64,000 nt of DNA from Paracyclopina nana (Eukaryota; Arthropoda; Copepoda; Cyclopoida; Cyclopettidae). Position 1 is the stretch's first letter. Each line of letters opens with the position of its first letter. The notes below the pieces were generated by a model. That model was not told the origin of the DNA and ran no database searches. It saw only the letters and a program-made list of their open reading frames with translations. Where the stretch lies: contig JAGUCH010000003.1 in NCBI GenBank assembly GCA_019096065.1, forward strand, positions 7,688,001 to 7,752,000, read 5' to 3'. This document shows positions 1 through 64,000 of the stretch, piece after piece. A program made the translations under genes and the position numbers.

Positions 1-1914
1 GCCCGTTGACAAAAATCCCAAAGCTCCCAATCTATAGTTGATGGTGACAACAACGACTTGTCCATTTGCTGCCAGTTGATGGCCGGGGAACTCATTTCCA
101 GAGCCATAAGCGAATTCGCCATCATGGATGTAGAACATGACGGGGAACTTTTGCCCTTGCCCGCTCTCGATGGAGGGCGTGTAGACATTCAGGTATAAGC
201 AATCTTCATCCATATGAGGTGCATTTTTGGTGGCACCCACAAATCTCACTGGTTGTGGACACACAGGAGCCCAATCGACAGCATCGTAGCTTTGCCAGCC
301 TCGGTGAGGCCGCGGAGGCTGCAACAGCATAAAGTTTTTTGCATTTCACATTTCGACGACTTTAAGGTTGCAAGAAAAAGTAACACATAATGTAGCTTTC
401 TCATAGTTTTGTGCATATATAACTCACCATGAGACGCGCTTCTCCGGTCGGGGGTTGAGCATAGGGAATGCCCAGAAATACCGACACCCGGAATTTCACC
501 TTGTCCACATTAGCTACCCCAGGCCTATCAAATTCAGGCACTCTTGGCCCATCGTAGAGGTACACGTAGAAACCGTTCACTCGCCCGTAATTTGTGTTCA
601 CGGTGACATCTCGTGGCAGGTTCTCGCAGCCAGGCCGACATTCACCTTGGAGCTCTGGTAGCCAGCCACCCAGTATGCCAGGCACTGGAAGGTCATCAGG
701 GTCCCATCTGGGGTCGTAATTGGGATCACGAATACGGTCTCGCTGACGGTCGGGGAAACGCTCGTAGTAACGGTATTTCGAGTCGTAACGGTCCTGCGGA
801 AGCCGCTGTCGATTATTGTTGTACTTGGGTACATTCCTTGGGTCTTGATAGCGAGGATCCGAGAACCTGGGGTCGTTTTCAGGGTCGTAGCTTCCAGGAA
901 TGCTATGATACCGTGGGTCGTAACGGTTCCCATAACGGTCCTGAATATTTGGGTTTTCCCTGGAGAAAAAAAGTATATCGCACTTGAGTGTTTGGATGAT
1001 AAGTGAGAGCCATTTTTCAATGTCAAGCTCATAGTTGGCATATCCGACAGTGCGTGATTCCCCCTTTGTCACACATGAAAAAATTCACAGATTCACTCTG
1101 GCAAAAGTTGGGAGATTTTTGCTAAGCTCTTCTTGAGCTTCTTCAAAATTGCAGCAGCAGAACTACCATATATTCGTACTGCAGAAATTCTAAACGAAAT
1201 TCTCAGGAAAATAATGTAGCTTCTGGCAAACATAAGGGGTCGAAAAAAAGACAGCAATTTCAAAGTTCTGGGTTAAACTGAAAGCTAATTAGCTAAACTT
1301 TAGCCTTACTTGTATGGTTTCCCATTGACGAAGCGAACTTGATCCGATTGTTCGCGCGTTTGTGCAATCCGATATCGGTTGGGATCATCGAATGGAGACC
1401 GAGTGGGCTTTTCACCCGGACGAACGGTTGTCTCCGAGGTCACAATGGGTGCCACTGTGGTCGTTCTTCTGGTTATGATCACATTGCTTCTACTATTGTT
1501 CACTGTAGGGTACGGGTCATATGCGAAAGACACTGGGGGCTTTTCAAGCGGTGATTGCGGTTGCTGTTGGGGAAACTGATTATCCGGTTTGGACTGTGGC
1601 GTTTCCTGGAAGACGTTTCCCGGATTCCGGAAAGCAGAGCCGGGATCAAAGTTTGCAGAGTAGCTCGTGCTTCGATCTGGATATCGCCTGCGAGTCGACT
1701 CAATCTTCTGCTGCTGGTTCATCAAGTCTGCGTTTGTTTGAGATGACGGATCGCTAATTGTCCCGAGCCCCTGGCCTAGTTCTGGCGCCAGGTACGGGTT
1801 GTCCTCTTGATTCGATTGACATTTGGCAGGGATCGAATTGGCCACCAGGAGCAAAAATACCAAAGACAAATAGAGTTGCGAGGAGCAGAGAGCTTGCTTG
1901 GATTTTCTTCTCAT
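1..1914 (-). CDS. Gli: Gliotactin, 5' part (partial at window start)
   Basis: Neuroligin-family, catalytically dead cholinesterase-like adhesion protein; in arthropods it sits at tricellular septate junctions. Exons read on the minus strand: 1310-1914, 428-959, 1-318 (continues outside). Junctions are GT-AG and in frame. Exon 1 encodes a hydrophobic signal peptide (about residues 12-32) and a Ser/Thr/Pro/Gln-rich stretch. Exon 2 encodes a long Arg/Asp/Pro/Tyr-rich linker, then the start of the esterase fold (NTNYGRVNGF, FLGIPYAQPPTGEARLM). Exon 3 has GWQSYDAVDWAPVCPQPVRF, DEDCLYLNVY and the NYRLGALGFLS strand. The usual oxyanion-hole IHGG is IHDG, consistent with a non-enzymatic member. ATG at 1914 is the first in frame before the signal peptide. 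Neuroligin is the alternative; the GATK and CPQPVRF context favours gliotactin. Confidence 0.85.
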
Positions 1915-4218
1915 AGTTAGATGTGTCGGCCCGAAAAAGTTACATTTGGGAACGTTTCGTCATCCACAGACCTGAATTAGGGAAAATCAACATTTCTTTG
2001 ATCATGCGACAGATTGGAAGAGGCCTTTGAGAAGTTTCTTAATTAAGTAGAGGACAAAAAATGTGAGCTTTAATTTTGAATTTTGAGTGCCACCACACTT
2101 TGAGCTGAGGACGTTGAAAAAGGCCCTTAAAATTCAAGTCGACTCTTTTGCATTTGTACTTTGTGGCATTTTCTCTATGAATATTTACAGCTTTGAAAGG
2201 GTTGCACAAAAAAAGAAAGGATTCAAAAACAAGAAAGTGGCCTTGAGAGCTTTTGTTCAGAAAATAACTAAAGAGGATGTGGAAAAATTATTTTTTAAAA
2301 AACGTTGCAAGCTTAGCTTAACTGGCTCATCCTATTGTTTTTTATTTCCTTTTAATTGCCAATTAGCGATGAGAGAACACAACTTTCCAGCTTTGACTGA
2401 CTTTCTCAACTAAGTGTCACTTTATTATTAGGACCAAGAAAAGTTTGTCTCGCCTACATTTACACAGCTGTGCACTATACCTTAATGTCAAAAATGCCAT
2501 CTCAATAATTCAATACTAATTAGAAGTTATGCTGCTTTTTGTCTGCTTTCTTAGCAAAGCCCAAATACGAGCAGAAGAAGGGGTTCAAGGTTTCAAAACT
2601 TCATCATGCATCATCAGTCTTTGTATACCAAGACGATGTGATGCATCCACAGTGGCCGGAGCGTAAAATGGCAGCTTTTTGAGAAAGGCAGCCATGCGCA
2701 GGCATGGCGAGCCTTGGGCTATTTTTGGACATGCCTCTTACCTTTGCGAAAAAATGAAGCTGAAAGTTGGCAAGTTTCGTTGTGTTTTTCAGCTGCCCAA
2801 ATGGATGGGGGCTGCAAATATGTGTGTATTGTAGGCAGTGCACGGTGGGCGTGAGAGTCCAACTGCAAGCACAACTTTGTACCTGGCTTCACTGCATGCA
2901 TGCACACTGGGCTCTACCTGGCTTTTGTCAGTCTCTGTAGTCGCACTACCTGATAGTCCAAAGGACTCAACCTGCGACAATTACACAAAAAATCGGTTAC
3001 ACCCGTCACTTTTTTCTTTAAACTGCCTTATCTCTCACCTTTGCTTTGCGCTCTTCAGCTGATCACTTATTCATGCTGAAAGCCCACTGCATAGATAAGG
3101 CGAAGCAGACTGAGCAAGCAGGCGCTACTGCAATTGCTATCATGATTTAGCCCGATGTCTGGTGCGCATTTCGCGGTTTTCCCTGTGCTTTGATCCACAT
3201 TGGATTTTTCACAGGGTTCAGAGATCCATTTTTAAAGCACCGCATCCAGTGTGGGAAAGCGGAAATGGGGAGCCGCCAGCAGCTCTCAGGTAGTCTCACC
3301 TGATCTGCTATACAGACCTGCTCGCGTTATTGGTGACCCGCGTGATCCTTTCACTTGGAATTTGTTTCATGAAAATGCGCGAGCTAGCAAATTAGTTCAA
3401 CTTTATTGAACTATAGCAAATGAATACTTAGAGAGATCCGCGACCATTCATTCATTAGGAAAGATTTGGGACCTGATGCATCCAAACTGAAGCCGGCAGT
3501 CATTCAACCTCACATTTCCCACTCGTTTAAGGCCGTCTTTAACTTTTAATGCATTTTAAATTGGCAAACTTTGACAGCTTTCGTCCCTCAAAGATTTTCA
3601 GCAATTATTTGCATGCCCTCACGCACGCAAGCTCCATTCAAAACTCGAAGCTAGCCTTTGATGCTTATAATTTGGTCGTAGCAAACCATTCGTGCCATAT
3701 GGTATTCTAAAAGGGTATTATTGACGTCTGCTGGCCAAATAATGATGAAGCATGCTATATGATGATCCCTTTTTATGCCTTTCTATGTTGTTGTGCTTCT
3801 GCTATAGAGACCATTTTTTGCCGCGTTTGAGTTTTCCACCAGAAAGCATAAGCATGCGAGGAATTTCAGCTGCCATACGAATGAGAAAGTGTCCACTGCA
3901 TGCTATTTTTTGGTTCGACTATCCATGCGCATACATGATGGCAATTCATCGATGCAAATCGAATGGACAAGTGAGAATAGGCGTTGCAATATCCATGAAA
4001 AAGCCCTCGTCACAATTACTCGGTCACAATAATAATAAATGTGTTGTGTTCCCATTTTCACATCATTTTACTAGGAAATAGCTTTATTGAAGGGAGTCAC
4101 GTCGAGTCCATAAATATAGTTTCTTTTACTGTTCACATAAATATAGAGGAATCTTCAAAAATGAGATTTACGCAAATACTTTAGTGTCCGTATTTTCAGT
4201 ATGCACATTAGCTGCGAG
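1915..4218. other. Intergenic, no gene recognised
   Basis: 2.3 kb between the 5' end of gliotactin and the 3' end of the GPCR, both on the minus strand. It is AT-rich with no coding-like frame, RNA gene or repeat that I can support. The gliotactin promoter should lie in the part near 1915-2100. Confidence 0.5.
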
Positions 4219-7200
4219 CTACACTCCGGTTCTTTTGTTGGCATCCTGCCTCAAAGAAGGTGTACGACTTCGGCCAGTTGCGGGTGCCACTGTCATGGTG
4301 GAATGATTTCCTTGGAATTGCTCTTCTTCTGAGGGAGGCGTCGTGTTGAACCACTTGCGAAAATTGAAAAGCCTCTGCAAGCGTTGGCTGTGCTTCGCGA
4401 AATAAATGTAGAAATTGGCCGAGCAAGCAAAGGTCAATAAAAAGTGGCTTATGTTGGTCATTCGAGATATCCAAGTCGGCCATGGGATTGTGTCAGGATG
4501 GTAATCCTGGAATGGCGCAAAGAAAAAACCAATTATAGTGCCATGCAATTGCCACAAACTGAAATGGACTTTTAATATATCCCATCTATACAAGTTCTAT
4601 GGGATGCACTTCCCAAGGGAGCTGGATTAATTTCCGAAATCAAAAAGAAGAATTGGAAAGCCCCTCTTAACCAGCTTTTTTCAGGTCGATCTTTGCACAA
4701 ATTGAAAAGCTCACGTCACATTTGCGCGATCAGGAGCTTATTTGAGCGAGATAAATTGCCGGCTTAGCGCTTTTTTGCGCTATAAGGAACGATGGCGTCT
4801 GTTACGTAGTACAGTCAGCGCACCCTAGCGTGAAAAGCCGTGTAGTATGTTCACTACAGAGGCAGCTAAATAGCAATTCGAAATTTGCCAAAAAATTAGC
4901 CTTTCCATATGATTTCTGGAAAATTTGGTTAATAATATTTGTTCCCTATTATATTTCATGCTACCAAGTTAAAAAAAAACCAGGCCGATCAGCAGAAAAA
5001 AGCGGGAAAATGCTAAAGTTCTTCATTTGCAATGTATTTTGAAATTTTCCGCCTTTTTTAGCCCAATCAGAGCAGAGTTAAATAATGTTGGCTTTTATAG
5101 CGCTACCAGATAAAAACTTTTTTCATTACGTAATGAGTGATTCGGGCTGTTTTATGAAAATACTGGCAACTTTTAGCAGCTTTTGAGTGCGTAACCTTAA
5201 AATATTTTTTCACACTTTTCCGTCAAAGCGTCATGCGTAAACAGCTGTACTACCTTACAGTGGCGCCATCTAGCATGATAAATTTCAAAATCAGCTCTTA
5301 TACACCTCGAGCACGCATTAGCAGCTATATAGGGCAAAAATAAAAATCGTTAGTAGAATTACGATCAAGCCAGGAAGGAGAGCTTGCAATGCGAAGCTTC
5401 TCCTTCTTTTGATGTTTTCCTTCTTTGTCAAGTCCCATTGCTTTGACGGGAGATTTTCAACCCAGCATTCCAGTTCTCAACTTACCACAAGGTAGGTTTG
5501 CACCATCTCGTAGATGTTGGGCACGATTTTGACGCTGTGGCAGATTAGGAAGACAAACACCATGTAGATGGAGATCTTGGCCAAAACCACTTCTCTCCTG
5601 CGCAAATCACTCACGCCGTGGCCCGAAACGATGGCGTTTTCGCTGTTTGCCTGAACCACTGAGGACCTATGGCTATTATTGGCATGCTCCACTGACAGCA
5701 AGTTGTTGCTGCATTTTCGCACACTCTCCAACCGGGTCAGCAAATTGGGATTCTCAGGTGAAGCCGCCTGAGGGTCAGGCGCATTATTGGCTGGCATAAG
5801 CTGAGCCATTTCCAAATTGTTCTCTGAAGCTTTGAAATTGGAAGCTGCCCCACTTCCGTTGCGAATGCGAACAATGGTTGATTGATTTCTCGATTTTCTG
5901 CTGTTGAAACACACTCGTACTTGCATGTTGTTGAGCGTTTGCTCGAATTCCAGTACTTTGTCGTACGTGCGGATGTTGAGCACAACTAGCAACACGAATG
6001 GAACCAGAATCTATTCCAAAAAAGATGTGGGTAAAGAGTGCAGTTTTCTTACGTTTCATATAAACATTTCACTTGCAGAGGTGAGTGTCCTGCTTACAAA
6101 ACATAAATGCTTCAAAATTATCTTTCGTAATTCAGTTTCCCACAGTTGTTGTATATGAATGATGTGGAGTTGAGCTAATTGCTAATTATTGCGAAACGAG
6201 GCTCAGACCATGAATATTAAATTTGTCGCAAATGCTAGATGAAAACTTTTGCCTCCTGGATATGGAGTAAATGGGCTTTTTTCAAAAGTGCATTTTCGTG
6301 CTGTATGGCATAGATCAAGTTTACGTGACCTCACCCAAAATTGCTTTGGGCGATGCAGAATTAAATTGAAAGAAAACCAGAATACCAAGCATGCTATGAA
6401 GTGTTTTTGCTTCTTTTTCAATGAATAACATTACCTGCACAATGAGGTTGAGCCACAGAATATAGACTCTAATGTAAATGCGGTTGGTCCTCAGCGAAGT
6501 GGCTGCAATGCTGATTTTGTAGCGCAAATTGGAGTTCTCATCGAGGTCGGGCACCGTCACATTGCCCACTTGATTATTCGTGCAATTTCCGATGTATTCA
6601 TCGTAGATGGGCAGGGGCTCGATATCAGAGCAGTTGACTGACTTCATCACAATGTCTTCCTTCACGTACAGCTCAAAGAACTTGGGCAAGTTGTACAGGA
6701 GTGTGAAGATAACCACCGGCAAAACAAAGGCCTTGCTCGTGAAGGCTCTCCTACGAAAAGTGAAAAAATAATTAATGAAGGCCTCCTATTTTTAGTCAGC
6801 TTCCTTCGTCTTATAACCACCAACTTCATTAATGTGTCCCTCTCTCCCTCCTTTTTGGCAAATCTCTTTGGCAAAATGTGCGTTGCACTTTTAATTGGCT
6901 TGAGTAACTAAGAGCACAAAAACTGGCTTACACCTTTGTCAACATCATGTTTTATGAAAGCAATGCCAGCTTTCTTGTCGTACTTTTCATGCAAAGGATT
7001 TAAGATCAAAGTTTCTTTTGATCTCCAAGGCAATGAGAATGTCAGCAGGAAAAAGTTGGCAATTATCAGTTGAAGCAAAGAAATATCAAATATGCTTTGA
7101 TCTACAATCCTACTGTACCAGCACAAAAATGCAATTTTTTAGCTATAGTTTTATAAAGTATAGTTGTTAAAATACACGCTGTAGCCTTCATCTTGTCCAT

Positions 7201-10200
7201 AAATTACCTCTATCGCAAGAGGCCATCAAGCCAAGTTAGCTCATAAAAAATGTACTGTGAGACTTACCTATGTTTGAGAAAGGGATAGCAAACAGCCAGG
7301 AATCTTTCAATTGTCAGAGCCAAAGTACAGTAGACGCTTCCCATCAGGCCCACATGTGCAATAGGAAGCAGGTAGGGCAGTAGGTAGATCCTGTAGACGA
7401 CGTCGTATTCCGCTATGAATTTAGAGAGCGAGAACAGCAGCACTGAGCAGACCACATACATCTGAAATAAACCATATGGCTCAATTACGACAGGACCACT
7501 TTGTTGAATCAACAACTTTTAAGTCCCCCCAAGAGAGCCTTTTGTAATGCGTCTGAACCTTTCAAAGCCATAATCTGCTTTGCTAGCAGACACATTTGTA
7601 TTAAGCTATGTATCATAATTTTGAGGACTTTAACGTACTTTAAAAATACCTATAATGATAACTAAAAGTGGCACACTGCTTATTTTATGAGTAGCAACTT
7701 AACTTAATTTTGCAATTAAGGAATTAGCCAGGTATGTGAATATGCAAAACCATCAAATTAATAAGCTGTGGTCGAGCTCGGCACGAGCTATACAAACTTT
7801 ACTCAGCCTTCATTCATAATTAAGTACTTTACATTTATGTAATGCATTGGTATTTATTATATTTGCTTGTAATTCTGATGCCTAGTCGCTAATTGATTAA
7901 TTAACGAGCTCGTTAGAAAATTGCAGCATTTGTCGTGAGAGGAGTAGAAGTGCTCAGCAAATATTTTTATTCAAACAAAAAGTGGCCCACTGCTTTTTAA
8001 GCATGGCGCAGTACGAACTAGCTACGTGTGAGCACATCTCATATTCAAAGATCTTCTGAGGATATTCACGCAAGCTCACGAAGCTGGAGATACTGCTACG
8101 CTCATTTGGTACTTATTCTGTGTAGTAGGTCGAGATATACTACTGTGACTTATCAAGCCACTACTCGTATCTAGGCTACGTCAAGCGGGGACGGGCCTGG
8201 AGGCTAGCAGAGGTCAGTCTTTGGGCCGCAGACAACACGTGTCAATGCGGTGAATTTATTTCCTTTACTGATGATCACACTATACTACTCGTTATACTAC
8301 CGCGCGTCCGAGGCGAGCGCGCGCAGCGAGCGGTCGACCCGTAGGCCGACACGCTCCCTGCTACATCACCCCACGCTAGAAGGTTACTGTGTCCTCGCAG
8401 TGACGGCTTGAGTCAAGTCTAGCAGGGAGCCTCGAGGGGGACCCTCCATGGCGGGAGCGCTGGGCTGGGTCCCATTCGCGTCAACCATGCGTGCCTGGGG
8501 AAGGGTCTGCTGAAGGACCCCGTATAGATCCGTGTATTGCTGGTGAATCGTACGGATCTGGGCTTGGAGGTCCTGATATGCTTGGGTCTCCTTGTCGGGC
8601 CGCGTCCACCGGCGGAGAGCCTTGAGGGGCGATGTCGACTTGTCTGGAGCATCCAAAGGGTCTTTCTCTCCCGTTTCCGAACCATCTTGCACAGTGAAGT
8701 CACTGAGCTCGGTGGCCGCTCGTTCTCGGTGGTCTCGCTTCCAGCGAGGTCGGCGCCGGAAATCCGGGTGGCCATCATCCTCATCGTCGTCGCCAGGGAA
8801 CAAGGGTCCGTCGTTACCCAGGTTGGCTACCATGCGCCAGGGGAGTTCGACAGCCATGAAGGCAGTGTGCCACAGGCCATACATCAACCACCACCCCAGT
8901 CCCCGGCGGCGATACAGGATGATCATACGGATGATAGAGCCTAGGATGATCTTGATGAGGCCCAGGATCACCAAACCTCCGGTCATGTAGCTCCAGTATT
9001 TCCCCACGGTCGAAAAGAAGGGGATGAGGGCGTTGCCCACCTGGTCAACCATCATGTCGATGTCGTCCTCGGACCAGAGGGTGGTGGCCCCCGATCCGCG
9101 TGCGAAGCTGTTCCTCAGGACGTTGGACGTCAGAGTGGTGACCACGGCCTCGCGCGCGTGGTACAGCTGCAGGTAGAGGGCGTGCTCGGCCTGCTGCTGG
9201 GCGGAGTAGATACCACCTCCTAGGCCCCGACCGATCTCGTAGGGCGTCCATGTTGTCGATCGGAGGTGGGGTCCAATTGCGATGGCGGCGTGCAGGAGTG
9301 GATGCTAGGAGTAGCACACATCCAGTGTCCCTGGATCCTCCACTTCACAGGCGTGATGGCGTCGCAGGGTATGATGCTGGGCCGGTCCACCAAGATGAAG
9401 GAGAGGGGATCCGCGAACCGGGAGTGGTTCCCGACCAACACGGGGATCTCCTGCGTGCAGTTAGGGAAGGCACGCGTCATGGCCTGCATCGGGTAGCAGC
9501 TGGTGATGTAGGCGACCGCCCCAGCCCGGGTGACCAAATGGCCGGGCCCGTGGGAGTCAAGCGTGGCGTAGGAGGACCCACCGCTGGCCATGTCCTGCAG
9601 CTTGGTGTGCAGGATGCTCCGCTCATTCTTGCAGATGAGGTCCTGCAGGAATTTGAACCGGTCGTCGAGATGCAGGGCGTGCTCGGCGTGCAGGAAAGCC
9701 AGTTGGGTTTGCACGTGAGCGTGGTGGACCTCTTCCGTCAGGTGGGTCGGCGCGGCGATGGGAGCCTCGCCCGGGCGGAGAAGGACGACTGCAAAGTCCC
9801 TCAGCTGAGTCCGGAAGACCCGCCGCTGGCAGGTCGACTGGACCCCCTTAAGGACAAATCCTGCGTACCTGGATTCCTCTTCGCGGGCAATCAGGAGCAG
9901 ATCCCCCACCTGACCTAGCATGGTGGAGTTCTGGTGCGGGTATAGCGAAGCGGGCCCTTGATAGACCTCAGAGGTCTCTTCCATGCAGGTGGTGTCATGA
10001 GCTTCCCATACCATGGTGCCTTCGAGCGTGTCGTGGACGATCTTGTCCCGGTAGTTGGCCACGATGTGATTATCGAACACCACTCGTCCAGAGCTGGTGT
10101 GCAGTTTTCCATAGACAGCGGTGACAAGGGCGTCGATCCGGGTCTGCTCGTAAGAGCGGTGATACATGACACCGTTGTGGCTGAATGACATGGTCCTGCA

Positions 10201-13200
10201 TCGGTGGTCTCCGTCAAGACCTCCTCGAGAGAAGTAAGCCAGGTTGGCGGGCACGTTGAGGGTCACATTCACCCGTTGGCCCTCGACGATCAGGTAGCCC
10301 CGTTCCACCGCCTTGCGGCAGGCCTGGGGCGACACGGTATAGGGCTGGTGGTAAGCAACGATCTGGGACCCATAGCTGACGCTGTCGAACCCGCATCTGG
10401 TCACTTCGCGGGTCAGGGTCACGTGGCAACGGTGGGCGGCGACGGGTTTGGTCGTCGCAGTCTGCAGCACCTGCACGGTGATGTTGACAGCCGATTCATA
10501 GGTGGTGCCGATATCATCGCATTCGTCCGGGTCATTCAAGTCGACGCTCTCGTGGGTTGATTTTGGTGACTCGCAGTCAAACACCGTGAAGGTGGCAGCC
10601 GGGTCTTCAGGTGGTCCGTCTCCTCCTTCCTGTAGAGCAGGTTGAGGCCGGGGTTGTGCGCTTGGCACCTCGAGTAGTAGTGTGAACGTCATCAGTATTG
10701 TGAAGTACATTGCTTCTGGAAAAGAGAGTAAAGGAAACGTGTTGACATGCTGCCTCATTATTGTACACCTGCCGGTTTGTGCTGCTATTATTTCTTTATT
10801 AATTGCGCTTTCTTTCAAGCCGCAGAATTTTCAAAGTATACTTAGGGGGGCCCCCAAAATTTTGCGGCCGTCTTTTTGTTGTGCTGCTCATTCGTCTGTT
10901 ATTCTGTGCTTGAAGCACTGCTCGAATTTGTTGGTGTAGCAAAATCATCATTCTCGGAATCGCTCATTTCAGGCAGTGGCCTGAATTGTGGCATCGTGAC
11001 CGTAGGCTGTGCTACCAGGGGTCTGTATGGCGGCATATTGATTGGTGCCAGCGGAGGTAGCTCTGGGTCTGGTTGATCTGATTTTTGGCCTGAGCGTGAT
11101 CTGGTTCTGGTTGCAGGAGATGATGCTCCATGGGCAACCTCAACTTCGGCCCCCAGGAAATCTGCTGTTTCTTGTTGCAGCATTTCCGCCTGGGTCCTAC
11201 GTTTGCGGTACCGTGTTTCCCGAGGTGACGGTGCTGATACCGTTTCGTGGCCGGTTGTTGGGAGCTCGATGTTGTTCTCACTGTCGCCTTCATCATCGGA
11301 AGGGAGCGCAACATCTTCAGCAAACTCATCACCTCGCATGGATAGATCTGCATTGGCTGGCGGCGGGTTGCCGGCATTGCCATCGTGGGCATCTTCCGCC
11401 GTTGCCCGGTACAATTTGAGCCTGTCGATCGAGACGACCTCGGACTTCTTTCGAATCCATGAGGGGTCAGGCAAGATCTCGAAGGTCACGTCGTTGACCT
11501 TCCTAAGTATGGTCCAGGGGCCTGACCAGAAGGTTTGGAGCTTCCTGGAGATGTGGCGGGCCACGGTGGGCGTGTACAGCCACACCTGTTGCCCCGGGAC
11601 ATACGTCGTTTTGTCCTTGTGGTAGGCCATCCTTTGTCGGTGGATCGATGTGGCCATGTTCTTTCGGGCCCATTCATGGGCTGCCTGGATTCGAGCCTTG
11701 AGGGCCTGGGCAACTTGCCCGGCCTCAGAGGCCTCTCTCAGAAGTGGTTGGGGGTCTCCAAACAGAAGGTCCAGTTGCGAGGTGGCAGGCCGCCCAAATA
11801 GCAATTCATACGGGGCGTAGCCGGTCATGCGGCATTTGGTGGTGCGCATGATAAACAGGGCGACGGGCAGTACTTCCTTCCAGCGGGATGGTCGCCCGCA
11901 GACCAGTTTGGCCAGGAGGCCGTTGAGGTCCCGGTGGGCCCGTTCAACCCAGTTAGACTTAGGGTTGTAGGCCGGCGTGGTAGAGTGCCTGACACCTAGT
12001 GCTTTGGCTACTTGCTGGAACAGGGCGGCGGTGAAGTGGGTGCCTCGGTCAGAATGGAGGTTCTCCATTAGCCCATATCGCGGGATGATCTCTGAGGTCA
12101 GGAACCTCACGGCGGTGTCAGCGTTGGCCGAGGCGCATGGGAAAGCCTCGATCCATCGGCTGAAGAGGTCACGTACGGTGAAGAGGTACTGATGTCCGTC
12201 GACAGGGGGCTTGAGGGGCCCCACGTAGTCGATGGCAACCCTTTGCCAGGGATAGCCCGCCCGGTGAGAATGTAGTGAGTGACGTTGGTCCGCGGTCTCC
12301 GGCTGATGTTTCTGGCAGGTGCGGCAGGTGGCCACGACCTCCGCGGCAACTCGGGTGGCGTTGGGCATGTAGAACCGGCGGGAGACCCGGTCAACAGTGG
12401 TGTCTCTGCCCTGATGACCCATGGTTTCGTGAATGTGCCTCACTAGCCCTTCTTCCGAGGATCGAGGAACCACGACCAGGTGGCGAGCCTCTCGGCCTTG
12501 TCCTTCTTCCTTCTTGTACCGAAGGAGACCTTGATCATCCAGGTAGAGGCTGTCAAAGAGGCCCAGCAGGATCTTGCCTCGATGGGAGGCGGCCTCTTTG
12601 TGCTCAGGGCTCGGTCGGCTCTGCTGGCTGATCAGTCGCCGCACCAGTTGCAAATCCTCGTCCTCTGTTTGCCCCTGGATCCACTCGGCGGGGTTGGCCA
12701 TGTCCAGGGCAGCCTCGGCCGAGGCTATCATCGCTTGGACGCCCGCGCAGCTCTCATTGGACACGTCCGTGCCCTCGGTGTCGGTGACGTGCTCGGCGCG
12801 ACTCAGGGCGTCGGCGTTGGCGTGCTTGGTTCCGGCCCGGTGGACGACCTTGAAGTCAAACTGGCTGATGGTCTCCAGCCACCTGGCAAGCATGCTACGG
12901 GGCTCCTCCATGGTGCGAATCCATTGCAGGGCGGCATGGTCCGTGCGGAGGATGAAAGGCCGATATTGGAGGTAATACCGCCACTTGCGCAGCCAGATGA
13001 TGACGGCAGCGAGTTCCCCTTGGGTGGCGGAGTAGTTAGCCTGGCTCCGGGTCAGCTTCTTGGCCCCAAAGAGGATGACTCGCTCCTTTCCCCCTTGTAC
13101 TTGCGACAGGACGGCCCCCACGCACTGGTTGTCCCCGCTCCAGTCGGTATCCAGGATGAATGGCTGCGGGCTCTCAAAATCGGGGAAAGCCAGGATGGGC

Positions 13201-16200
13201 GCCATGCACAACCGCTTCTTAAGCTCCTCAAAAGCGGCAACGTATTCCAGCGGGGGTTCGAACTCGGCGGTGTCGGGAACATCTTCTTCCCGGCTGAGTT
13301 TGTCCGTCAACGCCTTGGCGACCTTCTGGTAATCCTTGATGAAGGACCGGTAATAGCCGCACTTTCCCAGGAAGATGCGTAGCTGCCGCCGGGTTCGTGG
13401 CAGGGGCCACTTCTTGACCACGTCGATGTACTCGGGGACCACAGAGAGGCCCTCAGGAGTGATGACGTGCCCCAGGTACGTGATGCGACGGCGGAACAGG
13501 TGGCATTTGGATGGTTGCAGTTTGAGGCCAGCCCGTTGATGGGCGTCCAGTACCCGTTGCAGGTGGCCGAAGTGAGATTCTACATCGCGGCTGTGGATCA
13601 GCACGTCGTCGAGGTATGGCAAGGCAATGTCGTATGGGATCCCTTCCAAGACCCGCTGGATGAGGCGCGCATACGTCCGGGCGGGTTGGGGAGGCCGAGC
13701 GGCATGTAGGCGAATGCGTACGTTGAGTGATTGGCCGCGAATGCTGTCTTCGGGATGTCCTCGGCCCTCACGGGAACGTGGTGAAAGGCTCCCGTCGTAT
13801 CCAGGGTAGAGAATACTTGCGAGTGCGCCAGCCGATTGAGGTTATCCCGAATGTCGCCAATGGGATGCGTGTCGACGATGGTTACCTTGTTCAGTGCGCG
13901 GTAATCTACGCACCACCGGGTCTTCCCATTCTTCTTGGTGACCGGAACCAGCGGCGCGCACCAGGGCGACTGAATAGGGACGATGATGCCTTCCTGGAGC
14001 CATTTCTGGACTTGTTCTTCTAGCGACTTCTGCAAGTGCGGGTTGATGGGCCGCCGGCGGATGTTAATGGGCTGAGTACCCGGGATGATATCGATGCGGT
14101 GCTCGGCCAAGGCGGTTTGGCCCGAGGACCCATCGAGGCTGAAGGTGTCCTGGTATTGTAGCAGCAGGGCCAAGGTGCGAGCTTTTAGCTGAGGGTGTTC
14201 AAGATGTCGTTGTTTTCTAGGTCGAATTCTTGAATGAAGGTTTGGGCCATCTCGGCCGTGTACTGGCCCTGCGGCCGGGTTTGGGCCCCCTCGAGCTTGG
14301 CTACGTAGCTTCCAGCTGCCAGCTTGGCCACGGTGGGTACTCGCCTCAAGCCTTCAACTTGCCCGTACCGGGTGTTGTTGCGGATAATGAGAGGCTCTGC
14401 GGTAGTGTTGATAACCCCGACAACGCAGTTGCCCTTTTCATCTGGTCGGATGAGGGCTCGCTGCCAGGGGTGCAGCTCAGTGGCCTCCATGAAGTCCCCT
14501 GATCCTTCAACAATCCCATCGATGTGCGGCGATCGGGCCCAGGTGGGGATTTTTGCGGGAATGGCGCAACAAGACATTGGCCCCACTGTGGTTTCACCCC
14601 GTGTGTAGACGGCATGGACGTTGATTGCGCGACTGTCATTTTCATTAAGTGTCCCCCCTGCCAACTTGATCATTCGTCCTCGAATGCGGAGCGAGTTGGC
14701 ACTATGTAGCTGGTCTATGTCGTGGGCTTTCATGAAGGGCCCCGACAGGTTGACGTCCATGGTGAGGTTCGCTATGACAGCTGGTCGAAATGGGAAAGGT
14801 TGCGGGTAGGTGCCGATGTGAAGCATCAATGGTTTCGGTACCTCGCCGAGTATTTCTAGAGATTGATTTTGGCCCGCTGTGTTGACAGTTTCTCCTATCA
14901 GGGGCGCAAGTTGAGCTTTTGTGAACCCCAATTTGGTTGCAAGCGTGGAGGAGATGACCGACCTCCACGTATTACCGCTGTCGATGAGTGCTCTTGATTT
15001 GACGTTGTTGAGGCGTATTGGAACTTCAGATACGTATGATTTATTAATGTTGGAAATATGGGCGAGGAATGATCGGGCCTTGTCAGATGTGAACGTGTTT
15101 GGTGAGGTGATGGATGGTTCCATTGATGGCCGGTCCCTTAGGACCGGCTGGCTCCGTTTTTTGGCGCCTCCCAGGTGTAGGCGTCCGTGGGGGCACTGGC
15201 CACATGTGCGATGGCCGCGTTGCGATATTTATTATATTCTTGGGGCGAGACCGGCGGGGCGGCGTGGTATGGATTGTTACTGCCACGCCCGCGGCCGCCA
15301 CGTCCCCGGCCCCGGAATCCTCCTCGCCCTCGTTGGCCGTTTTGGCGTTGGTTGGTGCATTGAGCCTTGAGATGGCCGTAGCCGCCGCAGCCGTAGCATC
15401 TCATGTTAGCCTTGTCGCCTAGAGCGGCGATGATCTTGGCGACGTCGGGTTGATCTGAGGTGCCCTCTTGGGTGATTTGCATGATGCCCCCTTGCCCCAG
15501 GGGGTTGGCCTTGCCGCCGGCTAATCCTACCAGGCACTCCTTGGAGGATGCATTGGAAGCGGCCTCCGTCAGCGTATCATATTTGCTGGCGATTACCAGC
15601 CAACGTGTCTGAGGGTCCCGCAGATTGATAGTGAACTTCCTAATGACCTCTGGATCCTTGTCGACCTTGGCGCACCGCAGTGCGTCATTGGCGAAAGCCC
15701 TCAGGTAGAGCGACTTGATGCGTGCCGCCCAGGTCATTACGGATTCATGGGGACCCTGCGCGGCGGTGTCGTATGCCACCCTGGCGGCCTCTTGGGCCGA
15801 CTCGTCCACAAAGGCCTTTTCAAGGTCGTCGAGGTAGTGCTTGTAGGTGTACGTGTCATTGCTCGACTTCTTGTCGATGGAATTGATCATTTCCAACGCA
15901 AGGCCGACAATAGATGCCTTGATCAGCATTTTCTTGGTGACTTCCGGCTCTATCGAGTCCTCGAATTGGGACTCGATATGCATCCGCCATTGCTGGAAGG
16001 AGCGGCTATCCGTCTCGCGGAGCAGTTGGAGTTGTTGAGGCCGACGCTGAACAGCAGCGTTGGCTCTCATTTGGCGGTTGACCTCAAGGGCCACCGCAGC
16101 AGCTATATCTTGTGGTGGCTGGGCCTATGCGTGGGGGAGAAGAGTGAGCTTTCGGTCTTTTGTGAGAATGTGCTATTATAATTACCATGGTGGTCTACGA

Positions 16201-17875
16201 TTCAACAATGAAGTGAGTTGTGATTACTGTTAACTGAGGGAAAGCCCGAAAGGAACTGATAGCTATTCCCCACCAGCGTGGTCTTATATATCCGCCAACA
16301 CGCTCGCAGGTCACTGCAGAGGGTTGTGGCGTGACATTTATTGATTGTTTACTGACCACCGAAAATGCCACGCTGGTGTCACATTTCTCCTTATCGTTTA
16401 TTTGACCGTGACCCGCACGTGGTGACCAGCTTTAGCTTCAGTGGAATCCTGATAGCTCGCAGCTGTTGATCCGCTACCGGTCATGTGGTCACCACGTGGT
16501 CATGAGCTTCTATCCTCCTTCTCCACCCCTTTATTTGTACATTGTCATGGGGTGGCCGGCTCCAGCATTCACTGGAATCCAAATGATTTGCGACTGGTGT
16601 TAGCAGCCCCGACCATTCGGCCATTGTCCCCCCATAACAATTACTATTTGATCACCTGCAGTTGGAATTTGCCCGTGAGTTGACCGGCCCTAGCTTAACT
16701 AGGATCTACAATGATTTGCACCAGCGTTGGCCGGGCTGACCATTCGGCCGCTGGCTCTCACGGACAATCCCTTTGATTGTTATTTGATAGCTTTCTGATT
16801 GTTTGCAGCTGCAGCTATTGCAGAGTGATCTTTGCCCTTTTGCTCTGGTCTGAGCTTTACATTTTTACATTTTAGCCACCACTATTTTACTTTTTATAGT
16901 CAACTGCCTTTCATGCTTTCAGCATTAATCTCTCTTTACTTCGTGGCTTGCACGTAGGTTCATGTTTTGGCAGTTGACTCGAGCATGATATTATTTGAGC
17001 AGCACTATTATCCCTTTTATACTTATCGTGTATACTTAGCACTTATAGCTTCCGGCAGGATGTACTTAATGGGTAGTGGAGTGATGAAATCACAGGTCCA
17101 ACGACCCGCGCCATCTGTAGTAGGTCGAGATATACTACTGTGACTTATCAAGCCACTACTCGTATCTAGGCTACGTCAAGCGGGGACGGGCCTGGAGGCT
17201 AGCAGAGGTCAGTCTTTGGGCCGCAGACAACACGTGTCAATGCGGTGAATTTATTTCCTTTACTGATGATCACACTATACTACTCGTTATACTACCGCGC
17301 GTCCGAGGCGAGCGCGCGCAGCGAGCGGTCGACCCGTAGGCCGACACGCTCCCTGCTACATCTGTATCCGCCCTTTTGACTCTTTTGACGTCAGTCGTAA
17401 TGCAGTAAACAATCTTATTATGGCCAAGCCTTTTCTAAGCCTATTCACGCACATGAAAAAGGTGAGCTTATCAATGAGACTCTCAAGAGACTGAGACTTG
17501 ATAGTCAATTATCAAATTGCAAAGGTTTAGTCAGCGGTTTATAGTAAGTTCCGCCGCTGATTTGCGATACAAATACAAGCAGCTGGTCTTGGCTTGAGCC
17601 TCTCAGCGGTGAGACCAAAGTTAAACACGAGCAGATACATTACTCACCAAGTCAAAGCATGTCAAGAGCAGCAGAAGATGATGGAAAATTCGGTGAACTT
17701 TCTGCCTGGAGAAGAGGACCATGGAGCAAGAGTTGCCAAAGAGGCCAATCAATCCTATGATAAGGATACAGACGCCCTCCACCGTCCAGCAAAACATGTC
17801 GTCCTTGTAGTCCGTCAATTCAGCAGCGTCATTTTCCATGCCCATCACCAGAGAATTATTCTCAGCGGAATCCAT
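4219..17875 (-). CDS. Peptide GPCR, FMRFamide-receptor type
   Basis: Class A seven-helix receptor at the plasma membrane. Five coding exons: 17648-17875, 7268-7461, 6435-6750, 5486-6010, 4219-4506. All are GT-AG and sum to 1551 nt (516 aa). TM1 contains GLFGNS; TM2 is split by intron 1 (HHLLLLLTCFDL/MYVVCSVLLFSL). TM3 ends in TIERFLAVC, where ERF replaces DRY. TM4 and TM5 flank an extracellular loop 2 with N-glycosylation sites. Intracellular loop 3 is long (about 120 aa, Ser/Asn-rich). TM7 has SANFYIYF in place of NPxxY, as in FMRFamide and related peptide receptors. The start at 17875 is preferred over an in-frame ATG at 17917 because a strong polypyrimidine-AG acceptor ends at 17886, implying an upstream untranslated exon. 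Intron 1 is 10,186 nt, of which 9.24 kb is gypsy copy A; the rest (7462-8120, 17361-17647) shows nothing else. The ligand is not inferable. Confidence 0.8.
8121..8365 (-). repeat. 3' LTR of gypsy copy A
   Basis: 245 bp, TGTAG...CTACA, identical by eye to 17116-17360. Contains a GC-rich CGCG tract and, on the element strand, an AATAAA polyadenylation signal within GGAAATAAATTC. Confidence 0.95.
8384..10710 (-). pseudogene. env: env-like glycoprotein of gypsy copy A, frameshifted
   Basis: Membrane glycoprotein of an endogenous retrovirus-like element. The ATG at 10710 follows a good splice acceptor (TTTTCCAG, element strand) and opens a signal peptide; many Cys and N-glycosylation sites follow. 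A one-base deletion in a C run near 9250 relative to copy B splits the frame: 9220-10710 encodes the ectodomain and 8384-9145 the membrane-proximal part, the transmembrane segment and a charged tail. Apart from a few substitutions it matches copy B, which is open. The break may be real or a consensus error in a homopolymer. Confidence 0.8.
10899..15123 (-). pseudogene. pol: pol polyprotein of gypsy copy A, frameshifted
   Basis: Protease-RT-RNase H-integrase. Three blocks in different frames: 14185-15123 (protease, LIDSGNTW), 13598-14173 (first half of RT) and 10899-13649 (YLDD, RNase H, integrase HHCC and D-D-E, GPW motif near the C-terminus, then a 200-aa acidic/Ser-rich tail). The breaks are one-base losses in a C run near 14195 and near 13685. 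Reached from gag by the -1 frameshift signal at 15129-15162; an ATG at 15123 is also present. The C-terminal tail has no family I recognise. Confidence 0.85.
15129..15162 (-). promoter_or_regulatory. -1 ribosomal frameshift signal, gag/pol, copy A
   Basis: On the element strand: slippery heptamer A AAA AAC (15156-15162) in the gag frame, a 7-nt spacer, then a perfect 8-bp stem GCCGGTCC/GGACCGGC with tetraloop TAAG (15129-15148). The loop contains the gag stop codon. The -1 frame is open into pol. Confidence 0.85.
15138..16188 (-). CDS. gag: Gag of gypsy copy A, start codon on its own mini-exon
   Basis: Structural/RNA-binding protein. The long frame 15138-16124 has an in-frame TAG at its 5' edge and no early ATG. 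Upstream, an ATG in strong context (CCACCATGG, 16186-16188) is followed at once by GTAATT, and CATAG ends just before the frame, giving a 61-nt intron (16125-16185) that joins ATG in phase to GCC CAG CCA. The C-terminus has a CCHC knuckle (CYGCGGYGHLKAQC) and an RGG-rich box, then the slippery site and TAA. This copy's gag is uninterrupted; copy B's is not. That the intron is spliced is inferred. Confidence 0.8.
17116..17360 (-). repeat. 5' LTR of gypsy copy A
   Basis: 245 bp, identical by eye to 8121-8365. Two bases inside it, on the element strand, lies TGGCGCGGGTCG, the candidate primer-binding site; the TGGCGC start fits a tRNA-CCA end but the tRNA is not identified. Confidence 0.95.
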
Positions 17876-17885
17876 TGTGAAGAGA

Positions 17886-20800
17886 CTGAAAAGAAAGGCA
17901 ATTCTATTGATTGACAAAATACTTCATCAACTGTATCTCCTTGGCACACAAATACTTCTTTAATCAAGTTGCTCTGTGAAAATGTGAAAAGAAAGCACGT
18001 TGGCTCCACCAAGATTGCGCATTTATCATGAAGAATGATTAAAAGTAAGACCATTTATTTAATGCGTTACGTGAGAACAATGTAGAGGCAAAAAAGTGGG
18101 CTAAACTTTTGCTAATTGTTGTTGTCATGAATGACAGAATGGGTCTATTCCTTGACTAAAGCAATTACCACCACATAAGAGTAGTAGAGTTGATATATTG
18201 AGATGCTACCAGCCAAAGTCTCTACAAAAGGAGATAAATGTACTAGGCGCTCAAGGATCGTAATATGGGATATACCTCCCAAAAATAGAAGCTAATAGAG
18301 TGGATAGCATTATCTCAGCAATGAAAGCAATTTGTCAAAAGTGTACGTAGGTAAGTGGCATTAAAGGAGATGGGAGCTAATTACCCAAACATTAGAAGAC
18401 CATTTTATCACAATGCATCCACTTGGATTTGAGCACTCAATTAACGTAAGTTAATGGATGTGAAAAACGTTTCAGGAATTATTGCAGGAACATACTGCGT
18501 TTAGTCATGCAAGGTATTAGTAGCTCACTCTAGAGAGAGCTAGGCTTGGTACCAATAATGGCAAAGTTACTCAGTTGGGAAACATGACGAAGTAGCACAT
18601 ACTGCAATCTTTACCTGTCCGTATATCGTATTCTTCTACATTCCATCACGCTTAGACTGCTTTTCTAATTTCACAAAAAATCCCAGAGTTGCTACCTCAA
18701 CAGTCATGTAGCATCAACTGAATCATTAGCTCATTTAAATCAGTTGCTAAAGATAAAAACAGTGATGAAAGTAGTGTCACTAAGGGACAAAAAATGAGAT
18801 CAAGAATTTCATGATATGATTTCTTTGCATCATTCTGCTCACAATTGTACTTTTTGCCCCTGTGCAACATCTTTATGGATAATTTAGCTCACAGTAGTAA
18901 CAACATGTGTTGTTGCATTGGCCATCTTTAGCTGCCAAGGATTTTTTTTACATTCTGGCCAAATGAGATGTGATGTCAATGCGGCAGCTAGCAGTATGCA
19001 CAATGAAAGAGGTACTTAAAAAATAATTTACTTCAAAAATTAAGGCTTGCCAAATAAGACATCTCTTCAAGTGTTTCTCTCAATGGGAAAGCAAATCCAC
19101 TTTGTCTTTTGCATTTGTTGTGTATGCATTGTACGTTATATCCCATTATCTTCTCTTTTTTGCAATGCTTGATAACGACTGTTTCCATTTCTACCTTATA
19201 TTAGAGTTTGTAAAACTTAGGCAAACTGGACATAACGCCACATAAATTGTGCCTGGAATGGTGCACTTTATCAAAAGATAGTAGTTACAACAACATGCAC
19301 TGTACTCACTCCTTTTTATACTCCTAACCACATCATGCCATAATGTAAAACTAAAAAAGAACTTTATTTCTATTGCTGGCAATTAATTTTGAGAGAGCCA
19401 GCGAAAAAATGTCATGAGCTCGATTCCGGAATGCATCTTGAGAAGAAGCTAGGCTCAGTGCAGTTTTCGAGGAGAAAAACTCCAATAAAAATTATGCTAG
19501 TGATGCAGCGCGAGAAGCTAGTATTTTTTCATTGCTCAATTTTATTATTCAATGCTTGCCATGTTTTCAAAATTCTGATTATGTGCATCTCAATTCTTTT
19601 TTTGCAGAGACCACCTCAGGCCATCAAATGCTCTCCAAAAAGGCAAGGGTAAGCAATATTGTGTAAGCTCCTTCAATGGCCAAACTGGTACAAAGAAAAT
19701 TGCTCTCACATAAAAAATAACCTCAGAATGGCTTCCGATAATATGAGGCCGTTTATATTATGGGCCCAAAAGCTAGTAGCACACTTCTAATATCGCTCAA
19801 TTTTTTCCCAGCTAAGCTTGCAGTTGCATGTGCAGCAGGGGAAACCGATATTGTCAATAAATCTGGATTTTTCACCTGTTTTGGTTCCGAATGCACTTTT
19901 TCGAGGGAATATGGTTGCCCAAAGCCCGAAGAGGATAAGTTGACTGTCGATCCGAACGCGACCTCGAGAGGTATGGAAAGCGACCGACTGTAGTACTATT
20001 TTATGGCGCGAAGACTCTGAGCGAAAGAGAAAGAGGAGGCTCCGAACGAACGCACACACAGAAAATATGAAGAAAGCCGAAAAATTCGAACGAAATACTA
20101 ATGAGAGTTGACATTCCTTTTCAGCTTGCTACTACGAGCATTTTTGTCTTATCTCAAAGTGGGGCAATGTCCACCTTATGCGTCACCCTTTACCTTTCAG
20201 TGATGTCACCTATTCACTTTACTGTACTGCGTTCTGCGTAAGCTAAGTCATTGATGAAAGTCAGCATAAAATTAGTTGCCTACCTTCTTATGTAAAAAGT
20301 GCCTGAATTAGGCAACTCCTTGGGAGAAATTATCCCTGCTTTCACTGCTTGAATTGCAAATTGAAGTGCTTCGATGGCTCTGACTTAAATGTTCGGCAGA
20401 ACTGAAGCCAGTGAGAAAAACCAGTTATTGAGGAAGGGTTCAACGAGATTACTGATGATCCATTGAGTTTGCGAATGCAATTATTATCAACAGGTGCAAA
20501 GTGCCAATTTCTGCATTCACTTTTAGCATTTACACCTCATATGAACGATAGAAGAAGCGTGCATTCGCTTGAAAAGTCCTTTCCTCAGACTTTTGCTACT
20601 TTGCATGCGCTTTTAGTCGACGCTTGGCGAGGCCAATAAAAGTTTTCCTGCATAATAGTGTATCAACTTCTCTTCAGCTTTTCCTGATATTCGATGTTTG
20701 CGCATTGATAAGACCTTTTCCCCGTTTCCAGCTAGTCATAGAGTTGGGATCTCGTATCAAGTAAGTTCATACATAACTTTTTCAGGCCAGCACTGATCAT

Positions 20801-21360
20801 ACCGAATTTTTCAAGGGCTTCATGTCGCAAAAAGTTACTCCAGCTTCACCGCAAAGCTTATAGGATGCACTTTAGTAAAGTGGGTCTTTTAAAGAAAGCC
20901 CAAAGCATAGCAATCCTAAGAAAGATCCCTATCGTAACCTTGAAATGTTCTTTCCCATTTTGTTTTATTGGTTTCACATAAGACAAAAAGTTTCCCTTCT
21001 CAATATTCATAAAGGGAAAAATGCATGAGCATTCTTCAAATGCATACTGTATGTAGTGTTACAAGAAAATCGCGTGTGTGAGAATGCTGCAAACATATGC
21101 ATGTATGATTTATTCAGAAAAATTAACTAATAACTCCAACGAGTCCGCAACTAATTGTTTTTGCGTGGTATGGCATACATTATGCTTGACATTTATTATT
21201 TGCGCCATATTCGATCACCAGAGGGCGTTTTTATTGCTTTGTTCTCAGTAGTTGGCCTGAGAAGTCAGCTGTTGCTTCTACCTACTTAGTACACTGCACA
21301 CTACTGACAAATCAGTACAGCAGCAGTCCTTATTTCGCTTGAGTTTTTGTTTTTGTTACC
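17886..21360. other. Intergenic, no gene recognised
   Basis: About 3.5 kb between the 5' ends of the GPCR (-) and a small membrane-protein gene (+), which are divergent. A locally GC-richer patch at about 19920-20070, with a TATA-like ATAAAA on the minus strand, could hold a promoter or untranslated GPCR exon. Otherwise nothing supportable. Confidence 0.35.
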
Positions 21361-21469
21361 TTTTCTAGCTGTGCTACTTAAATACGCGTTCTTTTATACC
21401 CCAGGTAATCATAGGTGATTCAAACAACCGTGACATAACGTTGATCACCTCTCATTTTCAGATCCAAAA

Positions 21470-22353
21470 ATGACAAATAGCAAAGTAGGTGCTACTTTTG
21501 GCTTGGCCTTCGCCCTGTGTCTCGCTTTGCTGAGCTTTCAAATTGTTTCTTCTGGTGAGTAAAAAATATGAAATTCACCTTCTACGAAGTTGAAGTGCAA
21601 ATTAAATTTTAGCGTGCGTTTGTAGTGTAGCAAGAAGTTCTGTAATGATGCAATTGCATGCTGAAAAGTAATGAAATTTTGACATGACCCCTTTCTATTT
21701 TAGGCCCTGTGGAGAAACGCGAGGCTTCGATCGAAGATGTGTTTGAAGATGCCAAAAATAACATTTTGGGAGGGAAGTGCATAACTGATGACCAATGCTC
21801 AGTTATCTCCTATTGCGACAGAAATGATCGTAAGTCACGTTTATGATATTAATTGGATACACTTACTGACGTTCTGCAGTACATTTGTTTCATACATATA
21901 ATACATATGCCAAGTAAAATTTAACAATGACCTGCCAAAGTTTCTGGAAATTGGCCTGGCTCCTCAATATGTATGCTCAATGGCAGTGTGTGAAATTGAA
22001 AGTGTCAAAACGTCAGAAAGAAAGTTCGGCTATTGCAGTTTTATCCCTAAACTCCGAGAGAATTTTAAGCCCGAATTTGATTAAAAGAAAAGATGGGAAA
22101 GGGGGAAATGCATTTAATAGGACGTAGTTCTGCTGCTCGATCCTCTTTTTCTGCTCAATCTGTAATCTCGCTCTCTTTTTTTCACGAATTACATCTCGTT
22201 CCGTAATGCCATTTTCTCCCACTTATAGTTCAATTCGAGTGCAAATTGCAATGGTGGTTCATCCTCGCAGTGGCTTTGGTTGGACTTTTCATTCTTTCAT
22301 CAATCATCTCCTGCCTTTGTTGCCCCTGCTGTTGGATCTACAATCTGGGATAA
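21470..22353 (+). CDS. Small Cys-rich type I membrane protein, 111 aa, unknown
   Basis: Not recognised. Three exons, 21470-21554, 21704-21829 and 22229-22353, all GT-AG, sum to 336 nt. A probable untranslated exon ends at 21404 (CCAG/GTAATC) and rejoins at 21462, eight bases before the ATG. The product has a signal peptide (about residues 8-28), a short acidic lumenal segment with VEKREA, four cysteines (GGKCITDDQCSVISYCDRND, then FEC), and one membrane helix of about 23 residues after the WW pair (FILAVALVGLFILSS). The cytosolic end is CLCCPCCWIYNLG, a cluster suited to palmitoylation. AATAAA for polyadenylation lies at 22574-22579. The protein is too short to have scored as an uninterrupted reading frame; support is the splice logic and domain layout. 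Confidence 0.7.
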
Positions 22354-22787
22354 ACACGCTGCGATTGTCTTTGCTCCTGCTGCCCTTCATTTCGAGGAAG
22401 GTACTCTAGGCCATAAAGGGTTTACTTCTCAGCATGGAAAGAAAAAAATGATTCCGAGCAAGAATTGTGTTGTACTTTGTGATTTGAAAACTCATGTGAA
22501 GAACCCTAAATTACCTGCGAAGGTGCTAAAGAAATCAGATCTATTGCTACTTATCTTCCTACTTACTTCCGAGAATAAAGTATTTACGACCATATTCAAG
22601 TCCACGTAGAATTATTCAATTAAGGGCCAGTCAATGCGGATTGATTGATCAAGCATGAATTATGCTACGCTACTATATTGCAGGTAAAAGTCAATTTTTT
22701 CTAGTTCATGTACTCCGTTCAGCGTCATCAAAGTGAAGTGAAGCAGGAAGTCATCTGCGCTGCTGCAGCAAATAAAGAAAGATTTAT

Positions 22788-24697
22788 TTAAGCTTTTTTA
22801 GCTTTAGGCAACGTTCCCATGAGCTTTGCAATTATTCCCAGCATCACTTCATCAGCGCCACCGCCTATGGAAGTCAGCCTTAGATCACGATAAAATCGGC
22901 TGACCAAAACTTCGTTTGTGAATCCCATTCCGCCCCAGTATTGAAGGCATGCATCCGGAATTATTCGTCCAAGCTGTCCGGCTTTCCATTTGAGCATTGA
23001 GGCCATCATGGTTACATCTTGCCCCTCCAAATACGCGTCAATGGCCTGATATAGGCCTGCTCGCAGCAGCTCTAGCTCGGTAGCCAATTCAGCGAGTTTG
23101 AAGTGGATCACCTGCATAGTGAGAGCAATGGATACTGACGAGGCTAGAATTTTTTTTAAAAAAATACCTGATTGTCAAGCAGAGATTGGCCAAAAGCTTT
23201 TCTTGTTCTGGTGTATTCAATCGTTTCACTGATGCATTTTTCAAGTGGAGTCAAGCTCAATGCGACACAAGCCAATCTCTCAACTTGAAACTGGAAGATA
23301 ATATTGTAGATGCTGAACAATGTGGAAAAGTTCAGGTGGTAACATGATTCGTGACGGCCGCACATAGTTTGTAACCGCTCATTATAATGCATGAAGCTGA
23401 CGAAAAAGAAGAAGGGCTTTCTAACAGCTTTATGGGCCATTTTCGAAGTGGGAAAAAGTTCGGAACTTTCATCAACCACTTGACTTTCATTTTCCAGGTC
23501 ACTTACTTGCAGCATTTGGTACGTAAATCCCAAGCCTTCTTCTCCTATTATATGGTTGGCAGGCACTCTGACATCCTCGAAATAAATCACTCCCGTGTCT
23601 GAGCTTCGCATTCCTAGCTTGTCAATTTTCTTTGCTAGTGTCACACCAGGTGTATCTTTCATTGGCACACAAATCAGAGACTTGTTCAGATGAGCAGGCT
23701 TCTCGGAGCTCGTGTTCGCCAGGAGGCAGATCCAGTCAGCTAAAAGAGGATGATTGTGATGTACCAGCAATCTCATGGCTAAAATGTTTTTGCTCAATGT
23801 GCAAAAGTGCAACAAAAGGTGGTGACAAATTACAAAACCCTGCTGCTGCTTCATTTTTTGCCAGCTTTCATTCATTTGTCATCCTGGAGTAGCAGACATC
23901 AAAAACACCCACCTTGAAAGGCGTTTGTGATCCACATTTTCTGCCCGTTTATTAGCAAATCATCGCCAACTCTTTTAGCCGTTGTCTTGATGCTAAACAA
24001 AAAAATTAATGACAATCACAAATGGCTTACTGAGTTATTAGTAACATTATACTCACCTAGCAACGTCTGATCCACCCCAAGGCTCACTGACTCCAATTGC
24101 TGACACGTAGTCTCCACTGATGGAAGGTGCCAAAAATTCAGCCTTTAGCTTGTCGGAGCCGAACCTAAGCAGCGGAAATTAGTGGTGCCATTTCAAATGA
24201 CGTCGCTGTAGGATTAGCCAACTTTTGGCTCAACTTTAAATAGCTACGTTAGCTCGTGCACTGCGTTTTTGCCAAAAGTTTGCTCAAAAGTTTAGTTTAA
24301 AAAGCAAGGCTAGCGTTTTTAACCTTCCCAATGCTGGAGTTGACATGTCAGTCTGTACTGCAACAGACATGGGAATGGCGCCACAGTTAATGTGACCCAG
24401 CTCTTCATTCAAGGCCAAATTGAACTTCAAATCGAGGCCTTGACCGCCATATTCAGTAGGCTGCGTGACACCGAGCAATCCAGCATTGCCAAGCTTCTTG
24501 AACACCTCATGAGCAGGATATTGACCTGCCGCCTCCCATTCATCAACATAAGGATTGATGTCATTGTCAATGATTTTCCTCAAGGATGATTGAACAGCTT
24601 TATGATCCTCATTGTAGTAGCTGTCTTTCAGGGTAGAAAATGGCCTTGTCAGCCTTGAAATTGGCCTCAAATTTAACGTCAGTCGATTTAACGACAT
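22788..24697 (-). CDS. Acyl-CoA dehydrogenase, mitochondrial
   Basis: FAD-dependent alpha,beta-dehydrogenation of an acyl-CoA thioester in the mitochondrial matrix, passing electrons to ETF. Six exons: 24324-24697, 24057-24164, 23913-23992, 23507-23739, 23168-23290, 22788-23111, totalling 1242 nt (413 aa). Exon 1 begins with an Arg/Ser/Leu-rich presequence. Recognisable blocks are YGGQGLDL, the GVSEPWGGSD flavin/substrate loop, the MWITNA strand, TRKAFGQ and the C-terminal LQYWGGMGFTNE...YRD. The C-terminal position that carries the catalytic Glu in MCAD is Gly here (SIGGGADE). The Glu of VERLACVAL matches the helix-G base of isovaleryl- and long-chain enzymes, so an IVD/ACADL-like catalytic layout is inferred. 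Substrate chain length is not determinable. A minus-strand AATAAA overlaps the stop. Confidence 0.85.
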
Positions 24698-25001
24698 TTA
24701 TTTAGCAAGTTATTCACTTATAAAACCTAAAAACAAAGTCCAATTTTTTCCGTCTATTTACATTACACTTTTATCCGTCAAATGTCAGTGGTTCGCTATG
24801 CAAAACAGATGAAGTGAAGACAACGGTTCTCTTTTAGGTAATGAGTAAACTTACAGCGGGAAATTCAAACTGCCAGTTTTTATTGAATTTTTAGCCTCTC
24901 TGCGCTCGTTATATGAGATTAAGAAATATGCTGATGATCGAGCTGAAATGTTATTACACGTAATCATAGTTTCTTTGTCGGTTCTGGGAATTTAATAGCG
25001 A
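24698..25001. other. Short intergenic spacer
   Basis: 304 bp between the ACAD start and the CoREST stop, both minus strand. It should hold the ACAD promoter and the CoREST 3' UTR; no specific motif is supported. Confidence 0.4.
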
Positions 25002-27578
25002 TCATTCGTTGCTCGTTCCATTCGTCTCCGCGGTTTCAATATCTTGCTCAGCATCTTCTGGATCTGCAGGAGGTGTCTCTATTCCGGAAGGACCGTGTTC
25101 AGCTTCGTATTCTTTAAGAGCATTGTCCAAATTATATCGGCGACGGTAATTGACGAAAAACGACCGAACATGCGACTCTGTTTTTGTGCCAATAACTTCA
25201 GCTATGACGGCAAAGTTTTTGCCAAATTTTCGCACGCCTGCAAATAATTAAAAGAGTTATTGCTAGGAAAATGCACAAGAGAAAGGTGGTTAGGGGCGTG
25301 GTACGGTTGAAACAATGGATTATGATAACGAGAAATTTAAAGGGCATTCTTGCAAAATCTTGGCAAGCACAAGATGATCTAGAATGTAAGGTGAACTACC
25401 AGCTGAAATTATCTAAACACGGAGTCTAACTATGCTATGGAAGGGCTTCTGACAGAATAAATAGAATTCTGTGGAAATAAACGGGCAGAGCTACTCTTTT
25501 TGATTAGAAAAAAATCTGTCACTTATAGAAAGAGTCAAATGAGGGCAAATTTGTTGGGAAAAAAGCCAAATCTGGTCGCTCAAATTAATACGTCACTCGC
25601 ATCATTCTTTAGCGTGCGCTCAACTTCACGCAAGCAAAGGGGGAGCAGAATCTGATTTTGAATTTAGCGCCTTTTTTTATGTACTTGGACGACTGTGGCG
25701 CCCTCGAAGTAATGACAGAATCTTGGTTGCGTGAGGCTTAAAAAAGTTGCGTCAAGGCATGCCTTGGTGGACGGGCCTGGGCAAGCATTACCTTGTACTC
25801 CCAGCAGCAATTCATCTGCGGACCATTTTGCATTGATTTTAGAGGCTGAATCAGGAATCCTGTATGGCTCAATTGTTCGGTCTTGGGTTTTACGGCTTAA
25901 CGACGATAAAACCTGCTTGTTATTTTGCACCTGAAATGAGAAAGGGACTTACGATGAAGTAGAATGGGACAGTTAAGCAGAAAGCAAATAAGGAAATACT
26001 AGAAATTGAGGGAATTTGAGAAAGTGGTGACGACAAAGAAAGGATAGTTGTACACAAGTAGATACGGGGACATTGAAAGAGATTTAATAAAAGCCACACA
26101 CATACGAATGGTGTCGGACAAAAAATGCTTGCAGTGCAATTTCACTATTAACCACCGCCAAGGTACAACAAAAAGAAGCACTGCTATACGCAAACACAAC
26201 TCGATTTAGCTGTCCCAAAACTTACTATTTTGATTGAACACGGATTTGCCCCAAACTGTGAAAATCAAGTTGTCAAAAAGAAATTCCCTCAAATGTAACT
26301 TTAAGGGGAAATGAAAAAATTCGACTCACACTTCTCTTGTAAGATACGATTTCCCTGTCCATAGCCTTGAGTAACTGCTCGCCTTGGGAAGTTGGTCCAG
26401 TTGCAAGGGCGACCAAATCATCGTGGTTAACATACATGCCCTTTGGGGGCTTGCCAGAGTTCTTCAATAAAGCATTGTATTTTTGAGTGCCACTCCCTTT
26501 AGAACCATCTTTTCGCGCAGGTCCTGTTGTAGGCCTAACTTGCCCAGTCCGAGTGAAATACTAGAAAAAAGACCGAAAAGTAGGATAAACTATCGTTAGT
26601 TGTTGAAGATGCCGCCAAATTACCTGGTGACAGGTTCCGCACATATTTCCCTTTGAGGTAGGGTGGGTGGTGTGACACAAGATACCGCAATTAGAACATC
26701 TTGGCTTGTCATCTGTGTCCATATCATCCTCATCGTCACTAATGGAAGCATTTTCATCGGCCTTTTCACTCTCGGCTTTTTCTTCGGCAGCTTTGTCTTC
26801 CTTTTTCTCCTCCTTACTCGTCGCATTAGAGGAAGTTTCTTCCCTTTGAGCCTGCAGCTTACGAGCTTGACGATCCATCAGACTGGTGCGAGTCCTCGTT
26901 TTTTTCCAACTGTAGTAATACTTGACCAATTGAGCGATCGATTTATCGGGCAACATTTGGCGAATCCTGTGGAAGGATTTGCCGTGGAACTGGAAGGCCT
27001 GTTCAAACAGGACTTTATCTTCGACACTCCATTCATCGGGGAAGGGCGTGAAGTTGGCCAAATCCTGGATCGCTCTGTCGAGGTCGTGTTTGTGCCAAAA
27101 CAGCATTCCCAATGCTTGCTCTGCGTTGTACCCATACTTCTCTTTTGACACTTGAATGTACTCATCAACTGGGAGCAAAAAAATCTATTAACACTAACTC
27201 AGTATTCACGAAAATATTAGTTTACGCTTGGCATTGGAGATGGAAGGACAAGGTGACCACACCAACAACGCTCTTTCCGGACATTGCTCCGGCCTCCGCT
27301 CTGCAAATGAAATAGCACAAAAGTGAAAGCCACGTGAAAACACAGAAAAAGCACTCTTCCTCACGGTCAAGAGGGATGAAATTGGGAGTGTTGACTTGGT
27401 AGTCTTTTCCGACCCGAATTTGGCCCTCGCGCTCCTCGTCGCCCGAGGAGTCGTTGGCATCCCGATCCCGATCGCGGTTCGAGTAGTCCGAGTGGCCGTT
27501 GGACCCGTTTCTGTCGTTGTTGTCCACGTCCACGCTGCCACGATTTCCAGCCGTGATCGAGGTACCCAAGTACACCAT
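25002..27578 (-). CDS. RCOR: REST corepressor (CoREST)
   Basis: Nuclear scaffold joining LSD1 demethylase and HDAC1/2. Six exons, 27365-27578, 27226-27300, 26624-27168, 26330-26560, 25792-25930 and 25002-25237, sum to 1440 nt (479 aa). ELM2 ([14 protein letters not shown] ... LLVWSP), then SANT1 ([20 protein letters not shown] ... [12 protein letters not shown]), an acidic/Lys linker, a Cys4 finger ([21 protein letters not shown]), the LSD1-binding linker helix region ([27 protein letters not shown]) and SANT2 ([20 protein letters not shown] ... [12 protein letters not shown]). The Cys4 finger is absent from the vertebrate protein as I know it. Start at 27578 (MVYLG); the codon further upstream in frame is TTG. 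Confidence 0.92.
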
Positions 27579-28213
27579 TTTGGAATGCTTTCTCCTCAAT
27601 GGGAAAGGTTCTCGTTGAAGCTCCCCTTGCTTTGACGAGCTACGAATTGACGGACAATTTTCCCGTTAAAATGAACTACGATCAACGACAGCTGACTCTA
27701 CGGTCGACGCTCGGTGAAAGTAGCGTCACTTTGGAAAATCACATTTCTACTCCCTAAACACGAATCTCGAGGATTGAAATTGTATTTCCTGTTTGAATTT
27801 GGGGTAAATGCATCGATTTGAATTACTTTTAGCCGAATTAATTGAAGCAATCAAGACGAAATCGGAGAATTCATTAGGAGATTTGAATTTTCGCGCGCTT
27901 TCTCTGCTACGGTGTTTGGGCTTGGTTTTGTTCTGGATGATTTCTTATGAGGTATTTTTTCACACGTGGCTATCCATTCTTCAAGGGACCTAAAGTTGAT
28001 GGAAGTACCGTTAATTGTATGTTGATCAATACAGATTTTCTAATAATTTGTTTGTATCAACTTTTTCGCTTTAGAAATAGCATTTTTAAGCCTGATTATG
28101 AATTTCTGAAAATGCTCTGAAATTCCGCCAGATGGCCATATGTTAAAACTCGAAACCTACCACAACACGTGTGTTTTGACTAGTTTTGACAGAAAAGATC
28201 GTGCGTCTCGACC
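27579..28213. promoter_or_regulatory. Shared divergent promoter region, CoREST / DPH6
   Basis: 635 bp between the start codons of two head-to-head genes. It must contain both promoters; no TATA box is evident and no element can be pinned down by eye. Confidence 0.5.
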
Positions 28214-31200
28214 ATGGGGAAAAAGCACAAGATTGTGGCGTTGATAAGTGGTGGAAAAGACAGTTGCTACTCCATGGTGCAAAGTGTGAGAGCTGGGCAT
28301 GAAATTGTGGCCTTGGCCAACCTGACGCCTGAAGATTCCGAAAGTACATTTTAATCTAAATCTTTTTTCCCATATGCATTTGTATTTTCCTCTTAGGAAA
28401 CGAATTGGATAGCTACATGTTTCAAACTGTTGGCCACCAATCAATAGATTTGTACGCGGAAGCCATGAATTTGCCCCTTTTCAGAGGGAAAATTAAAGGC
28501 TCTAGCGTGAATATTGACTCCAATTATGAGCCAACCTCGCATGACGAAGTGGAGGACCTTTATGAGCTCCTGCAAACTATTCGAAAATCTGTTGAATTTG
28601 ATGCAGTTTGCTCGGGTGCCATTCTTTCAGATTATCAAAGGGTTCGCGTTGAAAATGTGTGAGTTTTTAAAAGTCAACCACAATTCAATTTCGAATACCC
28701 TGTTGGTATTTTAAGGTGTAACCGACTTGGGCTGGTCAGTTATGCCTTCCTCTGGAGAAGGGAGCAAGCAGAACTTTTGAATGAAATGATTGAGGCGAAA
28801 ATTGATGCAGTTCTGATCAAAGTTGCAACTCTGGGGCTGGATCAAAAGCATCTGGGGCTTTCTCTCGGTCAAGTTAGGGACCACTTGCACAAAATGGTAA
28901 TTTTAGGTGAGTCTCTGCCGCTGTCAACTTTAAAATACCTCTTTGCAGCATGACAAGTTTGGTATAAATATTTGTGGCGAAGGAGGCGAGTACGAAACAT
29001 TCACCCTTGACTGCCCTTTGTTTGTCAAGAAGATTGAAATGTAGGCATACGATTTAATGTACACATACCACTATGTGCGACAAGGAAAATGCTCTTTCAG
29101 AGTTAAGCAAGAGGTTATAGTGCATTCCGATGATGCCTTTGCACCTGTGGCCTATTTGATCTTCCACAAGCTATCACTAGTCGACAAAGATGTAAGAGCT
29201 TGCCTATAATTATCAGACATTTTAGGGTGGCATCAGAAGTGATGCAAGCTATTTATAGAAAGAGCTTTCTTGATTGTTTCAGGTTCCTAAGGAAGTTGGG
29301 GCGGACCAGTGGAAACTTTTGCACCATCACAGTCAATCTGCAGTGAAAGGTCCCGAAGATTTCGTTCCAACCTCCGCCGATTTTCCGGAAATGGAGAAGC
29401 TGTCCAATTTGACAAGCCTCGAGGAAAAACGCCATCAATTCTCAAAACCCGAGCAGTCACAATTGAGTTTCTTCGCGGAAAGTTGGTTCTGTGTGCCAAA
29501 CCTAAGCTCCACGCAACTCGACCCTATCATTGCCATTGAAGACATTTTGACCCAGCTGAAAGGTGACGTTTCCAATATTTTTTATGCAGGCTGAGCACAC
29601 ACAGATCAAGTGGAATTATGCAGGAGCTCCCAAAAGCTTCCAATGTTTATGTATACTATATGCCATGCCAAAATTGGAAACTTATTTGCTTTTCGTGACT
29701 TTCTTGACTTTGTCTAACTTTGAAGGATGTTGCTATGCTGGAGTATGCTGAGTGAGCTTGCGAAGCTAGATAAGTAGAATATGATGCGGATAGACATGTA
29801 GCAGGGAGCGTGTCGGCCTACGGGTCGACCGCTCGCTGCGCGCGCTCGCCTCGGACGCGCGGTAGTATAACGAGTAGTATAGTGTGATCATCAGTAAAGG
29901 AAATAAATTCACCGCATTGACACGTGTTGTCTGCGGCCCAAAGACTGACCTCTGCTAGCCTCCAGGCCCGTCCCCGCTTGACGTAGCCTAGATACGAGTA
30001 GTGGCTTGATAAGTCACAGTAGTATATCTCGACCTACTACAGATGGCGCGGGTCGTTGGACCTGTGATTTCATCACTCCACTACCCATTAAGTACATCCT
30101 GCCGGAAGCTATAAGTGCTAAGTATACACGATAAGTATAAAAGGGATAATAGTGCTGCTCAAATAATATCATGCTCGAGTCAACTGCCAAAACATGAACC
30201 TACGTGCAAGCCACGAAGTAAAGAGAGATTAATGCTGAAAGCATGAAAGGCAGTTGACTATAAAAAGTAAAATAGTGGTGGCTAAAATGTAAGAATGTAA
30301 AGCTCAGACCAGAGCAAAAGGGCAAAGATCACTCTGCAATAGCTGCAGCTGCAAACAATCAGAAAGCTATCAAATAACAATCAAAGGGATTGTCCGTGAG
30401 AGCCAGCGGCCGAATGGTCAGCCCGGCCAACGCTGGTGCAAATCATTGTAGATCCTAGTTAAGCTAGGGCCGGTCAACTCACGGGCAAATTCCAACTGCA
30501 GGTGATCAAATAGTAATTGTTATGGGGGGACAATGGCCGAATGGTCGGGGCTGCTAACACCAGTCGCAAATCATTTGGATTCCAGTGAATGCTGGAGCCG
30601 GCCACCCCATGACAATGTACAAATAAAGGGGTGGAGAAGGAGGATAGAAGCTCATGACCACGTGGTGACCACATGACCGGTAGCGGATCAACAGCTGCGA
30701 GCTATCAGGATTCCACTGAAGCTAAAGCTGGTCACCACGTGCGGGTCACGGTCAAATAAACGATAAGGAGAAATGTGACACCAGCGTGGCATTTTCGGTG
30801 GTCAGTAAACAATCAATAAATGTCACGCCACAACCCTCTGCAGTGACCTGCGAGCGCGTTGGCGGATATATAAGACCACGCTGGTGGGGAATAGCTATCA
30901 GTTCCTTTCGGGCTTTCCCTCAGTTAACAGTAATCACAACTCACTTCATTGTTGAATCGTAGACCACCATGGTAATTATAATAGCACATTCTCACAAAAG
31001 ACCGAAAGCTCACTCTTCTCCCCCACGCATAGGCCCAGCCACCACAAGATATAGCTGCTGCGGTGGCCCTTGAGGTCAACCGCCAAATGAGAGCCAACGC
31101 TGCTGTTCAGCGTCGGCCTCAACAACTCCAACTGCTCCGCGAGACGGATAGCCGCTCCTTCCAGCAATGGCGGATGCATATCGAGTCCCAATTTGAGGAC

Positions 31201-34200
31201 TCGATAGAGCCGGAAGTCACCAAGAAGATGCTGATCAAGGCATCTATTGTCGGCCTTGCGTTGGAAATGATCAATTCCATCGACAAGAAGTCGAGCAATG
31301 ACACGTACACCTACAAGCACTACCTCGACGACCTTGAAAAGGCCTTTGTGGACGAGTCGGCCCAAGAGGCCGCCAGGGTGGCATACGACACCGCCGCGCA
31401 GGGTCCCCATGAATCCGTAATGACCTGGGCGGCACGCATCAAGTCGCTCTACCTGAGGGCTTTCGCCAATGACGCACTGCGGTGCGCCAAGGTCGACAAG
31501 GATCCAGAGGTCATTAGGAAGTTCACTATCAATCTGCGGGACCCTCAGACACGTTGGCTGGTAATCGCCAGCAAATATGATACGCTGACGGAGGCCGCTT
31601 CCAATGCATCCTCCAAGGAGTGCCTGGTAGGATTAGCCGGCGGCAAGGCCAACCCCTGGGGCAAGGGGGCATCATGCAAATCACCCAAGAGGGCACCTCA
31701 GATCAACCCGACGTCGCCAAGATCATCGCCGCTCTAGGCGACAAGGCTAACATGAGATGCTACGGCTGCGGCGGCTACGGCCATCTCAAGGCTCAATGCA
31801 CCAACCAACGCCAAAACGGCCAACGAGGGCGAGGAGGATTCGGGGCCGGGACGTGGCGGCCGCGGGCGTGGCAGTAACAATCCATACCACGCCGCCCGCC
31901 GGTCTCGCCCCAAGAATATAATAAATATCGCAACGCGGCCATCGCACATGTGGCCAGTGCCCCCACGGACGCCTACACCTGGGAGGCGCCAAAAAACGGA
32001 GCCAGCCGGTCCTAAGGGACCGGCCATCAATGGAACCATCCATCACCTCACCAAACACGTTCACATCTGACAAGGCCCGATCATTCCTCGCCCATATTTC
32101 CAACATTAATAAATCATACGTATCTGAAGTTCCAATACGCCTCAACAACGTCAAATCAAGAGCACTCATCGACAGCGGTAATACGTGGAGATCGGTCATC
32201 TCCTCCACGCTTGCAACCAAATTGGGGTTCACAAAAGCTCAACTTGCGCCCCTGATAGGAGAAACTGTCAACACAGCGGGCCAAAATCAATCTCTAGAAA
32301 TACTCGGCGAGGTACCGAAACCATTGATGCTTCACATCGGCACCTACCCGCAACCTTTCCCATTTCGACCAGCTGTCATAGCTAACCTCACCATGGACGT
32401 CAACCTGTCGGGGCCCTTCATGAAAGCCCACGACATAGACCAGCTACATAGTGCCAACTCGCTCCGCATTCGAGGACGAATGATCAAGTTGGCAGGGGGG
32501 ACACTTAATGAAAATGACAGTCGCGCAATCAACGTCCATGCCGTCTACACACGGGGTGAAACCACAGTGGGGCCAATGTCTTGTTGCGCCATTCCCGCAA
32601 AAATCCCCACCTGGGCCCGATCGCCGCACATCGATGGGATTGTTGAAGGATCAGGGGACTTCATGGAGGCCACTGAGCTGCACCCTGGCAGCGAGCCCTC
32701 ATCCGACCAGATGAAAAGGGCAACTGCGTTGTCGGGGTTATCAACACTACCGCAGAGCCTCTCATTATCCGCAACAACACCCGGTACGGGCAAGTTGAAG
32801 GCTTGAGGCGAGTACCCACCGTGGCCAAGCTGGCAGCTGGAAGCTACGTAGCCAAGCTCGAGGGGGCCCAAACCCGGCCGCAGGGCCAGTACACGGCCGA
32901 GATGGCCCAAACCTTCATTCAAGAATTCGACCTAGAAAACAACGACATCTTGAACACCCCTCAGCTAAAAGCTCGCACCTTGGCCCTACTGCTACAATAC
33001 CAGGACACCTTCAGCCTCGATGGGTCCTCGGGCCAAACCGACTTGGCCGAGCACCGCATCGATATCATCCCGGGTACTCAGCCCATTAACATCCGCCGGC
33101 GGCCCATCAACCCGCACTTGCAGAAGTCGCTAGAAGAACAAGTCCAGAAATGGCTCCAGGAAGGCATCATCGTCCCTATTCAGTCGCCCTGGTGCGCGCC
33201 GCTGGTTCCGGTCACCAAGAAGAATGGGAAGACCCGGTGGTGCGTAGATTACCGCGCACTGAACAAGGTAACCATCGTCGACACGCATCCCATTGGCGAC
33301 ATTCGGGATAACCTCAATCGGCTGGCGCACTCGCAAGTATTCTCTACCCTGGATACGACGGGAGCCTTTCACCACGTTCCCGTGAGGGCCGAGGACATCC
33401 CGAAGACAGCATTCGCGGCCAATCACTCAACGTACGCATTCGCCTACATGCCGTTCGGCCTCACCAACGCGCCCCGGACGTATGCGCGCCTCATCCAGCG
33501 GGTCTTGGAAGGGATCCCCATACGACATTGCCTTGCCATACCTCGACGACGTGCTGATCCACAGCCGCGATGTAGAATCTCACTTCGGCCACCTGCAACG
33601 GGTACTGGACGCCCATCAACGGGCTGGCCTCAAACTGCAACCATCCAAATGCCACCTGTTCCGCCGTCGCATCACGTACCTGGGGCTCGTCATCACTCCT
33701 GAGGGCCTCTCTGTGGTCCCCGAGTACATCGACGTGGTCAAGAAGTGGCCCCTGCCACGAACCCGGCGGCAGCTACGCATCTTCCTGGGAAAGTGCGGCT
33801 ATTACCGGTCCTTCATCAAGGATTACCAGAAGGTCGCCAAGGCGTTGACGGACAAACTCAGCCGGGAAGAAGATGTTCCCGACACCGCCGAGTTCGAACC
33901 CCCGCTGGAATACGTTGCCGCTTTTGAGGAGCTTAAGAAGCGGCTGTGCATGGCGCCCATCCTGGCTTTCCCCGATTTTGAGAGCCCGCAGCCATTCATC
34001 CTGGATACCGACTGGAGCGGGGACAACCAGTGCGTGGGGGCCGTCCTGTCGCAAGTACAAGGGGGAAAGGAGCGAGTCATCCTCTTTGGGGCCAAGAAGC
34101 TGACCCGGAGCCAGGCTAACTACTCCGCCACCCAAGGGGAACTCGCTGCCGTCATCATCTGGCTGCGCAAGTGGCGGTATTACCTCCAATATCGGCCTTT

Positions 34201-37200
34201 CATCCTCCGCACGGACCATGCCGCCCTGCAATGGATTCGCACCATGGAGGAGCCCCGTAGCATGCTTGCCAGGTGGCTGGAGACCATCAGCCAGTTTGAC
34301 TTCAAGGTCGTCCACCGGGCCGGAACCAAGCACGCCAACGCCGACGCCCTGAGTCGCGCCGAGCACGTCACCGACACCGAGGGCACGGACGTGTCCAATG
34401 AGAGCTGCGCGGGCGTCCAAGCGATGATAGCCTCGGCCGAGGCTGCCCTGGACATGGCCAACCCCGCCGAGTGGATCCAGGGGCAAACAGAGGACGAGGA
34501 TTTGCAACTGGTGCGGCGACTGATCAGCCAGCAGAGCCGACCGAGCCCTGAGCACAAAGAGGCCGCCTCCCATCGAGGCAAGATCCTGCTGGGCCTCTTT
34601 GACAGCCTCTACCTGGATGATCAAGGTCTCCTTCGGTACAAGAAGGAAGAAGGACAAGGCCGAGAGGCTCGCCACCTGGTCGTGGTTCCTCGATCCTCGG
34701 AAGAAGGGCTAGTGAGGCACATTCACGAAACCATGGGTCATCAGGGCAGAGACACCACTGTTGACCGGGTCTCCCGCCGGTTCTACATGCCCAACGCCAC
34801 CCGAGTTGCCGCGGAGGTCGTGGCCACCTGCCGCACCTGCCAGAAACATCAGCCGGAGACCGCGGACCAACGTCACTCACTACATTCTCACCGGGCGGGC
34901 TATCCCTGGCAAAGGGTTGCCATCGACTACGTGGGGCCCCTCAAGCCTCCTGTCGACGGACATCAGTACCTCTTCACCGTACGTGACCTCTTCAGCCGAT
35001 GGATCGAGGCTTTCCCATGCGCCTCGGCCAACGCTGACACCGCCGTGAGGTTCCTGACCTCAGAGATCATCCCGCGATATGGGCTAATGGAGAACCTCCA
35101 TTCTGACCGAGGCACCCACTTCACCGCCGCCCTGTTCCAGCAAGTAGCCAAAGCACTAGGTGTCAGGCACTCTACCACGCCGGCCTACAACCCTAAGTCT
35201 AACTGGGTTGAACGGGCCCACCGGGACCTCAACGGCCTCCTGGCCAAACTGGTCTGCGGGCGACCATCCCGCTGGAAGGAAGTACTGCCCGTCGCCCTGT
35301 TTATCATGCGCACCACCAAATGCCGCATGACCGGCTACGCCCCGTATGAATTGCTATTTGGGCGGCCTGCCACCTCGCAACTGGACCTTCTGTTTGGAGA
35401 CCCCCAACCACTTCTGAGAGAGGCCTCTGAGGCCGGGCAAGTTGCCCAGGCCCTCAAGGCTCGAATCCAGGCAGCCCATGAATGGGCCCGAAAGAACATG
35501 GCCACATCGATCCACCGACAAAGGATGGCCTACCACAAGGACAAAACGACGTATGTCCCGGGGCAACAGGTGTGGCTGTACACGCCCACCATGGCCCGCC
35601 ACATCTCCAGGAAGCTCCAAACCTTCTGGTCAGGCCCCTGGACCATACTTAGGAAGGTCAACGACGTGACCTTCGAGATCTTGCCTGACCCCTCATGGAT
35701 TCGAAAGAAGTCCGAGGTCGTCTCGATCGACAGGCTCAAATTGTACCGGGCAACGGCGGAAGATGCCCACGATGGCAATGCCGGCAACCCGCCGCCAGCC
35801 AATGCAGATCTATCCATGCGAGGTGATGAGTTTGCTGAAGATGTTGCGCTCCCTTCCGATGATGAAGGCGACAGTGAGAACAACATCGAGCTCCCAACAA
35901 CCGGCCACGAAACGGTATCAGCACCGTCACCTCGGGAAACACGGTACCGCAAACGTAGGACCCAGGCGGAAATGCTGCAACAAGAAACAGCAGATTTCCT
36001 GGGGGCCGAAGTTGAGGTTGCCCATGGAGCATCATCTCCTGCAACCAGAACCAGATCACGCTCAGGCCAAAAATCAGATCAACCAGACCCAGAGCTACCT
36101 CCGCTGGCACCAATCAATATGCCGCCATACAGACCCCTGGTAGCACAGCCTACGGTCACGATGCCACAATTCAGGCCACTGCCTGAAATGAGCGATTCTG
36201 AGAATGATGATTTTGCTACACCAACAAATTCGAGCAGTGCTTCAAGCACAGAATAACAGACGAATGAGCAGCACAACAAAAAGACGGCCGCAAAATTTTG
36301 GGGGCCCCCCTAAGTATACTTTGAAAATTCTGCGGCTTGAAAGAAAGCGCAATTAATAAAGAAATAATAGCAGCACAAACCGGCAGGTGTACAATAATGA
36401 GGCAGCATGTCAACACGTTTCCTTTACTCTCTTTTCCAGAAGCAATGTACTTCACAATACTGATGACGTTCACACTACTACTCGAGGTGCCAAGCGCACA
36501 ACCCCGGCCTCAACCTGCTCTACAGGAAGGAGGAGACGGACCACCTGAAGACCCGGCTGCCACCTTCACGGTGTTTGACTGCGAGTCACCAAAATCAACC
36601 CACGAGAGCGTCGACTTGAATGACCCGGACGAATGCGATGATATCGGCACCACCTATGAATCGGCTGTCAACATCACCGTGCAGGTGCTGCAGACTGCGA
36701 CGACCAAACCCGTCGCCGCCCACCGTTGCCACGTGACCCTGACCCGCGAAGTGACCAGATGCGGGTTCGACAGCGTCAGCTATGGGACCCAGATCGTTGC
36801 TTACCACCAGCCCTATACCGTGTCGCCCCAGGCCTGCCGCAAGGCGGTGGAACGGGGCTACCTGATCGTCGAGGGCCAACGGGTGAATGTGACCCTCAAC
36901 GTGCCCGCCAACCTGGCTTACTTCTCTCGAGGAGGTCTTGACGGAGACCACCGATGCAGGACCATGTCATTCAGCCACAACGGTGTCATGTATCACCGCT
37001 CTTACGAGCAGACCCGGATCGACGCCCTTGTCACCGCTGTCTATGGAAAACTGCACACCAGCTCTGGACGAGTGGTGTTCGATAATCACATCGTGGCCAA
37101 CTACCGGGACAAGATCGTCCACGACACGCTCGAAGGCACCATGGTATGGGAAGCTCATGACACCACCTGCATGGAAGAGACCTCTGAGGTCTATCAAGGG

Positions 37201-40200
37201 CCCGCTTCGCTATACCCGCACCAGAACTCCACCATGCTAGGTCAGGTGGGGGATCTGCTCCTGATTGCCCGCAAAGAGGAATCCAGGTACGCAGGATTTG
37301 TCCTTAAGGGGGTCCAGTCGACCTGCCAGCGGCGGGTCTTCCGGACTCAGCTGAGGGACTTTGCAGTCGTCCTTCTCCGCCCGGGCGAGGCTCCCATCGC
37401 CGCGTCGACCCACCTGACGGAAGAGGTCCACCACGCTCACGTGCAAACCCAACTGGCTTTCCTGCACGCCAAGCACGCCCTGCATCTCGACGACCGGTTC
37501 AAATTCCTGCAGGACCTCATCTGCAAGAATGAGCGGAGCATCCTGCACACCAAGCTGCAGGACATGGCCAGCGGTGGGTCCTCCTACGCCACGCTTGACT
37601 CCCACGGGCCCGGCCATTTGGTCACCCGGGCTGGGGCGGTCGCCTACATCACCAGCTGCTACCCGATGCAGGCCATGACGCGTGCCTTCCCTAATTGCAC
37701 GCAGGAGATCCCCGTGTTGGTCGGGAACCACTCCCGGTTCGCGGATCCCCTCTCCTTCATCTTGGTGGACCGGCCCAGCATCATACCCTGCGACGCCATC
37801 ACGCCTGTGAAGTGGAGGATCCAGGGACACTGGATGTGTGCTACTCCTAGCATCCACTCCTGCACGCCGCCATCGCAATTGGACCCCACCTCCGATCGAC
37901 AACATGGACGCCCCTACGAGATCGGTCGGGGCCTAGGAGGTGGTATCTACTCCGCCCAGCAGCAGGCCGAGCACGCCCTCTACCTGCAGCTGTACCACGC
38001 GCGCGAGGCCGTGGTCACCACTCTGACGTCCAACGTCCTGAGGAACAGCTTCGCACGCGGATCGGGGGCCACCACCCTCTGGTCCGAGGACGACATCGAC
38101 ATGATGGTTGACCAGGTGGGCAACGCCCTCATCCCCTTCTTTTCGACCGTGGGGAAATACTGGAGCTACATGACCGGAGGTTTGGTGATCCTGGGCCTCA
38201 TCAAGATCATCCTAGGCTCTATCATCCGTATGATCATCCTGTATCGCCGCCGGGGACTGGGGTGGTGGTTGATGTATGGCCTGTGGCACACTGCCTTCAT
38301 GGCTGTCGAACTCCCCTGGCGCATGGTAGCCAACCTGGGTAACGACGGACCCTTGTTCCCTGGCGACGACGATGAGGATGATGGCCACCCGGATTTCCGG
38401 CGCCGACCTCGCTGGAAGCGAGACCACCGAGAACGAGCGGCCACCGAGCTCAGTGACTTCACTGTGCAAGATGGTTCGGAAACGGGAGAGAAAGACCCTT
38501 TGGATGCTCCAGACAAGTCGACATCGCCCCTCAAGGCTCTCCGCCGGTGGACGCGGCCCGACAAGGAGACCCAAGCATATCAGGACCTCCAAGCCCAGAT
38601 CCGTACGATTCACCAGCAATACACGGATCTATACGGGGTCCTTCAGCAGACCCTTCCCCAGGCACGCATGGTTGACGCGAATGGGACCCAGCCCAGCGCT
38701 CCCGCCATGGAGGGTCCCCCTCGAGGCTCCCTGCTAGACCTGACTCAATCCGTCACTGCGAGGACACAGTAACCTTCTAGCGTGGGGTGATGTAGCAGGG
38801 AGCGTGTCGGCCTACGGGTCGACCGCTCGCTGCGCGCGCTCGCCTCGGACGCGCGGTAGTATAACGAGTAGTATAGTGTGATCATCAGTAAAGGAAATAA
38901 ATTCACCGCATTGACACGTGTTGTCTGCGGCCCAAAGACTGACCTCTGCTAGCCTCCAGGCCCGTCCCCGCTTGACGTAGCCTAGATACGAGTAGTGGCT
39001 TGATAAGTCACAGTAGTATATCTCGACCTACTACAGACATTTCAAGCTTTTTGCTACTTGTAAAGTGCATCTTTGTGTTTTTTGCTAGCAAATCTTCTAA
39101 CGTTGGCTCTTAGAAGTAATTGAGTCAACCGGATGCTAAGACGCTTTTAATGGCTCCTGTATTCCCAACTCCATTAGCTTTTTATGTGGATGTAGTGAGT
39201 TTCCACTAAGTTGTGCTCGTGCAATCCGATAAAGTGAATCACTCTTAATCGATCAAAAAGCTTATAGTGGTATTTGTTGCAAGTCACCCAAAAATGCACT
39301 TATTTTTAATGATTTTGGCCATTTAAAACAACAGCCTAGCAGTCCCATGGTAATTCTCTTTTGGTTGTTTTCTGTCAAGCCCAATTATCCATGTCAGCAC
39401 AATCAGGACAAGGCTGATTTCTAGCATTTTTTTTCAGGCTTACTGAGTGACCACAAGATGAGCCTCCAGAACGTGGTGGCCGTTACTTTGCTTCTCAGTG
39501 ATATGGGTGACTTTCTCGCAGTAAATAAGAGTTATGTGACGCATTTCGGTCTCAACCCTCCAATACGTGTGTGCCTCGAGGCTCCTATTATGGAAATGCC
39601 AAAAGTTCTATTGTCTGCAATCGGAAAAGATAACAAAGCATCACCTGGGGAATCGAATACTATGCACGTTCAAAGCATCTCGCACTGGGCGCCAGCCAAT
39701 ATTGGACCATACAGCCAAGCTAAGGTAAAAATTGATAACAGCGTACCATATTGGAGGAAAAATCGGATTCGTGACAATAGAGTGAACGAGCAGAAATGAA
39801 GCAGTGCTTGTTTTTTCGGTTTTCCATTACAAAAGAAGAGCAGTTGTGGAGAAAAAGCCACTTATCCTGGAGAGAGCAAAAACCCTTTCAGCGGTTTTAC
39901 CCACCAATTATAGCAAGGCAAGGCCTAAAAAACCAAAACAGGATCCTGCTTTTATGTTTTATATACTATAATACGATTTCCTCGTGTTATAATTCAGTTT
40001 ACCGATCCGACTCAGCTCTTTTATATCACAGTTCTTTCTGAGCAATTTGGGGGATATTAAATACTTAATGGCCCTGGAATCAAATTTGAGGGATTTTAAG
40101 TAATTTAATGCCCTCATATTCCATGGAACTAATTCAAATTCCAAATAAGTTAGAAAAAGAGAGGATCATCCTAGGTTCGAACCTCTGATTGTTGGATAAT

Positions 40201-43200
40201 CATTCCACTACCCTATCCACTGAGATAAGGAAACATCATGAAAATTACATGCTATGTATAGGACTTAACCATAATTTAAGCAAAATAGAGAAATAAAAAA
40301 AAAAGTTAAGGGATGACTGGGGTTTGAACTCTAGACTCCTAACTCACGAGCCAAGCGCTCTAACCAATGTACCATAGGAGCACCTCTGGAAATATGGTTT
40401 TTAAAAGTCTATTTTATTGCTCCCAAACCACGGGATGCCAGATCATGATACCCAGTAATATTGACATAGAAACTAAAAACCGAGCAGTATCTTCTAGGGC
40501 ACGGGGCAGCCCGGTAACATCATTAAAACACTCAAAAATTGTATTACAGAATATAAAATTGTATATTTTGAGCTGGGGCACGTAAAATCGGGTCATTAAA
40601 TAGCTGACCTCAGATTTTAAAATGGAAAAACACTCGTACAATTACAGCCTACGCAGGCTCAGGCTAGTAAAGCTGTACTCGAGTTTTCCCATTTTAAAAT
40701 CCTCGCTCAGCTATTTAATGACCCTACTTTACGTGCCCCAGCTCGAAATAAATAACTAGAAAATACTTTCTCAAACGAGATGTAAAGCAGCATAGCATAA
40801 GTTTTCCTTGTTTGCTAATGGTCATCGATCAAAGCAAAACTTTTAGCTCCCTTGGGCAAACGTCCCAAGTTAACTGTGTGAAGCCTAATTATAACCATTG
40901 CCAAGATAATACAATCTAGCCCTCGAACTGGTTTGTGTCGACAGCAACTGCTACTGCCTTTTTTCAGATAACAAATATCAATTTCTAGGTCGAAGCTGGT
41001 GTGGCTCACATAGCTGGCCAAATTGGCCTCATTCCTGGATCCATGGAGTTGCCAGACAATGTTGAAGTGCAAGCCTTTCTTGCCATCAGACACCTGATGA
41101 GAATCCTTGATGTTTACGATATGAGAGCAACCAATTTGGTTCAGGTAAATCGTAATTTATGGCAATTTTATGCGCTAGCTTGTTTCTGAGCGATGAAGTA
41201 TTAGTTTGCTTTATCGAGGAAAAAAACCTCTATGTTCTAGCTTTTGAAAAAGTTATTTTGGCTGCTATGATTTTTTGAGTGCTCACATGCAAGAAAAAGT
41301 CTTGCAGCTTAGCTGTAACTATAATGTAAGCCTACATGGTAATTATGATGTAACTTTAGCTTCACAGACTGAAGAGCCGCGTATCATGTTTTTGGGAGAC
41401 AATATTACCTTAAAGCAAACAAGCATATGATGTCAAGCCCATACAGCATATATTAATGTACGAGCCTGGCTAGTGCCTTTTTAGTACGATATGCAAGGGG
41501 AAATGAGAAGATATGATTTAATGCTTGCTATAATACGTTTAGTGGCCAAAAATACCTTTTCTTGCCTTATTTTGGCAGGTGGTCCCAAACACCAAAGTTC
41601 ACGTGGAGTAATGCAATTTTGTAAAGTGGCTGCTACTCGCCCATTTTACAAGTTTTGTTTTTGAAGTAGTTGTCAGAAAGTTGAGCTTAGAACGCACGCG
41701 TGTCGTCTCTTGTAAAAATGGCAAACAACTTCATTTGAGGCAAAGCTTGGTCACTTATGTAATAATTGCACGCGATTAATCAGGACAGATCTCCATTAGT
41801 GTCAAAGTATAATTTACCTGACAAGACCTCCGCTCATTTTACTTCTGAAGACTCAACACTCGTTTCCTTCATTTTCATTTGATTTATGCTCGCTGCATTC
41901 TTTTCCTCCACTCTCCACGTGACAGCATTTTCTCGATCAGGTTTAAAATTGGGAGATTTATGGTAGCTAAGAAATTCAATTACTAAGCCCTGCCATCGTC
42001 ATAGTTTAGAAAATTACTCTAAGCAAACGTTACCGTACATTTTTCTTGTGCTCTCTACTTGAAGTTCCTTTCTTCAATTTTGTCCGAATGTCGTGACTTG
42101 AATGGGGCAATGAAATGCCAAAAATGCTCTTTGACATAGAAAGTTGAAGGAGGTGTCCACTTATATGCCATTTCAGTGCTACGTTTTTGCGAGGCCTTTG
42201 TAAGATGTACTTTTTGTATTTTAAGATGCCTTCCAAATAGGGCTGAAAAATGACGGCAGAAATCCTGTTTTGAAGTAGCAGCTTTCTCTCGTCAGCCTTG
42301 CAAAATCAAATAATGCGTGGTTGACTGGGTATCCAATTTTGCAAATAGTTTAGCGTGTTTTTTCAATAGCATCAGTAGACTGAAGCAATCGCTGTCGTCC
42401 TCAGGATTTGCATTCAAAGCAAAATTGAATTGGGAGCTTTCACAATAAGACTTGCTTGCTCCATATGGAAGGTACATTGCCAAATGGCCAAGCGTGAGCT
42501 CGTTAAAGGTCGGATTTTCGATCGCATGTTGGGAGCCATGAAAGTCTAGTCCATCATGTTCTGCTTTACAAAACGCCGTTTCATTGTCCAATTTTCAACT
42601 TTAAACTAGAGTCTAATTAGTTTGAGTTCAAGTCCCTTCCTGGCTTTGGCAGTTTGATTCCACGCGAAGACACCAAAAAGATTGCTATTCGAATTCTGTA
42701 AACTGTATAGGATTATTGCTCTTTCGGAAAAAGGGAAAGCTCACTTCTATTACAGCATAATTCCGCATTATCACCTGAGTAGTAGTCACTTTTTTCTGAA
42801 GTGTGCTGCGAGAGAGAGAAAGTAAAAAATATATATACCTTAGTTTATTTATTCACATGATAAAGCATAATCCAACTGACGTTCTCCAATAAAGGTGTAA
42901 TAAATATTAACGATGCGCGCGTTGCTTGGCAAAATCAAACTTCCTCCGAGTCCGAGTACTGCTGTAAGCTGCATTGCTTGAAAAACTTTTGTCTGTGATC
43001 GTAGATCGTTCTCCCACTCAGATCTCTCATTTCACAACTTTCACTCAGTTTGGTGAGGGACCTCGTGTCACAGGAAGACCTGCAACGGTCTTCGGAAGTC
43101 ATGACTTGGTGCTTTAGGCTAATATGGCCATGTTTACTCGGCCGACTCGTGATGTCTTCGCTCATTTGTTTATTCATCATTCGAGCTCGTCGTAGCTGCG

Positions 43201-46200
43201 TGGCTGTCATTTTGTGACTACCAAAAGCAGCCAATGGAGGCGGGGGAGCTTTTGTGGAGGTTTCATCCTCATGCAGGATTTGAAGTGAGCAGGGCTGGCT
43301 AAAAAGGGAGCCATGGCCAATCTGAAATGCAATTAAGACCATTACTATCTTGTGTATACATTCTTTTCCTTCAAGGAAAATGCGAGCCTATATGGCTTTC
43401 TGAATAGATGGCTTACTCGCTGCAGACTCGATTGCATAATTGAAATTGCCCCCTTATGTAATTGCCAGCATTTGCATCTAGATGACTAGCTATGGAGAGA
43501 GGTACTATATCTATGCTACAGCATTACTTGAATTAACGCCTTCCATTGAGACAGTTGTAAGCAAACTACTGGTTTTCTTTGGAGGTTGAAAGTTTCCCCA
43601 TACCTGCAAGTGTCTTGTGTGAAAGTTATAAAGAAGCTCCTAGCTGCGAAGGAGGCTCATACAAAAGGAAGAAGGAAAACCACAAAAAATGAGGCTTCTG
43701 CAATATTTGCTTTTAGGCTAGGTAGACATATTGCTATGCTACACTAAGTGAGGAACTGTTGGCTGTGACTTCTACTTCGCTTGAATTTATTATAGGCTCA
43801 TAATGTAAGCAACGTAAGCTGACTATAAAGAAAGAAAGAGCATGCTCGACAATCTATTGCCGAAAAAATCCTCGAATCCAACTTACTTTTGAGGCGTGAA
43901 AGCTTGCCTTGGATGAAATTAGAAAGCTCGATCCCGAACTGGATCTAGAAATTTGCGCTGATGAGTTGTCGTAGTCTTTGATTAAATGTAATTTGAGGTT
44001 GGACCTTTTGCAAGCCTTTTCCAGGTCTGGAGAGACGCATCGCTCAATATGATCGAGATTGGCTCCAAATCTATCAATTTCTGTTGCATTTTGAAGAAGG
44101 ACGGTGTTCTTTTCTCCTCCTGCAGCTCGGGCTATTGAAGCACTCATATTAGGACTTCCTGGGTTGTTGGCATTATTAGCAACAGCTGCGGAATTTGTGC
44201 AACTCTCAGCGCAACTTTTCTTGCGAATGGTCAAGCTCTTGAGCTTTTTTATCTGAAACGGTAAAGGGAGAAGGAATTAAGAATGGTGCTCTTCCGGTGA
44301 CAATAGATTGAACAGCGGTACATAACTCTAAGCGATGTTCAAGTGATAAACAAAAAAGGCCACAGTACGATGCCTTCGCATTTAGCAATACTTCCAACTT
44401 GTTGCTTCAAATGTATTTCTTAATTAACGTATTCTACGATAAGTGACACACTACTACATAATGCCCGTCTACCGTCACCAATAACTAATAAAGCTATTAT
44501 TAAATGTATTCAAGCAAATTTCAGCTGTGTAACAAATACAGTTGTAGTACACTGCAAATACAAACACTCAATGTACATGCAACATTGTCGTGCAATTTTA
44601 AGTATCATCCTTGCAAATAGATCCCATCATGATACCTCAAAATGTTTAGACGATCTCCTTGGTGATTTCATGGCTTGGTTAATGTATCTCAAAACCTGGA
44701 TTAATACCAAAAATTGGTATCAATAAGTTATCTGTTGGGTGGCAAAGCTCCAATAGTCATAGATATGGAACACAGAGTTTAGAAGAAAGAACAATGAGCA
44801 GATCTCTGAGCCTTGCGCTTTAATGTACAGTCCTTCGATAATTGTGCGCTCAGAGTGATTTGTTCAAAAGTATTGTGTATACGGATGGTCAAACTTTCCC
44901 CTCATAAATCGCTGCTAGCCGTAATTGTTTGCCTCCCGGCGAGGTTGTGTGATTCTATCTGGCTGGACTCACTTTTCGATCTGTCATTCGTTTGTTTACT
45001 TTAGTACTTTATCGGATTTTATGCATGGCGGTCGTCAAAATAAACGATCTGACCCAAAGATCCCTTTAGAGTGCTCTTTTATTCGTGCGACGTTTATTTT
45101 TATCAGTTCATCGAGTCGAGATTACAGTGATCAGATTTACATGGCGATCAACGTTATCAGTCCCACACCGCGAGTGATCAAGAGTCAAGCTTATCGAGAA
45201 GCCGGCGGCCATCGGAGTCAGCTGTTGCTGACGAGCTGAAGGAGTTTGCGAACGGGGGGACAATATTGTCCCACGAAGCGCAAACGAGGGGACAGAGGAG
45301 CGGATGTCCAAGGAGACCACCAAAAAGTACGGTCTCAGACACAACCCGATCAGAAATGTAAGGCTGACGTCGGGAGACTACGAACACGAAATAAAAGAAG
45401 CGAGGAGCACATCGACTGTGGCAGACCGAGCTAGCGACATCGAGAGCGCAAGGCAAAATGAAGTCAGCAAGCGAATAGCTGACTTCAAAGCCAGGATTTC
45501 GAGTGATCAGTCAGTCTGCATAGCGGGACACCCGGACATAGTGGAAAATGCAAGCACCAGCGTCCTGGACACGGCAACAACGGAGCTAGATCTCAGATAT
45601 AGCGACTCGACGATGCTTGGTGATGAGACAAACAGTGTGCACATGATGACAGCTGTAGATCCAACACATGCAGGCATGGCTCCATGGAAGGAAGCCTGGG
45701 CTTCAGCAAAAGCGAGCCTCGAAAGTGACATTACGAGGCTTGAGGACAGTCTCAAAGCAGCGACAAAAACTGGAGCGGTTGAGTGCGTCCGCAACGGATT
45801 CAGCAACCTCATTGAAACCCTGAAGAGTGACGCAATTGTGCTGGACTCTCTAGTGACTCAAGGAGACAGGGAGGAATTCGGGGTAGAAATGAGAGCCATG
45901 AATCAAAAGCTTGTGGGGCTAGTGATGAAAGCCAGCGCAAAAGCCAGAAGCATCATGGTCCTGGGAGTCTCATCGGAGGCAGAGGCTTTAGTTGCCGCTG
46001 CCTCCAACAGACCAGAAGAAAAAGTGCAGACGCAACAGTCAACTCAGCCAGCTCAGCAAGAGAATGACACCGAGGAATCGGGAGTGGACCGAGCCATCGC
46101 GTTAAACGGTGAGTTTTTTTCGCTAGTTGCCCAATTAAAGAGTGCTGACAGGGAGCTTAGAAAGCTCAGAGCGGGGTCTATGGAAGCGACCCAGCAAGTC

Positions 46201-49200
46201 AACATGATGAGGACTGTCAACAAGAGAAGAGTGGAAGTTAGTGAGCAACTCATGGCAATGCCAGATAGCGAAGACTTCCCCATTAACAGGCAGTGCATAG
46301 TGATAGGGAACAAGGAAGCTGAGAATATTGTGTCAACATTCCCCACCGGAACAAGAGGGCAAGTAGAGCCACCCCCGCCAACCATGGACGGGGGGACTCA
46401 AGAAAACAACTACGCTCCGAGGATGGAAGAAGACATGAAGATGCTGCAGCTTGGAGTCCCAGCAGTTCACCTGACAGAAGAAAAGTATAAGGAGAAACTG
46501 ACCAAAGAGGAGGAATTTCTGGATCAGCACACAGTCATCGAGCAAGTCAGAAGAAGGAAGACTGCGGATGTGTGCTGGGCGGACATCATGCAAAGAAGAA
46601 ACCTCCACAGATATTATGATCCAAGTCTGCCGAAAGACACCAACTCGAGAGACGACGTGAAACCGATGTTCTTTGATGGGGCGAATACAGGAGCATACAG
46701 AGATTTCAAGGAATACGTGCACGCAGCCATCATCAAGAAAAAGAACATGAGTTGGTTTGAGAAGATTTCCAAGCTCAAATACCTGTGCACAGGAGGAGCT
46801 AAGTTTGCAGTTAGGCGGTGTACTTTGGACTTCGAAGGTTTGGTCAGCGCACTGGAAAATCTAGATGCGACATACCTTGGGCACCCAGGCGAAGCTGAAG
46901 AAATGGTGCATGACTTGTCTGCACAGCTCACGAAAATGATACCAATAAATATGAGAAATCTCGCGACACTGGAAACCACGCTAGCCCTAGTGGAAGAAAT
47001 TATCGATTGCAATGGGCGAGGAGGAAGAGATGCCCTAGACGGCGAACAGTCAATACTGAGCAACATTCAGTTCGAAGTCAATGCCAGAAGGGACTACGAG
47101 AGGTTCAAGGAACAGAAAATGCAATCACGCAACTCGCTGAGGTTGTTCATAACGTGGGCCAGGACTCGAATCAGAGAGATTCAGAGAAGCAGAAAAGTCT
47201 GCACAGTGGTCGAAGATATCAACAAGATGCATGACAGGAACTACCACAGAGGAGGAGGTCAGAACTACGGCCTCGTGCCACCCCCACAAGCGGCAGAGCC
47301 AAGCCAGCCAACCAGAGGCTATAGAGGCGGAGGCTACAGAGGCAGAGCAAGGAGGCCATTCTTTGGAGGCAGAAGAGAGCAATCTTACTATGTGTGGCAA
47401 GATGAGTACCCCACCAGATACGAGGATCCTTATGGTGATGAAGAAGTTTACTGGTGGGACCACAATCAGCCAAGTGCAACGCCTGGAGAACCTCAGTACC
47501 AAGGCTACGAGCAAGAAGTGGTGGCCCACTGCGACAACCAAGGCCGCGGTGGGTGGTATGACTTTGGATGTCAAGACCAAGACGAAGAATGTGTCAACCT
47601 AGTCAGTGGAAAGACCATCTGCCTGTTGTGCAAAAAATCTGGACACAGATGCTGTGAGTGCCCAGAATGGAGTTTGTTCAAGCTTCAAGACATCATTAAG
47701 GTGATTGAGGATGCCAAGATCTGCCCGAGATGTCTCCAAGGAAAGCACACGTTAGCTGACTGCAAGAGACAATCGCATTGCGATGTCTGTGGATCAACAA
47801 GTCACCACACGAAAATCCACAGATCGAAGCCCAAAGAAGAAGAATCCAAGAAGACCGGCAAAGAAGACATGAAGGAGCTTTTGGCATCAATGACTAAACT
47901 AATGACAAAGCTGTCTGAGACAACACTTCTGAGTCAGGACCTTGGTTGTCCTGACAACGGAGATGGAAAGGAAGATGTGATCCTTTTGGCAGCAAATGCA
48001 ACGAGATCCTGGCTCACGGTACCAGTAGAGATCTCAGTTGACGCAATGTTCGAAAAAACAGTCTCAACAAATGCACTGATTGACGCCGGATCGAGTGCAA
48101 CACTGCTGAAGCCTTCGCTAGCAAAAAGCCTCGGCTTTAAGGGTAAAAGAAAGCCTCTCACCGTAAAAGTGGTCGGAGACAAATCGATCACGCAACCATC
48201 CCAAGAGGGCGTCATCTACATCAGAGCCAAGAACGACAAGAACCAGGTGTATGAACTGAAGTTCAGCACGTTCGACTTACCGGTCTCCATTAAGCCGATC
48301 AACCCAAATGAATTCAAAGCCAAGCACTCGGAACTGGAAAAGATTGACTTCCCAGTTCCAGAAGCAGGAGGGGTTGGCCTCCTGATTGGATTCAATAACA
48401 CGATCTTGATGAGTAGCGAACAGGATGTGGTGGTCAAGAATGGACCACTAGCAAGAAAGACACCATTGGGATGGTCAATCTTGAACTACCCAGGATCGAC
48501 AGGAGAAGAGAGTACTCTCCTCGTGGATGACTGGAAAACGTTCAACCAATCAGCAATGACCGAGTCAGAATTCAGATACATGCTTGACAGGCAGTACGGA
48601 CTCGAGTCCATCGGCATCGACAAAAAAGAGGAGCCAATCAAGAGACTGAATTTGGCAGAAGAGATGGCACTAATCAAGATGAAGTCATCGATGAGGCTGT
48701 TGCCCTCAGGTCATGTGGAGGTGGCCATCCCCTTTGTGAAAGACATCCCAGATCTACCGGACAATTTCACCCAGTGCGCAGCCATACAACGCAGCCTCGA
48801 CAAGAAACATGCCGCAGACCCAGGAGTCATGGCAGCAATAGGATCCACGTTTGAAGAATATCTGGCATTAGGCATCATTGAACCAGTGCCAAAGCATGAG
48901 CTGGGAAAAGGCTACTTTCTGCCAGTATTCTGCGTAGCAAGACACACGAGCGAAACCACCAAGTACAGATTCGTGTATAACGCAAAGCAGAAGTTTGATG
49001 GCACCTCTATAAACGAGCAGATGTACACAGGACCCAATTACCTGGAGGACATATTTGACACGATGCTCAAGTTCAGAGTGGGAGACATTGCAGTTGTGGC
49101 CGACATAGAGAAAATGTATCTCATGATAGCCTTGCCGGAAAAGGACAGAAAATACGTGAGGATCATCATCAACGGCAAACAGTACCAATTCTGTAGGTGG

Positions 49201-52200
49201 CCTTTTGGCCTAAGAGCCGCACCATCAGTGGCAAATTTCGTGGTGAAGTCCCATATAAAGGCCAGAGGCTCCAAGCTCCTTCAGGACACTGTTAACATCT
49301 ACATGGACGATGTGATCGTGGCCTTCAAGGCCAAGGACACTGCAAAGAAGGTCATCGAGGAACTTATACCACTAATGAGCGAAATTGGAATGGAGTTAAG
49401 AAAGTTTGTCTCAAATGACAAGGAAGTTCTGGAAAAAGTTCCGGCAGAAAGAAGAGGAAAAGCGATGGTGGTTGAAGAAGAAATGGAGACACGAATTCAC
49501 TCGACACTGGGACTTAAGTGGGACCCAGTCACTGATCGAATCGGGTACCAATTGTCAAAACATAACCAGGATGTAGTGACGAAGCGAATTATGGCAAGCC
49601 AAATACCATCAGTCTTCGACCCATTGGGGGCGCTGGCTCCATGCCTATTGAAAGCAAGGAAAGCGCTGCAGCTCGCACACAAGGCTGACAAAGAGAAAAA
49701 AATCTCGTGGGATGAAGATTTGTCAAAAGTCGATAGCAAGGATGCCAAAGAAGCAGTCAAGTTGTGGAAACAATGGCAAAAGGAGTTCAACCAGATGACG
49801 AGTGTGAGCTATCCCAGGAAAGTAGCAGCAGAGATCAACGAGGATACAATCCTACACATGTGTAGTGACGGATCGGATTTAGCCTTCGCAACAGTCGCTT
49901 ACATTAGTCAAAGAGGAAGCCAGCCACAACCAAGGTGGCTGACCACAAAAGCGAGGATCCAAGGAGTTCGACAGAGATCGATTCCGGAAGTGGAGTTGGC
50001 GGGCACGTTGCTGAGTGCCAGACTGTCCAACAGACTCATCAGACTCTTTGGCATCAAACGAGAAAACGTCTGGTACTGGGTAGACAACAAACCCGTCATT
50101 TACTGGATAAGAAAGCCAGGAGTAGAAAGATGTGTCTTTGTACGCAACAGAGTCATTGAGATTGCGGACACGACCTTGATGGAACACTGGAATCATATAG
50201 CTACAGCTGAGAACTCAGCCGACCTTCCAACGAGAGGCTGCACTGGAGACCAGCTGAAGGATCACAAGAATTACTGGGAGGGACCAGAATTCTTCAAAGA
50301 AGCGCAAGACCAGTGGAAGCTCACGGACATAAAAGTCCTAGAAGAAGAACTGCTAGGGTCAGGTGAGATCACATTGCTTGGCGAGGACCTTGGTTGTCCC
50401 CGCAAAATAGCGGTGAATCAGCTGGCCATGATCCAACCTCATGAAGTTGTCGAAGGCGGCATGAATGCTGTCCAGGGGAGCCATGTAGTGTTCCAACAAA
50501 TGAAGAAGATCGTGAGCCTCCGGATGGCAAGCAGGTGGTCAACAATGATTAGAGCCATGGCAAGGATTGTCGCGAAGAGCAGGAAATTGGGAGTGGAATT
50601 TGTGATTCCGGAGGAGATTCTGTCAGAAGTTGTGAGAAGAGTGCTAATCTACGCACAGTGGCTCAAGTGGGAGAAAGAAATCCTACACTTCGAAAAAACA
50701 GGAAAATGGAAGATGACATTGCAAGACAAGCACACGCTGATGATGGATAGTGACGGCCTGCTAAGGATTTGCACGAGATTGTACAAGCAGGACTTGGCAG
50801 GATCAAGAATCAATCCAGTACTGATGGCAGACACCTGGCCATTCACACTATATGTGTGGAGTGTGCATCTCCTGGAAAATCACATAAGGTATGACAATCT
50901 TTGGCACAGAGTGTCGAAGGAGATTGCAGGCCCTGGAGTGAAGAAGGCAGCATACAAGGTGTCAAGGGAGTGCAGCAGGTGTACAAGGAATCACGCGAAG
51001 ATGCCAAAACAATTGATGGGCGGAATCTCGAAAGTAGATCTGACCAACCTGAGACCATGCGCGAAAATAGCGCTGGATTATACGGGTGCACAATGGGTCA
51101 AGTTCAGGCGTAAAAGAATCCCAGTGTACGTGCTAGTGGCTGTGTGCCTGAGCACAAAGGTAGTAACCTTGGAAATCACGATGGGAATGAACACAGAGGA
51201 CCTAATTTTAGCATTGACGAGGATTGCGGCAAGAAGAGGTCCAATTGAGGAGGCATTCTCAGACAATGGAGGGAGCTTCAAAATGGCAAAGAGGTTGCTC
51301 GAAAAAGAAGTCAAGCCACAAGACTTGAAGCACGAAGTGGAGCAGATTGACTGGGAAAAGCTCCAGATGCAAACAGCAAAATATGTGCGAAAGTGGACTC
51401 TGTCGCCCCCAAGAGACCACGAAGCAAATGGACAAATTGAGTCGTTTGTGAAATTGGCGAAGAATGCAATTCAAGACAATGTGGACAGAGGTGAAGTGGA
51501 CCTCGAAGTGTACAGAACCTGGGTCGCGCAAGCAGAGAATGTCGTTAACTCAAGACCTATAGCCGTGATCAAACAAGACAACGACGAAAAGCTGGTTTTA
51601 ACACCCAACCACCTTTTAGTTGGGAGGTTGGGTGACGCGGGAATTTTCTCCCAAGATCATGAACTTGGATTTAGTGTACACGAATTGGCCGAAAGAATGG
51701 CCAAATTCGAGAAGAGCTGGTGTGATTACTTTTTACAGAGCATGCACGATAGGTGCAAATTCAAGACGAAGTACAACGCAAAAATTAAAGAGGGCGACTT
51801 GGTTGTGGTGGCTGAAGAAGACCTCAATGTCAAAAGACATCAGTGGAAGCTAGCAAAGGTGCTAAAAGTGCAAAGAAGTGCTGATGGATTGGTGAGACGA
51901 GTAATTGTGCAACAGAAGAAGAGTGTGTTCGAGAGAGGAATCAGAGACGTGATTCCAGTAGCGGAATTTCCGCACATTGATTTAGCCTAAAAAAAAAAAA
52001 AAAAGTGATAGCACAACTCGTCGACACCAAGAAAAAGACTTTACACCACAGAGAAGAAAGTGAAACAGAAAAAGACTGGAAAACATCTGGTAGCGCTGTC
52101 ATAACATGAAGTGTCTGGTAGCGCTGACCAACAGTGAAGCTGAGCGGCGGCTCAGCAAGAAGCGCGCCAATAATAATAAAAGTGCGCCGAATTTTCTCGT

Positions 52201-55200
52201 CAAAACACAACAGTGCAAAAAAGTGAAAATGGCGGACAAGAAAAGATCCGGCAGCAGTGGCGAGGACGACGAAAGGAAGAAGAGGAGAGTCTCCACGAAC
52301 CCTGGTTGTTCGAGGGACTCTTCAGAGGACTTGAGGATCACCATCGCAAATACCGGAGAGGAACCCAGCGAGACGAAGCCGAAACATGGAATGGCCGCTT
52401 TCACGTCGGAGCGCCAAATTGATCACGCGGCGGAAATCATGCGAGCTACGGGATTTCGACGGCTTCATTGGTACACCAACAACGATGTCAGCAGAAGAGA
52501 CGCCTTTTTTGAGGTCTTTAAGGACCCAGAAATTCTGCTCATCGGCGACCAGTACAACTGGGGCGAGAAGTTGCCAGACGATTCGAGGCCGGCCGAAAGA
52601 AGGAGGAAAATGCGACGCATGGACGAGTGGAGAGCTTATAGAGCGCTTATCTGTCGCTCCAGAGGTATGTCGCTCATGGAAACGTACATGTTCTCTTACG
52701 GCAATCAGTTCGTGGACATCATGCGGATGTACAAGGAGCAGCCCGACCCGGAGCTGGAGGAGCTGCCCGACAAGGCGACGATGACCAGATGTTGGATGGC
52801 GGCGAGAGCTCTCGGCCAGTACATCAAAGACTCGATGTCGGATCCAGCATGGGAAAAAGGAGTCCTCCAGGCAATGGAAGCTGGAATGGGCATGCACGTT
52901 GTACCGAAAATGTACAAGTTGTACAAGGAGGGCGATGTAGCGGACGTCATCATGATCGACCAAATGAGAACGAGTCTGTCAATCGACGAAATGGAGCAAC
53001 TCTCCGTCTTCAAAAAGCTGCCAATAGTCACAAGAGAACACAACGACCAATTTGTGAAGGCCTTGAAGGACACGCTGGAAGCGATCAACGCACCGGCGCT
53101 GGAAGTTCGAATGAAAGTTGTCCATCATAAGCGATGTCAAACCGAGGCCGACCCTGAAATGAGCGGGGTTGCACCCCATCAAGGCCAGGACCTTGGTTGT
53201 CCTGGCCCCAGTGGAGTTCAACCCGGAATGGACAAAAATAGACGAGTTGTCCTGGAAGATGTCGATGTGGACATGGAGGCAGCCCCAGCGAAGGTGGAGC
53301 TAATCTCAGTCGCTTGTCAGGCAGCAGGAGTGGCAGAGCTCATCACAATTGCTTGTCAGACAGAAGAAAGGACGGAGGCCGCGCCCAGGCCAACGACGTC
53401 CACGCCAGTGGTCATCCCGGCTGGAATGGAGGATGAAATCATGGCTGACTTTCGAGGCTCCCAGCTGAAGGACGTCTCCAAGCTGAGTACGTCAGTCACG
53501 CCCATGGACGAAGACGAGAAATATTTGCGCAAGTATACGAAGACTTATGAATGCCCGGAGCTGGAGGCCGGCAAAGTTTATGATATGACGAGTGAGCAAG
53601 AGCGGAAGTGTCATCACTTGGGTTGTGCCATCCGGAGGGAATTTGACCTGGTGGAAACCACGGACAAGTCCATGACGGTGGCCTTGGTTGTCACCGTCAA
53701 GGAGGCTCGTCGATTGGCATCCATGGCAAAAGGCACACCATATGACTTGGAATCACCTAAGATTCGATCGGTGTATATTTATGGTCTAACTAAAAAAGAC
53801 AATATGTACTCTTCTAATAGTTTTCCAGAGATAGAGCATGCCCTGGAGCTGGAAGAATTTTTCGAGTGCATTGAGAAAGCAAGAATGATGACGGTCGACT
53901 GTGAAGGCTTCCATCAATCGCACAAGGTTGCGTACGCCAAGAAGTTTCCCCCCACGGTGGACGAGTTCAACAACATGACGTCGTATGTGCACATGGGAGC
54001 CCCAAATGGCATCGCATTTGGCACGCGAGTGGGCTTCGTGGGCCCAACTTTTGTCGGCCGAAAGCTGCCTCAGCGAATTGTCGACCTGCTTGAGTCCAGA
54101 AGCGTGTTCAAGCTGGGCTTTGGAGTGGATGGAGACTTGAAGAGATTTCAGCTGATGGGGATCAACGTTCGATCTTGGGTTGATGTCGGTCACATCATCA
54201 AGCTGTTGAGGCCGTCCGCCAATGTCGGCAAAGAGGAGATGCTCAGGTTGCTCGGGGTTCAACACTCAGTGCGCTTCCCAAAATGGGCGCGCGAAAACCC
54301 ATATGGCGGATTCGTGGATGAATACTCTGACTCAACAATCTACTACGATAGAATTGATCAGTTTGCCCCGATGGCGGGAGTGTTCAAAGCTGCCTGCCGT
54401 GTGGCTGAGTGCGAGGGGCTGCAAGATGGCGACAACTTGTACCCGTACGTGTTGGCATTGCTGGCCCTCTACGAAAACGTGCCCCTGAAGTTTGGCACGC
54501 AGCCTCGAGTGGAGTTTCGAGGCCTGTTGGACGAGCCCGAAGTGCCCCTAGACGTGCTGAGAGTCGAGTCGAGACTGTTCAACTCGCGGGAGCATGTGAT
54601 GAAGAAGTTGAGGAGTCTGGAGCTCCTTTGGCCGATCTCGAGAAGTTTTTTTCCTCACTTGTCCAATTCGGCAGTTCAGTCCTTGGAGAGCGACCTTGAA
54701 GCGTCCTTGGTTGACCTTCATAGGGCCGCTGTCATGGATGGGGCTGTTGGACGAGTGACTACGACGGCCAAGAAGAACCGCAAGATCATCAAGTACCCTC
54801 ACGCGTGCCTCATTTGTGGCGAGTTTGAGCACGACGCATCTGACTGCTTGGAGCTACCTACGTGCACGCTCCCATACTGTGGCCGGGATGGCCACGCGTC
54901 AAAAGTGTGCCCACAAGTGTTAGAAAGGTGCATGAGCTGTGGAGGGCGCGGTCACAATGCTGGCCACCACCAGGACCATGATCTGGTCCAGCTCTTCGCG
55001 GGCGAGCGCGTCGCCCCATTCGTGCATGTGATGGCTGTCCGGCAGATGGACAGGAACGGCAAAATTCTGGTGATTCAACGATATGGCGCGATCAAGCCTC
55101 TGAGAAGGTTCGAGTAGTCTGGTCCACCTGATAGACTCCCAGAGGGGACTGTTTGCCTCCCGGCGAGGTTGTGTGATTCTATCTGGCTGGACTCACTTTT

Positions 55201-58200
55201 CGATCTGTCATTCGTTTGTTTACTTTAGTACTTTATCGGATTTTATGCATGGCGGTCGTCAAAATAAACGATCTGACCCAAAGATCCCTTTAGAGTGCTC
55301 TTTTATTCGTGCGACGTTTATTTTTATCAGTTCATCGAGTCGAGATTACAGTGATCAGATTTACAGTAATTAAAAGCAAGGTCAACTTTGCACGTTGCCA
55401 GAAATTACCAGACAGCCATTTATAGGAGGAAGTTCGCATCGTTTACTCATAATGGTAGAATTAATTCCAATCATTCAACTGAAGAAGGAAAATCTCAAAT
55501 CAGCAGCAGATGAAGCAAGGGCCTGGGTTAGTAATTTTACAGAATGAAAAAAAATCTCACTGCCAAAGTGTGGAGCAAAGTTGTGTGCGTGTGTGGCAAT
55601 ATTGAGGCCTCTTACCTGTATCCGCTCAATCACCCAGTTGACGAGAAGATCCCATCCTTGAGGGCCTTGGATGGAGGCTTCGGAAAAGTTCAAAGTTTTT
55701 TGCCACACTAAATAGAGTCTGTAGAAGGAGTAGAGCCACAGCAGCAGCACCAAAATCACTAGGATCAGCTCGCAGATTCCACTGTCATGAATTGGCACCA
55801 CTGGCACTGAGTAGGGGCTCTGAGGGTACTGATGGCCTGGCTGAAGGTAGGGACCGTGAATGCCTTCGGGGCCCATCTGCAAATGCGGCTGCATTTATAT
55901 GCGAAATGTTAAGTATGTAATCTACTCTGCTGTATCCAGATCCCCTGTGACTGACGATTACAGGAGCACGCACCACACAAATAGTAAATTAATCGCATGC
56001 TTCTACTTCATCATCACGTAAGGTTTCTTCCTTGCTGAGCTGCGTAGACCTCGAATTGAAAACAGCAGCCATATATGTCTGCATGTGCTCACTGAGCTGA
56101 GCTAATATATTGGCAAAAACTAGTTTTACCAGGCTAGTTATTTTTGGTACTTTTTGGTTGAGATAGCTGCTGTGTGCAGTTTCCTGGTCAATTAATCTTG
56201 AGGAGGAATGTTTTCCTTTCAGCTTAGCCTCACCGGAGGTTTGTTAAGCATCAAAGTGCCACAGCTTACTCGTGTTCTATCCTGTTTGGCTCGTGGCATA
56301 AAAGTTACATTATTCTGTTACACTTCAGTTAAACGCAGAATTGGCCGGGTCACAAAATTGTTTCAATTACCATATGCTGTGGAAAGTAGTGGTGCGGATA
56401 TGCATTGAAAGATTCGGGTTCTCCGGCTAGGACCAAGTTTTCAGGGGCGTGGCCCTCATCCACTCCTGTGGGAGGTGTCATTGTTTCGTGGCCACTCCCC
56501 TCACTTGCAATTGGCCATGGTTGGGCAGTGTGGTAGAAAAACTCGCGTGTTTTCGGGTTGAAATACCTTATCTGAAATAATCGACCGTTTATCGAAAAGG
56601 GAATTTTCTTGGCGCGGGACACTCAATTTGTGTACCTGGTTTACTAGATCACATTTACAGGGTGGATAGTAGAAAGCTCCTGGAAACTGCTGAGGTATCA
56701 AAACTCGAACGCCCCCGTTGTGATAAGTGGGCGTGGCCTTGGAGCTGCTGATCACAGATTCGGCTAGGTTTGCTGTGGTTGGCGCTGGTGCATCCGACAT
56801 GATAGCCTACTAAAATTTAGAGCAGTTGAACATGTAAATTGCGAGTGTAATTTGTCTAATGCAGATCATTTCAAGCCAACTGCAGTTGTTGGTAATTTGG
56901 TGCTTATTTGGAAAGTCCTAGATCGGATTACACACAAAATTGATTGCACTACTAGAATGCCACTTTAATGGTAATTGTGTGGGCGCTAGTTAGCCTTGTA
57001 TGACAGAAACGTAGTGCAGTGTGCTAAAAGTATTTAGGGAAAGCAGTTTAAAAGGCAGATAAGGGAAAGCTTTTTTAGGCCAGATACCTTGCATGCTGAA
57101 ATAATTTGCACACGCGAATCGTAAGCCTATTTCAAGAGAGTAGCATCATCAGCAACTCTTAAAATATCTTCCCTGGGATTAGCAAATAGTTTTTTACCAC
57201 TGTACGCCGGTTCTGGACGCACACTCTCAAAGGTAATAGTTAAAAATGAACGAGCTGTTTATTTAGCTAACAACGTTCTCTAGAGGTCTGGCAATTTCGA
57301 CTTGGAGCATACAAAGTACATGAAACGTCAAGTTCTTGCGAAATTCAATTTCCTTCCATCTTTACTTTCCCTGGTTACTTTCACTGTGCTGTATTGCATA
57401 AAAAGCATAAATCGGTGAATTGCGCCTTAAATTTTAAGACCCTCTCTTGGAGGGATTTCGTTTCGTGCTCGTGATAAAATTGGCTGCTCTGATTCATGAG
57501 AGCCACTCTCAGATTTTTTAAAAGCCTTTTTGATAATGCGCACTTTAAAAAATGAAAGCCTAGCTTCATTGTTGCTGTTACCTTTGAGCATTTAGAAAAT
57601 TAGCCGGATCTTCCTCACAATATGTGGTACCAAGGCTGATCAGATCAAATTGTGGCAACCAATTTCCAAAGTTTGCTCAAGTTAGCAATTGAGTTTGTAG
57701 TTGTTTTCTAAATTCATTTGATGCTTAGAATTGACACCTGATTTGATGCCAACCTGATTGAATGTTCACGTGGCTCTCAAGGGATCTCTTGATACACTGT
57801 TGTAAATTGCTTTCGCGCATTTCCCTTTTGTTGCCAGATCATTTCCTCAATATGGCTATGACAGTAGTATTGACTCACGCGTGTAATAAAAATGCTCTGC
57901 TGTTTCGCGTACAGTTCTCGTTTTGTGACTGAAAGGCAGCCGCGGAGAGCTCTCTTCGTTTTTGTTGCAATGAAATAAAACGAGGTGGAGGTGGGAGGGC
58001 GATCTCCTCTGTGCACGGTGGGATCCTGAGCTGGCTTATGTAGTTCGTATTTCCATTTACACAAAAGCTATTGTTCACCTTTAGCACTTATCATCAACGA
58101 ACCTTTCGTTATTATGCATTCTTCAGAGAAAATCCATACATGCAGGAATCTTTCTTGAAAGTACAACTTTTCTTTTCTATATAATGAATTTCCATTGTGC

Positions 58201-59339
58201 TGGTCTAAAAAGCCTCTACGTTTCACTTTTTTGTTCAACGTAGAGGTGCGAAATTCGGTTTGCTCCTAAGTTATGCAACTGCCCGCAGGGGTTAGAAAAC
58301 GAGTTCTTTACTGACTCCAAAGTTAGCTCCAAAACTTTCACTCCATATCTTGCATGAAAGCCATTCTTTATTTGCATTTTTTCCCATGAGTCCTCAAGTT
58401 TGAGTTAATACTGCATGTTAGGCTAGTGCGTCATATGCGATATTATTTCGATTTGTCTAGCTGCAATCTAATAATATTCTACATTTGGATTAATTAGCTC
58501 TCTCCAGGTTCTGTTTAATTGGTCGACTTGATTCTACAAATTATAAATTATCTAATTTAAGCTAGCATAAATGGGTTGAAAACAAGCGATTATTTTATTT
58601 TTTCCAGCTCGTTGCTTATGTGACTGCACCTGAATTTTCTCATGTGGTTAAAAATGTCTGGATCGATCTCTTCGAAGAGGAGGATGAAAGGTACGTGTGT
58701 ACCCTTTTTGAATCGATAAAATGTGAAACACTATGAATTCTAGGCAAACTTATGGTGACTTAGTCACGATTGTTGTTGTTCCACGACTGCCCAGAGATGC
58801 CAAGGTCGAATTTCATGCAATTGCAGCTCATACTGTATCCAAAATCGATTGTAATTAGTATCTGAAAATGTCACGCTTGCAGCAATCTTGCAGTTTTAGC
58901 TGTCTTTTCAGATGATGCCAGCACTCGGGTCATGAGTCGATGTGCCCAAAATGAGTGGACTTTTTCCAGGCGGAGATTCCAAAGTATTTCAGTTGAAGGT
59001 AAGCTGTAAAAACTTTTGTATATAAAGTTTATGCGAAGCAGACAAAGCATACATAATTTGTTCCAACATTGCTGCTCTATTCTTAAAGTAAGCTTGACTC
59101 GCTTACGAGAGAAGTTTAAAGTTTTGAAAATGAATTGCTCTCCTTTTTCAGCCTGCGATTTCATTCGGTCCCTGGACAAATGTCGAATCTTGGTTTATTG
59201 CAAAGCCTCCGACATGGGCTCGATCCCATCAATTATTCACGTGGAGGTGTTTCCAGTCCAAGCTTTCACGGAGGCTGACACAGCTCTGGTATTGTATTTT
59301 GTCCAAGATGCCCGCAAAAATAACCAAGGTGAACTATGA
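28214..59339 (+). CDS. DPH6: Diphthine-ammonia ligase with RidA-like C-terminal domains
   Basis: Last step of diphthamide synthesis on eEF2: ATP-dependent amidation of diphthine in the cytosol. Twelve exons: 28214-28343, 28397-28658, 28716-28896, 28949-29040, 29101-29191, 29283-29562, 39438-39724, 40989-41144, 58608-58690, 58744-58850, 58894-58998, 59152-59339; total 1962 nt, 653 aa. The PP-loop is ALISGGKDSCYSM; ELDSYMFQTVGHQ, GAILSDYQRVRVENV and CGEGGEYETFTLDCPLF are ligase signatures (residues 1-250). Residues about 345-640 hold RidA/YjgF-like domains (WAPANIGPYSQAK, VEAGVAHIAGQIG), as in yeast and many invertebrates but not in the 267-aa human form. Introns 6 (9875 nt) and 8 (17,463 nt) are inflated by LTR elements in the sense direction; the others are 43-91 nt except intron 7 (1264 nt). 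Exon 10/11 junction (43-nt intron) is the least certain. AATAAA at 59375. Confidence 0.88.
29797..30041 (+). repeat. 5' LTR of gypsy copy B
   Basis: 245 bp, TGTAG...CTACA, identical by eye to the 3' LTR and to both copy A LTRs. Candidate primer-binding site TGGCGCGGGTCG starts at 30044. AATAAA lies in the middle of the LTR, downstream of an Inr-like ATCAGT. Confidence 0.95.
30371..30752 (+). repeat. Degenerate repeats in the gypsy leader
   Basis: Blocks beginning CAAATA at 30371, 30507 and 30753 bound imperfect repeats that share a GGCCGAATGGTC core, a GCAAATCATT core and a GATTCCA/CTGAAGCTGG-type core with GCCGGCCAC or GGTCACCAC. The same array is in copy A (about 16400-16780). In the Drosophila gypsy element the corresponding leader carries an insulator array; whether this one binds a protein is unknown. 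Confidence 0.45.
30969..32015 (+). pseudogene. gag: Gag of gypsy copy B, frameshifted
   Basis: Start codon 30969-30971 (CCACCATGG), apparent 61-nt intron 30972-31032, body from 31033. Relative to copy A it lacks single bases in C/G runs near 31662, twice between 31840 and 31855, and near 31897. The frame is lost between the capsid-like region and the CCHC knuckle, and again in the RGG box. All four are homopolymer losses, so assembly error is a live alternative to true decay. Confidence 0.8.
31991..32024 (+). promoter_or_regulatory. -1 ribosomal frameshift signal, gag/pol, copy B
   Basis: AAAAAAC at 31991-31997, 7-nt spacer, stem 32005-32012 with 32017-32024 (8 bp, GC-rich), loop TAAG holding the gag stop at 32013. 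Identical to copy A. Confidence 0.85.
32030..36256 (+). pseudogene. pol: pol polyprotein of gypsy copy B, frameshifted
   Basis: Protease-RT-RNase H-integrase in three blocks: 32030-32806, 32803-33702 and 33482-36256. A one-base loss in a C run near 32684 and a one-base gain in a C run near 33517 cause the breaks, at sites different from copy A. Motifs: LIDSGNTW (protease), YLDD (RT), integrase HHCC (HETMGHQGRDT ... CRTCQKH), AIDYVGPL, HSDRGTHF and NWVERAHRDL (D-D-E). A 200-aa tail follows the integrase and ends at 36256. Confidence 0.85.
36445..38772 (+). CDS. env: env-like glycoprotein of gypsy copy B, open
   Basis: Open frame of 775 aa from the ATG at 36445, placed five bases after a strong acceptor (ACTCTCTTTTCCAG/AAGC at 36439/36440), which suggests expression from a spliced RNA. 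Signal peptide (MYFTILMTFTLLLEVPSAQ), Cys-rich ectodomain with several N-glycosylation sites, an amphipathic Leu/Ala/His heptad-like stretch (LAFLHAKHALHLDDRFKFLQ), a hydrophobic membrane span (TGGLVILGLIKIILGSIIRMIIL) followed by RRR, and a charged tail with Pro/Asp. The ectodomain does not look like the baculovirus-F-type env of classic errantiviruses. Its Cys pattern is reminiscent, from memory only, of chuvirus-like glycoproteins captured by other LTR elements. Confidence 0.75.
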   Translation: MYFTILMTFTLLLEVPSAQPRPQPALQEGGDGPPEDPAATFTVFDCESPKSTHESVDLNDPDECDDIGTTYESAVNITVQVLQTATTKPVAAHRCHVTLTREVTRCGFDSVSYGTQIVAYHQPYTVSPQACRKAVERGYLIVEGQRVNVTLNVPANLAYFSRGGLDGDHRCRTMSFSHNGVMYHRSYEQTRIDALVTAVYGKLHTSSGRVVFDNHIVANYRDKIVHDTLEGTMVWEAHDTTCMEETSEVYQGPASLYPHQNSTMLGQVGDLLLIARKEESRYAGFVLKGVQSTCQRRVFRTQLRDFAVVLLRPGEAPIAASTHLTEEVHHAHVQTQLAFLHAKHALHLDDRFKFLQDLICKNERSILHTKLQDMASGGSSYATLDSHGPGHLVTRAGAVAYITSCYPMQAMTRAFPNCTQEIPVLVGNHSRFADPLSFILVDRPSIIPCDAITPVKWRIQGHWMCATPSIHSCTPPSQLDPTSDRQHGRPYEIGRGLGGGIYSAQQQAEHALYLQLYHAREAVVTTLTSNVLRNSFARGSGATTLWSEDDIDMMVDQVGNALIPFFSTVGKYWSYMTGGLVILGLIKIILGSIIRMIILYRRRGLGWWLMYGLWHTAFMAVELPWRMVANLGNDGPLFPGDDDEDDGHPDFRRRPRWKRDHRERAATELSDFTVQDGSETGEKDPLDAPDKSTSPLKALRRWTRPDKETQAYQDLQAQIRTIHQQYTDLYGVLQQTLPQARMVDANGTQPSAPAMEGPPRGSLLDLTQSVTARTQ
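38781..38790 (+). other. Polypurine tract of gypsy copy B
   Basis: CGTGGGGTGA directly abuts the 3' LTR; plus-strand primer position. The mirror image abuts 8365 in copy A. Confidence 0.6.
38791..39035 (+). repeat. 3' LTR of gypsy copy B
   Basis: 245 bp, identical by eye to 29797-30041, followed by the GACA duplication. Confidence 0.95.
40158..40240 (-). pseudogene. tRNA-like sequence (Trp-like anticodon arm)
   Basis: On the minus strand: CTCAGTGG D-arm-like start, a 5-bp anticodon stem TGATT/AATCA around the 7-nt loop ATCCAAC (anticodon position CCA), and box-B-like GGTTCGAACCT. T-stem and acceptor pairing are poor, so this is a degenerate tRNA or SINE head rather than a functional gene. 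Lies in DPH6 intron 7. Confidence 0.4.
40296..40385 (-). pseudogene. tRNA-derived sequence with Pol III boxes and T-run
   Basis: On the minus strand: box-A-like TGGTACATTGG, box-B-like AGTTCAAACCC, and a run of ten T downstream (40296-40305) as a Pol III terminator. Cloverleaf pairing is imperfect. Could be a SINE head or decayed tRNA. Confidence 0.4.
40565..40750. repeat. Inverted repeat, about 72-nt arms (fold-back/MITE-like)
   Basis: The left arm, about 40567-40638 (GAGCTGGGGCACGTAAA ... AATGGAAAAACACTCG), is repeated as its reverse complement at about 40675-40748, with roughly 90% identity and a 36-nt loop. No coding potential; intronic in DPH6. Confidence 0.75.
41145..42934. other. Start of DPH6 intron 8, no feature recognised
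   Basis: About 1.8 kb of AT-rich intronic sequence before the 3' end of the nested antisense gene. No coding-like frame, repeat or RNA gene seen. Confidence 0.5.
42935..56800 (-). CDS. Nested antisense gene: single-pass membrane protein, 463 aa, unknown
   Basis: Not recognised. It lies wholly inside DPH6 intron 8 on the opposite strand. Five exons, 56636-56800, 56371-56571, 55616-55888, 43887-44252 and 42935-43321, each a multiple of three, all GT-AG, total 1392 nt. The N-terminus has GGVRVLIPQQFPGAFYYPPC and YFNPKTREFFYHTAQPWP, then a Pro/His/Tyr-rich stretch, one membrane helix (ICELILVILVLLLWLYSFY) followed by a basic/aromatic segment (RLYLVWQKTLNF) and WDLLVNWVIERIQIKKLK. The C-terminal half is Ser-rich and probably cytosolic, ending in YSDSEEV. 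Intron 3 is 11,363 nt because of the BEL/Pao insertion, antisense to this gene. Intron 43322-43886 and the flanks 44253-44925 and 55366-55615 show nothing else. Confidence 0.7.
44926..45141 (+). repeat. 5' LTR of the BEL/Pao element
   Basis: 216 bp, identical by eye to 55150-55365; AATAAA at 45039-45044. Confidence 0.95.
45304..51990 (+). CDS. gag-pol: BEL/Pao Gag-Pol polyprotein, 2228 aa
   Basis: One uninterrupted frame from ATG 45304, so no frameshift is needed. Residues 1-660 are Gag-like; 665-700 are Arg/Gly/Tyr-rich; about 773-840 are Cys/His knuckles (CLLCKKSGHRCCEC, CPRCLQGKH, CDVCGSTSHH). Aspartic protease: LIDAGSSATLL, D927. Reverse transcriptase: YMDD at 1333-1336. RNase H: CSDGSD, D1522. 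Integrase: CSRCTRNH zinc part, D1925 (ALDYTG), D1987 (SDNGGS), E2046 (NGQIESFVK). The order PR-RT-RNH-IN with YMDD and this integrase core is BEL/Pao. DLGCP recurs at residue 879 (before the protease) and 1695 (between RNase H and integrase). Five or six of the hairpins described separately lie inside this ORF. Confidence 0.95.
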   Translation: MSKETTKKYGLRHNPIRNVRLTSGDYEHEIKEARSTSTVADRASDIESARQNEVSKRIADFKARISSDQSVCIAGHPDIVENASTSVLDTATTELDLRYSDSTMLGDETNSVHMMTAVDPTHAGMAPWKEAWASAKASLESDITRLEDSLKAATKTGAVECVRNGFSNLIETLKSDAIVLDSLVTQGDREEFGVEMRAMNQKLVGLVMKASAKARSIMVLGVSSEAEALVAAASNRPEEKVQTQQSTQPAQQENDTEESGVDRAIALNGEFFSLVAQLKSADRELRKLRAGSMEATQQVNMMRTVNKRRVEVSEQLMAMPDSEDFPINRQCIVIGNKEAENIVSTFPTGTRGQVEPPPPTMDGGTQENNYAPRMEEDMKMLQLGVPAVHLTEEKYKEKLTKEEEFLDQHTVIEQVRRRKTADVCWADIMQRRNLHRYYDPSLPKDTNSRDDVKPMFFDGANTGAYRDFKEYVHAAIIKKKNMSWFEKISKLKYLCTGGAKFAVRRCTLDFEGLVSALENLDATYLGHPGEAEEMVHDLSAQLTKMIPINMRNLATLETTLALVEEIIDCNGRGGRDALDGEQSILSNIQFEVNARRDYERFKEQKMQSRNSLRLFITWARTRIREIQRSRKVCTVVEDINKMHDRNYHRGGGQNYGLVPPPQAAEPSQPTRGYRGGGYRGRARRPFFGGRREQSYYVWQDEYPTRYEDPYGDEEVYWWDHNQPSATPGEPQYQGYEQEVVAHCDNQGRGGWYDFGCQDQDEECVNLVSGKTICLLCKKSGHRCCECPEWSLFKLQDIIKVIEDAKICPRCLQGKHTLADCKRQSHCDVCGSTSHHTKIHRSKPKEEESKKTGKEDMKELLASMTKLMTKLSETTLLSQDLGCPDNGDGKEDVILLAANATRSWLTVPVEISVDAMFEKTVSTNALIDAGSSATLLKPSLAKSLGFKGKRKPLTVKVVGDKSITQPSQEGVIYIRAKNDKNQVYELKFSTFDLPVSIKPINPNEFKAKHSELEKIDFPVPEAGGVGLLIGFNNTILMSSEQDVVVKNGPLARKTPLGWSILNYPGSTGEESTLLVDDWKTFNQSAMTESEFRYMLDRQYGLESIGIDKKEEPIKRLNLAEEMALIKMKSSMRLLPSGHVEVAIPFVKDIPDLPDNFTQCAAIQRSLDKKHAADPGVMAAIGSTFEEYLALGIIEPVPKHELGKGYFLPVFCVARHTSETTKYRFVYNAKQKFDGTSINEQMYTGPNYLEDIFDTMLKFRVGDIAVVADIEKMYLMIALPEKDRKYVRIIINGKQYQFCRWPFGLRAAPSVANFVVKSHIKARGSKLLQDTVNIYMDDVIVAFKAKDTAKKVIEELIPLMSEIGMELRKFVSNDKEVLEKVPAERRGKAMVVEEEMETRIHSTLGLKWDPVTDRIGYQLSKHNQDVVTKRIMASQIPSVFDPLGALAPCLLKARKALQLAHKADKEKKISWDEDLSKVDSKDAKEAVKLWKQWQKEFNQMTSVSYPRKVAAEINEDTILHMCSDGSDLAFATVAYISQRGSQPQPRWLTTKARIQGVRQRSIPEVELAGTLLSARLSNRLIRLFGIKRENVWYWVDNKPVIYWIRKPGVERCVFVRNRVIEIADTTLMEHWNHIATAENSADLPTRGCTGDQLKDHKNYWEGPEFFKEAQDQWKLTDIKVLEEELLGSGEITLLGEDLGCPRKIAVNQLAMIQPHEVVEGGMNAVQGSHVVFQQMKKIVSLRMASRWSTMIRAMARIVAKSRKLGVEFVIPEEILSEVVRRVLIYAQWLKWEKEILHFEKTGKWKMTLQDKHTLMMDSDGLLRICTRLYKQDLAGSRINPVLMADTWPFTLYVWSVHLLENHIRYDNLWHRVSKEIAGPGVKKAAYKVSRECSRCTRNHAKMPKQLMGGISKVDLTNLRPCAKIALDYTGAQWVKFRRKRIPVYVLVAVCLSTKVVTLEITMGMNTEDLILALTRIAARRGPIEEAFSDNGGSFKMAKRLLEKEVKPQDLKHEVEQIDWEKLQMQTAKYVRKWTLSPPRDHEANGQIESFVKLAKNAIQDNVDRGEVDLEVYRTWVAQAENVVNSRPIAVIKQDNDEKLVLTPNHLLVGRLGDAGIFSQDHELGFSVHELAERMAKFEKSWCDYFLQSMHDRCKFKTKYNAKIKEGDLVVVAEEDLNVKRHQWKLAKVLKVQRSADGLVRRVIVQQKKSVFERGIRDVIPVAEFPHIDLA
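46372..46394 (+). other. Heptaloop hairpin H1 (loop AACCATG)
   Basis: CCCCCGcC / GaCGGGGG with one c-a mismatch around loop 46380-46386. The loop is one base from AACCAAG, the complement of CTTGGTT. Confidence 0.5.
47524..47554 (+). other. Heptaloop hairpin H2 (loop AACCAAG)
   Basis: Twelve of thirteen positions pair (47524-47535 with 47543-47554: two G-T wobbles, one a-c mismatch) around loop 47536-47542. Confidence 0.55.
47933..47955 (+). other. Heptaloop hairpin H3 (loop CTTGGTT)
   Basis: Perfect 8-bp stem GTCAGGAC/GTCCTGAC, loop 47941-47947. Five more pairs are possible outside a small internal loop. Encodes QDLGCP just before the protease. Confidence 0.7.
49552..49582 (+). other. Heptaloop hairpin H4 (loop AACCAGG)
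   Basis: ACAT/ATGT inner stem, 2x2 internal loop, then six more pairs; loop 49564-49570 is the exact complement of the CCTGGTT loop of H7. Confidence 0.4.
49921..49941 (+). other. Heptaloop hairpin H5 (loop AACCAAG)
   Basis: Perfect 7-bp stem CAGCCAC/GTGGCTG; loop 49928-49934. Confidence 0.65.
50381..50403 (+). other. Heptaloop hairpin H6 (loop CTTGGTT)
   Basis: GCGaGGAC/GTCCcCGC, seven pairs and one mismatch; loop 50389-50395. Encodes EDLGCP between RNase H and integrase. Confidence 0.6.
51991..52105 (+). other. Spacer between the BEL/Pao ORFs with poly(A) run
   Basis: The ORF1 stop TAA opens a run of about 16 A. The ORF2 frame (+1 relative to ORF1) has an in-frame TAG before the ORF2 ATG, so ORF2 is not a simple frameshift extension. 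A TCTGGTAGCGCTG direct repeat brackets the first ORF2 ATG (about 52086 and 52113). Confidence 0.6.
52106..55117 (+). CDS. BEL/Pao ORF2: DEDDy 3'-5' exonuclease with zinc knuckles, 1003 aa
   Basis: Second ORF of the element; not a standard BEL/Pao gene. Residues 1-590 are of no family I know (Lys/Arg/Ser-rich start, then helical, charged regions). Residues about 590-775 form a 3'-5' exonuclease domain of the RNase D/WRN/EXD1 type: Exo I TVDCEGF (D598, E600), Exo II KLGFGVDGDLKRF (D677), SWVDVGHIIKLL, Exo III YYDRID (Y747, D751). All five DEDDy residues are present. The C-terminus (901-955) has Cys/His knuckles (CLICGEFEHDASDC, CGRDGHASKVC, CMSCGGRGHNAGHH). A second ATG at 52229 (GAAAATGGCG, MADKKRSG) is in better context and may be the true start. 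How it is translated (spliced RNA, reinitiation, internal entry) cannot be seen. EXD1-like annotation is expected for such proteins; catalytic competence is inferred. Confidence 0.8.
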   Translation: MKCLVALTNSEAERRLSKKRANNNKSAPNFLVKTQQCKKVKMADKKRSGSSGEDDERKKRRVSTNPGCSRDSSEDLRITIANTGEEPSETKPKHGMAAFTSERQIDHAAEIMRATGFRRLHWYTNNDVSRRDAFFEVFKDPEILLIGDQYNWGEKLPDDSRPAERRRKMRRMDEWRAYRALICRSRGMSLMETYMFSYGNQFVDIMRMYKEQPDPELEELPDKATMTRCWMAARALGQYIKDSMSDPAWEKGVLQAMEAGMGMHVVPKMYKLYKEGDVADVIMIDQMRTSLSIDEMEQLSVFKKLPIVTREHNDQFVKALKDTLEAINAPALEVRMKVVHHKRCQTEADPEMSGVAPHQGQDLGCPGPSGVQPGMDKNRRVVLEDVDVDMEAAPAKVELISVACQAAGVAELITIACQTEERTEAAPRPTTSTPVVIPAGMEDEIMADFRGSQLKDVSKLSTSVTPMDEDEKYLRKYTKTYECPELEAGKVYDMTSEQERKCHHLGCAIRREFDLVETTDKSMTVALVVTVKEARRLASMAKGTPYDLESPKIRSVYIYGLTKKDNMYSSNSFPEIEHALELEEFFECIEKARMMTVDCEGFHQSHKVAYAKKFPPTVDEFNNMTSYVHMGAPNGIAFGTRVGFVGPTFVGRKLPQRIVDLLESRSVFKLGFGVDGDLKRFQLMGINVRSWVDVGHIIKLLRPSANVGKEEMLRLLGVQHSVRFPKWARENPYGGFVDEYSDSTIYYDRIDQFAPMAGVFKAACRVAECEGLQDGDNLYPYVLALLALYENVPLKFGTQPRVEFRGLLDEPEVPLDVLRVESRLFNSREHVMKKLRSLELLWPISRSFFPHLSNSAVQSLESDLEASLVDLHRAAVMDGAVGRVTTTAKKNRKIIKYPHACLICGEFEHDASDCLELPTCTLPYCGRDGHASKVCPQVLERCMSCGGRGHNAGHHQDHDLVQLFAGERVAPFVHVMAVRQMDRNGKILVIQRYGAIKPLRRFE
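52284..52323 (+). other. Heptaloop hairpin H7 (loop CCTGGTT)
   Basis: CGAAC/GTTCG around loop 52301-52307, extended outward past an a-a mismatch and a bulged T to 15 pairs in total. Confidence 0.55.
53183..53207 (+). other. Heptaloop hairpin H8 (loop CTTGGTT)
   Basis: Perfect 9-bp stem GGCCAGGAC/GTCCTGGCC; loop 53192-53198. Encodes QDLGCP in ORF2. Confidence 0.7.
53674..53698 (+). other. Heptaloop hairpin H9 (loop CTTGGTT)
   Basis: GACGGTGGC pairs with GTCACCGTC (one G-T wobble); loop 53683-53689; one more T-A pair, then three more beyond an a-a mismatch. Read in another codon phase (ALVV), unlike H3, H6 and H8. Confidence 0.65.
54697..54720 (+). other. Heptaloop hairpin H10 (loop CTTGGTT)
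   Basis: TGAAG-c-GTC pairs with GACCTTCA, 8 pairs with one bulged C; loop 54706-54712. Codon phase as in H9. Confidence 0.55.
55150..55365 (+). repeat. 3' LTR of the BEL/Pao element
   Basis: 216 bp, identical by eye to the 5' LTR, preceded by AGAGGGGAC and followed by the GTAAT duplication. Confidence 0.95.
56801..58607. other. Rest of DPH6 intron 8, no feature recognised
   Basis: 1.8 kb upstream of the nested antisense gene, so it should include that gene's promoter. AT-rich with short meaningless frames only. Confidence 0.45.
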
Positions 59340-59651
59340 TAAATGAGGCTTTTCCTAGAATTCATCATTATATTAATAAAAAATGCTTCGCTAATATATA
59401 CGGTATCTGATCGCTCTGTAACTCATATCAGTATTTGCGTAGCTTTCTAAAATGGTTTCAACGAGCCATCAGTTGATTGTAGTGCACTCTGCTTTTGGTC
59501 AAGAAAGCGTGGAACAATGGCCTCTTTTCAAGCTGAAGAAGACATAGAATGCTATTTCCATTTATCTTGTCAGAGCTCTTTCCAAGCTGTAATGCATGAT
59601 ATCTAGATCCAATTACAACTTCAGATTTTATTCTCTCACATTCGACACATT

Positions 59652-62600
59652 TTAGTAGGCCCAAGCAGTACAAGGGCAATCACAGCCTGGGACTGGACAC
59701 AAATCATTTTGCATGAACCAATTTTTGACATGTTTGGCGTGGCCAGCGTGTCCACAATTGGGACAGCCCGATGCGAGACCTCTGACAGGCAGAAGACAAA
59801 TAACACAATACAAACTCGGCCTCAGACAGCCTCGGCACTGAGCACTCACATTTGCTCGAGTGCCACAGCTCTGGTTGTTTTCATGGTGATTGGTCGTTTC
59901 TGTCACATCGATGACCGAGGCTCCAGACTCTTGATTGAGGCAGTCGGCAGCGAGCTTCAGGTTATCGTGATCCTCATTGCTCTTGTCGACCAAGCTGGAG
60001 GCCTTGAGCACACAAAGCCTTTGTTTCCAGAGGCCCCAAATGTGCAGCTGATCTGCATAGATGGCCTTCAGCCTTTCATACGTGGCGAACAGCTCCGGAT
60101 CGAGGAGCGCATCTATAAATGGAGAAAAAACGTACATAGCATAATGCAGTCAGTAGGGAATTTTCTGCAAAGAGGATCAATGATTAATTGGGGAATTAGA
60201 GCAGAAAAGGGATATAATATGACGTAATGTTACCTTGATTAGGAAGAGGCTCTACCGTGAGTGAGCTTTCAGTAGTAGATTCGGAAGGCTCCTCGATGCT
60301 GTCAGTGGAAATTGATTTGGAAGGCCAGACGTCTTTGACGTGAATCGTGGGATTGGGACCAATTTCAGCTATTGTGTTGGCTGGGCTGTACAAACTATTT
60401 CCATTAAGAGCCTCCTCGCAGGCATCGCCCCATGAGTTGGACCGGTGGCTTTTCTGAAAGGCTCCATACAGCTCCAAATTGTTGTCGCTCGTCGTGTAAG
60501 GTAATCCCACACCTTTTCTGCTCTTGGGCTTACGCAGAGGAATTTTCGGCTTTGATTGCGCGCTGCTCAGTGATGCTAATTGAATTGTGTGGTAGGGAGA
60601 ATTGCCAGATTGACCCAAGCTCTTCATGATCTCTGGCTTGATGAACCAAAACTTGGTCTTCTTCTCTGAAGACCCACTTCCAGTGGCCTTCATCTTTCCT
60701 TTGGGGTCCAATACAGACAGATAATTCACTCTGCTTGAAGAAGATGGGCTTTGGAGAGCGGTCGTAGCTGGTTGAGGGAGGTGGATTGGAGAGCTCTCCG
60801 CAGAATTTGATAAACTGGAGAGTCTTGAGGCAATGATAGTCGGTGGCTTGGGAGACAACACTGATGGCTTCTGGAAAGGCCAGAACGTGCACAATATGCT
60901 GGCTGAGGTCTGGAAATCGCCCATTTTGATGCAGTGCCGCAGTATAGACTTGAGCAGGGGCTTTCCGAGTGGGTGAACTGCCCATGGGAGATCTTGCGTG
61001 ACACCCTTCAATTTGGCCACTTTACTGCACATCATCCACAATTTGGCCAAATCATCCCTCTTGCACTCCGAGGCGAGCTTGCAGTTCTGCAGGCAAACCT
61101 GGGCTGGGTCGCGACTCCAAACTTGATAGCTCTCTGCCAATCTCCTGTCATACGGCTGAAGCTTGGAAATGTCATAGACTGTCACCCTGCAGGGAAAAAT
61201 ATTTGTCATTCTCTGCTCTTGGAATTCATTATTAATATACGGCAGCATACTTTGGACTTTGTGTGCACTTCAGGCCGGAAAAGAAAGCTGGCGCCAAGTG
61301 GAAGAAACCAATGTTGGCCCCTGAAGTGGAGGAGGTAACAAACGATGTATTTGCAGATATGGTAGTGGTGGTTCCTCCTGTGCTGCAAACCACCACGATG
61401 GGAGATTGCTCTTTGGAAGCAATCATGTTGGAAGATGCAGCTCCCATTGAATCAAGGCCTCTTCCTTCGTCGGTGCTTCCACTCCTCACTCTCTTCACTT
61501 TGAATCGGCCCTTTTTGGTCAGAGAATTCGTATTGACAGTGGCGGATGAGGGCAACATTTCTGAGGGAAGGCCAGAAGTGATGCTAAATCGGCCCTTTCT
61601 CGTCAGAGAATTGCTGTTCGACTCGGAATATCCCACTGAAGAATAGGGGCTATAAATAAATGTTGCATTTTAATACAATACGTAAGCAGCTATTTTTGGT
61701 ATACTATTGGGTTAAGCAGTTTTTCCCCACACAGAGTTTGATTACTTCTTCCAAAGCCAGAAAATACTTTATTTTTTCCTACCAAAAGTTGGAGCTCAGT
61801 CAGCTCATAAACAAGAAAAAAACTTGGAAAGAGGAGAACTTTCTTTCTTTTTTCGTTTTATCGCTAATCACATCCATCTCTCTCGGATAGTTGATTGTAT
61901 TATGAAAAATCACCTAAGCCTGACCTTTACAATGCATTTTAGAAAGCCCGAACAAAAACCCTTATATCCGTACGTCATATAGATCAATAAAAAGTGTATA
62001 ATTACTTTGATGTGATCTGCACTCCTGATGGCTTCCAAGCAAGATGAGGCTCTTTCTGACCTTCCGAGTCGACATCAAAAGAGGCCAAAGACCTCGGAGT
62101 ACTAGCCCTTTTCTCTGACTCCAATTTCAAATGCTTTTGATGAGCCATTCGGCCAAAGCAGACGAGTGTGAGCCCATCTTTGCTGAATCTTGCACCTGTC
62201 GTCCTCGGGTAGGGAATGTTGGCATTATCATAGCTTGCCATATGCACAGGTCCCATGGTCAATGAACTGGAAGAAGGTAAAGTAGCCCCTGCCAAAGGAA
62301 ATGGTGGTGGTGAAGGCTTCCCTGTTTCACCAGGAGGCTTAGAAAGGCCTTCAAGCTCTGCAAAAATAATGCGCTGAAGCAGATGGAAAAGTGAAAGCCA
62401 TTCCTTTTCATCTTACCAAGGGAGTGCTGAGGTAGCTCTGCGAGCATGGTTTCAAGTTGCCTTAGACATGGATTAAGGCATGGACTTTTTTCCCTGACCT
62501 TCTCCGATGCTGTTTGTCGCAGGGCTTTCAGAATGTTACTCCTCGCCTGTGGGTCCAAAGTTGTGCCTTTGGCAAACACAAAACTGGGGGGAGCATTTTC

Positions 62601-64000
62601 GCTCGGATAATCCACTGGAAAATGCACCACCAGACAAACGCGATGAATAGCCTACAAAATAATGCAATAAATATTAAATAACTATTAATGATGCTAAAGT
62701 GCATATCTAAACCTGATTGGCTGCCACAGTTGCTGTGAACTTGATGCTTCGTTTTCCCGTATTAAGCCCTTCGGCTTTCACTGAACCCAAATTCAAGCTA
62801 AGCAGCTCAAACTCTTGCTGCAGCGTGTTATTTGTCAGAGTCTTGGACGGAGTTGAGTCTCTGGTATGATAGTTGTACTCTGATGTATCACACGACGCCT
62901 CATCTAGCATACTTGCACGTTCCTCCTCCAAGTCATGAATAGCTTCGATGGCTTCCTCAGCCACGTCTTCGTCACTGCTATTGGCGCCGGAGTTGTCCTC
63001 AGAGGGATCAACTCCACATTGGTACTGTGTGGTAGGCTCCACTGTCCACAGCCTCAAAGTATGATCCTTGGACCAGGTGACCATCTGCAAGTCATCCGGA
63101 CCATTTCGTCGCCAATCAAAATCCAGGATAACGTCCTTATGCCCGAAAAAGCTATGCACGGGAAAGTCCAGATGCTTGTAGTTCCATAGGAACAGGCTGT
63201 GGTCGTATCTCTGCATATGAGGGACAATCACTGTTCCAAGTCCGTCTCCAAATGGGGTGTATTTCGCCTTCCACACTGGCACAGCAGTTTTCAGACTGCT
63301 TAAAGGCTTCGAAGGCTTGGAAGAGGCAAAGTTGAAAAACTTGACAAAGCAATCTTGCGAAGAGGTCACGAGCTGATCTTTGCAATGCGGGCTCCAGTCG
63401 AGGCTGTAAATTCTTGCCATGTGTGCCGTCAGATACATGATTGGTGCAGAGGCCTTCCTCGTGTCCCATAATTTCACATCACCCTCGTGACTGGTTGCAA
63501 TCACTGAGGTGGACAACTTGTTCCATTTGACTTGAGATGCGGAGACGATCATGTTGAATGTCAACGCTGGCCTTTGACGATGGCCGCCCGTGGACCTCAA
63601 GTCCCATATGTTGAGGTAGGCATCATGGGATCCAGATGCCAAAATGAAGGGCTCTTTGGGGTTCCAATCGATATCAGAAATGTATCGAGTGTGCGACTTG
63701 AGTATTTGCTCCTGATTCAAATCATTCTCCGGATTGACAACCTGCAAAAGAGAATTTGCAATTTATATAACTCTTTTATAAAGGATGTTCAAATAGCCTG
63801 CCTCTATCCTGTCATTGGCAGCAATTGCAATCCTGTTTGGCAAAACGGGGGCCCATTGCACAGTGGTGACCTCCCATTTGCCCACATTTCTGACAACTTT
63901 GTTGGACACATTTTTCGGGTCAGACAAGTCGACCAAGGCCAAATATTTTCTGCCTCCTAGCAGTGCAAACTGCCCATGATCGTGGTGGCTCAAGCCCATT
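59652..64000 (-). CDS. WDR59: WDR59, GATOR2 subunit (5' end outside the window)
   Basis: Scaffold subunit of GATOR2, which signals amino acids to mTORC1 at the lysosome. Exons: 63802 to window end, 62713-63741, 62417-62651, 62006-62357, 61251-61649, 60234-61186, 59652-60112. N-terminal WD40 propeller (KWEVTTVQWAP, HTRYISDIDWNP, ASQVKWNKLSTSVIATSHEGDVKLWDTRK, SLDWSPHCKDQLVTSSQD, DHTLRLW), RWD domain split by the 62652-62712 intron (KFTATVAANQ/AIHRVCLVVHFPVDYPSENAPPSF), a long Ser-rich middle with two KGRF repeats, and a C-terminal zinc-binding RING-like end (CVICLLPVRGLASGCPNCGHAGHAKHVKNWF...CPVPGCDC). Phases agree at every junction. The first intron (63742-63801) appears to use a GC donor. 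The stop at 59652 is 312 bp from the convergent DPH6 stop; nothing else is seen in that gap apart from the DPH6 AATAAA at 59375. Confidence 0.9.

Follow-up and report, generated by a model that had tools for sequence, protein, structure and literature searches.

A family of heptaloop hairpins in both orientations within the coding sequence of a BEL/Pao-type retrotransposon from Paracyclopina nana

Retrotransposons of the BEL/Pao family are characterised by a reverse transcriptase (RT), a Peptidase_A17 domain, long terminal repeats (LTRs) and a target-site duplication. To our knowledge, little is known about nucleic-acid self-recognition by LTR retrotransposons outside yeast and the retroviruses. 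In single-stranded RNA viruses, the available reports describe dispersed packaging signals as many genome-wide stem-loops with a common loop motif (PMC6281560), and in HBV the packaging-signal loops carry -RGAG- (PMC7612645). Work on Ty1, Ty3 and the retroviruses reports packaging and kissing-loop dimerisation structures in the RNA (PMC4974528, PMC5454406, PMC11381356), located in Ty1 at the RNA 5' terminus. Bel-Pao was named in none among the matches listed in the literature for Bel-Pao packaging signals or RNA stem-loops, and in the main text of a BEL/Pao survey the terms hairpin, stem-loop, packaging and exonuclease had 0 mentions each (PMC3118150).

The DNA analysed (the window, 64,000 nucleotides) contains a BEL/Pao-type retrotransposon of 10.4 kb, with 216-bp LTRs at its ends and two open reading frames (ORFs) inside:

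44921-44925: target-site duplication GTAAT, upstream of the 5' LTR; the second copy follows the 3' LTR
44926..45141, plus strand: 5' LTR, 216 bp, TG...CA ends, identical to 55150-55365
45304..51990, plus strand: ORF1, 2228 aa, Gag-Pol-like, with RT, Peptidase_A17 and DUF5641
52106..55117, plus strand: ORF2, 1003 aa, with Cys/His knuckle-like motifs at its C terminus, recognised by eye
55150..55365, plus strand: 3' LTR, 216 bp, followed by the target-site duplication GTAAT

The element shares with the BEL/Pao retrotransposons described previously (PMC3118150) a Pao RT with Peptidase_A17, the LTRs and the target-site duplication, and differs from them in its set of hairpins and in a second ORF whose motifs are exonuclease-like and knuckle-like. 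The matches of ORF1 to an aspartic protease and an integrase core were weak (below the curated cut-offs), and the resemblance of ORF2 to the 3'-5' exonuclease EXD2 was weak and not significant by the usual cut-offs. In a protein collection 24 relatives of the RT, at 26-31% identity, were found among 7993 scored, and no homologue of ORF2 among 7999 scored candidates. No relatives of the element outside its source genome were confirmed in a viral contig collection, and the window gave 0 Rfam matches at the gathering threshold.

At least 11 hairpins with a 7-nt loop YNTRGTT and at least 8 of 10 stem positions paired were found in the element, in both orientations and within both ORFs:

45977..46003, plus strand: hairpin, loop TTTAGTT at 45987, 9/10 paired, absent from the first-pass annotation
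46370..46396, minus strand: hairpin, loop CATGGTT at 46380, 9/10, 12.7 bits
47526..47552, minus strand: hairpin, loop CTTGGTT at 47536, 9/10 (10 pairs with 1 mismatch)
47931..47957, plus strand: hairpin, loop CTTGGTT at 47941, 8 contiguous Watson-Crick pairs, peptide SQDLGCPDN
49554..49580, minus strand: hairpin, loop CCTGGTT at 49564, 8/10
49918..49944, minus strand: hairpin, loop CTTGGTT at 49928, 10/10 (2 G.T)
50379..50405, plus strand: hairpin, loop CTTGGTT at 50389, 8/10, 4 contiguous, peptide GEDLGCPRK
51605..51631, plus strand: hairpin, loop TTTAGTT at 51615, 9/10, also absent from the first-pass annotation
52291..52317, plus strand: hairpin, loop CCTGGTT at 52301, 8/10
53182..53208, plus strand: hairpin, loop CTTGGTT at 53192, 9 contiguous Watson-Crick pairs, peptide GQDLGCPGP
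53673..53699, plus strand: hairpin, loop CTTGGTT at 53683, 10/10 paired
54692..54726, plus strand: possible degenerate member, CTTGGTT at 54706, 3 pairs, bulge, 5 pairs, 13.5 bits; left out of the 11

The first-pass annotation had counted CTTGGTT six times in the element, and all six copies are present between the LTRs on the plus strand (47941, 50389, 51798, 53192, 53683 and 54706). Five had been read as stem tips, which was correct for 47941, 53192 and 53683 (8, 9 and 10 contiguous pairs, respectively) and for 50389, but the stem at 54706 is bulged; 51798 has a stem of 0 contiguous pairs. Two hairpins had been reported with AACCAAG as the loop. At 49928 this loop is closed by 7 contiguous pairs on the plus strand (10 on the minus strand), whereas at 47536 the plus strand gives 1 contiguous pair with a 7-nt loop and the minus strand 10 pairs with 1 mismatch; the plus strand there folds too with an 11-nt loop, slightly better in energy (-18.0 vs -16.1 kcal/mol on the minus strand). 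The three one-mismatch versions of the loop in that annotation (46380, 49564 and 52301) are family members, and nine of the ten sites originally listed are among the 11, the tenth being the weaker 54706.

The motif is on the plus strand at 7 of the 11 hairpins and solely on the minus strand at 4. Complementary letters (C..G or T..A) stand at loop positions 1 and 4 in 11/11, compared with 6/10 of the remaining loop sites in the element (Fisher p=0.035). Across the 11 hairpins, 89.3% of cells in the stem alignment were paired vs 53.9% with the 3' letters shuffled; since the rows had been selected for pairing, the informative part of this comparison is the diversity of pairs, at least 3 pair types occurring at every stem position. 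In agreement with the first-pass annotation, the hairpins are not copies of one palindrome. Wobble pairs (G.T vs A.C) numbered 5 vs 1 at minus-strand sites and 3 vs 3 at plus-strand sites, which is weak evidence for the strand that folds.

As in the packaging signals of single-stranded RNA viruses, there are 11 stem-loops with a common loop motif and free stems; unlike them, these belong to an LTR retroelement, have a 7-nt loop with 1-4 complementarity, are inverted at 4/11 sites and are candidate binding sites for a coat or Gag protein. With the structures reported for Ty1, Ty3 and retroviruses they share their occurrence as hairpins of an LTR element, loop-loop contacts and Gag-nucleic acid recognition being candidates here by analogy; the Ty1 structures lie at the 5' terminus, whereas the present motif runs along 7.7 kb of both ORFs.

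Within the element, on the two strands, 11 of 21 YNTRGTT sites had at least 8/10 pairs, against an element-wide background of 175/20814 centres x strands, and dispersal through both ORFs was confirmed; elsewhere in the window 0/90 YNTRGTT sites reached this level (the best were two with 7). A first, stricter criterion, which required a stem score of at least 7 on either strand around a 7-nt loop reading YTTRGTT or the complement of this, gave 8 observed, 0 in all 200 dinucleotide shuffles and at most 2 in 200 synonymous shuffles. In the wider test the 11 observed compare with at most 4 in 2000 synonymous shuffles. Shuffling as proposed earlier therefore did not give as many stem-capped sites, and chance with codon usage is ruled out as the explanation. 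General hairpin richness was also rejected: positions forming 7-nt-loop hairpins numbered 34 vs on average 28.1 in dinucleotide and 23.4 in synonymous shuffles, a modest excess, and among loops of 4-12 nt no other recurs more than 2x (GTAC, GAAC, CAGA and AGAATCACACA, 2x each). The recurring loop AACTAAA belongs to the family itself, and recurrent 9- and 11-nt loops are the same sites read with longer loops.

The earlier argument from codon phase stands in part: all three phases and both strands are used, which speaks against peptide constraint, but 47941, 50389 and 53192 share one phase, the peptide DLGCP and a common inner stem. Two of these three sites are at what are probably protease-cleavage boundaries of ORF1; 47941 is located upstream of the protease-like domain and 50389 between the RNase H region and the integrase. 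When the loop codons were frozen, 2000 synonymous shuffles, averaging 34 loop sites each (21 in the element), gave a mean of ~3.3 stems, so that peptide alone favours some of them, but the maximum was 7 vs 11 observed. At 50389, moreover, the outer stems pair in three copies of the element while coding for a different peptide in each. Peptide or codon constraint with chance is accordingly refuted as the sole cause, as had been argued, and is a most improbable account overall.

Two of eight diverged relatives (L007 and L008, ~76% identical, 3 kb readable) could be compared at four family sites; the other six are those at C5:6.74M, C7:5.25M, C9:2.79M, C6:0.85M, C7:2.06M and C9:5.02M, and there are more distant relatives, at 38-41% and ~30%. 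When stems were selected on the window sequence only, fold was retained in 33/38 pair-cells of 2 family hairpins and 205/286 of 17 others, and compensated changes made up 1/7 and 1/108 of changed pair-cells, respectively, a small sample. This control separated the family from other hairpins only weakly, and an unselected ranking was therefore used in its place, in which 5872 centres x strands were ordered by pairing in the three copies, with ties broken by compensated changes and the loop ignored. All four family sites fell in the top 8 of 5872.

At three of the four sites (49564, 50389 and 51615) neither diverged copy has lost the fold, and these same three have compensated stem changes, with 2, 3 and 1 both-side changes still paired, respectively. 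At 51615 a C-G pair is replaced by T-A in L007, synonymously on both sides. At 49564 the loop in L007 is CTTGGTT on a 10/10 stem, and two central mismatches are present in 2/3 copies. The outer stem letters at 50389 differ among the three copies and pair in each (in L007 with a one-base bulge), the pairing being better on the opposite strand. The fourth site, 49928, has 8/10 in L008 and is lost in L007; by pairing alone it scores 23/30, tied with at least 8 other rows, the window and L008 differ without compensated change, and its two counted double changes both involve L007. The expected compensatory changes were thus obtained except at 49928. Since the fold is kept though stem letters change at three of four sites, the hairpins probably have a function.

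Closer copies were in agreement. Of the 170 differences between the window and the copy at C4:4.53M (8266 aligned positions), 2 are in hairpins, of which 9 were covered (243 nt): one changes T-A to T.G, as read on the strand of the loop, a state between the T-A of the window and the C-G of L008, and the other creates a pair. The version of the 52301 hairpin in this copy scores 12.7 bits. By coordinates, the 22 exact genome matches of the core GGACCTTGGTTGTCC all map to three sites that are homologous among the 11 closest members of the family, six family copies carrying it at the 47941 site.

The spread of tiny palindromic insertions (selfish hairpins) within the family would account for both orientations and for the inner stem of the DLGCP sites. 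It would not account for several pair types at every stem position, and at 49564 and 49928 relatives whose hairpin is weak or lost can be aligned across the site with a shift of at most 1 nt, so no insertion is seen there. Such an origin appears very unlikely.

Stems could also stay paired without selection, by self-priming or template switching in reverse transcription or replication that copies one arm from the other; fold-back-prone loops would persist and loop inversion would yield both orientations. Template switching can make and maintain hairpins with compensated changes, rarely with inverted loops, and CTTG loops are enriched among instantaneous compensatory changes (PMC8794818); the present hairpins resemble these in their compensated stems, possible loop inversion and CTTG, which starts 6/11 loops. 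By itself, however, it would predict no common loop at unrelated sites, and one heptaloop occurs here at 11 unrelated places. Loop orientation is fixed in three copies at 49564, 50389 and 51615 and in two at 49928, which it leaves unexplained; one arm is altered per event, whereas both arms at 49564 differ between L007 and L008; and it should reach other hairpins, against the low compensated fraction, in small numbers, of the 17 non-family ones. We regard mutational upkeep as unlikely, though not negligible.

The reading that we favour, at about even confidence, is that these are dispersed cis-acting hairpins, at least 11 in number, each with a stem of free sequence and a heptaloop Y-N-T-R-G-T-T complementary at positions 1 and 4, whose loop would be recognised by a protein on single-stranded RNA or cDNA of the element. 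Fold and loop would be maintained by selection inside protein-coding sequence. The reader would most likely be the zinc-knuckle protein of the element itself (Gag NC or the knuckle/exonuclease-like ORF2), and many weak sites would mark its nucleic acid for particle assembly or handling in reverse transcription. The role in packaging or protein binding that we infer is the one proposed at first pass.

The 4/11 minus-only sites are unpredicted by a plain genomic-RNA packaging model and awkward for an RNA-only signal; recognition of cDNA, which presents both strands, is therefore included besides genomic RNA. In a stronger form, to which we give little credence, the code would be orientation-blind and mark cDNA, not RNA, as a self-recognition signal on single-stranded DNA bound during reverse transcription. 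The ORF2 protein would perhaps be the binder, and coding changes that are synonymous or tolerated would carry the signal.

Kissing between plus-strand YNTRGTT loops and their complements at the inverted sites, by which the genomic RNA would fold or dimerise, had also been suggested. CTTGGTT and AACCAAG are perfect complements, and CCTGGTT (52301) and AACCAGG (49564) form a second pair, but the 11 lack an AACTAAA partner for the two TTTAGTT hairpins and a CATGGTT partner for the plus-strand loop AACCATG of 46380. Nor does loop-to-loop complementarity demand pairing of loop positions 1 and 4. Kissing as the main role is thus rather improbable.

The original observation holds and is stronger than first described. 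With protein recognition of the loop as the favoured reading, a short, well-defined heptaloop repeated 11x offers a convenient substrate for tests, and its inverted copies bear directly on RNA vs cDNA readout. The results suggest that the protein-coding regions of a mobile element can also hold a structural code, which can be detected from one sequence and then checked against the copies of the element.

The BEL/Pao element was found to carry a repeated, conserved hairpin with a common 7-nt loop and a free stem. The features concerned are given below, each hairpin being named by the start of its loop and by the strand on which the loop reads YNTRGTT.

44926-55365: BEL/Pao LTR retrotransposon with two identical 216-bp LTRs, bounded by TG...CA and flanked by a GTAAT target duplication of 5 bp
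45304-51990: ORF1, 2228 aa, matching Peptidase_A17, RVT_1 and DUF5641
52106-55117: ORF2, 1003 aa
47938-47952 and 50386-50400: peptide DLGCP preceded by TLLx(Q/E), where Gag meets protease and where RNase H meets integrase in ORF1
45987, 47941, 50389, 51615, 52301, 53192, 53683: seven hairpins, plus strand
46380, 47536, 49564, 49928: four hairpins, minus strand
54706: bulged hairpin

In a first count with the loop YTTRGTT, 8 of the 11 sites in the element capped stems with 7 or more pairs, one mismatch being present in five of these eight, against 0 of 26 outside it. The wider loop YNTRGTT occurs at 21 element sites, 11 of which had pairs at 8 or more of the 10 stem positions; none of the 90 sites elsewhere in the window reached this value, the best two having 7. 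Nine of the ten hairpins proposed in the first-pass annotation, with loop CTTGGTT, its complement AACCAAG or one-mismatch versions, are among the 11, and the tenth, 54706, is bulged and was not counted; a model built from eight hairpin members gave it 13.5 bits, and 46380 12.7. The loops fall in all three codon phases and on both strands, in agreement with the variation of phase noted earlier.

Shuffled sequences did not reproduce the set. For YTTRGTT on either strand with a stem score of 7 or more, 8 hairpins were observed; each of 200 dinucleotide shuffles had none, and no synonymous shuffle out of 200 had more than 2. In these 400 shuffles no 7-nt loop of any sequence recurred more than twice. 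With YNTRGTT, the maximum was 4 hairpins in 2000 synonymous shuffles and 7 in another 2000 with the loop codons frozen, compared with 11 observed, an enrichment somewhat inflated by the choice of this pattern after inspection of the data. The motif first proposed is free of such post-hoc choice, and the shuffles suggested for it gave at most 1 CTTGGTT-class hairpin versus 6 observed.

Relatives of the element were searched for in the 92-Mb genome (10 contigs), in which the window is C3:7688001-7752000. The ORF2 search gave 62 matches (46 of 250 candidates scored), and nine of the ten contigs, including that of the window, had at least one; by protein identity, two other copies had 99-100%, eight about 66-78%, and further groups 38-41% and about 30%. 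The DNA compared comprised pieces of one close copy on contig C4 (170 differences in 8266 aligned positions) and of two of the eight diverged copies, L007 and L008 (about 76% identity to the window).

After alignment of L007 and L008 with the window, paired stem positions were summed over the three copies at every 7-nt centre between 48910 and 51868, on each strand, blind to loop sequence, with ties settled by the number of double changes. Among the 5872 combinations of centre and strand (mean 10.8/30, sd 3.85), 51615 on the plus strand ranked first (27/30) and 49564 on the minus strand second (26/30). Site 50389 ranked 4 on the opposite strand (25) and 7 on the loop strand (23), and 49928 on the minus strand ranked 8 (23/30), the value 23 being common to at least rows 7 to 15. 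Row 5 was a non-family centre (49606, minus strand; 25) without a double change. Counted per copy pair, double changes numbered 2 at 51615, 4 at 49564, 3 at 50389 (plus strand) and 2 at 49928, at least two being present in 6.7% of all ranked rows; by stem position there were one at 51615, two at 49564 and three at 50389. The CTTGGTT at 51798 has no stem and ranked 1868, yet its loop is invariant in the three copies, which makes it a useful internal negative control.

The compensatory changes sought in homologous copies were thus present at three sites. At 51615, C-G is replaced by T-A in L007 through two synonymous changes. The loop-adjoining pair of 49564 is T-A in the window, T.G on the loop strand in the C4 copy and C-G in L008. 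The outer stem of 50389 reads GCG/CGC in the window, GTGC/GCAC in L008 and, beyond a one-base bulge, GGTC/GACC in L007. Against a conserved fold, the 49928 hairpin is lost in L007, the copy involved in both of its double changes, and the 49564 stem has two mismatches at its centre in both the window and L008. Upkeep of the hairpins by template switching is a possible rival to their recognition by a protein.

The 15-mer GGACCTTGGTTGTCC occurs 22 times in the genome (backwards control, 0), and by our reckoning from coordinates all occurrences belong to the family's 11 closest members, where the homologue of 47941 has it in 6 copies, that of 50389 in 10 and that of 53192 in 6. In the copy at C7:2.06M it lies about 0.2 kb nearer to ORF2. 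Since any 15-mer is rare, little follows from its absence elsewhere; its persistence in copies at 66-78% protein identity is more telling. Sites 47941 and 50389 mark domain borders of ORF1, the first ahead of the protease-like region and the second ahead of the integrase region, and both encode TLLx(Q/E)DLGCP in the window. They may be protease cleavage sites, so part of the constraint there is on the peptide.

Loop positions 1 and 4 were complementary in all 11 hairpins (9 C..G, 2 T..A) and in 6 of the 10 sites that lack a hairpin (Fisher p=0.035); the invariance of T3, G5, T6 and T7 is not independent evidence, because the search pattern fixes them. If positions 1 and 4 paired, a turn of two bases would remain, like that of CUUG tetraloops. 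CUUG is described as stable in both RNA and DNA (PMC8794818). Loop-loop kissing is a further possible rival to recognition by a protein.

On the loop strand there were 5 G.T versus 1 A.C at minus-oriented sites and 3 versus 3 at plus-oriented sites, small numbers that lean towards the loop strand as the folded one. RNA folding z-scores of this strand were -1.06 to -5.70 (eight sites folded). Against the loop strand, 50389 is better paired on the opposite strand in the three-copy ranking, and for 47536 the plus strand gives the slightly better fold. As some sites are inverted, recognition on cDNA is a serious alternative.

ORF1 is, from its domain matches, a BEL/Pao Gag-Pol, its aspartic protease and integrase matches falling below curated cut-offs. 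For ORF2 no Pfam match was found at E 0.001. Residues about 560-800 resemble the 3'-5' exonuclease EXD2, their only PDB match, at a level below usual significance (E=0.042 with the domain as query, 0.27 with the whole protein). DEDDy exonuclease ORF3s have been reported from LTR elements of bdelloid rotifers (PMC5408684). In this BEL/Pao element the exonuclease-like frame is the second ORF. Knuckle-like Cys/His motifs were identified by eye in two sets, one in ORF1 and one at the C-terminal end of ORF2.

Elsewhere in the window, two near-identical LTR elements, 8121-17362 (minus) and 29796-39037 (plus), are oppositely oriented and separated by about 12 kb, with 98-100% identity over matched arms. 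The former combines Gypsy-type RT/RNase H/integrase with a PNMA-like gag ORF and an env-like gene, whose product matches the Monjiviricetes fusion glycoprotein family (E=9.4e-55). The latter, also Gypsy-type, has three hairpins capped by AGCAG, a recurrence probably due to chance. An inverted repeat at 40559-40755 has 82-nt arms, 84% complementary, and a 33-nt spacer.

Among the matches listed, the titles and abstract beginnings of open-licence literature contained no comparable hairpin set in a BEL/Pao element, a weak indication that none has been described. Confidence in the reality and conservation of the hairpins is high; in their proposed role it is at best moderate. A protein would recognise them on single-stranded nucleic acid, candidate recognisers encoded by the element being the knuckle-like motif sets and the exonuclease-like ORF2, and the nearest precedent for such a role is that of packaging or assembly marks.
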